A stretch of DNA of 64,000 bases, taken from NCBI GenBank assembly GCA_913060695.1, contig CAJXUA010000005.1:1-64000 (forward strand), in the 5' to 3' direction. The stretch's first letter is position 1. Each line of letters begins with the position of its first letter. The notes under the pieces were generated by a model. That model was not told the DNA's origin. It was given only the letters and a program-made list of their open reading frames with translations, and ran no database searches. Origin of the DNA: an uncultured Gammaproteobacteria bacterium. Lineage in GTDB: Bacteria; Pseudomonadota; Gammaproteobacteria; Pseudomonadales; Pseudohongiellaceae. This document shows, piece after piece, positions 1 to 64,000 of this stretch. The position numbers and the translations under genes are program-made.

Positions 1-43
1 AACTCAGCCCTTGACCACCTGCTAACTAACCGTCCAACTTATG

Positions 44-78
44 GGGGTCAGTTCACAGTTTCAGTTCAAGTTGACCCC
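44..78. repeat. Degenerate member of GGGGTCAG-type palindromic repeat
   Basis: GGGGTCAGTTCACAGTTTCAGTTCAAGTTGACCCC; ends are inverted and resemble the element at 1080-1128. Confidence 0.5.
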
Positions 79-401
79 ACAGGTGGCGCAAGGGCTTATG
101 GCGGGATATGTTGATGTTGAGCAATTCAATCACCGCTTCAGAACCAACTGGGCGATGCATCACCAGAACTACGGCCAGAGCTCCTCGGCATCGGAGTACG
201 CTGCGCTGAAAAGGTTGGCTGATGCGTATCCCGATTCCGAAACTGGAGCCAACACGGCCATATCCTCCGCCGTGGAGATGACTCTCACTCAGGTGTATAT
301 AGTGCACCCAGAGGAGCAAGAAGTGTCATCCCAGGAAGCTGGTACAACGGGCTTCTAGTTAAAGCTTTGATTCACGGCTGGTAAATATTGCGCGGCGATA
401 A

Positions 402-448
402 GGCGCTAAGCACTTACAAGACTTACGGGTTCGTAAGTGCTTAGCGCC
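402..448. repeat. Perfect 16-bp inverted repeat (hairpin)
   Basis: GGCGCTAAGCACTTAC (402-417) and GTAAGTGCTTAGCGCC (433-448), 15-nt loop. Confidence 0.8.
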
Positions 449-887
449 AAAGAATCAACACTTATACCTCGCTCGAAATCTGCAGATAAAGCTACTCTGA
501 CTCATGGCTGTCCCACTTAATTTTGGTTTATCGCACAATTGCCAGAATATGACTGGCGTTGCGCTCGTTAGTGCTCCGTAGTGCGAGCGTCACTGCGGCG
601 TACTTCGCTGTCGGACACGCCGCGAGTACGTCCAGGCGGCTCATGGTCCGTCATCAAAGCACCCCACATCGCCGCTCTGACATTGTAGAAGCGCTGAATG
701 CATAAATCGGTCAAACTCATGCCCAATGCTGCGCAAATCATGATGATCTCTTGTATCTTCCAATCTGTGTTGTAGCGAACAGACTATTTATTGTCGGCCC
801 CCTATAGTAGATATAATCCGCGTCACATCGCGTGAAGTAGCTTTCTATTTGTAGTTTTAACGCAGTCAACAACACAGGAATAGAGTT

Positions 888-1067
888 ATGAAATCTTCAA
901 CAGAAAATAAGATCAAAGGCAAACTCCACGAATCCAAAGGCAAAGCGAAGCAAGTAGCTGGAGTTGTTACCGACAACCCAAAGCTTCAAAGCGAAGGCGA
1001 GCTAGAAGAGCTGCGCGGTAAGTTGCAGCAACAGCTTGGTGAGATTGGGAAAAAGTTAGAGAAATAG
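888..1067 (+). CDS. CsbD family stress protein (59 aa, below the ORF-track cutoff)
   Basis: Read by eye: MKSSTENKIKGKLHESKGKAKQVAGVVTDNPKLQSEGELEELRGKLQQQLGEIGKKLEK*; KIKGK..E.KGKAKQ.AG..T.N..L..EG pattern is CsbD-like. Confidence 0.85.
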   Translation: MKSSTENKIKGKLHESKGKAKQVAGVVTDNPKLQSEGELEELRGKLQQQLGEIGKKLEK

Positions 1068-1079
1068 TGAATGAATCTT

Positions 1080-1128
1080 GGGGTCAGTTCACTTGGGCGC
1101 CACCAAGTTACTCTGACCCCTTTGATCG
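1080..1128. repeat. Palindromic REP/REPIN-like element
   Basis: GGGGTCAGTTCACTTGGGCGCCACCAAGTTACTCTGACCCCTTTGATCG; abuts the stop codon of the minus-strand gene at 1129. Confidence 0.8.
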
Positions 1129-2328
1129 TCAATGTTGATGGGTTTCTAAGTGCTGGCGTAGTAAATCCTTGCCATAGTCGTTGCCATTGGGTGTGCGAAT
1201 CACTGTGTGAATATGATCTCTTGTCGGGGTGCCCGGGGGGTTAATCATGGTGGTACCCACTGGGTTTTGGTGATCGAACTCTATCAGTACCACTGGGCTA
1301 TGTACCCGGTAGTAGAAAACTGCATCCTGGTTTACTTGGCCCACCCAAGAGAAGTAGGTCTCGTTTAGGTGCTGCTCCACATGATCCATGCGCACCGCCG
1401 CTTGGTCGTCGCGCATATTGCCGACATACTGCGCTATTAACTCCACTAGCTTTGCTTTCTGTGCGGGCGTGAGTGCAGAGCCTGGCAAGCCAACATAGTC
1501 CAAGACCATATTGTCTTCATTCGCTGCAGCCATAGGGGCATTCGCAGTCTTCTCGTTTTGCACTGTGGCCAGACGCCGTTGTTCGGCACTCAATGATGTC
1601 ATGAATGCTAAGCCTAAGTTTTGCTCGTCTTGCAATATGGTATTGCCTTCGTATTTGCCACTTTTGGCTACCACGGGTTCGCCGCCCAAGAATGTAGGCG
1701 TCATAACCACCTGCCCACCTTGAATGAAGTAGTTGATAACTAGGTGGTGGCCATCAAGTTGCCAACCCCAGGGTTCGGTGGCAGACGGAATGCCCATAAC
1801 AGTGAAATAGTATTTCTCTTCGCCATAGCGAATGGACTCTTCGTTCAACTCTAACAAAGTCTGCTCGGTCTTCATGATGTCTTGTGTGGTCTTCAGGCCT
1901 TGCGCGCTGAGTGAGACTCGAAGCAAGTTCCATGCGGCCGCTTTCTGGGTTGCGTCCATCTCTTCCAAGCTGACGCCGTGGCGGGCGAAGATACCCACAT
2001 CCACATTAGACCAGTTACGCCACTCAGGGTCGTCTACAGGGAAATGCGCGCGGCTTAGGTGTATGTCGTTCAACGATGCTAGGAAAGCGGCGCCAGCCTC
2101 GGCTAGGGAGGCGGTAGACAGGCCCGTATCCTGCAGCGGAAACAAGTCCTCTATGACACCGTCGGAGGTAGCGATACCACGGAAGGGTTGTCCGAGTGCA
2201 GCGGCTCCATCGCTGGTAAATATGCCTTTGGTTTTTAGCAAAGATTCCGGGTAGGCAGATTGAGCAGCACAGATGCTTGGCAGTAGTAGTGCAGGTGCGA
2301 TGAGTAATGACAGCAAGGTTTGGCGCAT
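1129..2328 (-). CDS. DUF3500 domain-containing secreted protein
   Basis: 399 aa with signal peptide; ...PFRGIATSDGV..., ...HLNETYFSWVG..., ...RDHIHTVIRTPNGNDYG... typical of DUF3500. Confidence 0.8.
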   Translation of the reverse strand: MRQTLLSLLIAPALLLPSICAAQSAYPESLLKTKGIFTSDGAAALGQPFRGIATSDGVIEDLFPLQDTGLSTASLAEAGAAFLASLNDIHLSRAHFPVDDPEWRNWSNVDVGIFARHGVSLEEMDATQKAAAWNLLRVSLSAQGLKTTQDIMKTEQTLLELNEESIRYGEEKYYFTVMGIPSATEPWGWQLDGHHLVINYFIQGGQVVMTPTFLGGEPVVAKSGKYEGNTILQDEQNLGLAFMTSLSAEQRRLATVQNEKTANAPMAAANEDNMVLDYVGLPGSALTPAQKAKLVELIAQYVGNMRDDQAAVRMDHVEQHLNETYFSWVGQVNQDAVFYYRVHSPVVLIEFDHQNPVGTTMINPPGTPTRDHIHTVIRTPNGNDYGKDLLRQHLETHQH

Positions 2329-2434
2329 GATTAACCCTCTTGGTGGAGTTTATCTAAGGAAAGTCATAGTCCTACGTCAGTAGCTTGAAAGCAACTGTGC
2401 CGCTACGGCGCCCGATCGCACGAGTGGGGCGCCA

Positions 2435-2463
2435 ATATCAAATTACTCTGACCCCTTTGATAT
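2435..2463. repeat. Half-element of the palindromic repeat family
   Basis: ATATCAAATTACTCTGACCCCTTTGATAT; ATATCAAA/TTTGATAT inverted ends around the TTACTCTGACCCC core; 5 nt from the VOC stop codon. Confidence 0.7.
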
Positions 2464-2468
2464 ACAAG

Positions 2469-2888
2469 CTAGCTGCTGCGGTTGCGTTCGGGGGGGAGAT
2501 CGCTCTGATACTCGACGAACTCCACCTCGAAGCCATCGGGATCTATGAGGTAGACATTACGGCGATGGGGTTCCTCGGCGCCATCTTGCGCGATCTTGAA
2601 GCCTTGCGCTTCCAAGCGTGCCACTACAGCGTCAAGGCTACTGGTCACGAATGCAAAGTGAGCCAGCCCAATCTGATGGCCGTCTAGGTCTCGATTGCTG
2701 CCTTCGCCGTGGTTGCTAAAAGCTAGGTATTGGTAATCGTCACCGAAGTGTATCCAATGGCGAGTTTTGCCATTCCACTGCCCATCTCCCTCATCCCGTA
2801 TACGCCAATGGGGGAAGGCTGCACGGTAGAATTTAAGAGACTCTTCGATGTTAGCGACTACTAGATTGACGTGTTCCAAGTGAATCAT
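2469..2888 (-). CDS. VOC (glyoxalase/dioxygenase superfamily) protein
   Basis: 139 aa; HLEHVNLVVANIEESLKFYRAAFP ... YLIDPDGFEVEFVEY. Confidence 0.85.
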   Translation of the reverse strand: MIHLEHVNLVVANIEESLKFYRAAFPHWRIRDEGDGQWNGKTRHWIHFGDDYQYLAFSNHGEGSNRDLDGHQIGLAHFAFVTSSLDAVVARLEAQGFKIAQDGAEEPHRRNVYLIDPDGFEVEFVEYQSDLPPERNRSS

Positions 2889-2917
2889 GATGTGCTCCGT
2901 TTGATGAACTTGACGGC

Positions 2918-2948
2918 ATGCTAATACCTAAAGCAAGGTTGAGGTAAA
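2918..2948 (-). promoter_or_regulatory. Candidate SoxR-type promoter/operator for the VOC gene
   Basis: Minus strand TTTACC-19 bp-TAGCAT with embedded dyad CCTCAACCTTGCTTTAGG, resembling the sox box CCTCAAGTTAACTTGAGG; SoxR-like gene is divergent at 2986. Confidence 0.65.
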
Positions 2949-2985
2949 GTATTTTTTTCAATAGAATCTCAAAAAAGGAGGGCGT

Positions 2986-3432
2986 ATGAGTCAGGCAAAC
3001 TGGTCTGTAGGAGAGGTGGCCGCTAGGTGTGGCGTAAATGTTAGCGCGCTGCATTTCTATGAGAAAAAGGGTTTGATTCGCAGTTGGCGAAGCTTGGGCA
3101 ACCAGCGTCGTTATAAATCAGATGTCTTGCGGCGCATCTCTGTGATCAAGGCGGCGCAGAAGATGGGCATTAGTCTTGAGGAGATCAAACAAGCATTCAC
3201 GACTTTACCCGAAAGCAGAACGCCAACCGCCAAAGATTGGGAATTATTGTCTACCCGCTGGCGCGAATCCTTGAACGCTCGAATTGAATATCTACAGCGA
3301 CTAAGAGACTCATTGTCTGGGTGCATAGGGTGTGGCTGTTTATCGTTAAAGGTGTGTCCTATTTATAACGAAGGTGACCGATGCGGCAAGGAAGGCAGCG
3401 GCCCGGTGATTCTAGATAGAGGGCCAATGTGA
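2986..3432 (+). CDS. soxR: Redox-sensitive MerR-family activator SoxR
   Basis: N-terminal HTH WSVGEVAARCGVNVSALHFYEKKGLI and C-terminal CIGCGCLSLKVC [2Fe-2S] cysteine cluster. Confidence 0.9.
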   Translation: MSQANWSVGEVAARCGVNVSALHFYEKKGLIRSWRSLGNQRRYKSDVLRRISVIKAAQKMGISLEEIKQAFTTLPESRTPTAKDWELLSTRWRESLNARIEYLQRLRDSLSGCIGCGCLSLKVCPIYNEGDRCGKEGSGPVILDRGPM

Positions 3433-3452
3433 GAGCTGTCTATCTGACTACT

Positions 3453-4409
3453 TTAACTACGGGCTTGCTTTACTTTGTACATAAGCGAATCCCCATCGGC
3501 CAGTAAGGCGTCGACTGTAGTGTGTTTATCCGGGTCAAACTCCACCGCTCCGAATGAAAAAGCGATTGCGTAGCCAAGATTTGCATCTTGAGTATATTGC
3601 GCTAGAGATTGACTGCATCTTTCTAAGGTCTCTTGAGCTTGCTGACGAGTAGTATCTGTAAGCAAAGCTACAAACTCATCGCCTCCCCAGCGCGCGAATA
3701 GGTCAGAGTCTCGTAGCGAGGCTTTCATAAGACTGGCAAATGTTGTTAATGCGAAATCCCCCTCAGAATGTCCGAACTCGTCGTTGATGGCCTTGAACTT
3801 ATCCATATCTAGAAACGCTAGCGTAGCCGGAATTTTCTGCCGAGTGCAGAGTTTCAGGCTGTATTTGGCAAGAAACAAAAAGCCGCGACGGTTAGAAACT
3901 TTCGTAAGATCGTCCAAAGAGGCAAGTTGGATAGCCTGAAGTTCCCGTTCAACCATAGAGGCTAGGTCTTTCAGTGCGTTAATATCCTCCTCGCCAAAAT
4001 CTCGGGGTTTTTTATCGATGATGCATAGCGTTCCCAGTTTATGCCCGCCTACAGTAAGCGGGCAGCCGGCGTAAAACCGAATGCCAGGGTCATTCAATAC
4101 CAAGGGATTGTCTGCGAAGCGGGGGTCTTCGATAGTATCGGGGATTATGAATACATCGTTTCCTAGAATCGCGTGACCGCAGAAAGAGATATCTCGAGAG
4201 GTCTCGGCTACGTCTAGACCTACACAAGACTTAAACCACTGGCGATTTTCATCCACGATGCTGACTAGCGCGATGGGTACCCCAAATAAGCGCTTCGCCA
4301 TGCGTGTCAGTTGATCGAATCGTTCCTCAGGGGAAGTGTCTAAAACATCAATTGAACGAAGTGTTTCAAGCCGAGCCTGTTCATCTTCGGGAATAGCAGG
4401 TGCTTTCAA
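3453..4409 (-). CDS. GAF-GGDEF diguanylate cyclase
   Basis: GAF region then RWGGDEFVALL motif. Confidence 0.9.
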   Translation of the reverse strand: MKAPAIPEDEQARLETLRSIDVLDTSPEERFDQLTRMAKRLFGVPIALVSIVDENRQWFKSCVGLDVAETSRDISFCGHAILGNDVFIIPDTIEDPRFADNPLVLNDPGIRFYAGCPLTVGGHKLGTLCIIDKKPRDFGEEDINALKDLASMVERELQAIQLASLDDLTKVSNRRGFLFLAKYSLKLCTRQKIPATLAFLDMDKFKAINDEFGHSEGDFALTTFASLMKASLRDSDLFARWGGDEFVALLTDTTRQQAQETLERCSQSLAQYTQDANLGYAIAFSFGAVEFDPDKHTTVDALLADGDSLMYKVKQARS

Positions 4410-4742
4410 AGTCGGCTCCTAATCTCTTATTTTTAACGCGATTAACATGCGGCACATCTAGCATTTATGCCGTGTGCACTCGCGCAATCTGGAATGCAAC
4501 TCGCCTGCTCGTGCTTCGGTGACTACAGCGAAATTATCACACCGAATGCTCGGAATCTCTATTTGTCAGAGTATTATTACGAGGAGTATGGGAATCGGAC
4601 CAATATTAGAGCGGAAAACTCCAAATTACGCCCATGGTGGGCGAGCTTGGATGTGTCTCAACCGTATGATATATATGTAGAAATTCGGACTTTAGTTGGC
4701 GTGAGTGTGTGCAAGCAAAAGAGAGGGAGGGGGTTGCTGCGG

Positions 4743-5285
4743 CTAATGCTTTCTAAACTTCATCAAAGCGCCACTGAAGATGTTGCGAGAGGGCAAGATC
4801 TCGGGGCCGTCATAGACGTTCTTTACATCTGACACTGAATAGACTGCAGTCTTGTCTAGGTCTTTAATGAGTTTTATCAAGGAAGGGACATTACGCCTCT
4901 TCTCTACAATGAACAGGATCTCCACCGGATGGGCCTTGCCCATGTCACCATCGAAGGAGACGGCCTTGAACCCCTCCTCACGTAGCTTGCCCGCTAGTAC
5001 ATCTCGGTTGAAGGATATACAGCGGATAAGGTCGTTGCCAATGGCAAAGTGGTTCTCGATGGTGATGCCGACATAGTTGCCCACGGCAAAGCCGCCGGCA
5101 TAGGCCAATGCAAAATACCAGTGATCAAGATTAGATAAAACTTGGGATGCGGCAACTAGCCAGATACTGATTTCGAAAAAACCGATAAACGAAGCGAGCA
5201 GTTTATGGCCACGAAACACGACGATTGTGCGAAACGTACCAAGAGAGACATCCGCGACTCTTGCGAAGAATATTATCGGCACCAA
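4743..5285 (-). CDS. UPF0316/DUF2179-type membrane protein
   Basis: FFARVADVSLGTFRTIVVFRGHKLLASFIGFFEISIWLVAASQVL typical N-terminus. Confidence 0.75.
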   Translation of the reverse strand: MVPIIFFARVADVSLGTFRTIVVFRGHKLLASFIGFFEISIWLVAASQVLSNLDHWYFALAYAGGFAVGNYVGITIENHFAIGNDLIRCISFNRDVLAGKLREEGFKAVSFDGDMGKAHPVEILFIVEKRRNVPSLIKLIKDLDKTAVYSVSDVKNVYDGPEILPSRNIFSGALMKFRKH

Positions 5286-5351
5286 AAAGTAGGGGTATGA
5301 ATCTAATAGCTCGATAATAATTTCTCCTAATTCGTTAATACACAGTTCGTG

Positions 5352-5807
5352 CTAGAGCGCTAAAGACGCCACAGCTTGCTCGTTATGTTGTCTTCTATGA
5401 GTTTGCGCGACAGTGTTGCGTTTGATGCGAGTAGAAGAGGTTCGCGAGTTGTAGTTCACCTGCACTATTTTTTTGCCGATGCTCTTCAAATAGGCCTCCA
5501 CCTCGATGTTATGGGGTTTAGCGCCCCAGTCTTCGCCGACAACGAAGATGTCTGCATCTACGGTCATGCAGCCGGATACGTATTCGAGCTCGTGATAAGG
5601 CTGAACTATGTCGACGCAGCGCAGCGCCTTGAGCATTTCCAGGCGTTGGTCGAGCGGGATTACGGGCTTCTCGGGTTTGTAAGATCTCACTACACGGTCG
5701 GAGGCAACGCCTACCGCCACTACGTCGCCTAATGTCGCGCAATACTCAAGTAATGCAAGATGCCCTACATGTAATAAATCGAATGTGCCTACCGTATATA
5801 CAACCAT
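5352..5807 (-). CDS. Cytidylyltransferase/adenylyltransferase family nucleotidyltransferase
   Basis: GTFDLLHVGHLALLEYC (HxGH) and SSTRIK motif. Confidence 0.85.
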   Translation of the reverse strand: MVVYTVGTFDLLHVGHLALLEYCATLGDVVAVGVASDRVVRSYKPEKPVIPLDQRLEMLKALRCVDIVQPYHELEYVSGCMTVDADIFVVGEDWGAKPHNIEVEAYLKSIGKKIVQVNYNSRTSSTRIKRNTVAQTHRRQHNEQAVASLAL

Positions 5808-5872
5808 TGTGCCTATTAACTCCTTACTAAAAAATGAAACCTACAACTGTAAATTCGGGTGCTCGTTTTCTT

Positions 5873-6526
5873 TTATAAAAGTTTCCATGCATAAGCCGCG
5901 GTTATCGCGAGGGTGTAAAAGGCAAGGAGATAAACATTGAGTGGCTTGCCAGAGAGCTTTGGCGTTTTTATCTGCGCAACATTGAGAGTCGCGAGAGCAA
6001 CACAGGCAGCATAAAGAATGATCGAGAATGCCCCGTGGCTGAACGCGCTTTCGAACAGGAATATGAAAACTAGAATGAGACTGTTGTTGTCCAGTGCTAG
6101 GCCTGTGTATTTGGCCCCCTCTGCGAGTCCGTATGTGCTGAAATAGCTCAGCCGTATTACACCAGCGGCAAGCATCAGAAAAGCGCCGGCTAGGAAAATG
6201 GGTTCGAAGGAACCGTAGCTAAGCAGAAGCACTGCCGGTGCTACCCCATAGCTGACAATGTCGATACATACGTCTAGCTGACCACCAAATACCCCTTGGG
6301 TCTTCGTGCGGCCCTTCATGCTGCGCGCAATGAGCCCATCGGCCCAGTCAAAGCCCACGGCCCAAACCATAGCGATCATCGCCGCCGAATAGACACCAAT
6401 TATGCTGAAGTAGATCGCCAGAGTTGTGCAGGCTAACCCCGCAAGAGAACATAGGTTGGGGAGATCTTTTACAAAGGAGAGGATGCTTGGCTGTATCTCC
6501 CGAGCTTCGGTGTTACTCGTAGTCAT
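5873..6526 (-). CDS. CDP-alcohol phosphatidyltransferase family protein
   Basis: DGLIARSMKGRTKTQGVFGGQLDVCIDIVSYGVAP, CDP-OH-P transferase motif with extended spacing. Confidence 0.85.
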   Translation of the reverse strand: MTTSNTEAREIQPSILSFVKDLPNLCSLAGLACTTLAIYFSIIGVYSAAMIAMVWAVGFDWADGLIARSMKGRTKTQGVFGGQLDVCIDIVSYGVAPAVLLLSYGSFEPIFLAGAFLMLAAGVIRLSYFSTYGLAEGAKYTGLALDNNSLILVFIFLFESAFSHGAFSIILYAACVALATLNVAQIKTPKLSGKPLNVYLLAFYTLAITAAYAWKLL

Positions 6527-6904
6527 AAGACTCCAAAAGTGATGCTTGATGATCTACCGCGATATCAAGCGGATAGACGAGCTCGCCAGCATGATGTGAT
6601 GATCATGTCGACAAGGACAATGCAGCGTGAACGTGTGACCGTTACAGAATAAAAAGAACGATATTGAGCTAAGAGAACCGCGCGGCCTAGGGTCTAGGTG
6701 GCGAAGATAAAACAGATGTGGTTGAAACGACGTCGAATTGACAAACGAAGAGCGCGGAGTCTAGCACAGATGCGGGTGTGATTCTCAGTGGATGTATCAA
6801 ACACAGAATCGTAGGGCTTTGCTACCTCGTCAATTGGCGGATCTAAGATTAAGAACTCAAACTGAAGTGCCCAGCAGATGCCGCCTGTAGAGAAGTCATG
6901 TGCT

Positions 6905-7273
6905 CTATACTTCGTTTCCACGAAGCCCGATACAATTTCCCCATGGGTCTTGAACCTGGCACATGCTGCGCTTGTCCTCTATTGCCATTGGGCCGCGGTA
7001 GAGCGTTGCACCTAGCCATTGAAGATGGGCTAGGGCTTGAGTAATGCTCTCTACCTCCCAGTACACGACAGAGCCTGCAGGGCCAGATGCTATTTTTTCA
7101 TCGGCTTGTACTATCTCTATGTGTACATCGCCGACCAGCAAGCACTCAAAATCTTGGCCTTCGATGCGTTGTCTTATCGCGTTGGAGAATGCTCTTTCGT
7201 ACCAAGCAAGTCCTTGGGCAGGATTTGGAACGTGAATCATTACTGCGCAGATTCTGTTAGCGTGCATGAGCAT
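6905..7273 (-). CDS. VOC family protein
   Basis: MIHVPNPAQGLAWYERAF ... VQDPWGNCIGLRG. Confidence 0.8.
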   Translation of the reverse strand: MLMHANRICAVMIHVPNPAQGLAWYERAFSNAIRQRIEGQDFECLLVGDVHIEIVQADEKIASGPAGSVVYWEVESITQALAHLQWLGATLYRGPMAIEDKRSMCQVQDPWGNCIGLRGNEV

Positions 7274-7429
7274 TACCTTGTAAGCGTTTAACCGGATTGC
7301 GAATAGAGACTAGCGCCATTTTATCTAAGTCGAACTTTCGAATATCGATCCAAACTGTATCGGCCACCAGCTAATCTCCGCAATTCAATCTCGACTATGA
7401 GTAAAATAGGGCTCGACCATAGTTCCAAA

Positions 7430-7618
7430 TTATTCATATTTATCTTTCTCTTTCTTCGCCATCGACGCGCCAAAGCCAGCTCCGATCGCCACGCCAATGG
7501 CAATACCAATAGCGAGATTTTGCATTGCGGCACCAATCGCTACACCTATGCAAATTCCAAGCCCCATCCCCGTAGCGTTGGCAGAATTATTGTCGTTTTT
7601 CTTATTCTTAGATTTCAT
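7430..7618 (-). CDS. Small glycine-zipper membrane protein
   Basis: 62 aa; GICIGVAIGAAMQNLAIGIAIGVAIGAGFGASMAKKEKDKYE, duplicated AIG.AIGVAIGA units. Confidence 0.6.
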   Translation of the reverse strand: MKSKNKKNDNNSANATGMGLGICIGVAIGAAMQNLAIGIAIGVAIGAGFGASMAKKEKDKYE

Positions 7619-7620
7619 AG

Positions 7621-8079
7621 CTAGCCTCGTGAGTAGTAGTTGTCGAACTCGCTTTGCTCGATTAACTTGAAGCCATGGCGCATATAGAAGCGATTAGATG
7701 GGCTGCCCCGTAGTGCGCCAACTCGAATGGGTAGACCTTGTGTCTGCGCTTCTGCAAACACTAGTGATAGCACCGCAGATCCAATTTTCTTGCCTTGTTC
7801 TGCAGGGCGAACATAAAGATGGTCAAGTAACAAATGATCTGCCATTGGTTTTATTACCACAAAACCCACTCTATGCTGAGCAACGATGATATGTCTGGTG
7901 TGTGCGGGTGAGAAGCTCGATAAAAAACGTTGTGCAGCCCGTGTAGGATCAAACCGACCGACTCGCTCAAGGCTTTCTCGCATCGCCTCGACACGCAGCG
8001 CGGCGAGTTCCTGCGCGTCCTCTAGCTGGGCTGGCGCTAGGCTTATGATCGGCGTGTGTGTTGCGCTAGCTTGTGTCAT
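7621..8079 (-). CDS. GNAT family N-acetyltransferase
   Basis: DHLYVRPAEQGKKIGSAVLSLVFAEAQ and FYMRHGFK motifs. Confidence 0.85.
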   Translation of the reverse strand: MTQASATHTPIISLAPAQLEDAQELAALRVEAMRESLERVGRFDPTRAAQRFLSSFSPAHTRHIIVAQHRVGFVVIKPMADHLLLDHLYVRPAEQGKKIGSAVLSLVFAEAQTQGLPIRVGALRGSPSNRFYMRHGFKLIEQSEFDNYYSRG

Positions 8080-8142
8080 GGAAGTCTTTTCGCAGCTCTC
8101 AGCGTTAGTAGTTCAGGACGCATTGCTATGCAGGGATATCTC

Positions 8143-8496
8143 TTAAGGCTGTCGAAGGATCTTCTCCATCGCTTTACCCTTCGCCAGTTCGTCAATCAAC
8201 TTGTCCAAATAGCGTATCTTCTGCATCAAGGGGTCTTCAACTTCTTCCACTCGCACGCCACAGACTAGTCCTTTTATAAGTGAGCGGCTTGGGTTTAGTG
8301 CCGGCGCTTGCTCGAAGAAGGTCTCGAAGTCGACTCGTTGATCAATCTGTCTCTCTAGGCCAGTTTTTTCATAGCCAGTTAGCCAGCAGATTATTTGATC
8401 TACTTCATCCTTGCTACGGCCTTTTCGTTCCGCCTTCTGCACATAGAGCGGATAGACCTTGGCGAACTCCATTGTAAATATGCGATGTTTTGTCAT
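8143..8496 (-). CDS. DUF2200 domain-containing protein
   Basis: [42 protein letters not shown]. Confidence 0.85.
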
Positions 8497-8527
8497 CTCA
8501 AATTACTCATTGAACAAAATTTAAGCT

Positions 8528-8872
8528 TTAGACAAATTTCTGGTTCTCTATTGCAACACGGAACTCTTCGAGTCCGGAGAGCAAAGTTTCGGAAATTTCT
8601 TTATCGCCTATGATGCCGTCGCTGTCTAGTTCACTACTCAATAATGGTATGGAAACACACGCGCCTTTGACTATATTGCCAGACATGGTCGTAAGCACTT
8701 CTAGCAAGGCCTCCTGTGCGTGTTGTGCCCGCGGCGAAGTATTGATTAGCATTATAGGTTTATAGGGGAATTCAACGCCGCCTACTAGCCAATCGAGAGC
8801 ATTCTTCATCGGTCCACTAATGCCATGGGCATATTCCGGGCTAGCGATGATCAAGCCATCGGCATGCTTCGA
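8528..8872 (-). pseudogene. 5'-truncated NADPH-dependent FMN reductase
   Basis: Frame reads *SKHADGLIIASPEYAHGISGPMKNALDWLVGG...; N-terminal flavodoxin-like strand/loop is missing and the upstream stop lies inside the repeat at 8871-8955. Confidence 0.75.
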
Positions 8873-8955
8873 TCAAAGGGGTCAGAGTAATTTGATCGCA
8901 TATCGATCAAATTACTCTGACCCCCTTGATCAAATTACTCTGACCCCTTTGATCG
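8871..8955. repeat. Palindromic REP/REPIN-like element, three units
   Basis: GATCAAAGGGGTCAGAGTAATTTGATCGCATATCGATCAAATTACTCTGACCCCCTTGATCAAATTACTCTGACCCCTTTGATCG. Confidence 0.9.
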
Positions 8956-8971
8956 GTTTTTCCCAAGATCG

Positions 8972-9412
8972 TTATAGTGCCTTGCCTAGGTGGCCGCGTA
9001 GTTCTAATGCGATCTCCTGTTCGAGCACACCGACATGAACTTCTATGCCAGCCTCACGCAAGCGCGCTATTCCGCGGCCATTGTTCCGTGAGTCGGGGTC
9101 TATCATGCCTACATAGACGCGCTTAATTCCTGCATTGATCAGTGCCTCGGCGCAGGAGGGGGTTCTGCCGTGAAATGAACAGGGCTCAAGGGTGATATAG
9201 GCTTCAACATCGTCGCCTATCGTCTCTAGCTGATTGATAGCCATGGCCTCTGCGTGGGGCTTGCCGGGCGGATTGGTATGTCCTTTCGCTATCACAATGC
9301 CGTCCAGAACTAGCACGCAACCAACGGGAGGGTTGTCTGCGCATTCTGCTATTGCCTTGCGCCCCTCTTCCATAGCGAGCCTCATATGTTTTTGTACTAC
9401 GGTTCCTTCCAC
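8972..9412 (-). CDS. RibD-type cytidine/deoxycytidylate deaminase-fold protein (stand-alone deaminase domain)
   Basis: PHAEAMAI ... TLEPCSFHGRTPSCAEALINAGIKRVYVGMIDPD zinc-deaminase motifs. Confidence 0.85.
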   Translation of the reverse strand: MEGTVVQKHMRLAMEEGRKAIAECADNPPVGCVLVLDGIVIAKGHTNPPGKPHAEAMAINQLETIGDDVEAYITLEPCSFHGRTPSCAEALINAGIKRVYVGMIDPDSRNNGRGIARLREAGIEVHVGVLEQEIALELRGHLGKAL

Positions 9413-9960
9413 TATGATCTGGCTCCATTCACGGTAAGCACATACTCTAGCACTGCCACTGCTTTGTCTTTCTTGTAGAAACCTGCTGGGTTCTCTCGTA
9501 CAAGCTCAAAGCCGAGATTTTCAATTACGCTTTGGCTGCGGGCGTTCCAAGTAGCATGCTCCGTTTCGATTCTTTCTGCGTTCAGTGTTTCGAAGCCGAA
9601 CTCTAACACGGCGCGGGCTGCCTCTGGCGCATAGGCTCTGCCCCAATGATCAGGGTGCACCCAGAAGCCTATGTTCCAAGTGTTAGGCTCAGCCTCCTTG
9701 TGTAAGCCCACACGGCCGATCGCGATGTTGGTGTTTTGTGTGCAAGCGGTGAAGATATAGCATTTGCCGTCACGCCAGTCGTCTCGATTGCGCTGGGTAA
9801 TTTGGGTCAGTTCATCGCGGCTGTCTGGCGGATCCCAGGTCATGCCATCGTTGAAACCCTCGAAGCGACTTGCGTCCCAAACTAGGTCGATATCGCAGAA
9901 ATCCACGGCGCGCAGCATAAGCCGTTCTGTGCGGAGAGTTATGTCTGCAGGTACATGCAT
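9412..9960 (-). CDS. GNAT family N-acetyltransferase (RimJ/RimL-like)
   Basis: LRTERLMLRAVDFCDID ... GFWVHPDHWGRAYAPEAARAVLEFGFETLNAERIE. Confidence 0.85.
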   Translation of the reverse strand: MHVPADITLRTERLMLRAVDFCDIDLVWDASRFEGFNDGMTWDPPDSRDELTQITQRNRDDWRDGKCYIFTACTQNTNIAIGRVGLHKEAEPNTWNIGFWVHPDHWGRAYAPEAARAVLEFGFETLNAERIETEHATWNARSQSVIENLGFELVRENPAGFYKKDKAVAVLEYVLTVNGARS

Positions 9961-9978
9961 GGATGTGGCGCTCTTTTT

Positions 9979-10719
9979 CTATTGTTCTCGTACTAGCCTG
10001 AAGCCGGTGTCTCGGGTCGGCCTTCTGCGTTGCTGCTGGGCGCGGAAAGTAAAGGCAATTTGTGCTGCGGGTACATCCCATGAGCCACCGCGAACTGTCC
10101 CAACTCGGCATTCTGAATCGCCGGCCTCATTCGGGCTACTGGCGATCCCGCAATCTGCCGTCCATTCCCACACATTGCCATGCATGTCATGCAATCCGAA
10201 GTTGTTTGCCGCAAAGCTACCAACAGGGGCCGCCATGTTTCCATCCCACTGACTTCCGCAATCTCTGCAGTTGGCGTGATTCTCTAGAGCCTCTGGCCCC
10301 CAGTGATACTTGAAACCAAACTCTGCGCCCGCTCGTGCGGCGTATTCCCATTCGGCATCCGTGGGGAGGCGGTATGTCTCGCCGGTCTTCTGGCTTAACC
10401 ACTCGGCAAAGGCTACCGCATCGTCCCAACTCACATCCATCACCGGTAGGGTATCTCTGCCAATACCAAGGTCGTTGCGCGGCGCTAACCCTGTTGCACG
10501 AGTGAACTCGTCGAACTGCGCGAAAGTGACTTCATACTTGCCTATATAGAAAGGTTCCAAGCATTCCTCGCGCAGGGGATTATTCTGTTGGTCTAGCAAC
10601 AAACTGCCAAGCTCTACGCAAGCCGCGGGCACTAATAGCATCTCGGGTTCGAGTTGAGCGTGGGCAGGTAGTGCTAAAACCGCGATAGTAAGGACGAATC
10701 CGTGCATTGCTTTATTCAT
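9979..10719 (-). CDS. SUMF1/formylglycine-generating-enzyme-like secreted protein
   Basis: FYIGKYEVTFAQFDEFTRATG, LPTDAEWEYAARAG, GLHDMHGNVWEWTAD, RGGSW. Confidence 0.85.
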   Translation of the reverse strand: MNKAMHGFVLTIAVLALPAHAQLEPEMLLVPAACVELGSLLLDQQNNPLREECLEPFYIGKYEVTFAQFDEFTRATGLAPRNDLGIGRDTLPVMDVSWDDAVAFAEWLSQKTGETYRLPTDAEWEYAARAGAEFGFKYHWGPEALENHANCRDCGSQWDGNMAAPVGSFAANNFGLHDMHGNVWEWTADCGIASSPNEAGDSECRVGTVRGGSWDVPAAQIAFTFRAQQQRRRPTRDTGFRLVREQ

Positions 10720-10954
10720 CGATGCTCTCCACTTCGTCGAGGATCTTTTTATTATTGCCTCGGCATGGCTTTTATTATGGCGATGACAATATCAGCTCGC
10801 TTTGTCGTTGCAGTGCCAGAGTATCCCACTATATGCGCGGAGTTTCTACGCGGTCTGAGTTGGCCGTTTATGATGCAATGTGGTAAACAAGGTCTTCACT
10901 AGGCTGGTCGCTCGCACAAGCCTAGACCAATTCTCAATCCAGAGGGCTACAACA

Positions 10955-12010
10955 ATGAATAGACGTCCTTTCGCAAACTCTCGGCAGTTCTGGGCCACCC
11001 TCAATCTCGCCATCGTATTGGCTGCGCCGACAAGCGTACTCGCACAGGATTTTCAGGCTCACCCATCCACGCAGTTGCCGGTTAATCTAGTCACTTTGGA
11101 TACTCTGAAAGTGTGGGAGCAGCAGCTGTCCAATTGGGGGCGTTGGGGGCCGGATGATCAACGTGGCACCTTGAACCTGATAACGCCTGCAAAAGCACGG
11201 CAGGCCGCGGCGTTAGTGCAAACTGGTGAGACGGTAACTCTGCAGCATTTCGTGACCCTGGAAAAGGCCCTGGACAGCCAGAGCTTCGGTCCAACCGAAC
11301 ATCGCATGAGCAGGCTAGATCCGGTGACCGGTGAGCCCACCTTTGCACTAGACGAGATCAGTTTCTCTCTACACGACGGCATGCTCTCCCACATCGATGC
11401 GTTGTGTCATTACCGCAGCGAGATCGATGGCGAGTACATCATCTTCAATGGATACCCACAGAATCTCACCGCCACGGGCTGTGAGGACCTCGCCATCGAT
11501 CGCATGGGCACCTCCTATGTTACGCGTGGGGTATTGGTTGATATTCCTCTGATGCGTGGCCTGGATTGGTTAGATCCTAGCACGCCGATCTATGTGTCGG
11601 ACTTGGAGGCTTGGGAAGAGTTCGCCGGAGTAAAGATCGGCAGTGGCGATGCACTGTTCGTGCGTACCGGGCGCTGGGCGATGCGTGACGCCGAGGGGCC
11701 TTGGCAATACGGGCAGGGCGGTGCCGGCCTACATGCCTCGGTACTGCCTTGGCTCAAGGCGCGAGACGTGGCGATCTTAGTAGGTGATGCGGTTAACGAC
11801 GTGCAACCCTCCGGAGTGACTGGGATTGGCAGGCCGATTCATCAGCTAACACAGGTCAACTTAGGCCTGCCCATCGTGGACAACGGCTATCTCGAAGATG
11901 TATCGAAGACCGCCGCGCGATTGCAACGCTGGGAGTTCTTGACGGCGATACAGATCAACCCGATCCCGGGTGGGACTGCGAGTCCGTTCAATGCATTAGC
12001 CACGTTCTAA
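10955..12010 (+). CDS. Cyclase family (kynurenine formamidase-like) secreted protein
   Basis: ORF 10880-12010; internal ATG at 10955 gives a signal peptide; NWGRWGPDDQRGTLNLITPAK, SHIDALCHY. Confidence 0.85.
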   Translation: MNRRPFANSRQFWATLNLAIVLAAPTSVLAQDFQAHPSTQLPVNLVTLDTLKVWEQQLSNWGRWGPDDQRGTLNLITPAKARQAAALVQTGETVTLQHFVTLEKALDSQSFGPTEHRMSRLDPVTGEPTFALDEISFSLHDGMLSHIDALCHYRSEIDGEYIIFNGYPQNLTATGCEDLAIDRMGTSYVTRGVLVDIPLMRGLDWLDPSTPIYVSDLEAWEEFAGVKIGSGDALFVRTGRWAMRDAEGPWQYGQGGAGLHASVLPWLKARDVAILVGDAVNDVQPSGVTGIGRPIHQLTQVNLGLPIVDNGYLEDVSKTAARLQRWEFLTAIQINPIPGGTASPFNALATF

Positions 12011-12128
12011 GATCAAACGGATCAAAGGCGGATCAAAGGCGGATCAAAGGGGTCAGAGTTACTTGAAGATCAAGTTACTCTGACCCCTTTGATCCGCGAC
12101 CCCTTTGATCCGCGCCCCCTTTGATCGA
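12011..12128. repeat. Long palindromic REP/REPIN-like element with reiterated GGATCAAAGGC arms
   Basis: GATCAAACGGATCAAAGGCGGATCAAAGGCGGATCAAAGGGGTCAGAGTTACTTGAAGATCAAGTTACTCTGACCCCTTTGATCCGCGACCCCTTTGATCCGCGCCCCCTTTGATCG; starts on the base after the TAA of the cyclase gene. Confidence 0.9.
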
Positions 12129-12145
12129 ATACAGGTAGTTAATCG

Positions 12146-12616
12146 ATGAACACACTCGCAATCCGACATTCAAGTTGGCGTATATTGGTGATCAGTTTTC
12201 TGATTTTAGGTTTTTCTAGCGCAAGCTCTAGTGTGCTTGCACAGACTTCAACCGCTCCTTATGTAGTGGACCTCGATGAGATCAATTGGGGTCCTCCCGG
12301 AGGCGGTATTGGATCGCCCTTAGGGGTGCGCACGGCACAGCAGGGTGTAGACCCGGTAACCGGCGGTATAACCTATTACGCAATGTTTCCTGCGGGCTCA
12401 CACTTCGATCTGCACTGGCATAGCTACGATGAGTTCGTAGTGGTGGTCAGCGGTGCAGTTACTCTCGAGTTGGGCGATAGCACGCAACTGGTCAAGACTG
12501 GAAGCTACATCGTAATTCCAGCCACCATGCCGCACTCTTGGGACGTTCCACTGGAGGGGGATGTCGTGATTTTAGTGCGCCGCGCCGGCCCCGCAGATTT
12601 CAATTATGTTGAATAG
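12146..12616 (+). CDS. Secreted cupin-domain protein
   Basis: FPAGSHFDLHWHSYDEFVVVVSGAVTLELGD ... IPATMPHSWDV. Confidence 0.85.
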   Translation: MNTLAIRHSSWRILVISFLILGFSSASSSVLAQTSTAPYVVDLDEINWGPPGGGIGSPLGVRTAQQGVDPVTGGITYYAMFPAGSHFDLHWHSYDEFVVVVSGAVTLELGDSTQLVKTGSYIVIPATMPHSWDVPLEGDVVILVRRAGPADFNYVE

Positions 12617-12618
12617 CT

Positions 12619-13545
12619 TCAAAATATGGAGAACTTGGTTTTAGTAGTTACCTCCTCTAACACCTTCATGCCTTTATGGGAGTTCCCGTTCTCGTTTAGT
12701 TTGGGGCTCCACACCGCGATGCAGAACTTTCCTGGATGCACCGCGACTATACCTCCACCCACACCGCTTTTACCTGGCAAGCCCACTCTGAAGGCGAATT
12801 CACCAGCCTCGTCGTAGAAGCCGCACATCTGCATGAGTGAGTTGATACGCTTGCTGCGCTGTGAATTAATAACCGTCGTCTTGGTCACCGGATTTATACC
12901 GTCAGCGGCTAGGAACAAGAAGGCTTGAACTATTTCTTTACAACTCATCTCAATGGAGCACAGATGGAAGTACAAATCCAAGACTAGGTCTGCATCGTTG
13001 TGGATATTGCCAAAATCTTTCATAAAATTAACGAGGGCTATGTTTCGAAAGCCCATTCTTTTCTCCGATTCGGCTACAGTCGAACAATAGTCGATAGTTG
13101 GAATTCCCGATGTCTCCCTGATGAACTCAAGTAATTCGACTTTTGGATCTGTTAGGCAGCTAACCAAAATATCGCAAACAACAATTGCGCCAGCATTAAT
13201 GAATGGATTTCGAGGGATGCCTTTTTCGTACTCTAGCTGCACTAATGAATTGAAAGCCGAGCCGGATGGCTCAACCCCAACCCGGGTCCAGATGTCCTTG
13301 CCCAATATCTTCAAAGCCAAGGTGAGTGACAATACCTTTGCGATACTTTGAATCGAAAATTTCTCGTCCGAATCGCCGAAGCTATAGTGAATTTGTTCCA
13401 CAGTTGTAAGATGTATTCCTAGTTTTCGTGGGTCGATTTTGCCCAGCTCCGGAATGTATGCTGCAACATCACCACGGTCATCAGCGTCGGTAAACCCCGA
13501 TACAATCTCACGAAATATTTCTTGATAATCTATAGCATCAGTCAT
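12619..13545 (-). CDS. glsA: Glutaminase
   Basis: DVAAYIPELGKIDPRKLGIHL, FSIQSIAKVLSLTLAL, NPFINAGAIV, GLPGKSGVGGGIVAVHPG. Confidence 0.92.
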   Translation of the reverse strand: MTDAIDYQEIFREIVSGFTDADDRGDVAAYIPELGKIDPRKLGIHLTTVEQIHYSFGDSDEKFSIQSIAKVLSLTLALKILGKDIWTRVGVEPSGSAFNSLVQLEYEKGIPRNPFINAGAIVVCDILVSCLTDPKVELLEFIRETSGIPTIDYCSTVAESEKRMGFRNIALVNFMKDFGNIHNDADLVLDLYFHLCSIEMSCKEIVQAFLFLAADGINPVTKTTVINSQRSKRINSLMQMCGFYDEAGEFAFRVGLPGKSGVGGGIVAVHPGKFCIAVWSPKLNENGNSHKGMKVLEEVTTKTKFSIF

Positions 13546-13599
13546 CTATTCACCGGGATGAAGTAATGTTGTTGAAGGTCAGCCCTGTTAAAAGGGGCC

Positions 13600-13685
13600 G
13601 ATCGATCAAAGGGGTCAGAGTAACTTGAAGATCAAGTTACTCTGACCCCTTTGATCGATCAAGTTACTCTGACCCCTTTGATCGG
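13600..13685. repeat. Palindromic REP/REPIN-like element
   Basis: GATCGATCAAAGGGGTCAGAGTAACTTGAAGATCAAGTTACTCTGACCCCTTTGATCGATCAAGTTACTCTGACCCCTTTGATCGG. Confidence 0.9.
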
Positions 13686-14122
13686 ACGGGAAGGTAGTGA
13701 TGTTCCACGAAGCGATTCCAGCCTTTCTTGGTTTGGGATTCTACTGCCCAGTGGAAGCCCTCGTCTGGGTCAGGCCAATAGGTTTGGCGGGCGACACCCG
13801 CAGGCATATTGGCTTGAAAGGCTAGCGCTGCTGGGTGGATGTCTTTGGCTTCCACAATCACACCTGTTGAGCGTTTACCATCGGATGTGAACGACCAGAA
13901 GCTGAGCTTCTTATCATCGTCAACGCCGAACAAAGCCAACTCGTCGTAGTGCGACTCATTGAACTGCCATGAAGCCTGCAACTCTATGTATTTTCCACCC
14001 AGAGTCTTGCTAAAGGTGCGCACCACTTTAATGGGGCCTCTAGGAGAGTCTGATTCGCTTATCCAAGACCCTAGAAGTGGTTCGAAGACAGCAAGTCGTC
14101 CGCGACCTTTTTTCCATTGCAT
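13664..14122 (-). CDS. Hypothetical DUF1579-like protein; C-terminus and stop supplied by repeat
   Basis: LGSWISESDSP...FSKTLGGKYIELQASW; last residues RSKGSE* are encoded by GATCAAAGGGGTCAGAGTAA. Confidence 0.55.
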   Translation of the reverse strand: MQWKKGRGRLAVFEPLLGSWISESDSPRGPIKVVRTFSKTLGGKYIELQASWQFNESHYDELALFGVDDDKKLSFWSFTSDGKRSTGVIVEAKDIHPAALAFQANMPAGVARQTYWPDPDEGFHWAVESQTKKGWNRFVEHHYLPVRSKGSE

Positions 14123-14188
14123 CCTTCGCCCTCCTAGAAGTTTGTTGTTTTGCGCTAAGCACTCATGATTGAAGTGAGCCGCCGAATG

Positions 14189-14968
14189 TCAGCCGGTCCT
14201 CATATACATCACAACATGAGACAGAAAGAGTCGAGAGAAACGCTCATTGAATCTGAAGCGATATTCGAGTTCTGTTTCTCCTATCTTCGTCCAATTGGCA
14301 TTGAAATACTGATTGATGTCAGCGCTTGCGTCGTCAGGGTTTTTCAAATGCTTACTCGACCATTGATAAGAACATGAAAGAACCAACACTCCGTTGACAC
14401 GTGTACGTGCCTGTAAATCTCTCACTAATTTAGAAGGTTCTCCACATTGATCTACGACGTTTAGGCAAACAGTCATGTCGAAGTCGTCGCTTGTTGTCTT
14501 CGAATCGAACACAGCGTTGATAGACTTGAAGCGGATGTGAGAACAACTGCCCACAATAGCACTTGTATCGAACTCAATGCTCGCTAATTCCTTTAAGCCT
14601 TTGATATAAGGAAAATCATATGTGCCCGATTCCATGAGGAGCTTTCTCATGTTAAGGAAAAGTCGCTCAGAGGGCTCGACAAGGGTCACTTTGCGAAGTG
14701 TTGGGGTGCGCTTAATTAGCTCATAGCAACTTCGACCGAGTGCAGGCCCAACTTCAAGAAGGTTTGTGGGCGCCAGCGATGCTTCGCTTAGACCTACATC
14801 GATAAAGTCGGCAGCCGCTAGGAAAAAAAGAGATGCAATAAATGAGTCCGGCACTTGCTTAGAGTTTGCTAGAAGCGGCTCGGTGAAACCGGACTCGCGT
14901 ACTTTGTCTAGCCACTGTGCCTCGAAGTAGGAAGCGAGCCCTCTCTCATCTAGGTAGTAGTCTTCCAT
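14189..14968 (-). CDS. SAM-dependent methyltransferase-like protein
   Basis: NLLEVGPALGRSCYELIKRTPTLRKVTLVEPSERLF motif I-like region. Confidence 0.55.
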   Translation of the reverse strand: MEDYYLDERGLASYFEAQWLDKVRESGFTEPLLANSKQVPDSFIASLFFLAAADFIDVGLSEASLAPTNLLEVGPALGRSCYELIKRTPTLRKVTLVEPSERLFLNMRKLLMESGTYDFPYIKGLKELASIEFDTSAIVGSCSHIRFKSINAVFDSKTTSDDFDMTVCLNVVDQCGEPSKLVRDLQARTRVNGVLVLSCSYQWSSKHLKNPDDASADINQYFNANWTKIGETELEYRFRFNERFSRLFLSHVVMYMRTG

Positions 14969-15037
14969 ACCATATTTCTCGACTAGGGTGAGCTGGCTAA
15001 ATCAAGTTGGACAAAATCGAATCTATCCGCTTTTTGC

Positions 15038-15514
15038 TTAAGCTTGGGGGCAGAAATAATCGGCCACGCGTGTCGAAATTTTGAGCTCATTCTTTAACTT
15101 CGGAACCAGAATAGCGATGTTTGGATAGCGTAAATCCATTGTCACTGTGCAATTGCCCGGAGTCACAATAGTAATACCAAGATAAGTTATGTTACTGCTC
15201 TCAGTTAGATACTGCACCATTATGTCGCTGTGGGAGGACTTATAGTTCATACCGCCAACGACAATATCATATGCGTCGAAATCGATCTGAGGCGCTGTGT
15301 AGCTTCCTGCGGGCCATATCGTGAGATGATCTGCACTTCCGGAGTAGAACTGCTGCCACTGCTGCTGGTTTGAGATCACCTCAGACCAAGACTCTTCGCT
15401 TTGCACTTCGAAGGGAAGCTTTAGCATCGCGTACGTAAAAACACTGTCGGCATATGCTTGCGAGACTGTGCCGCACAGTGCGATAAAAAGGCTTATGGGC
15501 TTGATAAAATTCAA
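15038..15514 (-). CDS. Hypothetical secreted protein (PrcB-like fold possible)
   Basis: 158 aa with signal peptide; IDFDAYDIVVGGMNYKSS. Confidence 0.5.
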   Translation of the reverse strand: MNFIKPISLFIALCGTVSQAYADSVFTYAMLKLPFEVQSEESWSEVISNQQQWQQFYSGSADHLTIWPAGSYTAPQIDFDAYDIVVGGMNYKSSHSDIMVQYLTESSNITYLGITIVTPGNCTVTMDLRYPNIAILVPKLKNELKISTRVADYFCPQA

Positions 15515-15757
15515 TATCCTTCTCCTATAGGGCTAGAGCCAGAGGGCTTAAGTTGCCCCGCTTTGGGGGTTTCGCTGAGCAAGGATTCTCCCGTCAATTA
15601 AAGGGCTTATCAAGTTAAATCGATACATTGCAGCTTAGGGAAGTGGGGCTGTATGTCTACTATTGCGAATCCTGCTCGTTGTTCCCTTATGCCCTGTGCT
15701 TATTCTTGATGCCTGATGTGATATAAAGTGATTATCCCTAAATAAAAAAGGTGCCTA

Positions 15758-17431
15758 ATGAGTGATTTCAAGGCGCAAACTTCGATAGAACTCCTCGGCC
15801 TGCGTGAAGTGGTCAATAGCGTTGGGGCCTATATCTTTACCAAAGATATGTTGGGACGTTACACCTATGCTAATAAGCTAGTTTGCGAACTCTTTGGGGC
15901 AAGGCTGGAAGAGATCATAGGTCGCGATGATAGCGACTTCTTCGATTTAAAAGTCTCTAACGAGCTTCGGATCAATGATCGCCGTGTTACAGAGCGCGGT
16001 GAGAAGATTGAGCTAGAAGAGAGAAATATTGTCAAACCCTCCGGTGAGACTCGTTACTATTGGACCATAAAGGCTCCTATTCGTAATTCCGGCGGCGAAA
16101 TCGTAGGGATGTGTGGCATCTCCACAGACATCACTGAGCGCAAACTCCTCGAGAAATCCCTAGCAGAACAACGCGACTTATCCAACGCCATCCTCAACAA
16201 TATAGAAGCATTGGTCTATATGAAGAGCTGGGATCGCAAGTTCATCTACGGCAATAGTGAAATGGCAAAGCTGATGGGGGTAGAGTCCAAAGATATCTCT
16301 GGAAAGTTAGATACTGAGTTGATGGATTCAGCTATCGCGGATTACTTTTGGGAGAAAGACAGCAAGGTAATTGAAGATGGTGAGAAGTTTGCGGGCGAAG
16401 AGATTTTCTATGACCAAAAGGGGAACGCCGTACACTATTGGGCGGTCAAGATACCAGTAAAACAAAGCGATGGTAGCGATGGTTTGGTAGGTTTTTCGAC
16501 CAATATTACGAAATTACGCAATGCCGAGAAAGAATTGCTAGACGTGCATGAGCGCTACGAAAGAATGATCGAGAATGTGGCCAAGGAATACTGCTTCTAT
16601 TCGCGCGATGCGCAAGGGCATATCTCCTATGTCAGTAGCTCCTTCACCAAGATGTTAGGCTGGCACCCGAGCAAAGGGGAGAAGGCGCTTCAAGAGTTAC
16701 TTACGGATAATCCGCTTAATAAAGAAGCTATAAAATTGGCTGCATTGGGCTTGAAGGGCGAGCGCCAGCTTCCGTTTCTGATCGAGTTGCATCATGAGGA
16801 CGGCAGCAAGCGCCTGTGCGAGATCAATGAAACGCCCTTGTTCGATGACGCTGGCAAAGTGTCGGGGCTCGATGGCGTTGTTCACGATGTAAGCGAACAG
16901 AAGAAGTTAGAGCAGGAGTTAGAGCGGCGTGCACACACAGATTACCTAACCGGGCTCAATAACCGCGGATATTTCATGGAATTGGCGGAGCGGGAGATGG
17001 ACCGTACCATTCGCTATAAGCATCCCATGTCTTTTTTAATGCTAGATATCGATAATTTTAAGAAGATAAACGATACCTATGGGCATAAAGCCGGCGATGA
17101 CGTATTGCAAACCCTTGCGCAGGTTTGTTCGAGGACGCTACGTTCGGTAGACATTAGCAGTCGCTTAGGCGGAGAAGAATTTGCCTTTATTCTTCCAGAG
17201 ACACCGCAGCAGTGTGCATTAGAGGTCGCAGAGCGCCTACGCCAGGCCTTGAGTGCCGCACAAGTGCCCGTTGTGGGCGGCGAAACGCTACTTTGCTTTA
17301 CAGTCTCCATTGGCCTGACTTCGCTCAATGGCGAGAAGGACAGCCTAGACGATTTAATGAGTCGTGCCGATAAGGCCCTTTATAATGCAAAGAACAGCGG
17401 CAAAGACAGAGTGTGTGTGGCGCAGCTATAA
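15758..17431 (+). CDS. PAS-PAS-PAS-GGDEF diguanylate cyclase
   Basis: Repeated PAS/PAC segments; DYLTGLNNRGYF; degenerate signature RLGGEEFAF. Confidence 0.92.
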   Translation: MSDFKAQTSIELLGLREVVNSVGAYIFTKDMLGRYTYANKLVCELFGARLEEIIGRDDSDFFDLKVSNELRINDRRVTERGEKIELEERNIVKPSGETRYYWTIKAPIRNSGGEIVGMCGISTDITERKLLEKSLAEQRDLSNAILNNIEALVYMKSWDRKFIYGNSEMAKLMGVESKDISGKLDTELMDSAIADYFWEKDSKVIEDGEKFAGEEIFYDQKGNAVHYWAVKIPVKQSDGSDGLVGFSTNITKLRNAEKELLDVHERYERMIENVAKEYCFYSRDAQGHISYVSSSFTKMLGWHPSKGEKALQELLTDNPLNKEAIKLAALGLKGERQLPFLIELHHEDGSKRLCEINETPLFDDAGKVSGLDGVVHDVSEQKKLEQELERRAHTDYLTGLNNRGYFMELAEREMDRTIRYKHPMSFLMLDIDNFKKINDTYGHKAGDDVLQTLAQVCSRTLRSVDISSRLGGEEFAFILPETPQQCALEVAERLRQALSAAQVPVVGGETLLCFTVSIGLTSLNGEKDSLDDLMSRADKALYNAKNSGKDRVCVAQL

Positions 17432-17473
17432 TTGCAGCTCGCCCAGTACGCTAACCCCGAATGAGAGAAGTAC

Positions 17474-17830
17474 ATGAATCCCCTTATCTACCATAATCCC
17501 CGCTGCAGTAAATCCCGTGCCACACTCGCCTTACTTCGCGGGGCCGGAATAGAGCCAGAGATAATCGATTACTTAAACACACCCCTGCGCAAAGAGGTGC
17601 TTCTAGACACGATTTCGGCTGCAGGTCTTAGTGTGCGTGATGTCCTGCGCAGTGGTGAGGAAGCCTACAAGCGCCTTGGGTTAGGCGAAAAGGACGTTAG
17701 CGATGATGTGCTACTAGATGCGCTTATCGCCAATCCTATTTTGCTCAATCGCCCCATAGTCGTGACAGATAAGGGGGCAAGACTGTGCCGTCCACCGGAG
17801 TTGGTATTGGAGATTTTACCTGCGGCGTGA
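17474..17830 (+). CDS. arsC: Arsenate reductase (glutaredoxin type)
   Basis: IYHNPRCSKSRATLALL ... LIANPILLNRPIVV. Confidence 0.93.
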   Translation: MNPLIYHNPRCSKSRATLALLRGAGIEPEIIDYLNTPLRKEVLLDTISAAGLSVRDVLRSGEEAYKRLGLGEKDVSDDVLLDALIANPILLNRPIVVTDKGARLCRPPELVLEILPAA

Positions 17831-17843
17831 GTAGACCCGATGA

Positions 17844-18746
17844 TTAAATTAGTTCGCTGAACAATGCCACAAGTTCATCCAGTTTTTCTTGTACCGCGTT
17901 GTCCAAATCAACTCCCTGCAATTGATCGGAGAGTGCACGAATAAACAACTTCGTATTATGTAATTCCGTAAGCCCTCTGGTACTGCCGAACGCCTCGGGC
18001 CAGGTATTCACTGACTTAGGCTTAGCGAAGCCCGTGAACCAATTCAGCCAAGCGGTGCTCGTTAAAGCGTCACGTCTTAGCAGAATAGCGATTGGCCTGG
18101 CCAGTCTATCTCCTTCATTGAAATGATAGAAACTTTCTGCTGCGCTCACCTTGCTGCCTATAGCTATAAGGATTAGCGCTGCCTGGTCCTCGCTCAGCGC
18201 CGGGTGTAGAGAGAATCGCCACAGCACATCTGCTAAATGCGCAATCGGGTGCACCCACCCTAGCTCATCCTCGAAGCCTCTAAATTCTTGTTCGTCGCGC
18301 AAGGCCTGCGCGCAGGCCTGTAGAAGTTGTTCGCGCTGTGTTGTAGTCATGAATGCGTCTATGGCGTCGGCGCGTAATAGTTCGCTGATGATCAATGCGG
18401 AGAAGGAGCGTTGCAGGCTAAGCTCTCTAGTAGCAGGGCTTAGATTGGCTGAGAGTTGCTGCAAGAGGAACTGTTTTCGGTCGACAGAGAGTTGTGCATT
18501 GCGCAGCCAAACACTGAAAAGGCCGTAGCCGATATCGTCACGTAATTCGGGGTTGGGCGACCTGAGGCATTGTAGCAGTGGCTCGGCTAAGGTGTTCGCG
18601 TCGGCACTGTCAGCCGCAGCGGCGATGGGCCGCCAATAGTCCAAGGCTGCTGGCTCATCGAGGCAATCTGGAGCCTGTGCACTGGCTATGCTGGACAAGC
18701 CAAGGGAGCAAGACAATATAGCGGCTCTGCTTAGCTTGGTGTACAT
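17844..18746 (-). CDS. Hypothetical secreted protein
   Basis: ORF 17844-18788; internal ATG at 18746 (MYTKLSRAAILSCSLGLSSIASAQ) gives a signal peptide and is preceded by a poly-G SD-like tract. Confidence 0.6.
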   Translation of the reverse strand: MYTKLSRAAILSCSLGLSSIASAQAPDCLDEPAALDYWRPIAAAADSADANTLAEPLLQCLRSPNPELRDDIGYGLFSVWLRNAQLSVDRKQFLLQQLSANLSPATRELSLQRSFSALIISELLRADAIDAFMTTTQREQLLQACAQALRDEQEFRGFEDELGWVHPIAHLADVLWRFSLHPALSEDQAALILIAIGSKVSAAESFYHFNEGDRLARPIAILLRRDALTSTAWLNWFTGFAKPKSVNTWPEAFGSTRGLTELHNTKLFIRALSDQLQGVDLDNAVQEKLDELVALFSELI

Positions 18747-18760
18747 CTCGTTACCCCCCC

Positions 18761-20602
18761 CTATTGGCCAGTTTGGCTGCCTAGCCATTTCTCGCGGAAG
18801 GCCTTTGCCTGTGGTGATAACGGCCGCTGCACGCTCTCGTCGGACACTATTATCAGTGCGGGATCCGTGATGAAGGTGACCTCGCTCGTGCGCGTCACTC
18901 CGCGTTGTTCGTACTCGATGGGAAGGGTGTCTCCTGAGCTTACGCGTTGTAGCAAGCGTTCCCAGCCTCTTTCGCTGCGCATATTGTAGCGCCCAATCTT
19001 GAGTATGTGGTCACCACGCTCCAGTCCTGCAATGTAGAGGGGCGAGCCGACTAGTGTTGGGCTTTCCAGCGTGGCTCGCTCGTCCGCAAAATCTAAGTCG
19101 ATGGTCCCAAGGCTCGCCTGTTCGGGGGAGTCCAGCTGTAGTAGTAGACCCGCACTCGCCAGAAGGCTCGCATAGTCTGGCAGCTCACTGGAGTGAACAA
19201 AGCGTTGGAAGAAGTCGGAGGCGAATGCAGGGTCTCCTGTGGTAGTTGCTAATGTATTTTGCAGATCATCTAATGTGTAGGGGATTTCGGTGCGGCCGAA
19301 GTCCTGCCAAAGTGCACGCATATAATCGTCAAGGCTTAAGTCGAAGTCGCTACGCAGCGTAAGGTCCAGCGATAGGGCTAGGGCGGCGCCGTAAGTGTAA
19401 TAGGTGAAGAAGGTATTGCGGAAGTTGGTCGGGTCTAATGCGGTTGCAGCATCCACGAACGGCGCTTGCATGCTCATCTCGACTGGGCTAAAGAACTCGC
19501 GCCCAGTGGAGTGTGTTATGGAATTGACTAAACTCTGCACGATCTCCAAATATTCCTGTTCCGTGCGCATGCCACTGCGGCGTAGGAGTAGGTTGCCATA
19601 GTACTGCGTGAATCCTTCGGCTAGCCATAGCTCCCCAGAAAGATTAGCCTCTTCGTAATTGAAGGGCTGGAGAGAGAGAGGGCGGATTCGCTCGACATTC
19701 CAGCTATGGAAAAACTCATGAGAAAGAGTGCCGAGCATCGCGGAGGCATTGTCGGTCAAGCCGTTCGAGTTGGTCAGGATGGTGGAGTTGCGATGCTCCA
19801 TGCCGTCTCCATTCACATGGGGCAGATAGTCCGCGATGAAGGTATAGGTGCCGTGGTCGAAGTTGGGGAGTTCTCCATACACCGCCATGTGCTCATACAC
19901 CACTTTCTCCGCCATCTGCGCCAATTCGTCAACGTCCTCTTCGCTGGCGTCGTGGTGTACTGCAAGGCGAATTAGATAGTCTTCCCCTTTGGATTGCACG
20001 CTGAACTCTCGCAAGGAGAAGTCGCTGATTTCGGTGGGGCTATCGAGAAAATATTGCAAGTCAGGTGCAGTAAACTCATTAGAGCGAGGGGTGGGGACAA
20101 GTTGAGTCGCAATCTTCCAGTCCGTATTGAATTCGGTGAAGCGCACTCGTAGTGGGCGGTGGTCGAAATTACGCGCCCACATGAAGGTGGCAGGCATGTT
20201 CAAATGCGCGTGGCTAAGGTCGATCTGCGAGTAAGTGCCATCTGCGCGGTCGGCAAATAGAGTGTAGCTAAGCTTCACATAGCTGCCGGGGTTGGCGATG
20301 TTCCACTGGTAGGGCGAGGGGCGAGAAATCTCTAGAGGATTGCCGTCGCGATCCAAAGCGCTGACCTGATACACATTTTTAGCGAATTCGTGCAATGCAT
20401 AGCGTCCCGGAGAGGAGCGGCTCATGCGCATCTCCAGCACTTCAAGGTCTGCAGGCAGATCGTTATAGGTCACGCTGATGCGAGCCTCGTGATGTACCGC
20501 ATTGGCGAAAGACACCTCGTAGAGAACGGTTTCCTGAGCCTGGCTCAAAGGCGTACACGCGACGATGCTCGCAATCAGAAGCAAAATAAAGAAGGGTTTC
20601 AT
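18761..20602 (-). CDS. M61 family metallopeptidase (glycyl aminopeptidase-like) with C-terminal PDZ-like region
   Basis: LSHEFFHSWNVERIRP (HExxH-like), WLAEGFTQYYGNLLLRRSG. Confidence 0.9.
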   Translation of the reverse strand: MKPFFILLLIASIVACTPLSQAQETVLYEVSFANAVHHEARISVTYNDLPADLEVLEMRMSRSSPGRYALHEFAKNVYQVSALDRDGNPLEISRPSPYQWNIANPGSYVKLSYTLFADRADGTYSQIDLSHAHLNMPATFMWARNFDHRPLRVRFTEFNTDWKIATQLVPTPRSNEFTAPDLQYFLDSPTEISDFSLREFSVQSKGEDYLIRLAVHHDASEEDVDELAQMAEKVVYEHMAVYGELPNFDHGTYTFIADYLPHVNGDGMEHRNSTILTNSNGLTDNASAMLGTLSHEFFHSWNVERIRPLSLQPFNYEEANLSGELWLAEGFTQYYGNLLLRRSGMRTEQEYLEIVQSLVNSITHSTGREFFSPVEMSMQAPFVDAATALDPTNFRNTFFTYYTYGAALALSLDLTLRSDFDLSLDDYMRALWQDFGRTEIPYTLDDLQNTLATTTGDPAFASDFFQRFVHSSELPDYASLLASAGLLLQLDSPEQASLGTIDLDFADERATLESPTLVGSPLYIAGLERGDHILKIGRYNMRSERGWERLLQRVSSGDTLPIEYEQRGVTRTSEVTFITDPALIIVSDESVQRPLSPQAKAFREKWLGSQTGQ

Positions 20603-20715
20603 AGGCTTTGGACTTCACTTACCGAGAAAAAGAACGAAGTCGAGAATAGCGGTAATGCCGCTGCTTGGAAAGTCTCAAGCGCACTGCGTCTGATCGAACT
20701 AATATTGCCCAGTGC

Positions 20716-22794
20716 CTATTGGCTCTGCGCTACCCCCGCGATGCTCGCATCCACGGGCCAAACATTCTCAGCCCAGAGATTGTTGCGGGCCATGAAAATG
20801 TCCTGTTGATAGTGCGTATAGGCCGTCTCGCTAAGGTCGACACCAGTGACCCCCTCTAGCAGCATCACACCTTCCATTAGGGTGCGCTGCCAAGACCTGC
20901 CCACATCTAGATCTTCCAATAAGGCTGTATATTGCTCGTTGGCCAGTATTCTTGCGGGGAAATAAATCTCTTGTGCATGTGCGAGATTGAGAAGCCAGCG
21001 TTTCTGTAGTGGATGAATCTGACTCCAATAATGGGCCCCGGCGTCGAAGTCTCCCAGCATGAAGCTGGCAACTCCGTTGGAGTAGGCGGAATCTTTATCG
21101 TCATCGAACTCACGCAAGAAGCTAGCGTTCTCACGGTTCAGTGCCCCTCTAGCGGTATCTACGATCAAGGTAGTGAGTTCGGCGGAAGGACCTTGCCTAT
21201 CTGCGAGTTTCTGGCGCTCGAGAAAGGGAATGGCCTCCTGGTAATTACCGATAGCGGTGAGGTCTCGCGCTACGCTGCCGAGGAAGCCCACATGCTTGGG
21301 TCTTTCCAATAGCTGTAATTTGCGCGCGGGTATCGCCTGCGCTGGTGGCAAAAGGGTAATGCGATAACTCCAAATCTCATCGGGTGATATTTTAAATGGA
21401 CCAACCTCTGCGGCCTTGTCTAGGAAGCGTTGAGCCTCGTCATACAGTCGCGCGCTCATCAGCAATAATGCGTAATGAGCCATGGCGAAATCAGGCGGTG
21501 TGCCAGAGAGAATCTGCTGGCGCAACACGGTTTCTTCTTGGCGATACTCATTGCCAGCCATGCGTAACTCGATCGCTCTTATAGAGACTAGAGCGGGATG
21601 TTCACGGTCGATACTAGCAATCGCTCTATGGGATTTCGCTACCAATTCTAGAAGACGTTGCTTCTCGGCTATTTTCGCAAACACAGAATAATTATTCGCA
21701 GCGGCACTTAGGCCGAGGTGTGCGCTGACAAAGGTTGGATCAAGCTCGATGGCTTCGGTGTAATACTCTATTGCAAGCTGCCAATCATCGGGGTTGAACT
21801 GAGCATTATGAAACTCAGCCTTCATGAACCGGTCGTAAGCGATGGCGTCGCTAGTGCCCCAGTCCAGCATATTGGCCCGATGCTCGTCATCTAAGTGGAT
21901 TGCCAGAGCCCCCACAATATTAGTGACGATGGTGTCTTGGATGTTGAACAACTCGCCCTGATTCATGTCGAAGCGGCCCGAGTATTCGTAGACGCCATCG
22001 TCGGTGCGAACCAAGTTAATGATCACGCGCAGGCGCTCGTCCGCCTGAATTAAGGTGCCTTGCAGAACATGAGTGAGATGGGAGGGGAGTCTGCTGATAC
22101 CGAAGCGTGTTGGGGTAGAGGAGGTGTCGGTATCGCTTATGGCTAATACCTCCATAGGACCTAAGTTAGAGAGTCCGTTAATTAGGGTGCTGGTTAAGCC
22201 ATCGACCAAATAGCGGTTGCTATCCCCGCCATTGCTTTCGAATCGAAATGGCGACACGCCAATTACTAGCTGATCAACTTGTCGTTGAGTGCGCTCGGAC
22301 TCCGCTAGCCATCCTAGCCCCGAAAGTATTACGGCGGCCGCAATGCCGACCAACCATTGGCGAGTGTCGGCTAAGTCGAGTTTCTGCCGCATTCGACTCA
22401 GTAAGCTTGCGGGTTCTGGAATCACTGTAGCGCTGTCTGCCAGTACATCGGCCAATAGTTTATAGCCGCGTTTCGGTACTGTCTTGATATAGCGCTGCCT
22501 TCGCACGCTGTCGCCCATGGCGGCGCGCAGTTCTGCAATCGCCTTGTGAATCGCGTGGTCCGATGCCACGGAGCTCCAGAATTTGTGCAGCAGCTCCTCG
22601 GTACTCACGATGCGATCAGAATGCTCGATCAAGTAAATCAATACATCCATGCAGCGAGGCGAGACTTTATTCTCCACCTCCCCGAGCGTTATGGTGCAAC
22701 TACCTTTCGATATCTCGAATGGCCCCAAAGCAATAATGCGATTTATCTCAGCCCCAGTCATGCCCTCTCCAAGATTGTAACGTTGCGCACTCAA
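20716..22794 (-). CDS. CadC/ToxR-type winged-helix regulator with TM helix and TPR-like C-terminus
   Basis: VSPRCMDVLIYLIEHSDRIVSTEELLHKFW...KTVPKRGYKLLA; TM segment QWLVGIAAAVILSGLGWLA. Confidence 0.88.
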   Translation of the reverse strand: MSAQRYNLGEGMTGAEINRIIALGPFEISKGSCTITLGEVENKVSPRCMDVLIYLIEHSDRIVSTEELLHKFWSSVASDHAIHKAIAELRAAMGDSVRRQRYIKTVPKRGYKLLADVLADSATVIPEPASLLSRMRQKLDLADTRQWLVGIAAAVILSGLGWLAESERTQRQVDQLVIGVSPFRFESNGGDSNRYLVDGLTSTLINGLSNLGPMEVLAISDTDTSSTPTRFGISRLPSHLTHVLQGTLIQADERLRVIINLVRTDDGVYEYSGRFDMNQGELFNIQDTIVTNIVGALAIHLDDEHRANMLDWGTSDAIAYDRFMKAEFHNAQFNPDDWQLAIEYYTEAIELDPTFVSAHLGLSAAANNYSVFAKIAEKQRLLELVAKSHRAIASIDREHPALVSIRAIELRMAGNEYRQEETVLRQQILSGTPPDFAMAHYALLLMSARLYDEAQRFLDKAAEVGPFKISPDEIWSYRITLLPPAQAIPARKLQLLERPKHVGFLGSVARDLTAIGNYQEAIPFLERQKLADRQGPSAELTTLIVDTARGALNRENASFLREFDDDKDSAYSNGVASFMLGDFDAGAHYWSQIHPLQKRWLLNLAHAQEIYFPARILANEQYTALLEDLDVGRSWQRTLMEGVMLLEGVTGVDLSETAYTHYQQDIFMARNNLWAENVWPVDASIAGVAQSQ

Positions 22795-22898
22795 TTGGTG
22801 CGCCCGCCTTCAATTAGGTCATTTCTTCTCGCGATTTCAGCGCGCAAACCGCAATCCTTGGTTTTTGCTGCACCGTTACTGGAGTAGTGCAATTTAGA

Positions 22899-22920
22899 TA
22901 CCAGCGCATAGGCGCTGGTA
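22899..22920. repeat. 9-bp hairpin upstream of TonB receptor gene
   Basis: TACCAGCGC-ATAG-GCGCTGGTA. Confidence 0.7.
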
Positions 22921-23075
22921 CTGATTCTCCCGCGCTTCTCCCCGCTAAGGGAGAAATTGGGGACTAAGTAGGAAGGAATTTCATGAGCTAGGAGGCGAAT
23001 AATTCGCACAATCCTACTGCAGAGCGGATGTGGCGCATTCGATCTTCACTGTAGTAGGCCATCCCACATGAAGGA

Positions 23076-25682
23076 GTGAATACAATGGTTCCCACTAACC
23101 GACGCTTACTAGCATTATTAATCGCAGGTCTCTCTTCTGGAGCAATCAGCTCGACAGCTATCGCGCAAGATTCCGAGGCTAATCTAGAAGAAATCATTAT
23201 TACAGGTTCACGCGCTCGCCCCCGTACGGTGACCGACTCACCGGTTCCAGTCGATGTTTTCAATACTGAGACGATTCGTGAGGTCGCTTTCACCGATACC
23301 AATGACGTTATAAAGACGCTGGTACCCTCCTTCAACATCTCCCGTCAGCCGATCAGCGATGGCGGCACATTTATACGTCCCGCACAGTTGCGTGGCATGC
23401 CTACCGATAAAACACTGGTGTTGGTGAACTCGAAGCGTCGTCACCGTGCAGCTCTAGTCTCTATCGGCGGATCTGGTACACAGGGGCCTGATATCGCTAC
23501 CATCCCCACAGCGGCGCTGAAAACCGTAGAAGTACTGCGTGATGGCGCGGCAGCACAATACGGCTCCGACGCGATTGCTGGCGTAATTAACTTCATCCTC
23601 AAAGACAACACCGAGGGTGCAAGCCTTACAGTAGACACTGGTGGCTACTCAGAGGGGGATGGCGATCAAGTCACGGTACAAGGCAATATAGGTCTGCCCC
23701 TAGGCGAGAGTGGCTTCTTGAGCATCTCTGGCGAGTTCAGCGAATCTGAAGCGACTAGCCGCGGCGAACAATACTGTGAGTCTTGGTTCTGCCTAGACCC
23801 TAACAACCCGGTCTACAATCCCAATGCCGGCTATGCGGCCTATACAACTGACCCAACCTTCATGGCGGGCGTGTCCGATGCGAACATCGGCCAAGGTCCT
23901 TATGTGCAACCTTGGGGAACGCCAAACACCGAAGCTGTCCGCGTGTTCTTCAATAGCGGCTACGACTTAGGTGGCGGCACAGAGCTTTACGCATTCGGCA
24001 ACTACTCGGCTAGCTCCGCTGACGGTGGCTTCTACTACCGCTATCCTAACAATGGCACTATCGAAGATCTGCGTCGTGCCGACGGCTCCATCTATAGCCC
24101 ACTGGAGAAGTTCCCCGGTGGTTTCACGCCGCGTTTCTTCGGGGATGTATTCGACGCTTCTATAGTTGGCGGTATTCGCGGTGAGTTGAACAGCGGCATC
24201 TCCTATGACTTGAGCGCCCGTGGCGGCAGCAGCAAGGTCGAGTACACGCTCAAGAATACGATCAACCCTTCTATGGGGCCTGACTCGCCCACGAGTTTCC
24301 GTCCTGGCGACTTGGTCAACGAGGAAGTGCAGTACCAAGCCGATTTCTCCTACGAGATGGGCGAGGCCTTGTGGGCGTTCGGCGCTAGCTATATGGATGA
24401 GTCCTATGAGGTCGTGGGCGGCGATGTGGCCTCCTACGCGCCAGGTCCTTATGCGACACCGGATCCATGGAATCTATGTGCGGCAGATATGACGCCTACA
24501 GCGGCGGGCTCCGCAGCGATAGCCGGTGGTTCAAGCCTAAACTGCGCTAGCAGCAGCGACCCTGTCTATAAAGTGGTAGGGGTGGGTTCGAACGGTTTTC
24601 CGGGCAACTCTCCGCAGTTCTCGGAAACTTACTCGCGTGACTCTTACGCGGCGTATGTGGACTTGAGTGGAAATGTATCGGAGAACCTGTTCCTGCAAGG
24701 GGCGATGCGCTACGAGGACTACTCTGACTTCGACTCAGAGTTGGTATACAAGGTCGCTGGCAAGTTCGATATCACAGATAACTTTGGTCTGCGTGCCTCC
24801 TACGGTACTGGTTTCCGTGCACCCACTCCAGGTCAGCAAGGCACGATTAACGTATCCACGCGTCTGCCCAACGGTCTGCCTGTTGCGACTGGGCTGTTCC
24901 CAGCCAATAGCGATGTGGCACTGGCACTAGGCTCCTCTCCGCTGACTCCCGAGCTGGCAACGAACTACACCTTCGGTATTACGGGCAGTTTCGGTGAGCT
25001 GGACCTAACTGTGGATATGTACCGCATCGACATGGAGGACCGTACTTACGCGATCTCCACTCGTGATGTGTCAACTGACCCCACCTCTGGTTCTGCCTAC
25101 TCCAACTATGAAGCGTTGGTTGCAGCTGGCATTCCAGGTGCGGAGTCGATCGGCGGGGTGCTCTATTTCGCCAACGCTTTCGACACCAAGACACAGGGTG
25201 TCGATATTGTTGCTACTTATCCGCTGTCACTGACTAGTGATTCAGAGACCATTCTAACGGCCTCGATGAACTTCAATAAGAGTGAATTCGAAACCGACCC
25301 GAGTGCTTATCTGAACGCAGAGAACACTTATGATTTCGAAAATGGTGATCCGCAGTGGCGCGGTGTGGTTATGGCGCGACACATGGTCGGTGATCTCACT
25401 CTGATGGGCCGAGCGAACATCTATGGCTCCTACGAGAACTCAAATCCTGTCGGGGGTGTATTGACTGTGCAGGAATACGACCCAGTGGTGCAGTTCGATA
25501 TCGAGGGGCGCTACCGTTTCGACGAAATATTCACTCTAGCGATCGGTGGGCGCAACATATTCGACGAGTATCCACAGAAGGACAAGCTCGGCGATTACTG
25601 CTGTGGTGCTCTATACCCTACTGGCACACCAGTGAGTTGGGATGGCAGTTATTACTACCTACGTCTGACAGCTGACTTCTAA
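23076..25682 (+). CDS. TonB-dependent receptor
   Basis: 868 aa; LEEIIITGSRARPRT plug start, VEVLRDGAAAQYGSDAIAGVINFIL, C-terminal YYYLRLTADF. Confidence 0.95.
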   Translation: MNTMVPTNRRLLALLIAGLSSGAISSTAIAQDSEANLEEIIITGSRARPRTVTDSPVPVDVFNTETIREVAFTDTNDVIKTLVPSFNISRQPISDGGTFIRPAQLRGMPTDKTLVLVNSKRRHRAALVSIGGSGTQGPDIATIPTAALKTVEVLRDGAAAQYGSDAIAGVINFILKDNTEGASLTVDTGGYSEGDGDQVTVQGNIGLPLGESGFLSISGEFSESEATSRGEQYCESWFCLDPNNPVYNPNAGYAAYTTDPTFMAGVSDANIGQGPYVQPWGTPNTEAVRVFFNSGYDLGGGTELYAFGNYSASSADGGFYYRYPNNGTIEDLRRADGSIYSPLEKFPGGFTPRFFGDVFDASIVGGIRGELNSGISYDLSARGGSSKVEYTLKNTINPSMGPDSPTSFRPGDLVNEEVQYQADFSYEMGEALWAFGASYMDESYEVVGGDVASYAPGPYATPDPWNLCAADMTPTAAGSAAIAGGSSLNCASSSDPVYKVVGVGSNGFPGNSPQFSETYSRDSYAAYVDLSGNVSENLFLQGAMRYEDYSDFDSELVYKVAGKFDITDNFGLRASYGTGFRAPTPGQQGTINVSTRLPNGLPVATGLFPANSDVALALGSSPLTPELATNYTFGITGSFGELDLTVDMYRIDMEDRTYAISTRDVSTDPTSGSAYSNYEALVAAGIPGAESIGGVLYFANAFDTKTQGVDIVATYPLSLTSDSETILTASMNFNKSEFETDPSAYLNAENTYDFENGDPQWRGVVMARHMVGDLTLMGRANIYGSYENSNPVGGVLTVQEYDPVVQFDIEGRYRFDEIFTLAIGGRNIFDEYPQKDKLGDYCCGALYPTGTPVSWDGSYYYLRLTADF

Positions 25683-25689
25683 GCCCGTC

Positions 25690-25723
25690 GCAAGCACGAG
25701 GGGCATTGCCTCCTTGTGCTTGC
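25690..25723 (+). terminator. Intercistronic hairpin after TonB receptor gene
   Basis: GCAAGCAC ... GTGCTTGC; no clear T-tract. Confidence 0.45.
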
Positions 25724-25757
25724 TCACTTTCGAATTGAATTACTAGGAGCTTATTAG

Positions 25758-27338
25758 ATGAGCAACTCTGTCAGTCGTCGCGAATTCATGAATTTGTTAG
25801 GGGCCACTTTTGGTACTAACGCCTTGATTCAAATGGGTTCCGCTTTAAGCCTTATGCCTACGACGGCATCGGCAGCTTCGTTATCACTAGCGGCACCAAT
25901 CGCGGGTAAAGGGAAAGTGCTAGTGCTCGGCGCAGGGATCTCTGGACTGACCGTAGCGTGGGAGTTGACCAAAGCAGGCTACGACTGCACGGTGCTGGAA
26001 GCATCGAACCGCGCCGGGGGCCGTGTGATGACGGTTCGTTCGGGCGATGTTGTTGATGAGATCGGTAACAATCAAGTGTGTGAATGGGACAACGAACCTC
26101 ATATGTATTTCAATGCGGGAGCGGCGCGCATTCCTAGCACCCATCGTAATCTACTCGGATACTGTAAGGAGCTTGGCGTCGAGCTTGAGATGTTTATAAA
26201 CGAGTCCAAGACTGCCTATGTGCAAGATGACGCGATGCTCGGTGGCGCGCGGATTCGTAATGGTGAGATGTCCACCAACGTGCGTGGTTTCTTGGCAGAG
26301 CTTTTCGCGAAATGCTATACCAGTGCACAATTAGATCAGCCATTTTCCGACACAGAGTCTGAGAAGATTCTTGGCCTAATTTCCCAGTTTGGTGATCTCA
26401 ACGAGAACATGCTCTACAAAGGCAGTTCACGTGCCGGTTATGTAAGCGGTGGTTTCCTAGACCACGGGATACAGAAGGATATGGTGGCTTTCAAGAAACT
26501 CATGGAAAGCCAGATGCTGGGTTTGAGCTTCACTGCTAATGAGGGTGAGACCGGGCCGATGTTGATGCAACCGGTCGGTGGCATGGACATGGTGATAAAG
26601 GGCTTTACGCGAGCTCTTGGCGATAAAGTGGTGTACAAGGCGCCAGTCACGGGAATTACGCTTAAAGATGATGGTGTGGATGTCAGCTTTGAGCGCGATG
26701 GTGTTCGGCAGAGCATCTCCGCCGATTATTGTTTCAACTGTATTCCTTCCCATTTGATGACGGGTATTCCTAATAACTATCCGAGTGACTATTTCGAGTC
26801 CATGAGCTCTATCAAACGTGGCGAAGCCTATAAATCGGCTTTTCAGGCTAAGAAGCGTTTCTGGGAAGACGAGGATATCTACGGCGGCATAAGCTGGATC
26901 AATGCTCCGATACAGCAGATCTGGTATCCACCTCACGGCATTCATAAGGCGAAGGGAGTCATACTCGCCGCCTACAATTTCGGCGGCGGCATGCACTTCA
27001 CCAAGATGTCACAGGCGCAACGCGTCGAGGCTGCTCTCGCGCAAGGTGAAAAGCTGCATCCCAATTATCGAGAGATGGTCGAGAAGCCAATTACGATCGC
27101 CTGGCACCGCATGAATCATATGCTGGGTTGCTCCGGCCGATGGGGTTCGGGCTTCGGGGGTTGGACTGATGAGATCCAAACATTATTCGATCGTCTCCAA
27201 CAACCTACTCCAGGGGGGCGCCATTATTTCATTGGTGATCAGGTGAGTTACCACGGTGCTTGGCAAGAGAGCGCGATAGCCTCGGCGCATTGGGCATTGG
27301 CAGATATGGATCTGCGCGCACGAAACATGGGTGTCTAG
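25758..27338 (+). CDS. Tat-exported flavin monoamine oxidase family protein
   Basis: SRREFMNLLG Tat motif; VLVLGAGISGLTVAWELTKAGYDCTVLEASNRAGGR FAD-binding motif. Confidence 0.93.
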   Translation: MSNSVSRREFMNLLGATFGTNALIQMGSALSLMPTTASAASLSLAAPIAGKGKVLVLGAGISGLTVAWELTKAGYDCTVLEASNRAGGRVMTVRSGDVVDEIGNNQVCEWDNEPHMYFNAGAARIPSTHRNLLGYCKELGVELEMFINESKTAYVQDDAMLGGARIRNGEMSTNVRGFLAELFAKCYTSAQLDQPFSDTESEKILGLISQFGDLNENMLYKGSSRAGYVSGGFLDHGIQKDMVAFKKLMESQMLGLSFTANEGETGPMLMQPVGGMDMVIKGFTRALGDKVVYKAPVTGITLKDDGVDVSFERDGVRQSISADYCFNCIPSHLMTGIPNNYPSDYFESMSSIKRGEAYKSAFQAKKRFWEDEDIYGGISWINAPIQQIWYPPHGIHKAKGVILAAYNFGGGMHFTKMSQAQRVEAALAQGEKLHPNYREMVEKPITIAWHRMNHMLGCSGRWGSGFGGWTDEIQTLFDRLQQPTPGGRHYFIGDQVSYHGAWQESAIASAHWALADMDLRARNMGV

Positions 27339-27365
27339 GCCCCTTCGCGAACTTACGGAGAATTA

Positions 27366-27989
27366 TTGATGAAGATTATTTTGGTATGGAGTGCGGCAGT
27401 GCTGATTTGTGCCTTCAGCGCAAAAGGCCTCGCGCAGGCCGAGGACCAGTATTACAACGACCGCTATTGCACTACCTGTCACGGTGTTGATGGCATTGGG
27501 AACGAGGGTGTCTCTGCGCCGCGTTTAGCTGGAATGGAGCCTTGGTATTTACAACGACAACTAGAGTCGTTCCGTGCTGGCACTCGCGGGACGCACAAAA
27601 TGGATGTGCAGGGTTCCGAGATGCAGCCGATGGCGGCTAAATTAAGTGATGACAGTATCGCCGACATCGTGGCTTGGGTTGGAAGCTGGGAGTATAAACC
27701 TGCGCAGATCACCGTGAAAGGCGATGCCGAGGCTGGCAAATCATTGTACGCCACCTGTGCGGCTTGTCATGGCACTCAGGGGGAGGGCAACGAGGCGTTT
27801 GCTGCCCCCGCTCTAGCAGGGCAAAGCGACTGGTATCTGAAAACCCAGTTAGAGAATTTCAAGGCCGGTTACCGCGGACGCGATCCAAGGGATAGTTTCG
27901 GTTCACAGATGGTTGCGATGGCGTCGATGCTTAAAGACGAGGCCGCAATCAAAAATATTGTCAGTTACATCAACACACTTGGCCGCTAA
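27366..27989 (+). CDS. Di-heme cytochrome c (c4-like)
   Basis: Two CxxCH motifs, CTTCHG and CAACHG, signal peptide. Confidence 0.92.
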   Translation: MMKIILVWSAAVLICAFSAKGLAQAEDQYYNDRYCTTCHGVDGIGNEGVSAPRLAGMEPWYLQRQLESFRAGTRGTHKMDVQGSEMQPMAAKLSDDSIADIVAWVGSWEYKPAQITVKGDAEAGKSLYATCAACHGTQGEGNEAFAAPALAGQSDWYLKTQLENFKAGYRGRDPRDSFGSQMVAMASMLKDEAAIKNIVSYINTLGR

Positions 27990-28004
27990 GGCGAGGAGCA
28001 GGAA

Positions 28005-28520
28005 ATGAACAATCTTTTTAATTTTCGCGGTTTGGCACTCACGATCGCACTGCCGGGCATGCTTGCATTGACCGCTTGTAGCGAGCAGGAGACAGCGAGT
28101 GCAGCGAGCGAGATGCCTGCTCAGATCGAACGTTTCAACGAGGGCCGCAATTTCTACGGCGTCATCTCTATACCACCTGGTGCAGAGACACTTTACCTAA
28201 GTGGTGCCGGCGCCCAACCTAAAGCTGATGGTAGCTGGGGTTCGATGGAAGAGCAGGCTATCGATATTTTCACTACATTTAAAGGCACTTTGGAAAGCAT
28301 GGGTTGGTCACTGGAAGATATCGTGCAGGTGCGAGCATTCGCCACGGCAGGTGACGATGGCATGCTCGATTTCGCAGGTTTTAACACCGGGTATCAGCAG
28401 TTCTTCGGCAGTGATATCAATCCGATGAAGCCAGTGCGTTCCTTCGTGCAGGTGGCAGACTTGGTGCGCGATGGTTGGTTAGTTGAGGTGGAAGTTAGAG
28501 CGGCACGCATGCCAGAGTAA
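28005..28520 (+). CDS. RidA/YjgF family protein with lipoprotein signal
   Basis: LTAC lipobox; LYLSGAGAQ..., VQVRAFATAGDD, MKPVRSFVQVADLVRDGWLVEVEVRAAR. Confidence 0.88.
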   Translation: MNNLFNFRGLALTIALPGMLALTACSEQETASAASEMPAQIERFNEGRNFYGVISIPPGAETLYLSGAGAQPKADGSWGSMEEQAIDIFTTFKGTLESMGWSLEDIVQVRAFATAGDDGMLDFAGFNTGYQQFFGSDINPMKPVRSFVQVADLVRDGWLVEVEVRAARMPE

Positions 28521-28564
28521 GGCTGCGCGTTGCTATTTTTTTAGATGTGAGTAGTAGAGTCTTG

Positions 28565-28597
28565 TGGGGAAGCGTTGACGCGCTTCCCCATTTTTTT
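28565..28597 (+). terminator. Rho-independent terminator
   Basis: TGGGGAAGCG TTGACG CGCTTCCCCA TTTTTTT. Confidence 0.9.
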
Positions 28598-30068
28598 AGC
28601 TTGGGGCTGGAGCCCAAACATAACGGTTTTTGCCTTCATGCTTTGCCGTATATAAGGCTTTGTCGGCCGCACGCATCGCGGTTTCAATATCGGAGCCTGC
28701 TTCCCATTTCGTGATGCCTATCGACATCGACAACTCAACTACACCGAAGCTGCCTCGCACAGGTTTTGCCATTTGCTCAATAATGCGGCTTGCGATAAAT
28801 GTAACAGCGACAGCGTCGCTGTTATCCAGAAGCACTACAAACTCGTCTCCGCCGATGCGAGCAGCTGCATCACCATCGCGAATGCAGGCAGTCAGTCGCG
28901 CTGCCACTTCAATTAATACCTCATCGCCGGCTAGGTGTCCGTTTTCATCATTAACGGGCTTGAATGCGTCCAGGTCGCAGATAAGCAAATGCAATGGTTT
29001 GTCTGATTGGCGACGTTGAATTGAGTTCTCTACTCGAAAATTCAAACCTGCACGGTTATACAGGCCAGTCAACTCGTCCCTATGGGCTTGGCGCAGAAGA
29101 CGTTTTTCGTTACTCAAACCCTGCGTGAGATCATGGGTTAAGGCGGCAACCACAAGAGCGGTTGAGGAGACTATTAGCAATCGAACTTGCATCATAGTCA
29201 CGCCATGAATTTCGGGAAGCAGGGCTGTCTGAAAGGGCACATAACCGAAGTTGATGGAAAGAGTTGAGGCGCTTGCAATAAATAAGATGGTGAGAACAGT
29301 ACCACGTAGCCCAAAGCGCAATGCGGACCATAGGGCAAAAGGTAGAAATAAATAAGGCAATATTATATCGAGGAAACTACTCCAATTGCGCAAGACCAAT
29401 GAGCCGGTGATGACAAGAAGTACGGCGAATATCATCTGCTCCCGGCTCCAGTTCAGTGGGCTGCTGGTTCCGATTCGAGTCAACAAAACTGGAGCAACCA
29501 CCAATACTCCGAGAGCATCGCCGATAAACCACTTTGGCCAAGTATTTAAGATTGGGGTGCCTAAGGCCTGGAAAGTGCCAAAAGAGCCAATGCATGCACC
29601 TACGGCAGGCGCTAGGATGACCGCGAAGGCTATAAAACGAAACAAATTCTCTTGTGGTGCGAGTGTGCCTGTCATATTGCCAGAGCGGCGAATAAGCGCT
29701 GCACCTATCAAAGGCTCAATGCAATTACTGCTGGTCCAAAAAAGGCTCAAAACGAAGGGGTAATCAGTCAGCTGATTGCTAATGATCTCGCTGATTGCTA
29801 CTGCAGCAATTACCCAAGACCATTGGCGGCTAGGTAGCACTAATAAAAGACCAAGTACTAGCCCTGAGCCGGGCCAAAAAGTACCAGTATTGCTCACTGG
29901 GTTGAAAAATATTGTGGATATCTGCGTTAAGAAGAAATACGCGATCAGCGCGATTAAGAATACCACCGTATCCGAGTACTGCAATAGCTTTTCGGCAGGT
30001 GTTGCTCTGAGAGTATCGAGGGAATTAGTCATAGGAGCGATTGATAGTTCCCTTTGTAGTACATGCAT
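28596..30068 (-). CDS. MASE1-GGDEF diguanylate cyclase
   Basis: Multi-TM N-terminus (FFNPVSNTGTFWPGSGLVLGLLLVLP), RIGGDEFVVLLD. Confidence 0.9.
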   Translation of the reverse strand: MHVLQRELSIAPMTNSLDTLRATPAEKLLQYSDTVVFLIALIAYFFLTQISTIFFNPVSNTGTFWPGSGLVLGLLLVLPSRQWSWVIAAVAISEIISNQLTDYPFVLSLFWTSSNCIEPLIGAALIRRSGNMTGTLAPQENLFRFIAFAVILAPAVGACIGSFGTFQALGTPILNTWPKWFIGDALGVLVVAPVLLTRIGTSSPLNWSREQMIFAVLLVITGSLVLRNWSSFLDIILPYLFLPFALWSALRFGLRGTVLTILFIASASTLSINFGYVPFQTALLPEIHGVTMMQVRLLIVSSTALVVAALTHDLTQGLSNEKRLLRQAHRDELTGLYNRAGLNFRVENSIQRRQSDKPLHLLICDLDAFKPVNDENGHLAGDEVLIEVAARLTACIRDGDAAARIGGDEFVVLLDNSDAVAVTFIASRIIEQMAKPVRGSFGVVELSMSIGITKWEAGSDIETAMRAADKALYTAKHEGKNRYVWAPAPS

Positions 30069-30456
30069 GTAGTTCTCTTGGCGAGTTTAGGTCATTCCGG
30101 AGAGGATTTCTATGTATGAAAAGCTCGTTTCCACGGTTCTTATTAGCTGGGTGTATCCACCCATGATGAAACTTCTGTATAAACAGTGTGCATGCCATAT
30201 ATAGAGCCGAAATTTTGCGAAAAAGGCCGAAAACATTGGCAATGTCGTTGATATTTCTACTATTATGCTCGCCTGAGAAGGTTCCTCGCACATGGTCCGG
30301 GTCTGATAATTAATTATAGATATCAATAAGTTAGCTTTGAGGTCGATCTAATTGGCGATTTCAAGCAACTAAGAGATTGATTGACTAAGACTAGACTGAA
30401 AATCAGCAAGGGTTAATTTCTAACCCCCAAAGAAAAAGCTTTTAAGGAAAAAATTT

Positions 30457-31962
30457 ATGGCTTCTACATATAGTCAGGCGTTTTTGAAGAATTTTTTGGG
30501 TGCTTCGCCCGATTGGTACAAACTGACCATCGTCGGTTTCTTAATATTAAACCCCATCCTATTTTTCCTGATAGACCCGTTCGTCGCAGGGTGGGTCTTG
30601 ATTCTCGAGTTCATCTTCACGCTTGCAATGGCGTTGAAGTGTTACCCGTTGCAACCAGGGGGTTTGTTAGCATTTGAGGCCATCGTGATGGGGATGGCAT
30701 CCCCAGAAACCGTCTACCATGAAGCCGTAGTTAACTTTCCTGTAATCCTACTATTGATCTTCATGGTTGCAGGTATCTCCTTCCTCAAAGAGATGCTGCT
30801 GTTCACGTTCACCAAGATTCTACTGCGCGTACGCTCCAAGATTGCGTTATCTTTGCTGTTTGCCTTAGTGGCAGCGGTGCTCTCGGCATTCTTGGATGCG
30901 CTAACAGTAACGGCGGTGGTTATCGCGGTGGCTACGGGCTTCTACGGGGTATATCACAAGGTTGCCTCTGGTCTGAAACACGATGCTGATAATCATGACG
31001 CGAGCCATGATGGTAATGTACAAGAGCATCGTCGCGAAGACTTGGAGCAGTTCCGTGCATTCCTACGTAACTTGATGATGCACGCCGCTATCGGTACAGC
31101 ATTAGGTGGCGTGGCGACTATTGTGGGTGAGCCACAGAACCTATTGATCGGCAGTATTATGGGCTGGGACTTCATAGAGTTCTATCTGCGTGTAATGCCG
31201 GTTTCATTGCCTGTTCTGTTTGTAGGCCTAGCCACGACGTTTATTGTTGAGAAATTCAAGATCGTTGGTTACGGCACTAAATTGCCCGAGCACGTGCGCT
31301 CTATCCTCGAGACTTACGACGCGGAGCAAACCGCTAAGCTGACCAAGCGCGATATCATGACTATGTGGGTTCAAGCCGCAGTGGCTGTGTTCCTAGTAGT
31401 TTGTCTGGCCCTGCATCTTGCAGAGGTTGGTATCATCGGCCTGGCGGTGATCGTCTTGGCGACTGCCTTTAATGGCATCACGGATGAACACCGTATTGGG
31501 CACGCATTCCAAGAGGCGTTACCCTTCACCTCGCTATTGGTGGTCTTCTTCGCCGTGGTGGGTGTTATTCACGAATTACACTTGTTCACGCCAGTGGTTA
31601 ACTTCGTTCTGGCGATGGAAGGGCATGCGCAGCTGTCAGCGTTCTATATTGCGAACGGTGTGCTGTCCATGGTCTCAGACAACGTGTTTGTGGCTACGGT
31701 CTATATCACCGAAGTACAGCAGGCTTTCGAAGCTGGCCGCATCTCACGAGAGCAGTTTGAGTTATTGGCGGTTGCGATCAACACAGGCACGAATATTCCT
31801 TCGGTCGCCACGCCAAATGGTCAAGCAGCCTTCCTGTTCCTGCTCACTTCCGGTGTTGCTCCGCTAATACGTCTATCCTATGGTCGCATGGTAATCCTTG
31901 CCTTGCCCTATACGATCACGATGTCTATGGCCGGCTTGTTGGCAACAATCTACCTACTCTAG
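30457..31962 (+). CDS. nhaB: Na+/H+ antiporter NhaB (copy 1)
   Basis: [82 protein letters not shown]. Confidence 0.97.
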
Positions 31963-31984
31963 CCTCTATTTGCGAGAGAGTAAC

Positions 31985-32018
31985 AAAGGGCCTGTCAGCT
32001 AGCTGACAGGCCCTTTTT
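31985..32018 (+). terminator. Rho-independent terminator between the nhaB copies
   Basis: AAAGGGCCTGTCAGCTAGCTGACAGGCCCTTTTT, 16-bp arms. Confidence 0.93.
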
Positions 32019-32030
32019 CATGTCTGTAAT

Positions 32031-32059
32031 AAAAAATTTCATTTCTTATGAAATTTTTT
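32031..32059. repeat. AT-rich inverted repeat with 12-bp arms
   Basis: AAAAAATTTCAT-TTCTT-ATGAAATTTTTT. Confidence 0.8.
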
Positions 32060-32175
32060 CCAGAATTTCGGATAGACTCCGCTTGCGTTGCGTGGAAGGC
32101 ATTCCTGGACGTGACTTTCACAAGAAGCCACGCTTCGAGGGGCGCTAAATGTTGATAGTTAAGATGTATTGAGGA

Positions 32176-33687
32176 ATGCTCATGACAGCTTCGTATGGCC
32201 AAACGTTTCTAAAGAATTTCTTGGGCTCATCGCCCGACTGGTACAAGCAGACAATCGTCGGCTTTCTTATCCTGAATCCTGTGCTGTTCTTCTTCGTCGA
32301 CCCTTTTATTGCAGGGTGGGCCTTAATAGCCGAGTTTATCTTTACCCTCGCGATGGCATTGAAGTGCTACCCACTGCAGCCCGGTGGCCTGCTTGCCTTC
32401 GAGGCAGTTGTAATAGGGATGTGTTCTACCGAGGCTGTCTACGAGGAAGCACACACTAACTTCCCCGTGATCCTGCTGTTGATCTTCATGGTGGCGGGCA
32501 TCTCCTTCTTGAAGGAGATGCTGCTGTTTACCTTTACTAAGATCTTGTTGCGCGTGCACTCCAAAACAATGCTGTCGTTGATGTTTGCCATTATGGGAGC
32601 CGTATTGTCGGCGTTCTTGGATGCCCTAACAGTAACCGCGGTGGTGATCGCGGTGGCCTCTGGCTTCTTCGGGGTCTATCACAAGGTAGCTTCGGGCTTT
32701 CATCACGACAAAGAGAACCACGATGTTACCGACGATCTCAGCATCAAGGACACTAGCCGAGCAGATTTGGAGAGTTTTCGTGCCTTCTTGCGCAATATCA
32801 TGATGCACGCCGCTATTGGTACCGCATTAGGTGGGGTTTGCACTATCGTCGGAGAGCCTCAGAACCTGCTGATCGGACACATCATGGAGTGGGATTTCGT
32901 GGAGTTCTTCCTGCGCGTAGCTCCAGTCTCGATGGTAGTTCTGGCTACGGGCCTTACCACTACGATTCTTGTGGAGAAGTTTAAGATTGCGGGTTATGGC
33001 GCAACCTTGCCGGACACTGTACGAGAAATTCTGCAGTCCTATGATGATGCACAGACTGCGAAACTGACGAGGTCAGACATCCTCAATATGTGGATACAGG
33101 CAGCGGTCGCTGTCTTCCTAGTATTCTGCTTAGCCTTCCACTTGGCCGAAGTAGGCATTATCGGACTAGCCGTGATCGTGCTGGCTACTGCCTTCACCGG
33201 CATCACTGACGAACACCGTCTGGGACACGCTTTCCAAGAAGCTCTGCCATTTACCGCCCTATTGGTGGTGTTCTTTACAGTCGTGGCGGTGATACATCAT
33301 CTGCATCTATTCACGCCGGTTGTGGACTATGTGCTGAGTCTGGAGGGTTCTACCCAGCTATCGGCGTTCTATATCGCCAACGGTGTGCTCTCTATGGTCT
33401 CCGACAATGTGTTCGTCGCCACTGTCTACATCACCGAGGTACAGTCGGCATTCTTGGCTGGCAGTATCGATCGTGCACAGTTCGATCTTCTGGCGGTGGC
33501 GATCAACACCGGTACAAATATTCCATCGGTTGCAACACCGAATGGGCAAGCTGCATTCCTGTTCTTGTTGACCTCGGCTCTTGCACCGCTGATTCGTCTC
33601 TCTTACGGTCGCATGGTGATCCTCGCTTTGCCCTACACGATCACGATGTCTATCGCGGGCCTGCTCGCAACGATGTACCTCCTGTAA
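32176..33687 (+). CDS. nhaB: Na+/H+ antiporter NhaB (copy 2, tandem paralog)
   Basis: Alignable with 30457-31962 over full length. Confidence 0.97.
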
Positions 33688-33861
33688 GCCACGCCCAGCG
33701 CATGCCGTCGAGTGTTTTCGGCGGCATGTTTGCGGCAGATCAAAGCCCGTCGATTTAAGTATAGTCACTGTCGTCCACTCATTGTGAGTGCGCGTTGCAG
33801 AGCCTATGATGAAAATTCAAGACGAGTTTCGACAATTGGCTAGTTCACGGGAGAGAGTTCT

Positions 33862-34296
33862 ATGAGTCACTATAAGCATGTCATGGTTGCTATCGATGGA
33901 TCGGATGAGTCTGCAAGAATTGTAGAGCGCGCAGTCGCGCTCGCCTCTGGCGCAAAGCTCAGTGTTATCCAAGTGTTCGAAACGCTAGTGGGTAACTATA
34001 CCTACGAGCTGAACATGGGGGATTTCGAGAAAGCGCAGCACGAATTCGAAGCCGAAGTGGCGAAGAGTACCCGAGCCATGCTCAAGGCTAAATTTCCTAA
34101 TATCCATGCGGAGGATGTGCACTTCACCCGCGGTAAGGCTGCTTACGAGATCAAGCGACTGGCAGAGAGCAGCAAGGTAGACCTTCTTGTAATTGGCAGC
34201 CATGGCCAAGGCGCGGTGAAGGCCGCAGTGTTAGGCTCGACCGCCAATGCTGTGCTGCACGGCATTCACTGCGACGTGTTTACCATTCGCGTTTAA
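33862..34296 (+). CDS. Universal stress protein
   Basis: YKHVMVAIDGSDESARIVERAVALA ... DLLVIGSHGQGAVKAAVLGSTANAVLHG. Confidence 0.93.
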   Translation: MSHYKHVMVAIDGSDESARIVERAVALASGAKLSVIQVFETLVGNYTYELNMGDFEKAQHEFEAEVAKSTRAMLKAKFPNIHAEDVHFTRGKAAYEIKRLAESSKVDLLVIGSHGQGAVKAAVLGSTANAVLHGIHCDVFTIRV

Positions 34297-34304
34297 GACG
34301 AACG

Positions 34305-34961
34305 CTACATCGGTTTGCGCAGCGAAATAGCGCCGCGTACCTGGCCTGCTAGATACCCAATCGCGAGATCGTTTGGGTATCTAGCACGAATGGCGCTGAG
34401 CACTTCCTGACTTACCTCGCTGCCGTGGCATGTCAAACAAAGCGGTGCTGTGGGCTGGGCTTGCATATAGCGGAAATTGCCATTCACAGTTTCCGCAACA
34501 TTCAGTGTGGCCGCTGATTCCCCTGCTAGTTGACGCTGATCGAACATGTGTAGCACTTGTGTCTCCCATGAGTCCGGCACGGCAGTGCTGCTATTGCGGG
34601 CCTTTAAGCTGACTCGCGTCACATCCCAACCGGACTCTTCGCTCAATTGCTGAGCAATTCTTGGTGCTTCCAGCGCACAGACGTCGATCGCATTCAGTGG
34701 CCCGCCCTCTTGCATAGCGGATTGTAGTGTTGGCAATAGAGTGCCCACGAAGCGTTGTGTTAAATCACTGGCCTCATTGATGAGCGCTGTGGGGGCGAAT
34801 TGGGGAATGCCCGGCGTGCTAATTGCTGCGGAGTTCAATGTCGTTTGCGCCGAATTAGTTGCGACAGTTGCTCCCACTGTAGGAGGTGAGGCTGGCGTAC
34901 AACCGAGCAAAAATACTAATGGAAAGGCATAGCTTAGAGATAAATAGTTGCTTAGTTCCAT
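34305..34961 (-). CDS. DUF3365/Tll0287-like heme lipoprotein
   Basis: Lipobox LLGC; CLTCHG heme motif; YPNDLAIGYLAGQVRGAISLRKPM. Confidence 0.8.
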   Translation of the reverse strand: MELSNYLSLSYAFPLVFLLGCTPASPPTVGATVATNSAQTTLNSAAISTPGIPQFAPTALINEASDLTQRFVGTLLPTLQSAMQEGGPLNAIDVCALEAPRIAQQLSEESGWDVTRVSLKARNSSTAVPDSWETQVLHMFDQRQLAGESAATLNVAETVNGNFRYMQAQPTAPLCLTCHGSEVSQEVLSAIRARYPNDLAIGYLAGQVRGAISLRKPM

Positions 34962-35011
34962 GGAGATGATTTTCTTTTTGAAAGCGTTTAGTCGAGTGTC
35001 TTCATCATAAA

Positions 35012-35212
35012 ATGCTTTCGATTAGCCTGTCAGTAAAAAATGGACAGCGAGTTGTGCTAGACGAACAAGGGAGTCTTGTGGCTCAAGGTTTAAGTAATTT
35101 ATATCTGCACCAGAGTCGGGTTGCTCTTTGCTTGACGCCGGTCAATGCATTCGACGAGATGTTCAGGCAGTGTGAGTCTTTAGGTACGACGCTAGTGGAG
35201 AACGTGGCATGA
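35012..35212 (+). CDS. Small conserved-looking protein of unknown function, coupled to the phosphoketolase gene
   Basis: 66 aa; overlaps the next start by ATGA at 35209-35212. Confidence 0.6.
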   Translation: MLSISLSVKNGQRVVLDEQGSLVAQGLSNLYLHQSRVALCLTPVNAFDEMFRQCESLGTTLVENVA

Positions 35213-37503
35213 GTGACAATAAGGCAGTTTGGCTCGCCGGTTATGGCGTCATCGAACATAGGCCCGATACTGTGAAAGCAGTAGAGGAGCTAGTGGATTC
35301 ATTGAATGTCGCTGGCATTTGTAAGCGGGAGCAAGCCTGGGCGCTCTTTCTTGCTGCCGATAGGCTGTCGAGCATGGGGCTGTGGCTAACCGCACACATG
35401 ACCTATGCACGAGAGGTGCATCTCGATGGGCGCACACTAGCCGCCGAGGATTTCAAGCTTACGCCGGAGGGGCATACAGGAGGGGCGCTTAATATGGTGC
35501 CCGCTTATGTAGGCTACCTGCTTGCCAATGCACTGAGTGGCAGCACACGCGCTTGGATGATGGGGCAAGGGCACTGCGTGGCGGCGATCGATGCCGTGAA
35601 TATCTTGATGCGCAATCTCGAGCCTGAACAAGAGGCCCGATACCCGCGCTCCGATCAGGGGCTGAGCCAGCTTTGCCAGGATTTCTACAGTTATGAGATC
35701 GGCGCCAATGGGCGGCCCGTCGCGCCCTTGGGGAGTCATGTGAATGTGTATACCGCCGGTGGTATCAGCGAGGGCGGCTATCTCGGTTTCGCTGGCCTAC
35801 AGTATGTCCACATGCCATTGCCTGGGCAGGAGTTGGTGAGTTTTCTCAGTGATGGGGCTTTCGAGGAACAGCGCGGCAGCGATTGGGCATCGCGCTGGTG
35901 GCGTGGCGAAGACACCGGGTTGGTGATGCCCATCATGATTGCCAATGGCCGTCGTATCGATCAACGCACGACCATGTCTCAGTCTGGCGGGGTGCATTGG
36001 TTTCGCGATCATCTAAGACTAAACGGCTTCGAGCCTGTGGATATCGATGGGCGTGATCCTGCGGCATTCGCCTGGGCAATCCTAAGCATGGCGCAGCGAC
36101 TCAAGACCCAGCATGAGCAGATTGAAGCAGGGGAGCGTAGTTATCCAGTATTGCTTCCATATGCGATTGCGGAAACGGTAAAGGGCTTTGGCTTCCCGGG
36201 TTCGGGTACCAACGCTGCGCATAATCTGCCGTTGCCAGGCAGCTGCGCCAGCGATGAGAAAAGCCGCACTTTATTCAACGAAGGCTGTGCAAAATTATTC
36301 GTTGCCCCTGCTGAGCTGGCCGTGGCAATCGAGTCTTTGCAAACGCATAGTGCACAGGGGCGAGTGCAGGAGAAGGATCACTGCCTGCGTCAATTGAAGG
36401 TGCAATCTCCTGTTCTCCCATTTCCAGAGAGAATAATTCCCGGCACAGCGGTTGCCCCTATGGCTGCGATCGATGTGTGGTTCTGCGCTTTGGCCACTGC
36501 TAATCCCAATATGCGGGTTCGAGTTGGCAACCCGGACGAGATGCGCAGCAATCGCATGAACAAGAGCTTGGACCTTCTTCAGCATCGAGTTACCTCTCCC
36601 GAGGACGGAGTCTCCGAATCCTTACACGGCGCCGTGATCACAGCACTCAACGAAGAGGCCGTGGTGAGCGCGGCGCTTGCGAACAAACAAGGGCTGAATC
36701 TTGTTGTCAGTTATGAGGCTTTCGCTGTCAAGATGCTGGGCGCGATGCGACAAGAGGTAATCTTTGCCCGGCATATCTTGGAAACGGGTCGGCGTGTACG
36801 CTGGCTGTCGGTGCCAGTGCTGGTCAGCTCCCACACTTGGGAGAACGGTAAAAACGAACAGTCACATCAGGACCCAACACTTTGTGAGGCGTGGTTAGGT
36901 GAAATGGCAGACGTGGCACCTGTGTACTTCCCCTTCGACGCCAATAGCGCCGTTGCGTTAATGGGGACGCTCTATAAACAAACTGGCCGAGTAGCAACCG
37001 TGGTAACGCCGAAAAATGTGACCCCCTATTTTTGCAGTGCCGCGCAGGCTCAGCAGGCGGTGCAGGACGGCGCTATGGTATTGCAGCACGATAGCGATGC
37101 GATTCTGCAATTCTTGGCAGTAGGAGCCTATCAACTGGAGGCGGCAAATAAGGCGGCACAGGTGATGCGTGAGCAAGGCGTGGATTGCTCGGTTGTGGCC
37201 ATCCTAGAGCCTGGCAGATTTCGCATTCCCAGAGACGCGCGGGAGGCAAACTACGTGCATTCCGATGCGGACATTGCGCGCATTATTCCCCCGGTCGAGA
37301 CGCGCCTGATTGTCTGTCATACCCATGCAGAGGTCATGACCGGTGTGCTGCGCCGTCTCGACACAGGAATCGCACAAACCCGCGTGCTCGGCTACCGTAA
37401 TCGTGGCGGAACGCTCAGCGTCGCGGGCATGCAGGAAGCCAATGGTCAATCCTGGCAAGCGATTGTCGGCGCGGCGAATTCGATATTGGGTCTACCCAAC
37501 TAG
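35209..37503 (+). CDS. Divergent phosphoketolase family protein (sometimes annotated xylulose 5-phosphate 3-epimerase)
   Basis: EGHTGGALNMVPAYVGYLLAN, GQGHCVAAIDAVNI, SDGAFEEQRGSDWASRWWRGEDTGLVMPIMIANGRRIDQRT, C-terminal YRNRGGTLSVAGMQEANGQSW. Confidence 0.85.
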   Translation: MSDNKAVWLAGYGVIEHRPDTVKAVEELVDSLNVAGICKREQAWALFLAADRLSSMGLWLTAHMTYAREVHLDGRTLAAEDFKLTPEGHTGGALNMVPAYVGYLLANALSGSTRAWMMGQGHCVAAIDAVNILMRNLEPEQEARYPRSDQGLSQLCQDFYSYEIGANGRPVAPLGSHVNVYTAGGISEGGYLGFAGLQYVHMPLPGQELVSFLSDGAFEEQRGSDWASRWWRGEDTGLVMPIMIANGRRIDQRTTMSQSGGVHWFRDHLRLNGFEPVDIDGRDPAAFAWAILSMAQRLKTQHEQIEAGERSYPVLLPYAIAETVKGFGFPGSGTNAAHNLPLPGSCASDEKSRTLFNEGCAKLFVAPAELAVAIESLQTHSAQGRVQEKDHCLRQLKVQSPVLPFPERIIPGTAVAPMAAIDVWFCALATANPNMRVRVGNPDEMRSNRMNKSLDLLQHRVTSPEDGVSESLHGAVITALNEEAVVSAALANKQGLNLVVSYEAFAVKMLGAMRQEVIFARHILETGRRVRWLSVPVLVSSHTWENGKNEQSHQDPTLCEAWLGEMADVAPVYFPFDANSAVALMGTLYKQTGRVATVVTPKNVTPYFCSAAQAQQAVQDGAMVLQHDSDAILQFLAVGAYQLEAANKAAQVMREQGVDCSVVAILEPGRFRIPRDAREANYVHSDADIARIIPPVETRLIVCHTHAEVMTGVLRRLDTGIAQTRVLGYRNRGGTLSVAGMQEANGQSWQAIVGAANSILGLPN

Positions 37504-37512
37504 GAGAGTACT

Positions 37513-39054
37513 GTGAATTCGAAGCAGGGCACGGCCGATTCCCCGGATGAAAACTTTCTGTATCTCACTAAAGCGGGCATCGACACTCATCAAGAGCCCG
37601 TGGTGTATATGCGCAGTGATTGCCATGTAGTCCGTTCAGAGGGCTTCAGTGCTCAGGGCCGGGTACGGGTGTGTATTGACGGGCGCAGCGTCATCGCGAC
37701 TCTGAATATCGTAACGGGTGAGCTACTCAGCCACCAGAAGGCAGGATTAAGCGATAGTGCGTGGAAGCTGCTTAAGGCAAAAGAGGGCGACAAGGCTACT
37801 TTCAAGCATGCGCTGCCAGTCGAGTCGATGAGTTTTGTGCGCGGCAAACTCTATGGCAAAGCGCTGGGGCTGGAGGCCGCGCGAGCTATTATCGGCGATA
37901 TAAGCGAAGCGCGGTATTCCGATATACAACTAGCTGCGTATGTGACCGCCTGCGCGGGCAATAATCTGAATCTCGACGAAACGATCGCCATCACCAAGGC
38001 GATGGTAGAGTGTGGGGAGCACTTCGATTGGGGAGAGGGGGTGCAAGTCTTAGATAAACATTGTGTAGGGGGACTACCTGGCAATCGCACTACTCCAATC
38101 GTTGTGGCCATTGTCGCGGCGAACGGTTTGATGATGCCCAAAACATCTTCCCGTGCCATCACCTCGCCGGCGGGTACCGCCGATACCATGGAGACCCTCA
38201 CAACGGTTGCGTTGAGTTTCGAGAGAATGCGAGAAGTGGTGCAAGAACAAGGGGCGTGTCTGGCCTGGGGCGGCTCCGTTTCCCTAAGCCCTACCGATGA
38301 CATCATTATTCGTGTGGAGCGCGCGCTAGACCTAGACAGTGAGGGTCAGCTCGTTGCATCGGTCATCTCTAAGAAGCTAGCGGCTGGCTCTACCCATGTT
38401 CTCATCGATATCCCCGTTGGGCCTACTGCAAAAGTCCGCAGCGTAGAGTTGGCTCAAATGCTGGCCGATCTCTTGGTAGAGACTGGGGCGGCACTGGGCA
38501 TGAAGGTGCAGATTCTCATCAGCGATGGTAGCCAGCCCGTTGGTCATGGCGTCGGTCCGGCCCTGGAGGCGCGGGATGTCTTGGCTGTGCTGCAACGCAC
38601 GAAGAGCGCGCCAGAGGATCTGCGCGAGCGGGCACTTACCCTTGCGGCGACTATGCTGGAGATGGGCAATGCCTGTCCCCCAGGGCGCGGTTTAGCCTTG
38701 GCTACGCAGACACTAGACAATGGCGATGCCTGGAAGAAATTCGTGGCCATTTGTGAAGCGCAGGGGGGATTGAAAACGCCCCCTGTTGCTCCGTTCCAGC
38801 ATTCCATTACGGCACACAAGGCGGGCATCGTGGCCTTGTTCAATAATCGCGTGATCTCTCGCTTAGCTAGTCTCGCGGGCGCACCCAATGCCGTCTCCGC
38901 GGGTATAGATCTACATGTCCGCCTTGGCGATAAAGTGGAGAAGGGGCAGTTGTTAATGACCTTGCATGCGGAGGCGAGAGGGGAGATGGAGTATGCGCTC
39001 GATTTCTATCAGTCTCATCTCGACGTGTTGCATATCGAGGAAGAGTTCGTATGA
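37513..39054 (+). CDS. Thymidine phosphorylase family, archaeal AMP phosphorylase (long DeoA) type
   Basis: 513 aa with N-terminal extension; VLDKHCVGGLPGNRTTPIVVAIVAANGLMMPKTSSRAITSPAGTADTMETLT. Confidence 0.9.
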   Translation: MNSKQGTADSPDENFLYLTKAGIDTHQEPVVYMRSDCHVVRSEGFSAQGRVRVCIDGRSVIATLNIVTGELLSHQKAGLSDSAWKLLKAKEGDKATFKHALPVESMSFVRGKLYGKALGLEAARAIIGDISEARYSDIQLAAYVTACAGNNLNLDETIAITKAMVECGEHFDWGEGVQVLDKHCVGGLPGNRTTPIVVAIVAANGLMMPKTSSRAITSPAGTADTMETLTTVALSFERMREVVQEQGACLAWGGSVSLSPTDDIIIRVERALDLDSEGQLVASVISKKLAAGSTHVLIDIPVGPTAKVRSVELAQMLADLLVETGAALGMKVQILISDGSQPVGHGVGPALEARDVLAVLQRTKSAPEDLRERALTLAATMLEMGNACPPGRGLALATQTLDNGDAWKKFVAICEAQGGLKTPPVAPFQHSITAHKAGIVALFNNRVISRLASLAGAPNAVSAGIDLHVRLGDKVEKGQLLMTLHAEARGEMEYALDFYQSHLDVLHIEEEFV

Positions 39055-39935
39055 AACCGATAATATTTATTATGCCAGGCCAAGAAGCGCTGGGAGAGTC
39101 GCTTCTCGCCGGTGGTGGTTTTGAGAAAGGCGTTCTGGAATTGCGACAATTTCCAGATGGGGAAAGTTATATTCGCGTGCTCAGCGATGTAGCCGATACG
39201 CAGATTATAATCCTCTGCCAGTTACATCAGCCTAACGAGAAGATTCTGCCGCTTCTACTGTTGGTGGGTACGCTGCGAGACTTGGGCGTACACAGCATCG
39301 GTTTAGTTGCTCCCTATCTTGCGTATATGCGTCAAGATAAACGCTTTCATGAGGGCGAGGGCGTCAGCGCGCAGTATTTCGCCCGTTTGCTTAGCCAGCA
39401 ATTCGACTGGTTGTTAACAGTCGACCCGCATCTGCATCGTATACACGCACTCAACGAGGTTTATAGCATACCGTCCATCGCCTTGAGTGCAGTGCAGCCC
39501 ATTGCGCAATGGTTAAGTGGGCAGGTTAGTAAACCCATCATTATCGGGCCAGATGGAGAGTCGGAACAATGGGCCTCCAAGGTGGCGCTGGCTGCTGGCT
39601 GCCCCTTCGAGGTGCTGAGTAAGGAGCGCTTCGGTGATCGCGAGGTGCGTGTCTCCGTACCCCATGTTGCGGACTTTCTCGATCACACGCCAGTACTTGT
39701 AGATGACATAATTAGTACTGGCCATACCATGATGCAGGCCGCTGCACACTTGCGTGAAAGTGGCATGCGAGCGCCGGTGTGTATCGGTGTGCATGGGATT
39801 TTTGCAGCGGGTTCGCTCGCTCAAATGCGAGCAGCGGGGTTGCAGGTTGTGACGACTAATAGCATCGCCGACCCTAGCAATCAAATCGATCTGGCGCCTC
39901 TTATACTCGAGGGTCTGCAGCAGTTCTTGCAGTAG
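39051..39935 (+). CDS. Ribose-phosphate pyrophosphokinase-like protein
   Basis: FPDGESYIRV, PYLAYMRQDKRF, PRPP loop VLVDDIISTGHTM; ATGA overlap with upstream gene. Confidence 0.88.
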   Translation: MKPIIFIMPGQEALGESLLAGGGFEKGVLELRQFPDGESYIRVLSDVADTQIIILCQLHQPNEKILPLLLLVGTLRDLGVHSIGLVAPYLAYMRQDKRFHEGEGVSAQYFARLLSQQFDWLLTVDPHLHRIHALNEVYSIPSIALSAVQPIAQWLSGQVSKPIIIGPDGESEQWASKVALAAGCPFEVLSKERFGDREVRVSVPHVADFLDHTPVLVDDIISTGHTMMQAAAHLRESGMRAPVCIGVHGIFAAGSLAQMRAAGLQVVTTNSIADPSNQIDLAPLILEGLQQFLQ

Positions 39936-42642
39936 CGCTTTTGCGCCTCGCTAAGGCCTTGTCTATTTCAACTAATATTAACACCACCATTGCACTGCCT
40001 GTCACTAGAGCCCAATCGAAAAGGGAGATTGCGCTTACCTCGAATATGCGTTGCGATATGGGAAGATAGGTGAAGGCGAGTTGCCCGAGCAACACCAAAG
40101 CTATGGATATTAGGACGGGCCCGCTGCCGCGACGCATGTCCGAGTGCAAAATACTCTGCTCGAAGAAGCGTGAGCTGAGAAGGTACAAAGCCTCGATCAT
40201 CACAATGCTGTTAACGGCCATTGCGCGTGCGCGCTCAATGGAGCCATGGTGATCGAGTACCCAAAGGAAGAGAGCGAACACCACAACAGCGCCGCTGATA
40301 CCCACGAGCAACAGGCGGCGCAGCAGCAAGGGGGTGATGAGTCCTTGTCCGAATGGGCGGGGTGGGTGTTGCATGGTTTCGCGCTCACTCAGCTCGAAGG
40401 CGAGCGCAAGTGAAAGTGTCACCGTGGTCACCATGTTGATCCACAGTATCTGGGGCGCGGTGATCGGAAGCTCCCAAGCGAAGAGGATCGCCAATAGTAC
40501 AATACTGGCCTCGGCCAGATTGGTCGGCAGCATGAATAGGATCGACTTGATGGTGTTGTCATACACCGTGCGACCAACCTCGACCGCTTGCGTGATGGTG
40601 GCGAAATTATCATCGGTGAGCACGATGTCGGAAGCTTCTCGTGCGGCATCGGTGCCCTTCATGCCCATTGCTACGCCGATATCCGCCTTGCGCAGTGCGG
40701 GCGCATCGTTGACGCCGTCCCCTGTCATTGCCACCACATGCTTGCGCCCCTGCAATGCTGCTACCAATTGCAGTTTATTGGCAGGGCTAGTACGGGCATA
40801 GATATCGACCTGTTCCGCAGCCTCTGCCAATTGCTCTGGGCTCATCTCGTCTAGTTGCTGTCCGGTTAACACCCTTGTCGTATTCAGCCCCAACTCTTTG
40901 CCGATCGCCGCCGCAGTTAATGGATTGTCGCCGGTAATCATTTTCACGCGTATGCCAGCGTCGTGGCATCGTGCGATCGCTGCCACGGCCTCCTTGCGGG
41001 GCGGGTCACTGATGCCGAGAAGCGCTATCATTTCCATATCTTGCGCAACGTCTTCGTGGCTTAGGCTTATTTGATCCGTGGAGATCATCTTCTTTGCGAC
41101 AGCAATAACGCGCATGCCTCTTGCCGCCAATGCGGCAATCTTGTTTTGCCACATCAGCGCATCGATGGGCTGTGCCCCGTTCGGGCCAGATTGAGTTTGG
41201 CACATCGGCAGAAGACTCTCTGGCGCGCCTTTTAAGGCGATCATGGTGCCTTTGCCGGCAGCGCTATGCGCGGTTGCCATGTATCGCCTCTCGGTCTCGA
41301 ACGGGAGAACATCAACGCGAGGATAGCTGGACTTTGTCGAGGCTTGATCGAGCCCTAATTTTAAGGCGAATACTTGCAGCGCTCCCTCTGTAGGATCGCC
41401 ATTGACCTGCCACTGACTCTTATTGTCGCAGCTGATACTCGCGTCGTTGCAGAGCATGCTGACTAACGCAGCGCTCTCTAGGACGGCCTCCCATTCGGGG
41501 CTGTGGGTACTGAAGTTACCCTTGGGTTCGTAGCCCTCACCACTGGCATTGATGTCTACACCGGCGGTGGCGATCTCCCTCACAGTCATGGCATTGGCCG
41601 TTAGAGTGCCGGTCTTATCCGTACAGATAATATCGACAGAGCCGAGAACCTCTACTGCGGGTAGGCGGCGCACTAGTGCATTGCTGCGGGCCATGCGCAT
41701 GACCCCGAAGGCGAGCACGATGGTGACGATGGCGGGCAGCTCCTCGGGGATTGCGGCCACTGCGATGGCGATAGCGCTCTGCAACATCTCGGCGAAGCTA
41801 TAGCCATGGGCAAGCATCCCGAAGGCGACAATAAGCGCCGTCAGCCCAAGGACGGTGAGTGTTAGATTGCGGGCTAGAGCGCTTAGTTGTCGCTGTAAGG
41901 GTGTTGGCTGAATCGACACACTATTCACCAGCGTGTTGATTGCGCCGATCTGAGTTTCAGTGCCGGTATGGGTGACTACTCCGGTCGCTGCGCCCGCGAC
42001 AATCATGGTTCCCATAAAGACCATGTTGTGACGCTCTGCGAGTGGACAGTCCTGCGCAACTACATCGCAGAGTTTCTCGCTGGCGAGAGATTCACCGGTT
42101 AGGGCAGATTCGTCGCTGCGCAGATCCTTGCTGTTGAGGAGGCGCACGTCGGCGGGGACTCGGTCGCCCGCCTGCAACGATACGACATCGCCAGGGACGA
42201 GAGCGGTACTAGCAACACTGAGTAATTCACCATCGCGCATTGCGAGGCAGTGAGTAGTACTGATGGACAGAATGGCATTTAGAGCAGCCTCTGCCTTGCC
42301 TTCCTGAATAAACCCGATGAGACCGTTGATGAGGACGACGGCAAGAATGACACCGGCGTCTACATAGTGCCCAAGGAAATAACTGATGAGCGCACCGCCA
42401 AGCAGTACGTAGATGAAGAGGCTGCGAAATTGCCGCAGCAGGCGTTGCCATGGGGGAGTGCTAGCAGCTACGGGCAGTAGATTGGGCCCGTAACGCTGCA
42501 CGCGAGCCTCTGCTTCGCTACCGCTTAGTCCTTCCCGCGTGCTGCTCAGCTGCGCTAAGAGTTCTTGTTCGGAAAGGGCATAGGGAGCACTTACTCGCGC
42601 AGCAGATTCGATTTGCCCTGTGTTCTCCAACTGTGTCGTCAT
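39901..42642 (-). CDS. Cation-transporting P-type ATPase (SERCA/PMR1-like)
   Basis: ICTDKTGTLTANAMT, KGAPESLLP, TGDGVNDAPALRKADIGVAMG. Confidence 0.94.
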   Translation of the reverse strand: MTTQLENTGQIESAARVSAPYALSEQELLAQLSSTREGLSGSEAEARVQRYGPNLLPVAASTPPWQRLLRQFRSLFIYVLLGGALISYFLGHYVDAGVILAVVLINGLIGFIQEGKAEAALNAILSISTTHCLAMRDGELLSVASTALVPGDVVSLQAGDRVPADVRLLNSKDLRSDESALTGESLASEKLCDVVAQDCPLAERHNMVFMGTMIVAGAATGVVTHTGTETQIGAINTLVNSVSIQPTPLQRQLSALARNLTLTVLGLTALIVAFGMLAHGYSFAEMLQSAIAIAVAAIPEELPAIVTIVLAFGVMRMARSNALVRRLPAVEVLGSVDIICTDKTGTLTANAMTVREIATAGVDINASGEGYEPKGNFSTHSPEWEAVLESAALVSMLCNDASISCDNKSQWQVNGDPTEGALQVFALKLGLDQASTKSSYPRVDVLPFETERRYMATAHSAAGKGTMIALKGAPESLLPMCQTQSGPNGAQPIDALMWQNKIAALAARGMRVIAVAKKMISTDQISLSHEDVAQDMEMIALLGISDPPRKEAVAAIARCHDAGIRVKMITGDNPLTAAAIGKELGLNTTRVLTGQQLDEMSPEQLAEAAEQVDIYARTSPANKLQLVAALQGRKHVVAMTGDGVNDAPALRKADIGVAMGMKGTDAAREASDIVLTDDNFATITQAVEVGRTVYDNTIKSILFMLPTNLAEASIVLLAILFAWELPITAPQILWINMVTTVTLSLALAFELSERETMQHPPRPFGQGLITPLLLRRLLLVGISGAVVVFALFLWVLDHHGSIERARAMAVNSIVMIEALYLLSSRFFEQSILHSDMRRGSGPVLISIALVLLGQLAFTYLPISQRIFEVSAISLFDWALVTGSAMVVLILVEIDKALARRKSATARTAADPRV

Positions 42643-42650
42643 GGGTTTGC

Positions 42651-44075
42651 TCAGAAGTTAATGCTCTCACCCAAGCTAGGCACGGTGCAGCGAATCTCAT
42701 GATCTTCCCAAAATTTCAATGATAGAGCCTCGAGCGCCGTCGCCTCGCCGTGCACGAGAATCAAGCGGGGTTTGTCTTTGAACTGCGTAGCCCAATCGAT
42801 GAGTTCACTCTGGCCTGCATGGGCAGAGAAGCCCCCGAGGGTTTCAATGCGCGCACGCACGATAAATTCGTCTCCAAACATGCGGTAGCTCTTCTCACCA
42901 TCGACGAGGCGACGGCCTAGGGTGCCGAAGGCTTGGAAACCAATGATCAGTACCGTATTTCTCTCGCTCCAGATGCGATGTTTGAAGTGATGGCGAATGC
43001 GCCCGCCTGTGCACATACCACTGCCGGCAATGATGATCGCCCCTTTCTTGATTTTGTTGATCGCCATGGACTCTTCTGAGCTATTGGTCAGGTTAAGTGT
43101 CGGTAGGAATTTCTCGAGAGACTCTTTGCCAAACTTGTCCAAGCAACGCACGTCTTCGCTGTCTAAGATTTTGAGCCAGTGATCGTAGACAGAAGTCACC
43201 TCGATCGCCATGGGGCTGTCGAGGAAGACTTGCCAATTATCCAGTTTGCCGGCGTGGTAGAGACACCCTAGGTGATAGATGATTTCCTGGGCCCTGCCAA
43301 CCGCGAAAGAGGGGATCATGACATTGCCGCCGCGCTCCCAAGTCTCGTGCAATATCTGCTCAAGCTCCTCCAAGGTGTTGTCCATGCTGCGGTGGTTGCG
43401 ATTGCCATAAGTCCCTTCCATCAAGAGGATATCGGCATGTTCTACAACAGTAGGGTCGTTCATCAGTACCGAGTCGGATTTACCTAAATCGCCGGAGAAA
43501 ACTATACGGCGAGTCTGCCCTTTCTCCGTTAACTCTAGTTCGACAATCGCAGAGCCCAGGATATGACCTGCATCTTGGAAATATAGCGTAGCGTCGGGTG
43601 TAATTTTAACTGGCGTGCGGTAAGGGCTGCCCTCGCAGAGCTTAAGTACTTGCTCAACATCTTTCTCGGAATACTCCTCTTCCAATAGGGGGCGGCCACT
43701 GCGCTTGCGCCGCAGGTTTTCGTGCTCTAGATCGCGGTGGTAAAGGCCAGAGGCGTCCTCGAGCAGAATTCGCAGGAGGCCTTTAGTAGCCTGGGTGCAA
43801 TAGATCGGGCCACTGAAGCCAAGGTTGACTAGGGTGGGCAGCAAACCTGAATGGTCTAAGTGGACATGGGAGAGAATGACGGCATCGATGCTATTGGCCT
43901 CGAAAGGGAAGCCCTCGTCTTGAATACGGTTAAGTGCATCTCCGCATTGGCGCATGCCGCAATCTAGAAGTACTCGGCCAATGGCAGGAGACTCTACTAA
44001 GTGGCAAGAGCCGGTGACTTCCTGTGCGGCGCCGTGAAATGTAATCGTGCCCATACTTTCTCTCCCATTGTGCAA
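42651..44075 (-). CDS. MBL-fold beta-CASP RNA-processing-exonuclease-like protein
   Basis: LSHVHLDHSGLLPTLV, VFSGDLGKSD, LMEGTYGNRNHR, SGMCTGGRIRHH, FSAHAGQSELIDW. Confidence 0.92.
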   Translation of the reverse strand: MHNGRESMGTITFHGAAQEVTGSCHLVESPAIGRVLLDCGMRQCGDALNRIQDEGFPFEANSIDAVILSHVHLDHSGLLPTLVNLGFSGPIYCTQATKGLLRILLEDASGLYHRDLEHENLRRKRSGRPLLEEEYSEKDVEQVLKLCEGSPYRTPVKITPDATLYFQDAGHILGSAIVELELTEKGQTRRIVFSGDLGKSDSVLMNDPTVVEHADILLMEGTYGNRNHRSMDNTLEELEQILHETWERGGNVMIPSFAVGRAQEIIYHLGCLYHAGKLDNWQVFLDSPMAIEVTSVYDHWLKILDSEDVRCLDKFGKESLEKFLPTLNLTNSSEESMAINKIKKGAIIIAGSGMCTGGRIRHHFKHRIWSERNTVLIIGFQAFGTLGRRLVDGEKSYRMFGDEFIVRARIETLGGFSAHAGQSELIDWATQFKDKPRLILVHGEATALEALSLKFWEDHEIRCTVPSLGESINF

Positions 44076-44320
44076 TTCTTACTATGAAACCTCAGGGCGA
44101 TGCACTGAGGTGGAGCGGTTACGCTGGATTTGTGCTTTTCTACGTGCTCCTAAGCGGCGAAACTGCTGGCTGGGTGCTTGCGCATAACAAGCAAATCAAG
44201 CGTGCTAATCGCTATGGCTTTTGAGTAGTGCATCATTTAGGCTTTTGGGCAGTCCACTGGATTCGAGCGTTAACACTAGCAGCTATTCTTTTTCTTCAAC
44301 AAGTGCAGCATGAGGTTCTC

Positions 44321-45610
44321 ATGAGCGAAATCAATAATCAGAACAATAAAGAAAGTTTGGAGCGTGTAGCAGCAAATGGGTTGATTAATCGGCGCCATTT
44401 GCTCGGTTTGGGCCTTGCCGGGGCGGGGGGGCTTATCTCTCATTCTGTATTGGCTGCAGATAGCTCACGAGTCGAGATTCCGGCCTGGTCGAAGATGCCA
44501 GGGCGTGATCCCTCTGGCTACGGTAGCCCTTCCTCTTTTGTCGGTTCCTACCAACGCCTAGCGGGAGCGCCGAATGCTGTGTTGCCGGGTTCCGGTGTGT
44601 CTCGTACCCCGCTGCATCTATTGCAAGGCAATATCACGCCGAACAGCCTGCATTTCGAGCGGCATCACTCTGGGATTCCTGCTATCGACCCTGCCCAGCA
44701 CCGCTTAGTGATTCACGGCATGGTGCGTCAGCCACTCGAGTTTTCCTATGAAGACCTGCTTGCCTATCCGATGCAAAGCCGCATCTACTTCCTCGAGTGT
44801 TCGGGTAATAGCGGCGCGAATACCAGCGCTACGGCTGGAGACAGTAGCGCTGCGGCCATCCACGGCCTGCTTTCCTGCTCGGAGTGGACGGGCGTGAGCC
44901 TTGCCACATTGCTCGACGAGGCGGGTATAGCGGAGGGAGCCACTTGGGTAACTTCGACCGGTGCCGATGGGGCTAGCATGGGCCGCTCCATCCCGCTGAA
45001 CAAGGCCTTGCGCGATGTGTTTATAGCGCTATATCAGAATGGCGAGCCCATTCGACCCGAGCAAGGCTATCCCATGCGCCTGTTTGTGCCGGGCTGGGAG
45101 GGCAATGTCAGCGTTAAATGGCTTACCCAGATAAAACTGGCCGACAGTCCTGCTAATTTTCGCGATGAGACTTCCAAGTACACGGACTTGTTGCCGGACG
45201 GGAAGGCTCTGCAGTTCACTTTTCCGATGGGTGTTAAATCTCTCATTACATCTCCCTCGGGGCAGATGAGTCTGCGTCGTCAGGGGCTTCATGAGGTTTC
45301 GGGGGTGGCCTGGTCAGGGAGTGGGGCCATTAGTCGGGTCGAAGTCTCTGCCGATGGTGGGCGCAGCTGGGCCGATGCCCATCTAGACGGTACCGGGCAG
45401 GACTTGGCCCTGACGCGTTTCCGCATACCATGGATATGGGAGGGTGGGCCCGCAGTATTGCAGAGCCGGGCGACTGATTCGGCGGGGCAAGTACAACCGA
45501 CACGCGCGATGGTCCTCGCCAACTACGACGCGACAAATCGCTATCATTTCAACGGCATACAAAGCTGGTCTGTGTCCGCCCAAGGGGAGGTGAAGAATGT
45601 TTATGCCTAA
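44321..45610 (+). CDS. soxC: SoxC-like sulfite dehydrogenase molybdopterin subunit
   Basis: ORF 44228-45610; ATG at 44321 starts a Tat-type leader INRRHLLGLGLAGAGG; YFLECSGNSG, VPGWEGNVSVKWLTQIKL. Confidence 0.88.
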   Translation: MSEINNQNNKESLERVAANGLINRRHLLGLGLAGAGGLISHSVLAADSSRVEIPAWSKMPGRDPSGYGSPSSFVGSYQRLAGAPNAVLPGSGVSRTPLHLLQGNITPNSLHFERHHSGIPAIDPAQHRLVIHGMVRQPLEFSYEDLLAYPMQSRIYFLECSGNSGANTSATAGDSSAAAIHGLLSCSEWTGVSLATLLDEAGIAEGATWVTSTGADGASMGRSIPLNKALRDVFIALYQNGEPIRPEQGYPMRLFVPGWEGNVSVKWLTQIKLADSPANFRDETSKYTDLLPDGKALQFTFPMGVKSLITSPSGQMSLRRQGLHEVSGVAWSGSGAISRVEVSADGGRSWADAHLDGTGQDLALTRFRIPWIWEGGPAVLQSRATDSAGQVQPTRAMVLANYDATNRYHFNGIQSWSVSAQGEVKNVYA

Positions 45611-46127
45611 GCGTAGAGTATTGATCGCCTTAGCGTTTGGCTCCTTGTTCAGCGCTACACTTGCCGCGCAGGAGACGCCCCATCTGGGTAAGGCTATTAG
45701 CGAGGAGCAGCTACAGGGCTGGGATTTAATTATCAGCCCCGATGGCGAGGGGCTACCGAGCGGCAACGGCACTGCCGCGCAAGGCAAGGAGATCTACGAG
45801 CAGCAATGTGCTGCCTGTCACGGGCTGGAGGGACAGGGCGGGGCTGGTGTGCCCGGTCTTGTGGGAGGCTCTACTAAGTCTAGACCCGCATTGCTGACAG
45901 TGGGTAGCTATTGGCCCTACACCAGTACGCTATACGACTATGTGCGCCGGGCAATGCCCCCGACTGCTCCCAAATCTTTGAGTGACACGCAGGTCTATCA
46001 AATCGTTGCGTACATTCTTCACTTAAACGGCCTCGTGGACGAAGACGTTGTTCTCGATAGTGTCAGCTTGCCCAGGATCGAGATGCCAAACCATGCCGGT
46101 TTTATCGATCGTAGCCAAGTTCAATAG
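45597..46127 (+). CDS. soxD: SoxD-like c-type cytochrome
   Basis: Signal peptide; YEQQCAACHGLEGQGGAGVPGLVGG; 14-nt overlap with soxC. Confidence 0.82.
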   Translation: MFMPKRRVLIALAFGSLFSATLAAQETPHLGKAISEEQLQGWDLIISPDGEGLPSGNGTAAQGKEIYEQQCAACHGLEGQGGAGVPGLVGGSTKSRPALLTVGSYWPYTSTLYDYVRRAMPPTAPKSLSDTQVYQIVAYILHLNGLVDEDVVLDSVSLPRIEMPNHAGFIDRSQVQ

Positions 46128-46135
46128 GAGTTCTT

Positions 46136-47602
46136 ATGCCAAACTCAGAGCCGCAAATCAAAGACATCAAGCTGTTTCGCCAACGCTGTTGCATAGATGG
46201 TGTGTGGGAGCGTGCTGTTAATGATGCCGTTCTTGAGGTGCACAACCCTGCCACTGGTGAGCTGCTTGGCACCGTGCCTAGTATGGGGGTGGTGGAGACG
46301 CGCCACGCAATAGAGGCAGCGCAGCTCGCGCTGCCTAAATGGCGCGCCAAGACCGCTAAGGAGCGAGCGGTCATCTTGCGGCGCTGGTTCGAGCTAATCA
46401 TGGAGAATCAGGAAGATCTTGCCCGCATAATGACGCTAGAACAGGGCAAGCCGCTCACTGAGTCAAGCGGCGAAATTGCCTATGCTGCGTCTTTTGTCGA
46501 ATGGTTTAGCGAGGAGGCGAAGCGCGTCTATGGAGACACCATTCCAGGGCATCAGCCCGATAAGCGCATTATCGTTATCAAGCAGCCCATTGGGGTAACC
46601 GCGGCTATAACACCTTGGAACTTCCCCGCCGCGATGCTGACTCGCAAAGCGGCTCCTGCTCTAGCTGCGGGCTGCACCATGGTTGTGAAACCCGCCTCCC
46701 AGACGCCATTCTCGGCGCTGGCATTGGCGGAGCTAGCGCTACGCGCGGGTGTCCCACCGGGTGTGTTGAACGTAGTCACCGGTAGCGCGAAGAAAATAGG
46801 GGCAGAACTCACTAGTAACCCCACTGTGCGCAAGCTCTCCTTCACGGGTTCCACGCAGATCGGCCGTGAGCTAATGGCGCAGTGCGCCCAAGACATTAAG
46901 AGAGTATCCCTCGAATTGGGTGGTAACGCGCCCTTCATCGTCTTCGACGATGCCGATATCGATGCGGCAGTTGAGGGGGCTATCGTCTCCAAGTTCCGTA
47001 ATAACGGCCAAACCTGTGTGTGCGCAAACCGCTTCTACGTGCAGTCCGGTGTCTATGACGAATTTGCCGAGAAGTTGCAGATTGCTGTGAATCGCCTGAA
47101 AGTTGGCTACGGCCTTGATTTGGAAGTGAATCTTGGCCCCTTGATAAACTCAGAGGCAATGGAGAAGGTCGAAGAGCATATTCAGGATGTGCTAGACAAA
47201 GGGGGCAAACTGACCCTTGGAGGCAAGCCCCATGAAAAGGGTGGGCTCTATTTTCAGCCCACTGTTCTCGTGGATGTGCCGCAAAGCGCACTGCTCGCAA
47301 AAGAAGAGACCTTTGGCCCCGTTGCCGCTTTAATACGCTTTGAGAAAGAGGCGGAAGTTATTGAAATGGCAAACGATACTGAGTTCGGCTTGGCATCATA
47401 CCTATACTCTCAAGATCTCGCGAAGGTGTTCCGCGTGGCCGAGGCGTTGGAGTACGGAATGGTCGGCATCAATACCGGGTTAATTTCCACAGAGGTCGCG
47501 CCGTTCGGGGGTGTCAAGGCATCTGGACTAGGCCGCGAAGGTTCTAAATATGGCATCGAAGAGTACTTGGAACTGAAGTATCTTTGCCTGTCAAATATCT
47601 GA
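46136..47602 (+). CDS. gabD: NAD(P)-dependent succinate-semialdehyde dehydrogenase
   Basis: MTLEQGKPLTESSGEIAYAASFVEWFSEEAKRVYGD, PWNFPAAMLTRKAAPALAAGCTMVVKPASQTP, NNGQTCVCANRF. Confidence 0.94.
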   Translation: MPNSEPQIKDIKLFRQRCCIDGVWERAVNDAVLEVHNPATGELLGTVPSMGVVETRHAIEAAQLALPKWRAKTAKERAVILRRWFELIMENQEDLARIMTLEQGKPLTESSGEIAYAASFVEWFSEEAKRVYGDTIPGHQPDKRIIVIKQPIGVTAAITPWNFPAAMLTRKAAPALAAGCTMVVKPASQTPFSALALAELALRAGVPPGVLNVVTGSAKKIGAELTSNPTVRKLSFTGSTQIGRELMAQCAQDIKRVSLELGGNAPFIVFDDADIDAAVEGAIVSKFRNNGQTCVCANRFYVQSGVYDEFAEKLQIAVNRLKVGYGLDLEVNLGPLINSEAMEKVEEHIQDVLDKGGKLTLGGKPHEKGGLYFQPTVLVDVPQSALLAKEETFGPVAALIRFEKEAEVIEMANDTEFGLASYLYSQDLAKVFRVAEALEYGMVGINTGLISTEVAPFGGVKASGLGREGSKYGIEEYLELKYLCLSNI

Positions 47603-47738
47603 AATAATTCAATAGGGGTCAATAGTCCCTGTCTAAAGGGGTCACATACCCGCCATTATCATGTCAAGCATTAATTGCATTCTCACTTAATGTCAGTTTT
47701 TGCTTTACATGAGCTTCTCCGATGTTATATTCAGCGCC

Positions 47739-47977
47739 CGGAATACCCACGCCTTGCGTTTGGGTTTTTTCGAGGGAGAGTAAAAGTCGATTTAGAGCAA
47801 TAGGTCCGTCCACTGAATATACGGGTCTGGTGTCGCATAGGATGTAATTTCTAGTAGTTGTGACGTGTTACAGGCAGCCTTTTTTCTAAATCAAACGACC
47901 ACCCGGCGCCGCTAATGGATTATGAAACAGCGGAGATCGTGATCGGGGGGCCACAATAAAATCTTAGAGGTCGCAAT
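47739..47977 (+). ncRNA. Candidate structured 5' leader RNA of TonB receptor gene, copy 1
   Basis: Hairpin 47739-47772; long stem GTCG-ATTTAGA (47786-47796) with TCTAAAT-(CAAA)-CGAC (47885-47899); shares blocks CGAGGGAGAG, AAAAGTCG, GTCGCATAGG, CTAGTAGTTG, CAGCCTTTTTTC, AAACGACCACCCGGC, GCCACAATAAAA, AGAGGTCGCAATATG with copy 2. Confidence 0.7.
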
Positions 47978-50866
47978 ATGAAGTTTAGCAGTCCATTTCC
48001 ACAGAAGAAGTTGCTTTGTGCAGCCATTTCCATTTCCTTGCTGCAAATCAGCGGCGCTGCACTTGCCCAAGCCCCTGAAGTTGAAGAAGTAGTTGTTACT
48101 GGCTCCTTTATTCGTCGTACAGAAGGTTTCCGTGCTGCATCTCCAATCACTCAGATCACTGCAGATGATCTTGCAGCTGAGGGTACACCTAACATGGGCG
48201 ACGTGGTCGCTAACCTGAGCTTCAACCAAGGTTCATCGGTTACTCAGAACTCTTTGACTGGCGCATCTAGCACAGCTACTGGCGTCAACCTGCGTGGCCT
48301 TGGCGAGGGTGCTACTCTGACTCTAGTCGATGGCATGCGTACTATCAGCAATAACGTCAACACTTTCCTGCCACAGATCGCGATTCAGCGTCTTGACATC
48401 GTGACAGACGGTGCCGCAGCCCTATACGGCTCGCAAGCGGTAGCTGGTGTTGTAAACTTCGTGCCGCGTACTTCTTACGATGGCGTGAAGGTAGAGCTTT
48501 ATCAGCAGGGCGATAGCCGTGGTGATTACAAAGACACTACTATCAGCTTCTTGGCTGGTACTGAGTGGAACGGCATCAACATCGTTGCTGCGGCAGATTG
48601 GCGTACTAACGGTCGCCTGAAGATGATCGATCGTCCTGACCAGATGAATGCTGGTTTGACTTCGTCTTCTACTCCAAATCCAGGTCGTTACCTCGTGCCA
48701 AGACGCGATGCAGCAGGCAACTTGACGGGCACAACTGCGCTTAAGTCAGATCCTAACTGTGGCGGTACGCGCGAAGATCCAACGCAAGTTGGCAACAACC
48801 CAAATGGCTTCACTTTCGGTGGCCAGTGCTGGTATGACTTCGGTGAATTCTGGGACTACCGTGTAAAGCAAGACACTGGTACAGCATTCCTTAACCTGTC
48901 TTATGACGTAAGCCCAGACTTGAGCATCAGTGCTCAGACTAGCTACTTCTCACGTCGTAACTACAACCGTGGCTCGCCTTCTAACCCAGGTGGTCGCGTA
49001 AGTGAATTGCCAGGTATTCGCGGTGAATTGCCAGGCAACCCATTCCGCGCAGTAACTTCAACTGGCGCTCCATTGTTCGCAGCAGATGCAAACGGTGACG
49101 GCGTGCCTGATCGCAACAGCAATGGTCAAGTGATCCTTGATCCTGCCGGTATCGCGTTCAACGAAGACGTGACTTTTGGCGCATGGCGTCCATGGGGTAA
49201 GCACGGTACATTGCCTTCACAGTTGGGTGCTGACGGCGCTACTGTAGGTGATGCGTATATCCGCGGTGTGCGTCAAGCATTCAAGGCAGACTTCGCAGTC
49301 CCTTACCTGAACGACTGGCGCGGTAATGCGACCTACACCTTCTCTTATCAGCAGGATAAGAGCTTGGCGAACAACTTCAGCATGGCTGCACTGACACAAG
49401 GCTTGAACTGTGACGTGGTCAATGACCGTGAAGCATGTTTCAACCCCTTCGTTTCTGCTGACGGTTCTAACCTGAACACTCAGGCAGTTGCTGATTCTAC
49501 TTATGTGCAGAATCGCACTAACAATGAAGACAAATTGCAGACATTCGACCTAGTGTTGAACGGTGTAATCTCTCCAGGCGGCTTCGAATTACCAGGCGGC
49601 ACTATCGGTGCAGCATTTGGTTACCAGCGTCGTGAAGATCGTTTCAGCAACGTGCCTTCATTGCACAGCTTGACTGGTGACGTGTTCATCGGTGCACAAC
49701 TGTTCCCGAACAGCGATGGTCGTTCTGTAGATGCATACTTCGCAGAGCTTTCATTGCCACTTCTAGACAACCTAGAGCTGAGCTTGGCACTTCGTGACGA
49801 GGCTTACTCTACTGGTCAGAGCTCTACCGATCCTAAGTACGGCATCGTGTACACGCCAATCGACCGTCTGACTCTGCGTGCAAGCGCGGGCTCTTCATTC
49901 GTTGCGCCTTCATTGTCGCAGTTGAACGATCCAGAGTCCTGTGGCCTGACTAACGTTGCTGACCCGTTCACTACATTCGCAGCTTTCACGGCGAACTGTT
50001 CGAGCGGTAACCCGCTTCTAGTTCCTGAGTCTGCTGATACATTGAGCGTTGGCTTCGAGCTAGACTTGATCGAAGGCATGGTAGTGTCCGTTGACTATAG
50101 TGAGACTGACTTCACCGATCGAATCATCGCTTCTACAACTAACGATGTATTGAGCGCTGACTTCTTCAACTTCAAGCAAGCGACTGGTTTTGCCGGTCCT
50201 GGCATGCCTACGTTGGCACAAGTTGCTGCATGGAATGCTGATCCACGTTCGGACAAGCGCATCGTGCGTGACCCGAACAACATGGCGCAGATCGATCGCA
50301 TCTACTCAGGCGACTCAAATGCGTCAAGCATGCTTGTGAAAGCCTATGACTTGAATTGGTCTTACCGCTTCTCTGTTGGCGACATCGGCATGTTCAATGT
50401 TGGTTTGAACGCGACTTATGTCGACTCTTACCAGTACCAGCTATCGGTTGACCGTCCTGTAGTAGAAGGCAAGGGCCTGCAGAACGACAACACTGGTGCG
50501 GTACCCCCAATGCCAGAGTGGAAAGGCAATCTGAACATGGGTTGGTTGATGGGCCAGCACAGTGCAAACGTCACTGTACGCTACATTGACGACATGGTAT
50601 TCGATGCAAACCCATTCTCCTTCCAGCGTCTGTTGCCTTTCAGCAACTACCGCGCTACTTCTGAGTTGCACGCTTCTACAATCGTAGATGCGTCATACAA
50701 CTTCAGCCAGTTGGAAGCTTTGGGTGGCGAGTTCGCGTTCACTGTTGGTGCACGTAACTTGTTCGACCGCTTGCCACAGAAAGTGCCAATGCTAGGTGGT
50801 ATGGAATCAACTCTATATGACCCAACAGGCCGCATGGTCTACGCACGTGTTACTTACGAAATGTAA
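47978..50866 (+). CDS. TonB-dependent receptor (tandem copy 1)
   Basis: 962 aa; VEEVVVTGSFIRRTEGF, IVTDGAAALYGSQAVAGVVNFVPR. Confidence 0.96.
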   Translation: MKFSSPFPQKKLLCAAISISLLQISGAALAQAPEVEEVVVTGSFIRRTEGFRAASPITQITADDLAAEGTPNMGDVVANLSFNQGSSVTQNSLTGASSTATGVNLRGLGEGATLTLVDGMRTISNNVNTFLPQIAIQRLDIVTDGAAALYGSQAVAGVVNFVPRTSYDGVKVELYQQGDSRGDYKDTTISFLAGTEWNGINIVAAADWRTNGRLKMIDRPDQMNAGLTSSSTPNPGRYLVPRRDAAGNLTGTTALKSDPNCGGTREDPTQVGNNPNGFTFGGQCWYDFGEFWDYRVKQDTGTAFLNLSYDVSPDLSISAQTSYFSRRNYNRGSPSNPGGRVSELPGIRGELPGNPFRAVTSTGAPLFAADANGDGVPDRNSNGQVILDPAGIAFNEDVTFGAWRPWGKHGTLPSQLGADGATVGDAYIRGVRQAFKADFAVPYLNDWRGNATYTFSYQQDKSLANNFSMAALTQGLNCDVVNDREACFNPFVSADGSNLNTQAVADSTYVQNRTNNEDKLQTFDLVLNGVISPGGFELPGGTIGAAFGYQRREDRFSNVPSLHSLTGDVFIGAQLFPNSDGRSVDAYFAELSLPLLDNLELSLALRDEAYSTGQSSTDPKYGIVYTPIDRLTLRASAGSSFVAPSLSQLNDPESCGLTNVADPFTTFAAFTANCSSGNPLLVPESADTLSVGFELDLIEGMVVSVDYSETDFTDRIIASTTNDVLSADFFNFKQATGFAGPGMPTLAQVAAWNADPRSDKRIVRDPNNMAQIDRIYSGDSNASSMLVKAYDLNWSYRFSVGDIGMFNVGLNATYVDSYQYQLSVDRPVVEGKGLQNDNTGAVPPMPEWKGNLNMGWLMGQHSANVTVRYIDDMVFDANPFSFQRLLPFSNYRATSELHASTIVDASYNFSQLEALGGEFAFTVGARNLFDRLPQKVPMLGGMESTLYDPTGRMVYARVTYEM

Positions 50867-50877
50867 GTGAAAGACAC

Positions 50878-50900
50878 TTGCTCGCAGTAAATGCGAGCAA
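50878..50900. repeat. 9-bp hairpin downstream of TonB receptor gene
   Basis: TTGCTCGCA-GTAAA-TGCGAGCAA. Confidence 0.75.
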
Positions 50901-50911
50901 CGTTAATAGAG

Positions 50912-50948
50912 TCGGGGTGCTATCGAAAGATGGTGCCCCGATTTTTTT
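50912..50948 (+). terminator. Rho-independent terminator with GAAA tetraloop
   Basis: TCGGGGTGCTATC-GAAA-GATGGTGCCCCGA-TTTTTTT. Confidence 0.92.
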
Positions 50949-51418
50949 CTACCTCTAAAAGCTTTGTCGATATTCTCAAAAACTTCTTTCGAGCCTGTCT
51001 ATCGACCGAGAAACTCCATACGGAATGCTTTGTCACTTTGGCTTGTTATCTCTTCAGTTCATCTCAAACCCTATCCATTGAGAAATACATACGAGTGCGA
51101 ATTTTCCTAATTCCATTGTGCTAATAAAGACATACGACTCTCTGCTTTGTGAGCGCGGGAAATGCGACTTGACCCTGTTTAATTGTGACAGAGTGTTTCA
51201 GGGCTGGGTGCGAGGCTAGAAAATGCGGCGTCTTAGCGGTAGCTAAAGTTAAGTTGTGTAATGTCCTTTCATAAAAAAGTCTAGGGTTTCTAATTCAAAT
51301 TAGCGGTCCGTGCTTGTCAGCGTTGCTCGATAGTACTTAGATATCAAAGCAATATTGCTCTCTATTACACTCCGTATTATACCTTTACAAAAAGATACCC
51401 AATGATATATTCCACGCT

Positions 51419-51657
51419 CGAAATGTGACACCTGCGAGGTGGCACCATTTCGAGGGAGAGTTAAAAGTCGGCTTTGAAAGATAGGTGAGTCTCACAACTT
51501 ACGCGTCTGGAGTCGCATAGGTCTTAACCCCTAGTAGTTGCGAAGTTTTACAGACAGCCTTTTTTCAAAGCTAAACGACCACCCGGCACCGCGGCAGCAT
51601 TTAGAAGCAGCGGAGCAGTAGGTCGGGAGGCCACAATAAAAATTAAGAGGTCGCAAT
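51419..51657 (+). ncRNA. Candidate structured 5' leader RNA of TonB receptor gene, copy 2
   Basis: Hairpin 51419-51452; long stem GTCG-GCTTTGAAA (51467-51479) with TTTCAAAGC-(TAAA)-CGAC (51563-51579); compensatory changes relative to copy 1. Confidence 0.7.
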
Positions 51658-54546
51658 ATGAAGTTCAATAGTCCATTCCCACAGAAAAAGCTGTTATGCG
51701 CAGCTATTTCTTTTTCATTGCTACAAGTCAGCGGGTCTGTGCTTGCGCAAGAGCCCGACGTTGAAGAGGTGGTTGTAACTGGCTCCTTCATTCGTCGTAC
51801 TGAAGGTTTCCGTGCAGCATCTCCAATCACGCAGATCACTGCGGAAGATCTTGCAGCAGAAGGGACACCGAATATAGGCGACGTGGTCGCTAACATGAGT
51901 TTCAATCAGGGTTCAACGGTTACTCAGAACTCCTTGACTGGTGCGTCCAGCACCGCTACTTCCATCAATCTACGTGGTCTAGGTTCAGGCGCTACTCTGA
52001 ACTTGGTGGATGGTATGCGTGTAATCGGCTCCAACGTTAACACCTTCCTGCCACAGATCGCGATTCAGCGTATGGATATCGTGACTGACGGCGCAGCAGC
52101 CCTATACGGTTCACAAGCGGTAGCCGGCGTCGTCAACTTCGTACCCCGTACTGCATACGATGGCGTAAAAATAGAGCTCTATCAGCAAGGCGATAGTCGT
52201 GGTGATTATAAAGACACGACCCTAAGCTTCTTAGGTGGCACAGAGTGGAATGGCATTAACATCGTTGGCGCTGCTGAGTGGCGTACTAACGGTCGTCTGA
52301 AGATGATCGATCGTCCTGATCAGATGAACGCGGGTCTGACGTCCTCTTCTACACCAAACCCCGGTCGCTACCTCGTGCCAACGCGCGACGCGGCGGGCAA
52401 TCTAACTGGCAAGACTACCACTAAGTCCGATCCAAACTGTGGTGGGGTGCGTCAAGATCCTTCTAAGCCGGGTAACAACCCGAATGGTTTCACTTTCGGT
52501 GGTCAGTGCTGGTATGACTTCGGTGAGTTCTGGGACTATCGAGTTGCGCAAGACACGGGCACTGGTTTCTTGAGTTTTTCCTATGACGTGAGCCCAGATC
52601 TGAGCCTAAGCGCGCAGACTAACTATTTCTCGCGTCGTAGCGAAAACCGCGGTTCCCCATCGAACCCAGGTGGTCGCGTAGGTGAGCTACCAACGATTCG
52701 TGGTGAATTGCCTGGCAACCCATTCCGTGCCGTAACATCGACTGGCGCGCCACTATTCGCGCAAGACGCGAATGGTGATGGCCTTCCAGATCGTAACGGC
52801 AGTGGCCAGGTGATCCTAGATCCTAACGGTATCGCGTTCAACGAAGACGTTAGGTTTGGCGCTTGGCGTCCATGGGGCAAGCACGGTACTTTGCCTTCAC
52901 AGTTGGGTGGCGAAGGCGCAGGACATGCCGACGATTATTTACGCGGGGTGCGTCAGGCATTCAAGGCTGACTTCGCGGTGCCTTACCTGAACGACTGGCG
53001 TGGTAATGCGACTTACACCTTCTCCTATCAGCAGGATAAGGGCCGGGCGAACAATATGAGCCTAGGTGCATTGCAACAAGGCTTGAACTGCGACGTAATC
53101 AATGATCGTGAGGCATGTTTCAACCCCTTCGTTTCGACTGACCCATCCACGTTGAACACACAGGCAGTTGCAGACTCTACTTATGTGATCAATCGCGTTA
53201 ACAACGAAGACAAATTGCAGACTTTCGACCTGGTATTTAACGGTGAGATCGCGCCTGGTGGCTTCGAATTGCCGGGCGGCACTATCGGTGCCGCACTTGG
53301 TTATCAGCGTCGTGAAGACCGTTTCAGTGACATGCCTTCTTTGCACAGCTTAACTGGTGATGTGTTCATCGGTACGCAGTTGTTCCCGAACACCGATGGC
53401 CGCACTGTGGATGCCTATTTCATGGAAGCGTCATTGCCACTCCTAGACAACCTAGAGCTGCAATTGGCAATCCGTGACGAGTCTTACTCTACCGGTCAGA
53501 GCTCTACCGATCCTAAGTACGGTATCGTGTACACCCCAATGGATCGTCTGACACTGCGCGCGAGCGCGGGCTCTTCGTTCATTGCTCCTTCATTGAACCA
53601 ATTGAACGCTCCTGAGTCCTGTGGTCTGACTAACGTAGCTGACCCATTCACTACATTTGCTGCTTTCACAGCGAACTGTTCACGCGGTAACGCTGCGCTA
53701 GTGCCTGAGTCTGCGGATACGTTGAGTGTCGGTTTCGAGCTTGACCTGATCGAAGGCATGCGCCTGTCTGTTGACTATAGTGAGACTGATTTTACCGATC
53801 GTATCGTGTCCTCGACTACGAACGACGTATTGACAGCTGACTTCTTCAACTTTAAGCAAGCTACTGGCTTCGCAGGACCTGGTAAGCCCACTCTGGCGCA
53901 GGTAGCTGCCTGGAATGCGGATCCACGTTCGGACAAGCGCATTGTGCGAGATCCGAGCAACATGGCGCAGATCGATCGAATCTTCTCCGGTTCTACGAAT
54001 GCGTCTAGCATGTTGGTGCAGGCCTATGACATTAGCTGGAGCTACCGCTTCGCAGTTGGCGACCTTGGTAATTTCAATCTAGGCGTGTCTGCGACTTATG
54101 TAGATTCCTACCAGTACCAACTGTCAGCTGATCGTCCTGTCGTAGAAGCGAAGGGCGTGCAAAATGATAATACTGGTGCGGTGCCTCCAATGCCTGAGTG
54201 GAAAGCGAACCTGAGTGTAGGTTGGTTGAGAGGGCAACACAGCGCGAATATGACTGTTCGTTATATCGACGACATTATTTTCGATGCGAACCCCTTCTCC
54301 TTCCAAGCGGCGTTGCCCTTCAGCAACTATCGTACTGTTACTGAGCTGCATGCCTCTACTATCGTAGATGCAGCGTATAACTTCAGTCAGTTGGAAGCGT
54401 TGGGCGGCGAGTTTGCGTTCACCTTAGGTGCGCGCAATCTGTTCGACCGCTTGCCACAGAAAGTGCCAATGCTAGGTGGCATGGAATCTGTTCTATATGA
54501 CCCAACAGGCCGCATGGTCTATGCACGCATCACTTACGAAATGTAA
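51658..54546 (+). CDS. TonB-dependent receptor (tandem copy 2)
   Basis: 962 aa, colinear with 47978-50866. Confidence 0.96.
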   Translation: MKFNSPFPQKKLLCAAISFSLLQVSGSVLAQEPDVEEVVVTGSFIRRTEGFRAASPITQITAEDLAAEGTPNIGDVVANMSFNQGSTVTQNSLTGASSTATSINLRGLGSGATLNLVDGMRVIGSNVNTFLPQIAIQRMDIVTDGAAALYGSQAVAGVVNFVPRTAYDGVKIELYQQGDSRGDYKDTTLSFLGGTEWNGINIVGAAEWRTNGRLKMIDRPDQMNAGLTSSSTPNPGRYLVPTRDAAGNLTGKTTTKSDPNCGGVRQDPSKPGNNPNGFTFGGQCWYDFGEFWDYRVAQDTGTGFLSFSYDVSPDLSLSAQTNYFSRRSENRGSPSNPGGRVGELPTIRGELPGNPFRAVTSTGAPLFAQDANGDGLPDRNGSGQVILDPNGIAFNEDVRFGAWRPWGKHGTLPSQLGGEGAGHADDYLRGVRQAFKADFAVPYLNDWRGNATYTFSYQQDKGRANNMSLGALQQGLNCDVINDREACFNPFVSTDPSTLNTQAVADSTYVINRVNNEDKLQTFDLVFNGEIAPGGFELPGGTIGAALGYQRREDRFSDMPSLHSLTGDVFIGTQLFPNTDGRTVDAYFMEASLPLLDNLELQLAIRDESYSTGQSSTDPKYGIVYTPMDRLTLRASAGSSFIAPSLNQLNAPESCGLTNVADPFTTFAAFTANCSRGNAALVPESADTLSVGFELDLIEGMRLSVDYSETDFTDRIVSSTTNDVLTADFFNFKQATGFAGPGKPTLAQVAAWNADPRSDKRIVRDPSNMAQIDRIFSGSTNASSMLVQAYDISWSYRFAVGDLGNFNLGVSATYVDSYQYQLSADRPVVEAKGVQNDNTGAVPPMPEWKANLSVGWLRGQHSANMTVRYIDDIIFDANPFSFQAALPFSNYRTVTELHASTIVDAAYNFSQLEALGGEFAFTLGARNLFDRLPQKVPMLGGMESVLYDPTGRMVYARITYEM

Positions 54547-54586
54547 GAACGATACGCGCATACCGGTTTAACCGGTGCACTACAGT

Positions 54587-54619
54587 AAAGGGTGTCTCCT
54601 TCGGGAGGCGCCCTTTTTT
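54587..54619 (+). terminator. Rho-independent terminator
   Basis: AAAGGGTGTCTCC-TTCG-GGAGGCGCCCTTTTTT. Confidence 0.92.
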
Positions 54620-54743
54620 ATTGCCCTTCGAGAGGCTATAGCCCCCCCCCATAACATGGGGTAGTGCCGTGTGGCAGACCTGACTAAGATTCTCCAAACC
54701 CAGTGTGCTGGGTATCTTCGGACTACGCAGTGAGGGCTAGGGA

Positions 54744-55718
54744 ATGTTAAAGGTGATGTCAGTTTTGAGGAATGCGCTAGGGGCACTTGCGCTTCTTGTC
54801 TCAGTCAATGCTATGGCACAAGACCTGCCGGGTTCGGCCGTGAGTGATAGCGTGGTCAACCAAAGCGCAATTACATTGATTGGTCTCGCTCAACAACGCT
54901 ATCCAGAGCTTTTCACCGGCGCTACGAGCTGGCGGACTTTCGACGGTTTCTTTTACAAATACTATTCTGCAAGCGGCGTCTACGTGGGCATAAACGGGCC
55001 AGATTTATACTTACTTGGCGGACCATTTGGTAATACTGTGCAATATCAGGGTACGGTGGCCGATGCGTTAGTGGCGCTACAAGGAAATAACAATGGTAGC
55101 TCTGGCTCAGGTTCAACTAGTCAGCTATTTAAGAGCGTCACGTCTAACAATACACTAAGAGACTTGCTTAGCTACTTCAGCTCTATCACTCTCAGTTATG
55201 GAACAGTGACCTCCTTCGCCAGTCTGCAAGCTGCGGTAGCGCTAGAAGCTCAGGGTCAGGAGCAGGTAGATGGGGCTACGACCGATGTTGTTGCATTGAC
55301 TCTGACGGGCAATAATCTTTCCGCGCCAGTGTCCTATAAGATGTGGGTAAATGCTCAAGGCACGATTGTAAAGCTTCGCCAGAATGGCTATGACTTCGTA
55401 ATGCCAACCTCTAACGCAGTAGGGGCGGGTCTCGTGAGTGGAATGCTTATCGCACTGAAGGCTGCGGATGCTCCTTCGGTAAGGGCTGCACTGAACGACA
55501 CACTGCAAGATAGCGCCGCGGTTTCCCAGAAAACTCAAACTCGGACTATCTCCGGCTTGAATGTGCAGACCCTATCCCTGCAGATTGGGGATGGCGCAAG
55601 CACAACTGTCTTGCTTGAGGTGAGCGACTTCGGTTCTTTCTCCATGGCCACCAAGATGTCATCCACTCTGGGTGGCAGTACCACCAGCTTCGAGATTACT
55701 AGCGCTGCGTTGCGTTAA
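54744..55718 (+). CDS. Hypothetical secreted protein
   Basis: Signal peptide ...VNAMAQD; RYPELFTGATSWRTFDGFFYKYYSASGVYVGINGPDLYLLGG. Confidence 0.7.
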   Translation: MLKVMSVLRNALGALALLVSVNAMAQDLPGSAVSDSVVNQSAITLIGLAQQRYPELFTGATSWRTFDGFFYKYYSASGVYVGINGPDLYLLGGPFGNTVQYQGTVADALVALQGNNNGSSGSGSTSQLFKSVTSNNTLRDLLSYFSSITLSYGTVTSFASLQAAVALEAQGQEQVDGATTDVVALTLTGNNLSAPVSYKMWVNAQGTIVKLRQNGYDFVMPTSNAVGAGLVSGMLIALKAADAPSVRAALNDTLQDSAAVSQKTQTRTISGLNVQTLSLQIGDGASTTVLLEVSDFGSFSMATKMSSTLGGSTTSFEITSAALR

Positions 55719-56343
55719 GTGGGCGCGGCTTCGTCTGCTCCGCGGCATTTGCGCGTAGGAGCAGACGAACACCGGTCACGCTAATGACAATTAAGAGCAA
55801 TAAACCGAAGACCCCTAAGACCTTGTCTAAGAGTTTTATCCCTGTCCACTGCAGATAATGCACGCGATACATGCGGTCTATCCACTTTGTATCGATACCG
55901 CTCTGATAAAGGCTGAGGGTGTCCCATTGCAGGCTTATCGTAGCGCCAGTGCTGGTGCGAAAGGGGGAAGCATCGCTCTCGAGTAACCGCCCATAGCGCT
56001 CGGTCTTGAGTGCGATCGCGTCACTTATTAAGGTGCGACGCTGCTGCGTGTCGGCCTCGAAAGGGGCGAGCGTTATAGCATTAAGATTGTTCCAACCGGT
56101 CTCGCTGCGTACCAGAAGATGGGTCCCTATAATCGTGCGCAAGACTTTGTACTCTAGCCAGTTTTCTTTTGGCGTAATCGTCAGCACCTCGGTTAGCGGA
56201 TAGCTTCTTACGGGCAAGGCCTCATAGGCTGCGCCATAGCCGGGCTGAATAAGAAACACCAAGCCTGTCAGGCACCATGCTAATAAAGGTGTTAGAAGGG
56301 CGATGCCGGTCCAACGGTGTAAGCGGTAGTTGGAAAGAGTCAC
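55699..56343 (-). CDS. PepSY-associated TM domain protein
   Basis: YRLHRWTGIALLTPLLAWCLTGLVFLI; MYRVHYLQWTGIKLLDKVLGVFGLLLLIVISVTGVRLL. Confidence 0.75.
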   Translation of the reverse strand: MTLSNYRLHRWTGIALLTPLLAWCLTGLVFLIQPGYGAAYEALPVRSYPLTEVLTITPKENWLEYKVLRTIIGTHLLVRSETGWNNLNAITLAPFEADTQQRRTLISDAIALKTERYGRLLESDASPFRTSTGATISLQWDTLSLYQSGIDTKWIDRMYRVHYLQWTGIKLLDKVLGVFGLLLLIVISVTGVRLLLRANAAEQTKPRPLNATQR

Positions 56344-56345
56344 GT

Positions 56346-57542
56346 CTAATTTTTCGCGTCTTTGTTAAGGCTGTAGCGCAGCAGTAAATAACCAAAGATT
56401 CCGGAAAGAAGCGAGCCGATGAGAATGCCTAGGCGCTCGTCGAAGATCATATCGATGCCTGTGCTCTCGAAGGCGAGCGAGCCAATGAAAAGACTCATAG
56501 TAAAGCCGATGCCGCATAAGATGCCGGTGCCATACATCGATACCCAGTTCATGCCCTCCGGCATATCCGTGAGCTTAAGCTTAATCGCGATCCAGCACAT
56601 GCCGAACACGCCGATCTGCTTGCCGACGAAAAGCCCTAAGGTAATCCCCAAGGGGACGCCGTGCATGACTTGCTCGACGCCGACGCCCGCAAGGCTTATG
56701 CCAGCGTTAGCGAAGGCAAAGACAGGCAGAATGACGAAGGCGACCAGCGAGTGCAGGTCGTGCTCCCATTCTTGCAATGGTCTAGCCTCAGGGTTGGCTT
56801 TATCACGCATGGGAATGAACAGGGCGAGGATAACGCCAGTTAGCGTGGCGTGAACACCCGATTTAAGCATCGCAACCCACATAACCACACCGATCGCGAG
56901 ATAGAAGGTGCGTGAGCTCACGCCATAGCGATTGAGCGCAAATAACAGCGGGATACACAGGCCCGCGATCAGTAATGAAAAGAAGGAAATCTGGGCAGTA
57001 TAGAAAGCTGCGATGATAATGATTGCGCCGATATCGTCGAAAATAGCGAGCGAGGTTAAGAAGATCTTTACGGAAATGGGGACGCGTGAGCCTAGCAAGG
57101 AGAGAATGCCGAGTGCGAAGGCAATATCGGTCGCAGCGGGAATAGCCCAGCCGGAAGTGGCGCTGTCATCGCCGCGATTAATAAATAGATAGATTGCTGC
57201 TGGGACCAACATGCCGCCAATCGCCCCAAAGCCTGGTAGCACGACCTTGCGCATATTTGACAGCTCGCCCTCCATGACCTCTCTTTTGAGCTCGAGCCCC
57301 ACTAAGAAGAAGAAAATGGCCATCAAGCCATCGTTGATCCAGAGCAGCAATGGCTTCGCGACGACAAGTTCGCCAACACTGACTTGGACCGGCGTGTCGA
57401 TGATGAGGGCATACCAGCTCGCCAGTGGGGAGTTAGCCAAGATCATAGCTAGTGCCGCTGCGAACATCAGTAGGATGCCGCTGGCCGATTCCATGCGAAA
57501 GAAGTTATTGATGCTGGTCTGAGCGGTCTGAATCATTAACAA
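56346..57542 (-). CDS. nhaA: Na+/H+ antiporter NhaA
   Basis: [71 protein letters not shown]. Confidence 0.97.
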
Positions 57543-57673
57543 GGAGTCCTATCTGTAATTCACAAGGCCTCGAAGAATAGCCTATTTCGGGTGTCCACAT
57601 CTAGGCGATGGTCAGCTGTTGGCAAACTCACTATGATGTTCATTCAATACGAATGTAAAAGGGGGATAGACCA

Positions 57674-58624
57674 ATGCTAATGAAGAGAAGAATGGGTTTG
57701 GCCGCACTTCTTATGTCGATGTTCAATTTCGCAGCGCCTAGTGTGGCCCGTGCAGACATCTGGGATGAAGTGGAGCACGGCTTTGCGGATAGCGATGGCG
57801 TAAAGATTCACTATGCTAGTGTTGGGGAAGGCCCCCTCGTCATTATGATCCACGGCTTTCCGGATTTCTGGTATAGCTGGCGAGAACAGATGACCGCCCT
57901 CAAGGGGGATTATAAGGTCGTGGCTATTGACCAGCGTGGCTACAACCGCAGCGATAAGCCAGAGGGGGAAGAGCAATACGCCATGCCCCTATTGATTGCC
58001 GATGTGGCCGCAGTGATCCGTCATTTCGGGCAAGAGAAGGCGATCATAGTGGGACATGACTGGGGCGGGGCGGTCTCTTGGCAGTTCGCGTTCAACTACC
58101 CGCAGATGGTGGACAAGCTCGTTATTCTTAATCTCCCACATCCAGTGGGGCAGTTGCGGGAGCTGACGATCAACCCTGTCCAGCGCGCCAGTACTGCCTA
58201 TGCACAGCGATTTCAGGCTGGCTCTCCTAGCGACCCGGACATCTTCTTCGGCATGCCCATGACGCCACAGACACTCTCTGGCTGGGTAAGCGACCTCGAG
58301 GCAAGGAAGCGCTATATCGAAGCTTTCGAGCTTTCCGACTTTGACGCGATGTTGGCTTTCTACAAACAGAATTACCCCACGCTAAGAGAGGCGAGTACCG
58401 AGATTCCTGCGCCGCCACCCGTGCCCCACTTGAAGATGCCAGTATTGATTTTCCATGGTCTAGCCGATACGGCCCTGCACTCTGATGGATTGAACAACAC
58501 CTGGGATTGGATCGACGCGGATACCACGATAGTGACAGTCCCCAAGGCAGGTCACTTTGTGCAGCAAGATGCAGCCCAGTTAGTTTCATCCACCTTGTAC
58601 TGGTGGTTACAGGCGCGACCTTAG
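57674..58624 (+). CDS. Alpha/beta hydrolase (epoxide hydrolase-like), secreted
   Basis: MIHGFPDFWYSWREQM, VGHDWGGAVSWQFA, VPKAGHFVQQDA. Confidence 0.9.
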   Translation: MLMKRRMGLAALLMSMFNFAAPSVARADIWDEVEHGFADSDGVKIHYASVGEGPLVIMIHGFPDFWYSWREQMTALKGDYKVVAIDQRGYNRSDKPEGEEQYAMPLLIADVAAVIRHFGQEKAIIVGHDWGGAVSWQFAFNYPQMVDKLVILNLPHPVGQLRELTINPVQRASTAYAQRFQAGSPSDPDIFFGMPMTPQTLSGWVSDLEARKRYIEAFELSDFDAMLAFYKQNYPTLREASTEIPAPPPVPHLKMPVLIFHGLADTALHSDGLNNTWDWIDADTTIVTVPKAGHFVQQDAAQLVSSTLYWWLQARP

Positions 58625-58748
58625 TCGAACTAATACAGATTGTTGCATCTAGAGAATAGACAGGGCGCGGGCTCTTGATTAGTCTTTTGGGTTTTGACTA
58701 AACAAAGGTGGCGCCCATTACTAACATGGGCGTAACAAGCAATTTTAA

Positions 58749-60356
58749 GTGGGGAATATTATGAAGTGGAATTGGACCATTCTTGCCGGCGCGCTCGCGC
58801 TGGGTGCTAGCTCTGCGTTGTTTGCACAAAGCGAGAGCGATATAGACTATCCAGAGTCCTTCGATACCCCCATTCCACTGTTTACCGTCGCATTGGGTGA
58901 TTTCAGTTATCCCATTTCGTCTAAGAAGCCCGAGGTGCAAGCCTATTTCGATCAGGGCTTCCAGATGATGTATTCCTTTACCACAGAAGATGCGGCGCGC
59001 TCTTTCCGCGAGGCACAGTTGCTAGACCCGGAATGTGCCATTTGTTACTGGGGCGAGGCATGGGCGTGGGGCTCCTATCTCAATGGCCCTATGAGCCCGG
59101 ACAAGTCACCACGCGCCTTTGCGGCGATCAATAAAGCCTTGGCCCGCATCGACTTGGCAAGCGCTAAGGAAGCCGACTTGATACGCGCCATGTCTACGCG
59201 TTATGTCGCGGATTTCAGTGCCGAACGGCGCTTGGAACAGGAGCGCGCCTACTCAGACGCAATGGCCGTGTTAGCGGCCAAGTATCCAGACGATTTGGAC
59301 ATAGTGACGCTGTATGGGGATTCTTTATTTCTCTTAGAGCCGCGTCGTGGCACTAGAGATCTCGATGATCCAAACGTGATTCGATTACACAGTGTTTTGA
59401 CTAGTGTGTTGGAGCGGGACATCCGGCACCCAGGCGCCTGCCATCTCTATGTGCATGCCACCGAATCAACGCCCAACCCAGGGCTGGCAGAGGGCTGTGC
59501 CGAGTATCTAGGCACAGCAATCCCCGGCGCCAGTCACATCAATCATATGCCTAGCCATACCTGGAACGAGATAGGCCGTTGGAGCGATTCGATCAGAGCC
59601 AATATCATGGCTTGGCACTCTGATCAGAAGGCTGCTATTGGTGAAGGATTTGCGATTTACCCTATGCACAATCTCGCGATGCTGCTCTTTGCTGCCAGCA
59701 TGGATGGACAGGGAGCGCTGGCGATTCAGGCGGGTAAAGACTACGAGAAACTAATGGATAGCTCCATCTATCACGCGTTAACACTTGTAAGATTCGGGCG
59801 TTTCGATGAGGTAGCGGCAGTAAGCAAGCGACCTGAGAATAGCGATTTCGATGGTGGTTCTTGGGACTTCGCACAAGGCTATGCCGCGCTGAAGATGGGC
59901 GATACATTCACCGCCCGCGAATATCTAGATAAGCTAGAAAAATTAGCGCAGGACACGACCGACAATTACCGCTTTCACGACGGTAAGAACCTTCTGAGAG
60001 TTCTAGCGGGCATATTGCGCGGTGAGATGGCGTGGAGTACTGGAGATATGGCAAGCGCCGTGACGGCCTTCGAGAGCGCTACTGATGCCTATAATAATAT
60101 CGTCTACGACGAGCCCGAGCCTTTCCCATTCTCTGCTAAGCACTGGCTAGGGGCTGCCTATATCGAGGTAGGGGAATACGCTAAGGCGATCACGGTATAC
60201 GAAGAAGACCTGCGCGAGCATCCTCACAATGGTTGGTCTTTGTTTGGTATCAAACAGGCACTGGCCGCCCAAGGTAAAACAGATCCAGACATCGATGCGC
60301 GCCTAGAGCAAGCTTGGGCGCGCTCCGATGTCTGGCTGCTGAGCTCGAAGTTCTAG
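58749..60356 (+). CDS. TPR-containing secreted protein
   Basis: Signal peptide; QLLDPECAICYWGEAWAWGSYLNGPMSP; TPR-like repeats. Confidence 0.8.
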   Translation: MGNIMKWNWTILAGALALGASSALFAQSESDIDYPESFDTPIPLFTVALGDFSYPISSKKPEVQAYFDQGFQMMYSFTTEDAARSFREAQLLDPECAICYWGEAWAWGSYLNGPMSPDKSPRAFAAINKALARIDLASAKEADLIRAMSTRYVADFSAERRLEQERAYSDAMAVLAAKYPDDLDIVTLYGDSLFLLEPRRGTRDLDDPNVIRLHSVLTSVLERDIRHPGACHLYVHATESTPNPGLAEGCAEYLGTAIPGASHINHMPSHTWNEIGRWSDSIRANIMAWHSDQKAAIGEGFAIYPMHNLAMLLFAASMDGQGALAIQAGKDYEKLMDSSIYHALTLVRFGRFDEVAAVSKRPENSDFDGGSWDFAQGYAALKMGDTFTAREYLDKLEKLAQDTTDNYRFHDGKNLLRVLAGILRGEMAWSTGDMASAVTAFESATDAYNNIVYDEPEPFPFSAKHWLGAAYIEVGEYAKAITVYEEDLREHPHNGWSLFGIKQALAAQGKTDPDIDARLEQAWARSDVWLLSSKF

Positions 60357-60366
60357 GCTCCCCAGA

Positions 60367-60392
60367 GGGCAGGCGTCAAAATGAGCCTGCCC
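60367..60392. terminator. Hairpin between convergent genes
   Basis: GGGCAGGC ... GCCTGCCC, no T-tract. Confidence 0.4.
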
Positions 60393-60400
60393 CCACAATC

Positions 60401-61057
60401 CTATGACAGCTTTGGAATTCTAATCACGACTTCCGAGTCCGATTTCTCGGTCTGCATTCCCGTGGCATCCACCGGAGAGTTAAAGGGAATGGCGCGCGAG
60501 AATTGGCTCATACTCGTACTGCTCAGCGCACGTCCGTTGCCGCTGTTTTGTACTTCGGTGCGGACCTGTGCAGAGATCGAGAGCGTGTTGTTATCGAGCT
60601 CGGTTGCCAGTTCCACGTCACTGCCTTCGGCAAGTGAAATCACCACCCGATATTCGTCCGTCGATTCTTCGACTTCAATCTGAGCGGGGGGAGCGTTCCC
60701 AAAACCCGCGCCTAGACCCATGCCATTTAAGCCAAAATTGCCGAAATTGAACAGAAAAGGGTCTGATCCGGCGCGCCCGAATAGCTGATCCATGCGCTGC
60801 TGCATTTGGGCGAAAGGGTCGCCACCAAAAGCAGCCACAGAAAAGGGGTCCAAGAGTGATGCTTGGGTTTGCGCCTGTTGCGCAGCGGTGCTTTCGAGCT
60901 TGTCGAGGATCGCTGCGCGAGTCTCTTGCTTACTGTCTTGCTGCTGGGCATTGAACAGGCTCGGAGAGCGCCCGAGTGCTATGCCGATAGAGAGGCTGCC
61001 GACTAGGGCAGCACAAGCGATTGCCGAAATGAGTAATGATCGATCGTTAAGTTGCAT
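60401..61057 (-). CDS. Hsp20/alpha-crystallin-like protein with N-terminal signal/anchor
   Basis: AQIEVEESTDEYRVVISLAEGSDVELATELDNNTLSISAQVRTE; N-terminal ISAIACAALVGSLSIGIALG. Confidence 0.65.
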   Translation of the reverse strand: MQLNDRSLLISAIACAALVGSLSIGIALGRSPSLFNAQQQDSKQETRAAILDKLESTAAQQAQTQASLLDPFSVAAFGGDPFAQMQQRMDQLFGRAGSDPFLFNFGNFGLNGMGLGAGFGNAPPAQIEVEESTDEYRVVISLAEGSDVELATELDNNTLSISAQVRTEVQNSGNGRALSSTSMSQFSRAIPFNSPVDATGMQTEKSDSEVVIRIPKLS

Positions 61058-61176
61058 CTCTTCACCTCATAGGATTATTCACGAAATGAATTGCTGGATG
61101 CGGGCCGAAGGCGCCGTGCTAGCAAGTAAATGATAGGGGCGCAGGTGAAAAATTCAAGGGCTAGCAGCGAGCGCTG

Positions 61177-64000
61177 CTAGTGTTCTACGGTGTACTTAAT
61201 GTCGACGCTCTGGCTGCTACCGGATTTCGCTTCGAGTTTGATGCGATCACTAATACTGTAATCCACAGAGAGTGTGGACTCTGTTTCGAATAGGCCGACG
61301 CCATAGCGAATAAAGATCTTAGGAGTGAGGTATTTGCCTAGGGTAAGGCTGCTATTACTGGTGTCGCCAGTGCTATTGATCGCCAAGGTGTCGAGGCCCA
61401 GCTGTGAGCGCACCTGATTGGTGAAGGACTTGCCCTGATTGATACCGAGTGTGGTAATCGCGCCGGCCAGCGCGTTGCTGTCTTGATTGCCCATCTCTGC
61501 AAAAGGTTTGCCGGTGATTAGCACGGCTAAGATGTCACTATCGGGCAGTGAGGGTGTGGAGAATAACTGGCTACGGATGTTGCGCAGGGTTCCGTTCATC
61601 TGCACGCCAGCCTTCACGTCCTCTGTCTGACGAACGGCGCGAATATCAAGTGCGGGGTTGCCAAGGCTGCCGAAGAACAATAATTTGCCGTGTTCGATAT
61701 CGAGGCGGCGGCCATAGGTTTCGTAATAGCCTTGGACGACCGTCAACTCCCCATAGGTGAGTGGTGCACCCGTGTCGCGTTGGGTTATCTCTAAGGCGCC
61801 AGCAAGTTGTGCATCCAAGCCGAAACCTCTGAAACGGGCCTCGTCTCCCAGTTTGATGGAGACCTCGGCGGTCAAGTCCATTTCACTTAGAATTCCTCGG
61901 TCTGCCTGTGCCGCATTGCGAACAACTGGGGTTTGTGGGCCGTTGTCCACAATGACGGTGTCCGTGGAAACATCGATTGCAGACTCGGGCAACTCCGTGA
62001 GCTGAACATCGACTACAGGAAGCGTAAGCGTGCCAGTGACATTGAGGCTTTTTGACGTGCCTGTGACCTGAAGGTTGGGTGAGATCTTGAGTAGGATCTC
62101 TGCATCGTTAGCGATCGTGAAGTTATCGCCTTCGATGCTAATTTCGAAGCTTCGCTCTGGCGCTAATGGCGCATTTATCTCGCTGAAAAATTGCAGAGTG
62201 CCGTCGCCCGAGGTGGCATGTCCTTGTATCGCCACGGTCTGATTGATGTCGCTCGTAACATTGGCCGCGATATCCCGCAACTCTAATCCTAAGCCTGGTA
62301 TATCGACCGAGGCATTGATCAGCTCTAGGTTGCCGCCGAAACGAGGTGCCGAGATCGAGCCGGATATGAGCGTTAGCCCCTGCAGTTGCCCCTGTGTGTT
62401 CTGTAAAGAGGGTAGGAAGGCTTCTATCCAACTTAGATCGTCGAAAGCGAGGTCTACACGGCCGTCTAAATCTTGGTTTGCGCGTACCGTCAGTTGCGCG
62501 TCAGCGTTGCCCTGCACAGACATGCCGCTATCGGCGAGATTGGGCTGATAGAAATCGAGTGTGCTAGTGATCTGCCATTCATTGTCTGTGCGTGTGCCAT
62601 CGATCTCAGCATTGCGCCAATGGAAGGTCTGCGGCTCAAGTGGCTCGGCCTCTACAGCGGTTAAATCGTCTACTTCCGCGATCACGGGCTCTACGTGGAT
62701 CATGCCTTCGCCTGCGTTCACATTGAAACGCAGCGCGAGCGCCGATGGGTCTGCGGAGAGCGAGCCTGTCGCGCTGGCCTCGATGCTCAGGCTACCTTCG
62801 GCGCGGCTACCCTCGGGTAGTTGTGGCAGCAACACCGCGCCCTCTTGCCCGCTGGGCTCGCCAGACACAGGGGCATTGAAATGACTTAATGGGTAGTCGA
62901 GTAATTGAGCGTTCGCAACGAGCTCGCCAGTGCTAGCCCAGTCTACATCTAGGCAAAGAGTGCTCTGCTCCTGAAGCCAGCATTGGCGGCTTAGCGTGAC
63001 AGTCTGGGCGCTTGCGCTTAAGGTAGGCTCGCCGTCGAGTTGCCACAGGCCGAGGTCGCTGAGTATACGGCCGTTGTTTATACTGCCGGTCCATTGGATC
63101 GGCTCTTCAAATTGCACCGCACCACTTAGTGACAGGTCGAACTCTCCTAAAGGCGCGCGCGCTGCGAGTGTCACTTGGTGCTCGGCTGGGGTGCCCCGTG
63201 CCGCAATGGCGACTGAGTCGATGCGTTGTGAGTTCTCGCCGCTGGTCTCGATACCGATTGTGTTTATCTCGACCATATTACTATTGTTAAGATATTCGCC
63301 CTTAGCTCTAAAGCTGTCGATGCGAGTGCCAGCGAAGTCGAGGCTATTGCCACTAGCGTCGAAGTTGATCTGCGGCGCTTCTGGGGTGCCGCGTAGAGTG
63401 CCGGTCGCATCGATGCTGCCAGAGAGAAGAGGGGAGAGTGTGCCGATGTTCGAGGCGTCTATTTCCCAATCGAGATTGATGCTGTCTGACCAGTTGCCAT
63501 TGACCGAGAGTGTGGTGCTACCGCTAGCGGCGCGCAGGTCGTCGACCTGCAAGCCGTCTTGTCCGTAAACAAGATTGCCTTGTGCGCTAAGGGGGTAGCT
63601 GTTGAGTTCGCCAGTCACATCGATGATGCGCAGCTCGCCGGCGAAACCGCTATCGCTTTGTTGAAGGCGCAAATCGCCGCTTCCGCTCAAGGCACCAATA
63701 ATGAGTCCTTCAGGTAGAAAGGGCTGGTACTGTTCGCCGTTGCGTTCCTCTACTTCTAGGTGGACGTCTAGGTTAAAGCCGTCCTGCCAATCTAGCGAAC
63801 CGTTTGCAGCAATTCGCCCCGTCGTGCTTGTCACCATAAGTGTTTCCACCGCTAGAGTCTGCCCCTGCCAGCGCGTGTCCCACTGTAGATCTAAGGGAGG
63901 GACTATGACCTCGCCTAGTGGGTCTTCGGCGGTAATGCTAGCTTCGCCAGATAGGCGAACCGCTTCTAGGCTGCCCACTGTGGTGATTTGCGCGGAATCG
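61177..64000 (-). CDS. tamB: TamB/translocation and assembly module C-terminal part; 5' end beyond window
   Basis: C-terminal ...GTLRNIRSQLFSTPSLPDSDILAVLITGKP...; frame remains open to 64000. Confidence 0.85.
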   Translation of the reverse strand, partial: DSAQITTVGSLEAVRLSGEASITAEDPLGEVIVPPLDLQWDTRWQGQTLAVETLMVTSTTGRIAANGSLDWQDGFNLDVHLEVEERNGEQYQPFLPEGLIIGALSGSGDLRLQQSDSGFAGELRIIDVTGELNSYPLSAQGNLVYGQDGLQVDDLRAASGSTTLSVNGNWSDSINLDWEIDASNIGTLSPLLSGSIDATGTLRGTPEAPQINFDASGNSLDFAGTRIDSFRAKGEYLNNSNMVEINTIGIETSGENSQRIDSVAIAARGTPAEHQVTLAARAPLGEFDLSLSGAVQFEEPIQWTGSINNGRILSDLGLWQLDGEPTLSASAQTVTLSRQCWLQEQSTLCLDVDWASTGELVANAQLLDYPLSHFNAPVSGEPSGQEGAVLLPQLPEGSRAEGSLSIEASATGSLSADPSALALRFNVNAGEGMIHVEPVIAEVDDLTAVEAEPLEPQTFHWRNAEIDGTRTDNEWQITSTLDFYQPNLADSGMSVQGNADAQLTVRANQDLDGRVDLAFDDLSWIEAFLPSLQNTQGQLQGLTLISGSISAPRFGGNLELINASVDIPGLGLELRDIAANVTSDINQTVAIQGHATSGDGTLQFFSEINAPLAPERSFEISIEGDNFTIANDAEILLKISPNLQVTGTSKSLNVTGTLTLPVVDVQLTELPESAIDVSTDTVIVDNGPQTPVVRNAAQADRGILSEMDLTAEVSIKLGDEARFRGFGLDAQLAGALEITQRDTGAPLTYGELTVVQGYYETYGRRLDIEHGKLLFFGSLGNPALDIRAVRQTEDVKAGVQMNGTLRNIRSQLFSTPSLPDSDILAVLITGKPFAEMGNQDSNALAGAITTLGINQGKSFTNQVRSQLGLDTLAINSTGDTSNSSLTLGKYLTPKIFIRYGVGLFETESTLSVDYSISDRIKLEAKSGSSQSVDIKYTVEH

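Follow-up and report, generated by a model that had tools for sequence, protein, structure and literature searches.

The locus analysed here raises the question of what common function would unite a divergent phosphoketolase (PKL), a long-form member of the DeoA family (TP2) and a protein resembling PRPP synthase (Prs-like) in one operon. The window, i.e. the whole stretch of 64,000 nucleotides (64 kb) that was analysed, derives from an uncultured gammaproteobacterium, and the first-pass annotation had proposed that its operon channels nucleotide-derived ribose phosphates to acetyl phosphate. All four open reading frames were confirmed on the forward strand (Table 1), as were the predicted ATGA overlaps at 35209-35212 and 39051-39054; TP2 starts with GTG 9 nt past the PKL stop codon and is preceded by AGGAG. 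The PKL-TP2-Prs operon is a genuine, tightly ordered and widespread bacterial gene group. The genes further upstream, encoding Usp, NhaB and Tll0287, were rejected as members of the module, being conserved in the nearest 3-6 relatives only.

Table 1. Features of the operon and its surroundings, in positions of the window
Feature	Position	Strand	Basis and remarks
ORF66, decayed 3' end of ackA, now promoter region	35012..35212	+	BLASTP and C-terminal alignment; homologous stretch ~35051-35182
FNR/Anr-type box TTGACGCCGGTCAA	35132..35145	+	Perfect match; ends ~63-64 nt 5' of the PKL start codon, within the ackA remnant
Candidate -10 element CAGTGT	35168..35173	+	22 nt past the box; weak TATAAT match, predicted from sequence
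PKL, divergent phosphoketolase subfamily, 764 aa	35209..37503	+	Pfam XFP/XFP_N, 100/100 clade, catalytic residues, structural match
TP2 (513 aa), bacterial long-form DeoA-family protein related to archaeal AMP/NMP phosphorylase	37513..39054	+	NF003338, 4ga5 match
Prs-like (294 aa), member of the PRK07199 subfamily of PRPP synthases, altered pyrophosphate loop (GPDxESEQW)	39051..39935	+	NF005537, 376.5 bits
P-type cation ATPase, convergent neighbour	39901..42642	-	Pfam
Beta-CASP metallo-beta-lactamase RNase, opposite strand to the operon	42651..44075	-	Pfam Beta-Casp and RMMBL

PKL scores above the Pfam cut-offs for XFP and XFP_N (139 and 45.7 bits, respectively) and below every NCBIfam phosphoketolase cut-off (best 134.5 bits versus 777). 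By homology it is a member of the phosphoketolase superfamily that stands outside the named subfamilies, and its clade is monophyletic with a support of 100/100. In bifidobacterial numbering, the catalytic positions H64, H97, H142, G155, S440, E479, Y501, N549, H553 and K605 are kept in 98-100% of 71 PKLs, and the K300/H320 motif in 66 of the 71. The XFP enzymes of Bifidobacterium, cyanobacteria and lactic acid bacteria resemble PKL in fold, domain order, ThDP-binding and catalytic residues and in their pairing with acetate kinase. In contrast to these, PKL forms a separate clade, carries SDGAFEEQ in place of the canonical GDGEAETG, as already pointed out in the first-pass annotation, and NGKN in place of QDHN, and is linked to TP2, Prs, the RNase and an FNR box.

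TP2 passes the models NF003338 (652.8 bits) and TIGR02645 and has the long form, with an N-terminal domain and the motif KTSSRAITSxAGTAD. Its predicted structure matches the AMP phosphorylase of T. kodakarensis (TK0352, 4ga5) over the full length including the N-terminal domain (TM 0.91/0.95), and as modelled TP2 is structurally an NMP phosphorylase. The archaeal enzyme has the same signature motifs at ~43% identity, whereas TP2 belongs to the bacterial subfamily NF003338 and has DKHC for DVHS. The earlier label of AMP phosphorylase has to be qualified: the long form and the signature motifs quoted for it were all found, but for TIGR03327 (AMP_phos) the score is 472.4 bits against a cut-off of 535. 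The third protein keeps the conserved ATP, flexible-loop and ribose-phosphate motifs of PRPP synthase, with FPDGE, RQDxRF, PHLH, the KxR flexible loop and DD(I/V)xSxGxT in common with PRK07199. It differs from PRPP synthase in its altered pyrophosphate loop and in neighbouring TP2; a second, canonical Prs is encoded elsewhere in the host genome.

Both of the first two assignments have competitors. PKL could be a thiamine-dependent enzyme with another substrate rather than a functional phosphoketolase, as might be argued from its ~20% identity to solved phosphoketolases, from its active-site loop, where Q546 is Asn in all 71 PKLs, H548K is likewise fixed, D547G and F551Q are mostly present and EAETG has become AFEEQ, and from the RefSeq name 'xylulose 5-phosphate 3-epimerase' carried by 14 of its 15 closest plasmid relatives. 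However, the catalytic and ThDP/Mg-binding residues are retained, acetate kinase is coupled to PKL in relatives, and the best structural match is a phosphoketolase (TM 0.77) and not transketolase (~0.60), while the epimerase name finds no basis in any result of the analysis; we consider a different substrate quite improbable. TP2, in turn, would be a nucleoside phosphorylase if its label in RefSeq, thymidine phosphorylase family protein, were taken literally, yielding ribose-1-phosphate or deoxyribose-1-phosphate for a phosphopentomutase instead of ribose-1,5-bisphosphate (R15P). The shortfall against the AMP_phos equivalog cut-off and five residues, including the Lys of DKH, that match DeoA against the T. 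kodakarensis enzyme would fit this reading, yet 20 diagnostic residues are common to TP2 and AMP phosphorylase against DeoA, and the structure and the N-terminal domain, missing from DeoA, likewise point to the AMP-phosphorylase form, which makes a nucleoside phosphorylase unlikely. We know of no assay of any enzyme from the PKL clade or the bacterial TP2 clade.

The 66-codon reading frame at the head of the operon had been taken for a translationally coupled gene, a view that did not hold: what remains there is the end of an acetate kinase gene otherwise lost by deletion. Residues 14-57 of ORF66 align with the final residues of acetate kinase, and its best four non-self BLASTP matches are each to the C-terminus of an AckA (E 2e-5 to 2e-4) encoded at a locus in which an intact ackA lies directly 5' of PKL (L037, L039, L040 and L043). 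In relatives with an intact gene, ackA overlaps PKL. Degraded copies of the ackA tail are also found in L032, L041, L048 and L050, and that of L032, a 93% identical relative, has no start codon and a stop upstream. The AckA matches and this startless copy rule out a conserved small protein. The host's own acetate kinase is an AckA-PduL fusion, whose gene lies at another place in the genome.

Within this remnant lies the single perfect FNR/Anr box of the 64-kb window; the genome holds 32, compared to 15 for the reversed pattern. Among 69 PKL homologues, the window included, 12 have a perfect box 5' of the gene, against a background of 0.01 per 390 bp. The spacing between box and candidate -10 element is that of class II FNR promoters, and CANT(A/G)T occurs at the same spacing in the ten loci that have the box or a one-mismatch form. 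Transcription is likely to start inside ORF66, with the 5' end predicted near 35180. The genome also encodes an FNR with Cys-x2-Cys-x5-Cys and a fourth Cys, and the perfect box near a promoter is accompanied by the four-Cys regulator expected of an FNR/Anr regulon. The box might have been a by-product of the codons for LTPVN in AckA. This reading is weakened, within the limits set by the shared ancestry of the relatives, because 9 of 10 relatives have TTG plus GTC there although the joint frequency of these codons is 0.03-0.13 in the PKL genes of the same loci, and because the box persists in five copies whose ackA tail is no longer part of an intact gene. It would appear, with the same proviso of shared ancestry, that relatives have kept the box beyond coding need. 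A general occurrence of the box at TP2-Prs operons is not supported, a perfect copy being present at their own promoter in 2 of 30, and no box was found in seven of nine stretches from plasmid modules. The operon is probably switched on at low oxygen.

The first-pass hypothesis had been made to depend on co-occurrence of the three genes in other genomes, and the trio does recur. A total of 81 genomes have both TP2 and Prs-like, where 19 would be expected (p=2e-69, a statistic that ignores phylogeny), and the two genes are direct neighbours in 77 of 82 cases; TP2 is located ≤10 kb from PKL in 43 of 80 PKL loci and is over-represented among genomes that have a phosphoketolase of whatever kind. 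The trio recurs with acetate kinase and the beta-CASP RNase in at least four gene orders; such groups are spread over Gamma-, Beta- and Alphaproteobacteria and plasmids, and one chlamydia has the group with an ordinary phosphoketolase. Acetate kinase, the enzyme expected after acetyl phosphate, recurs in PKL neighbourhoods. The beta-CASP RNase belongs to the module, 55 of the 80 PKL loci having a homologue nearby; it lies beside TP2 in just 2 of 30 non-phosphoketolase loci (1.5-kb flanks). A homologue of the P-type ATPase is frequent but not constant (40/80 PKL loci), and GAPDH, adenylate kinase or gnd occur in the vicinity of the module or, on plasmids, of PKL.

A literature search, conducted mostly outside subscription papers, returned nothing on the trio as a described system except Bradyrhizobium tables. 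In these studies, bll3117-3116-3115 (TP2-Prs-MBL) and bll2518-2517 (a phosphoketolase of PKL or ordinary type, with AckA) are FixK2-dependent, and the genes for phosphoketolase, TP2, Prs and MBL are listed with raised expression in microoxia (PMC9104804, PMC6515984). The FixK2 operons of B. diazoefficiens share with the present locus their gene content and a low-oxygen control by the FNR family, but comprise two operons rather than one and retain an intact ackA. In P. aeruginosa, PA3613, listed as a phosphoketolase, is among the anaerobically regulated genes (PMC8575079). The 'stress or starvation' role suggested earlier is better specified as oxygen limitation.

In combination, these observations are consistent with a module for regaining energy and carbon from nucleotides when oxygen is limiting, a proposal to which we give an even chance. 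An FNR/Anr-type regulator would activate PKL-TP2-Prs via the promoter within the ackA remnant, and the linked beta-CASP nuclease would plausibly free 5'-NMPs from RNA. TP2 would convert 5'-NMP and phosphate to base and R15P, and the ribose phosphate would enter the pentose-5-phosphate pool and reach xylulose-5-phosphate by RpiA and Rpe. PKL would then form acetyl phosphate and glyceraldehyde-3-phosphate from xylulose-5-phosphate and phosphate, and acetate kinase, beside PKL in relatives and present here as the AckA-PduL fusion, would yield ATP and acetate. Prs-like may turn R15P or R5P into PRPP for base salvage, or remove the 1-phosphate; that it links R15P to pentose-5-phosphate is our conjecture. 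We infer all enzymatic steps, the direction in which TP2 works and what Prs does. The gene content, the co-occurrence, the conserved residues and the FNR box are observed, and FNR, RpiA, Rpe and AckA are all encoded by the host. The reported absence of RuBisCO was borne out for the whole 3.73 Mb genome, as was that of R15P isomerase: the sole IF-2B-family protein is MtnA, far under the TIGR00511 cut-off (141 of 314 bits). The host genome thus lacks two enzymes of the archaeal pentose bisphosphate pathway, from which the present system also differs in pairing TP2 with Prs-like and a phosphoketolase, and since an R15P isomerase gene is lacking the proposed pathway has a gap after R15P.

Alternatively, one oxygen-responsive promoter may serve two functions, with PKL and acetate kinase fermenting central pentose and hexose phosphates and TP2-Prs acting as a nucleotide salvage pair, possibly towards NMP/PRPP synthesis, that passes no carbon to phosphoketolase. 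TP2-Prs is indeed usually found without PKL, and PKL adjoins gnd in Phenylobacterium and stands alone or with AckA only in other loci; in Bradyrhizobium the two halves lie in separate operons (PMC9104804). The preferred reading also has to contend with the much wider occurrence of TP2-Prs (86 of 387 gammaproteobacterial genomes) compared with PKL, with the many genomes that have TP2 but lack a phosphoketolase, with Halomonas and Halopseudomonas, where PKL has no TP2 partner, and with the scarcity of the RNase beside TP2 outside phosphoketolase loci and of FNR boxes at TP2-Prs promoters. Against the two-function reading stand the enrichment of TP2 among phosphoketolase genomes and the repeated joining of the halves in differing orders, in one apparent transcript here and in plasmid clusters, and we hold the division into two functions to be possible, if somewhat doubtful. 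A bolder version of the preferred energy-recovery reading, namely a bacterial pentose-bisphosphate route that does without RuBisCO and ferments RNA at low oxygen, would have the beta-CASP RNase release 5'-NMPs, the NMP phosphorylase form R15P, Prs-like move the 1-phosphate onto AMP (or otherwise convert R15P to R5P), and the dedicated phosphoketolase subfamily with acetate kinase generate ATP, all as a portable plasmid cassette; we find it improbable. The nucleotide-to-energy idea is partly supported, by the co-occurrence, the ackA neighbourhood and the form of TP2, and has lost its small reading frame.

NMP phosphorylase is known from archaea, where it supplies RuBisCO. If the energy-recovery reading is true, a conserved bacterial NMP phosphorylase tied to phosphoketolase, acetate kinase, RNase and oxygen control would give the ribose of nucleotides a second destination, and the module would be an energy source for hypoxic cells. 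The analysis also flags a large phosphoketolase clade with a remodelled active-site loop, for which the RefSeq epimerase name is probably wrong, and the Bradyrhizobium and plasmid systems offer places where the idea can be tested directly.

All four ORFs of the operon, its two ATGA overlaps and the motifs quoted in the first-pass annotation were found in the sequence. Pfam domains of the XFP/XFP_N, DeoA and PRPP-synthase types were assigned to the divergent phosphoketolase-family protein (PKL), the long-form DeoA homologue (TP2) and the Prs-like protein, respectively, and the 66-codon ORF66 had no match in domain/family profile searches. PKL is the sole phosphoketolase-family member found in the 3.73 Mb genome, which also encodes RpiA, Rpe and, on a different contig, a second and canonical Prs. 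A search of the 3.73 Mb returned no RuBisCO; the single IF-2B-family protein, considered as a ribose-1,5-bisphosphate (R15P) isomerase, is MtnA and scores far under the R15P-isomerase cut-off. A single acetate kinase is retained away from the operon, fused to a PduL-type phosphotransacylase as an acetate–acetyl phosphate–acetyl-CoA converter in one protein; its gene adjoins groEL. The window further encodes two NhaB Na+/H+ antiporters in tandem (80% identity), two TonB-dependent receptors (87% identical) and, between a Usp gene and the operon, a Tll0287-like protein bearing a CxxCH haem motif, present at the operon in the nearest relatives only.

Coordinates of the features discussed (window positions unless a locus or contig is named)
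Feature	Position	Strand	Length (aa)
NhaB antiporter	30457-31962		
NhaB antiporter	32176-33687		
Tll0287-like protein	34305-34961	-	
ORF66	35012-35212	+	
FNR/Anr box	35132-35145		
PKL	35209-37503	+	764
TP2	37513-39054	+	513
Prs-like protein	39051-39935	+	294
Beta-CASP RNase	42651-44075	-	
TonB-dependent receptor	47978-50866		962
TonB-dependent receptor	51658-54546		962
AckA-PduL-type phosphate propanoyltransferase fusion	L142:829-2667	-	612
Same fusion, own genome contig	C4:219082-220245		

The proposal that the small ORF is a coupled gene of the operon was not borne out. Compared with 1,424 neighbourhood proteins, ORF66 matched, itself aside, four acetate kinases only (E<0.01), always at the final residues of AckA, and in the C-terminal alignment its tail ..VALCLTPVNAFDEMFRQ.. 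pairs with ..AQIWLTPVNEVTEMICQ.. of AckA. In the four matched loci as well as in L033 and L042, ackA is intact and runs up to the PKL start or nearly so. The same ackA tail, without a start codon and with a stop, is found in L032 (PKL 93% identical), and other truncated tails with differing upstream neighbours occur in L041, L048 and L050. Since the matches lie only at AckA ends, intact ackA precedes PKL in relatives and the tails are degraded, ORF66 is the remnant of a deleted ackA, a pseudogene tail, and its ATGA overlap with PKL is the former AckA–PKL junction.

Within the ackA tail lies a perfect FNR/Anr box, TTGACGCCGGTCAA, the sole perfect match in the window; the genome holds 32, versus 15 with the reversed pattern. 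Among the 69 PKL homologues with sufficient upstream DNA, 12 carry a perfect box upstream of PKL (background 0.01 per 390 bp) and 18 a box with at most one mismatch (background 0.06 per 390 bp). Among close relatives of the window, the palindrome coincides with AckA codons for L-T/I-P-V-N, and AckA coding need could be the source of part of its conservation. Yet the codons TTG and GTC are used jointly at the palindrome in 9/10 loci, compared with a joint frequency of 0.03-0.13 across the PKL genes there, and the palindrome is retained in all five truncated ackA copies. A CANT(A/G)T element, weakly matching the -10 consensus, lies 22 bases past the box in 10/10 loci, which is the spacing of class II FNR promoters. 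The genome encodes an FNR protein that exceeds its NCBI cut-off and has the cysteines expected of such a regulator.

In Bradyrhizobium diazoefficiens, two predicted operons have FixK2 boxes: one encodes a thymidine phosphorylase family protein, Prs and MBL (bll3117-bll3116-bll3115), the other a phosphoketolase and an acetate kinase (bll2518-bll2517). Fold changes upon fixK2 deletion were -6.6 (bll3117), -30.6 (bll3115), -10.0 (bll2518) and -10.2 (bll2517) (PMC9104804). A table of proteins and genes raised in microoxia includes bll2518, bll3115, bll3116 and bll3117 (PMC6515984), and P. aeruginosa PA3613 is among anaerobiosis-regulated genes (PMC8575079). Both bll2518 and PA3613 are listed as phosphoketolases, a name that would fit either the PKL or the ordinary type.

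In the tree, PKL forms a clade separate from ordinary phosphoketolases (support 100/100) on a very long internal branch; no description of it was found in the literature. Equivalents of His64, His97, His142, Gly155, Ser440, Glu479, Tyr501, Asn549, His553 and Lys605, which we take from bifidobacterial structures to be the active-site residues, are kept in 70-71/71 PKLs. Fixed or nearly fixed are the changes QDHNGF to NGKNEQ in loop 546-551 and GDGEAETG to SDGAFEEQ, the latter retaining Asp-Gly. The AlphaFold model (pLDDT 84; substrate loops low) best matched phosphoketolases (TM 0.77/0.75 to 8io8), followed by transketolases (about 0.60). RefSeq names 14/15 of the closest plasmid homologues 'xylulose 5-phosphate 3-epimerase', for which no basis was found in literature or protein-family models. 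The TP2 model aligned over its full length with T. kodakarensis AMP phosphorylase (TM 0.91/0.95, rmsd 1.9), and with nucleoside phosphorylases over the core alone (TM 0.7); 20 diagnostic columns side with AMP phosphorylase against DeoA, and 5 the reverse. The Prs-like protein retains PRPP-synthase motifs, with GPDxESEQW as pyrophosphate loop. The T. kodakarensis NMP phosphorylase converts NMPs to R15P (PMC9700705, PMC8376864).

Across 80 PKL loci (flanks of at most 10 kb, some shortened by contig ends), neighbours included the beta-CASP RNase (55), TP2 (43), the Prs-like gene (42), a P-type ATPase (40) and acetate kinase of one cluster (32). The order varies: ackA-PKL-TP2-Prs in the window's group, TP2-Prs-RNase-x-ackA-PKL in Haliea, Kangiella and others, PKL-RNase-TP2-Prs in Acidovorax, and RNase-TP2-Prs-PKL in Stenotrophomonas and Lysobacter relatives. 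For the window's beta-CASP protein, the type VII CRISPR Cas14 (MBL/CASP) model outscored aCPSF1, far under the Cas14 cut-off. Among 387 gammaproteobacterial genomes, with kinship between genomes disregarded, TP2 occurred in 86 and the Prs-like gene in 87, both together in 81 (19 expected), and TP2 was enriched with any phosphoketolase (41 vs 24, p=9e-6) and with the PKL type (9/12, p=1e-4); 77/82 placed TP2–Prs pairs were adjacent.

Plasmid records of Rhizobium rosettiformans, Agrobacterium, Sulfitobacter and Acidovorax carry the module as well, in R. rosettiformans with adenylate kinase, Usp, P-type ATPase, Prs, PKL, MBL and TP2, and in Acidovorax with AckA and GAPDH; in a plasmid record of the chlamydia Criblamydia, MBL, TP2, Prs and AckA accompany a phosphoketolase that bears the ordinary family's name. 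The R. rosettiformans and Agrobacterium plasmids were typed as conjugative, that of Acidovorax as mobilizable. Four plasmid copies (L155, L160, L154, L162) adjoin copper/heavy-metal resistance genes (multicopper oxidase, P-type ATPases, CusA). L076, L077 and L078, recorded under different orders as Haliea, Alcanivorax and Cycloclasticus, have TP2-Prs-RNase-AckA-PKL DNA that is 96-98% identical, and the TP2-Prs-RNase portion shares 96% identity with a Methylophaga pinxianii plasmid (H1), pointing to recent transfer or, in part, misassigned MAG contigs.

The simplest reading of these gene sets is a low-oxygen route through all module members, in which RNase and TP2 would release R15P and base from RNA or NMPs, RpiA and Rpe would convert ribose phosphate to Xu5P, PKL would cleave this to acetyl phosphate and GAP, and AckA would yield acetate and ATP. 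GAPDH beside one module copy and adenylate kinase beside another both fit. The weak link is R15P to R5P: the Prs-like protein is the positional candidate, yet the PRPP-synthase reaction itself does not consume R15P. A serious alternative is that the PKL and TP2–Prs parts are co-regulated and serve separate functions, since TP2–Prs mostly occurs without PKL, and PKL at times without TP2. The nucleotide-to-phosphoketolase pathway of the first-pass annotation is partly supported: its small ORF drops out and its enzymatic steps are predictions; what stands is a genuine, conserved and oxygen-linked metabolic module that includes the PKL clade.
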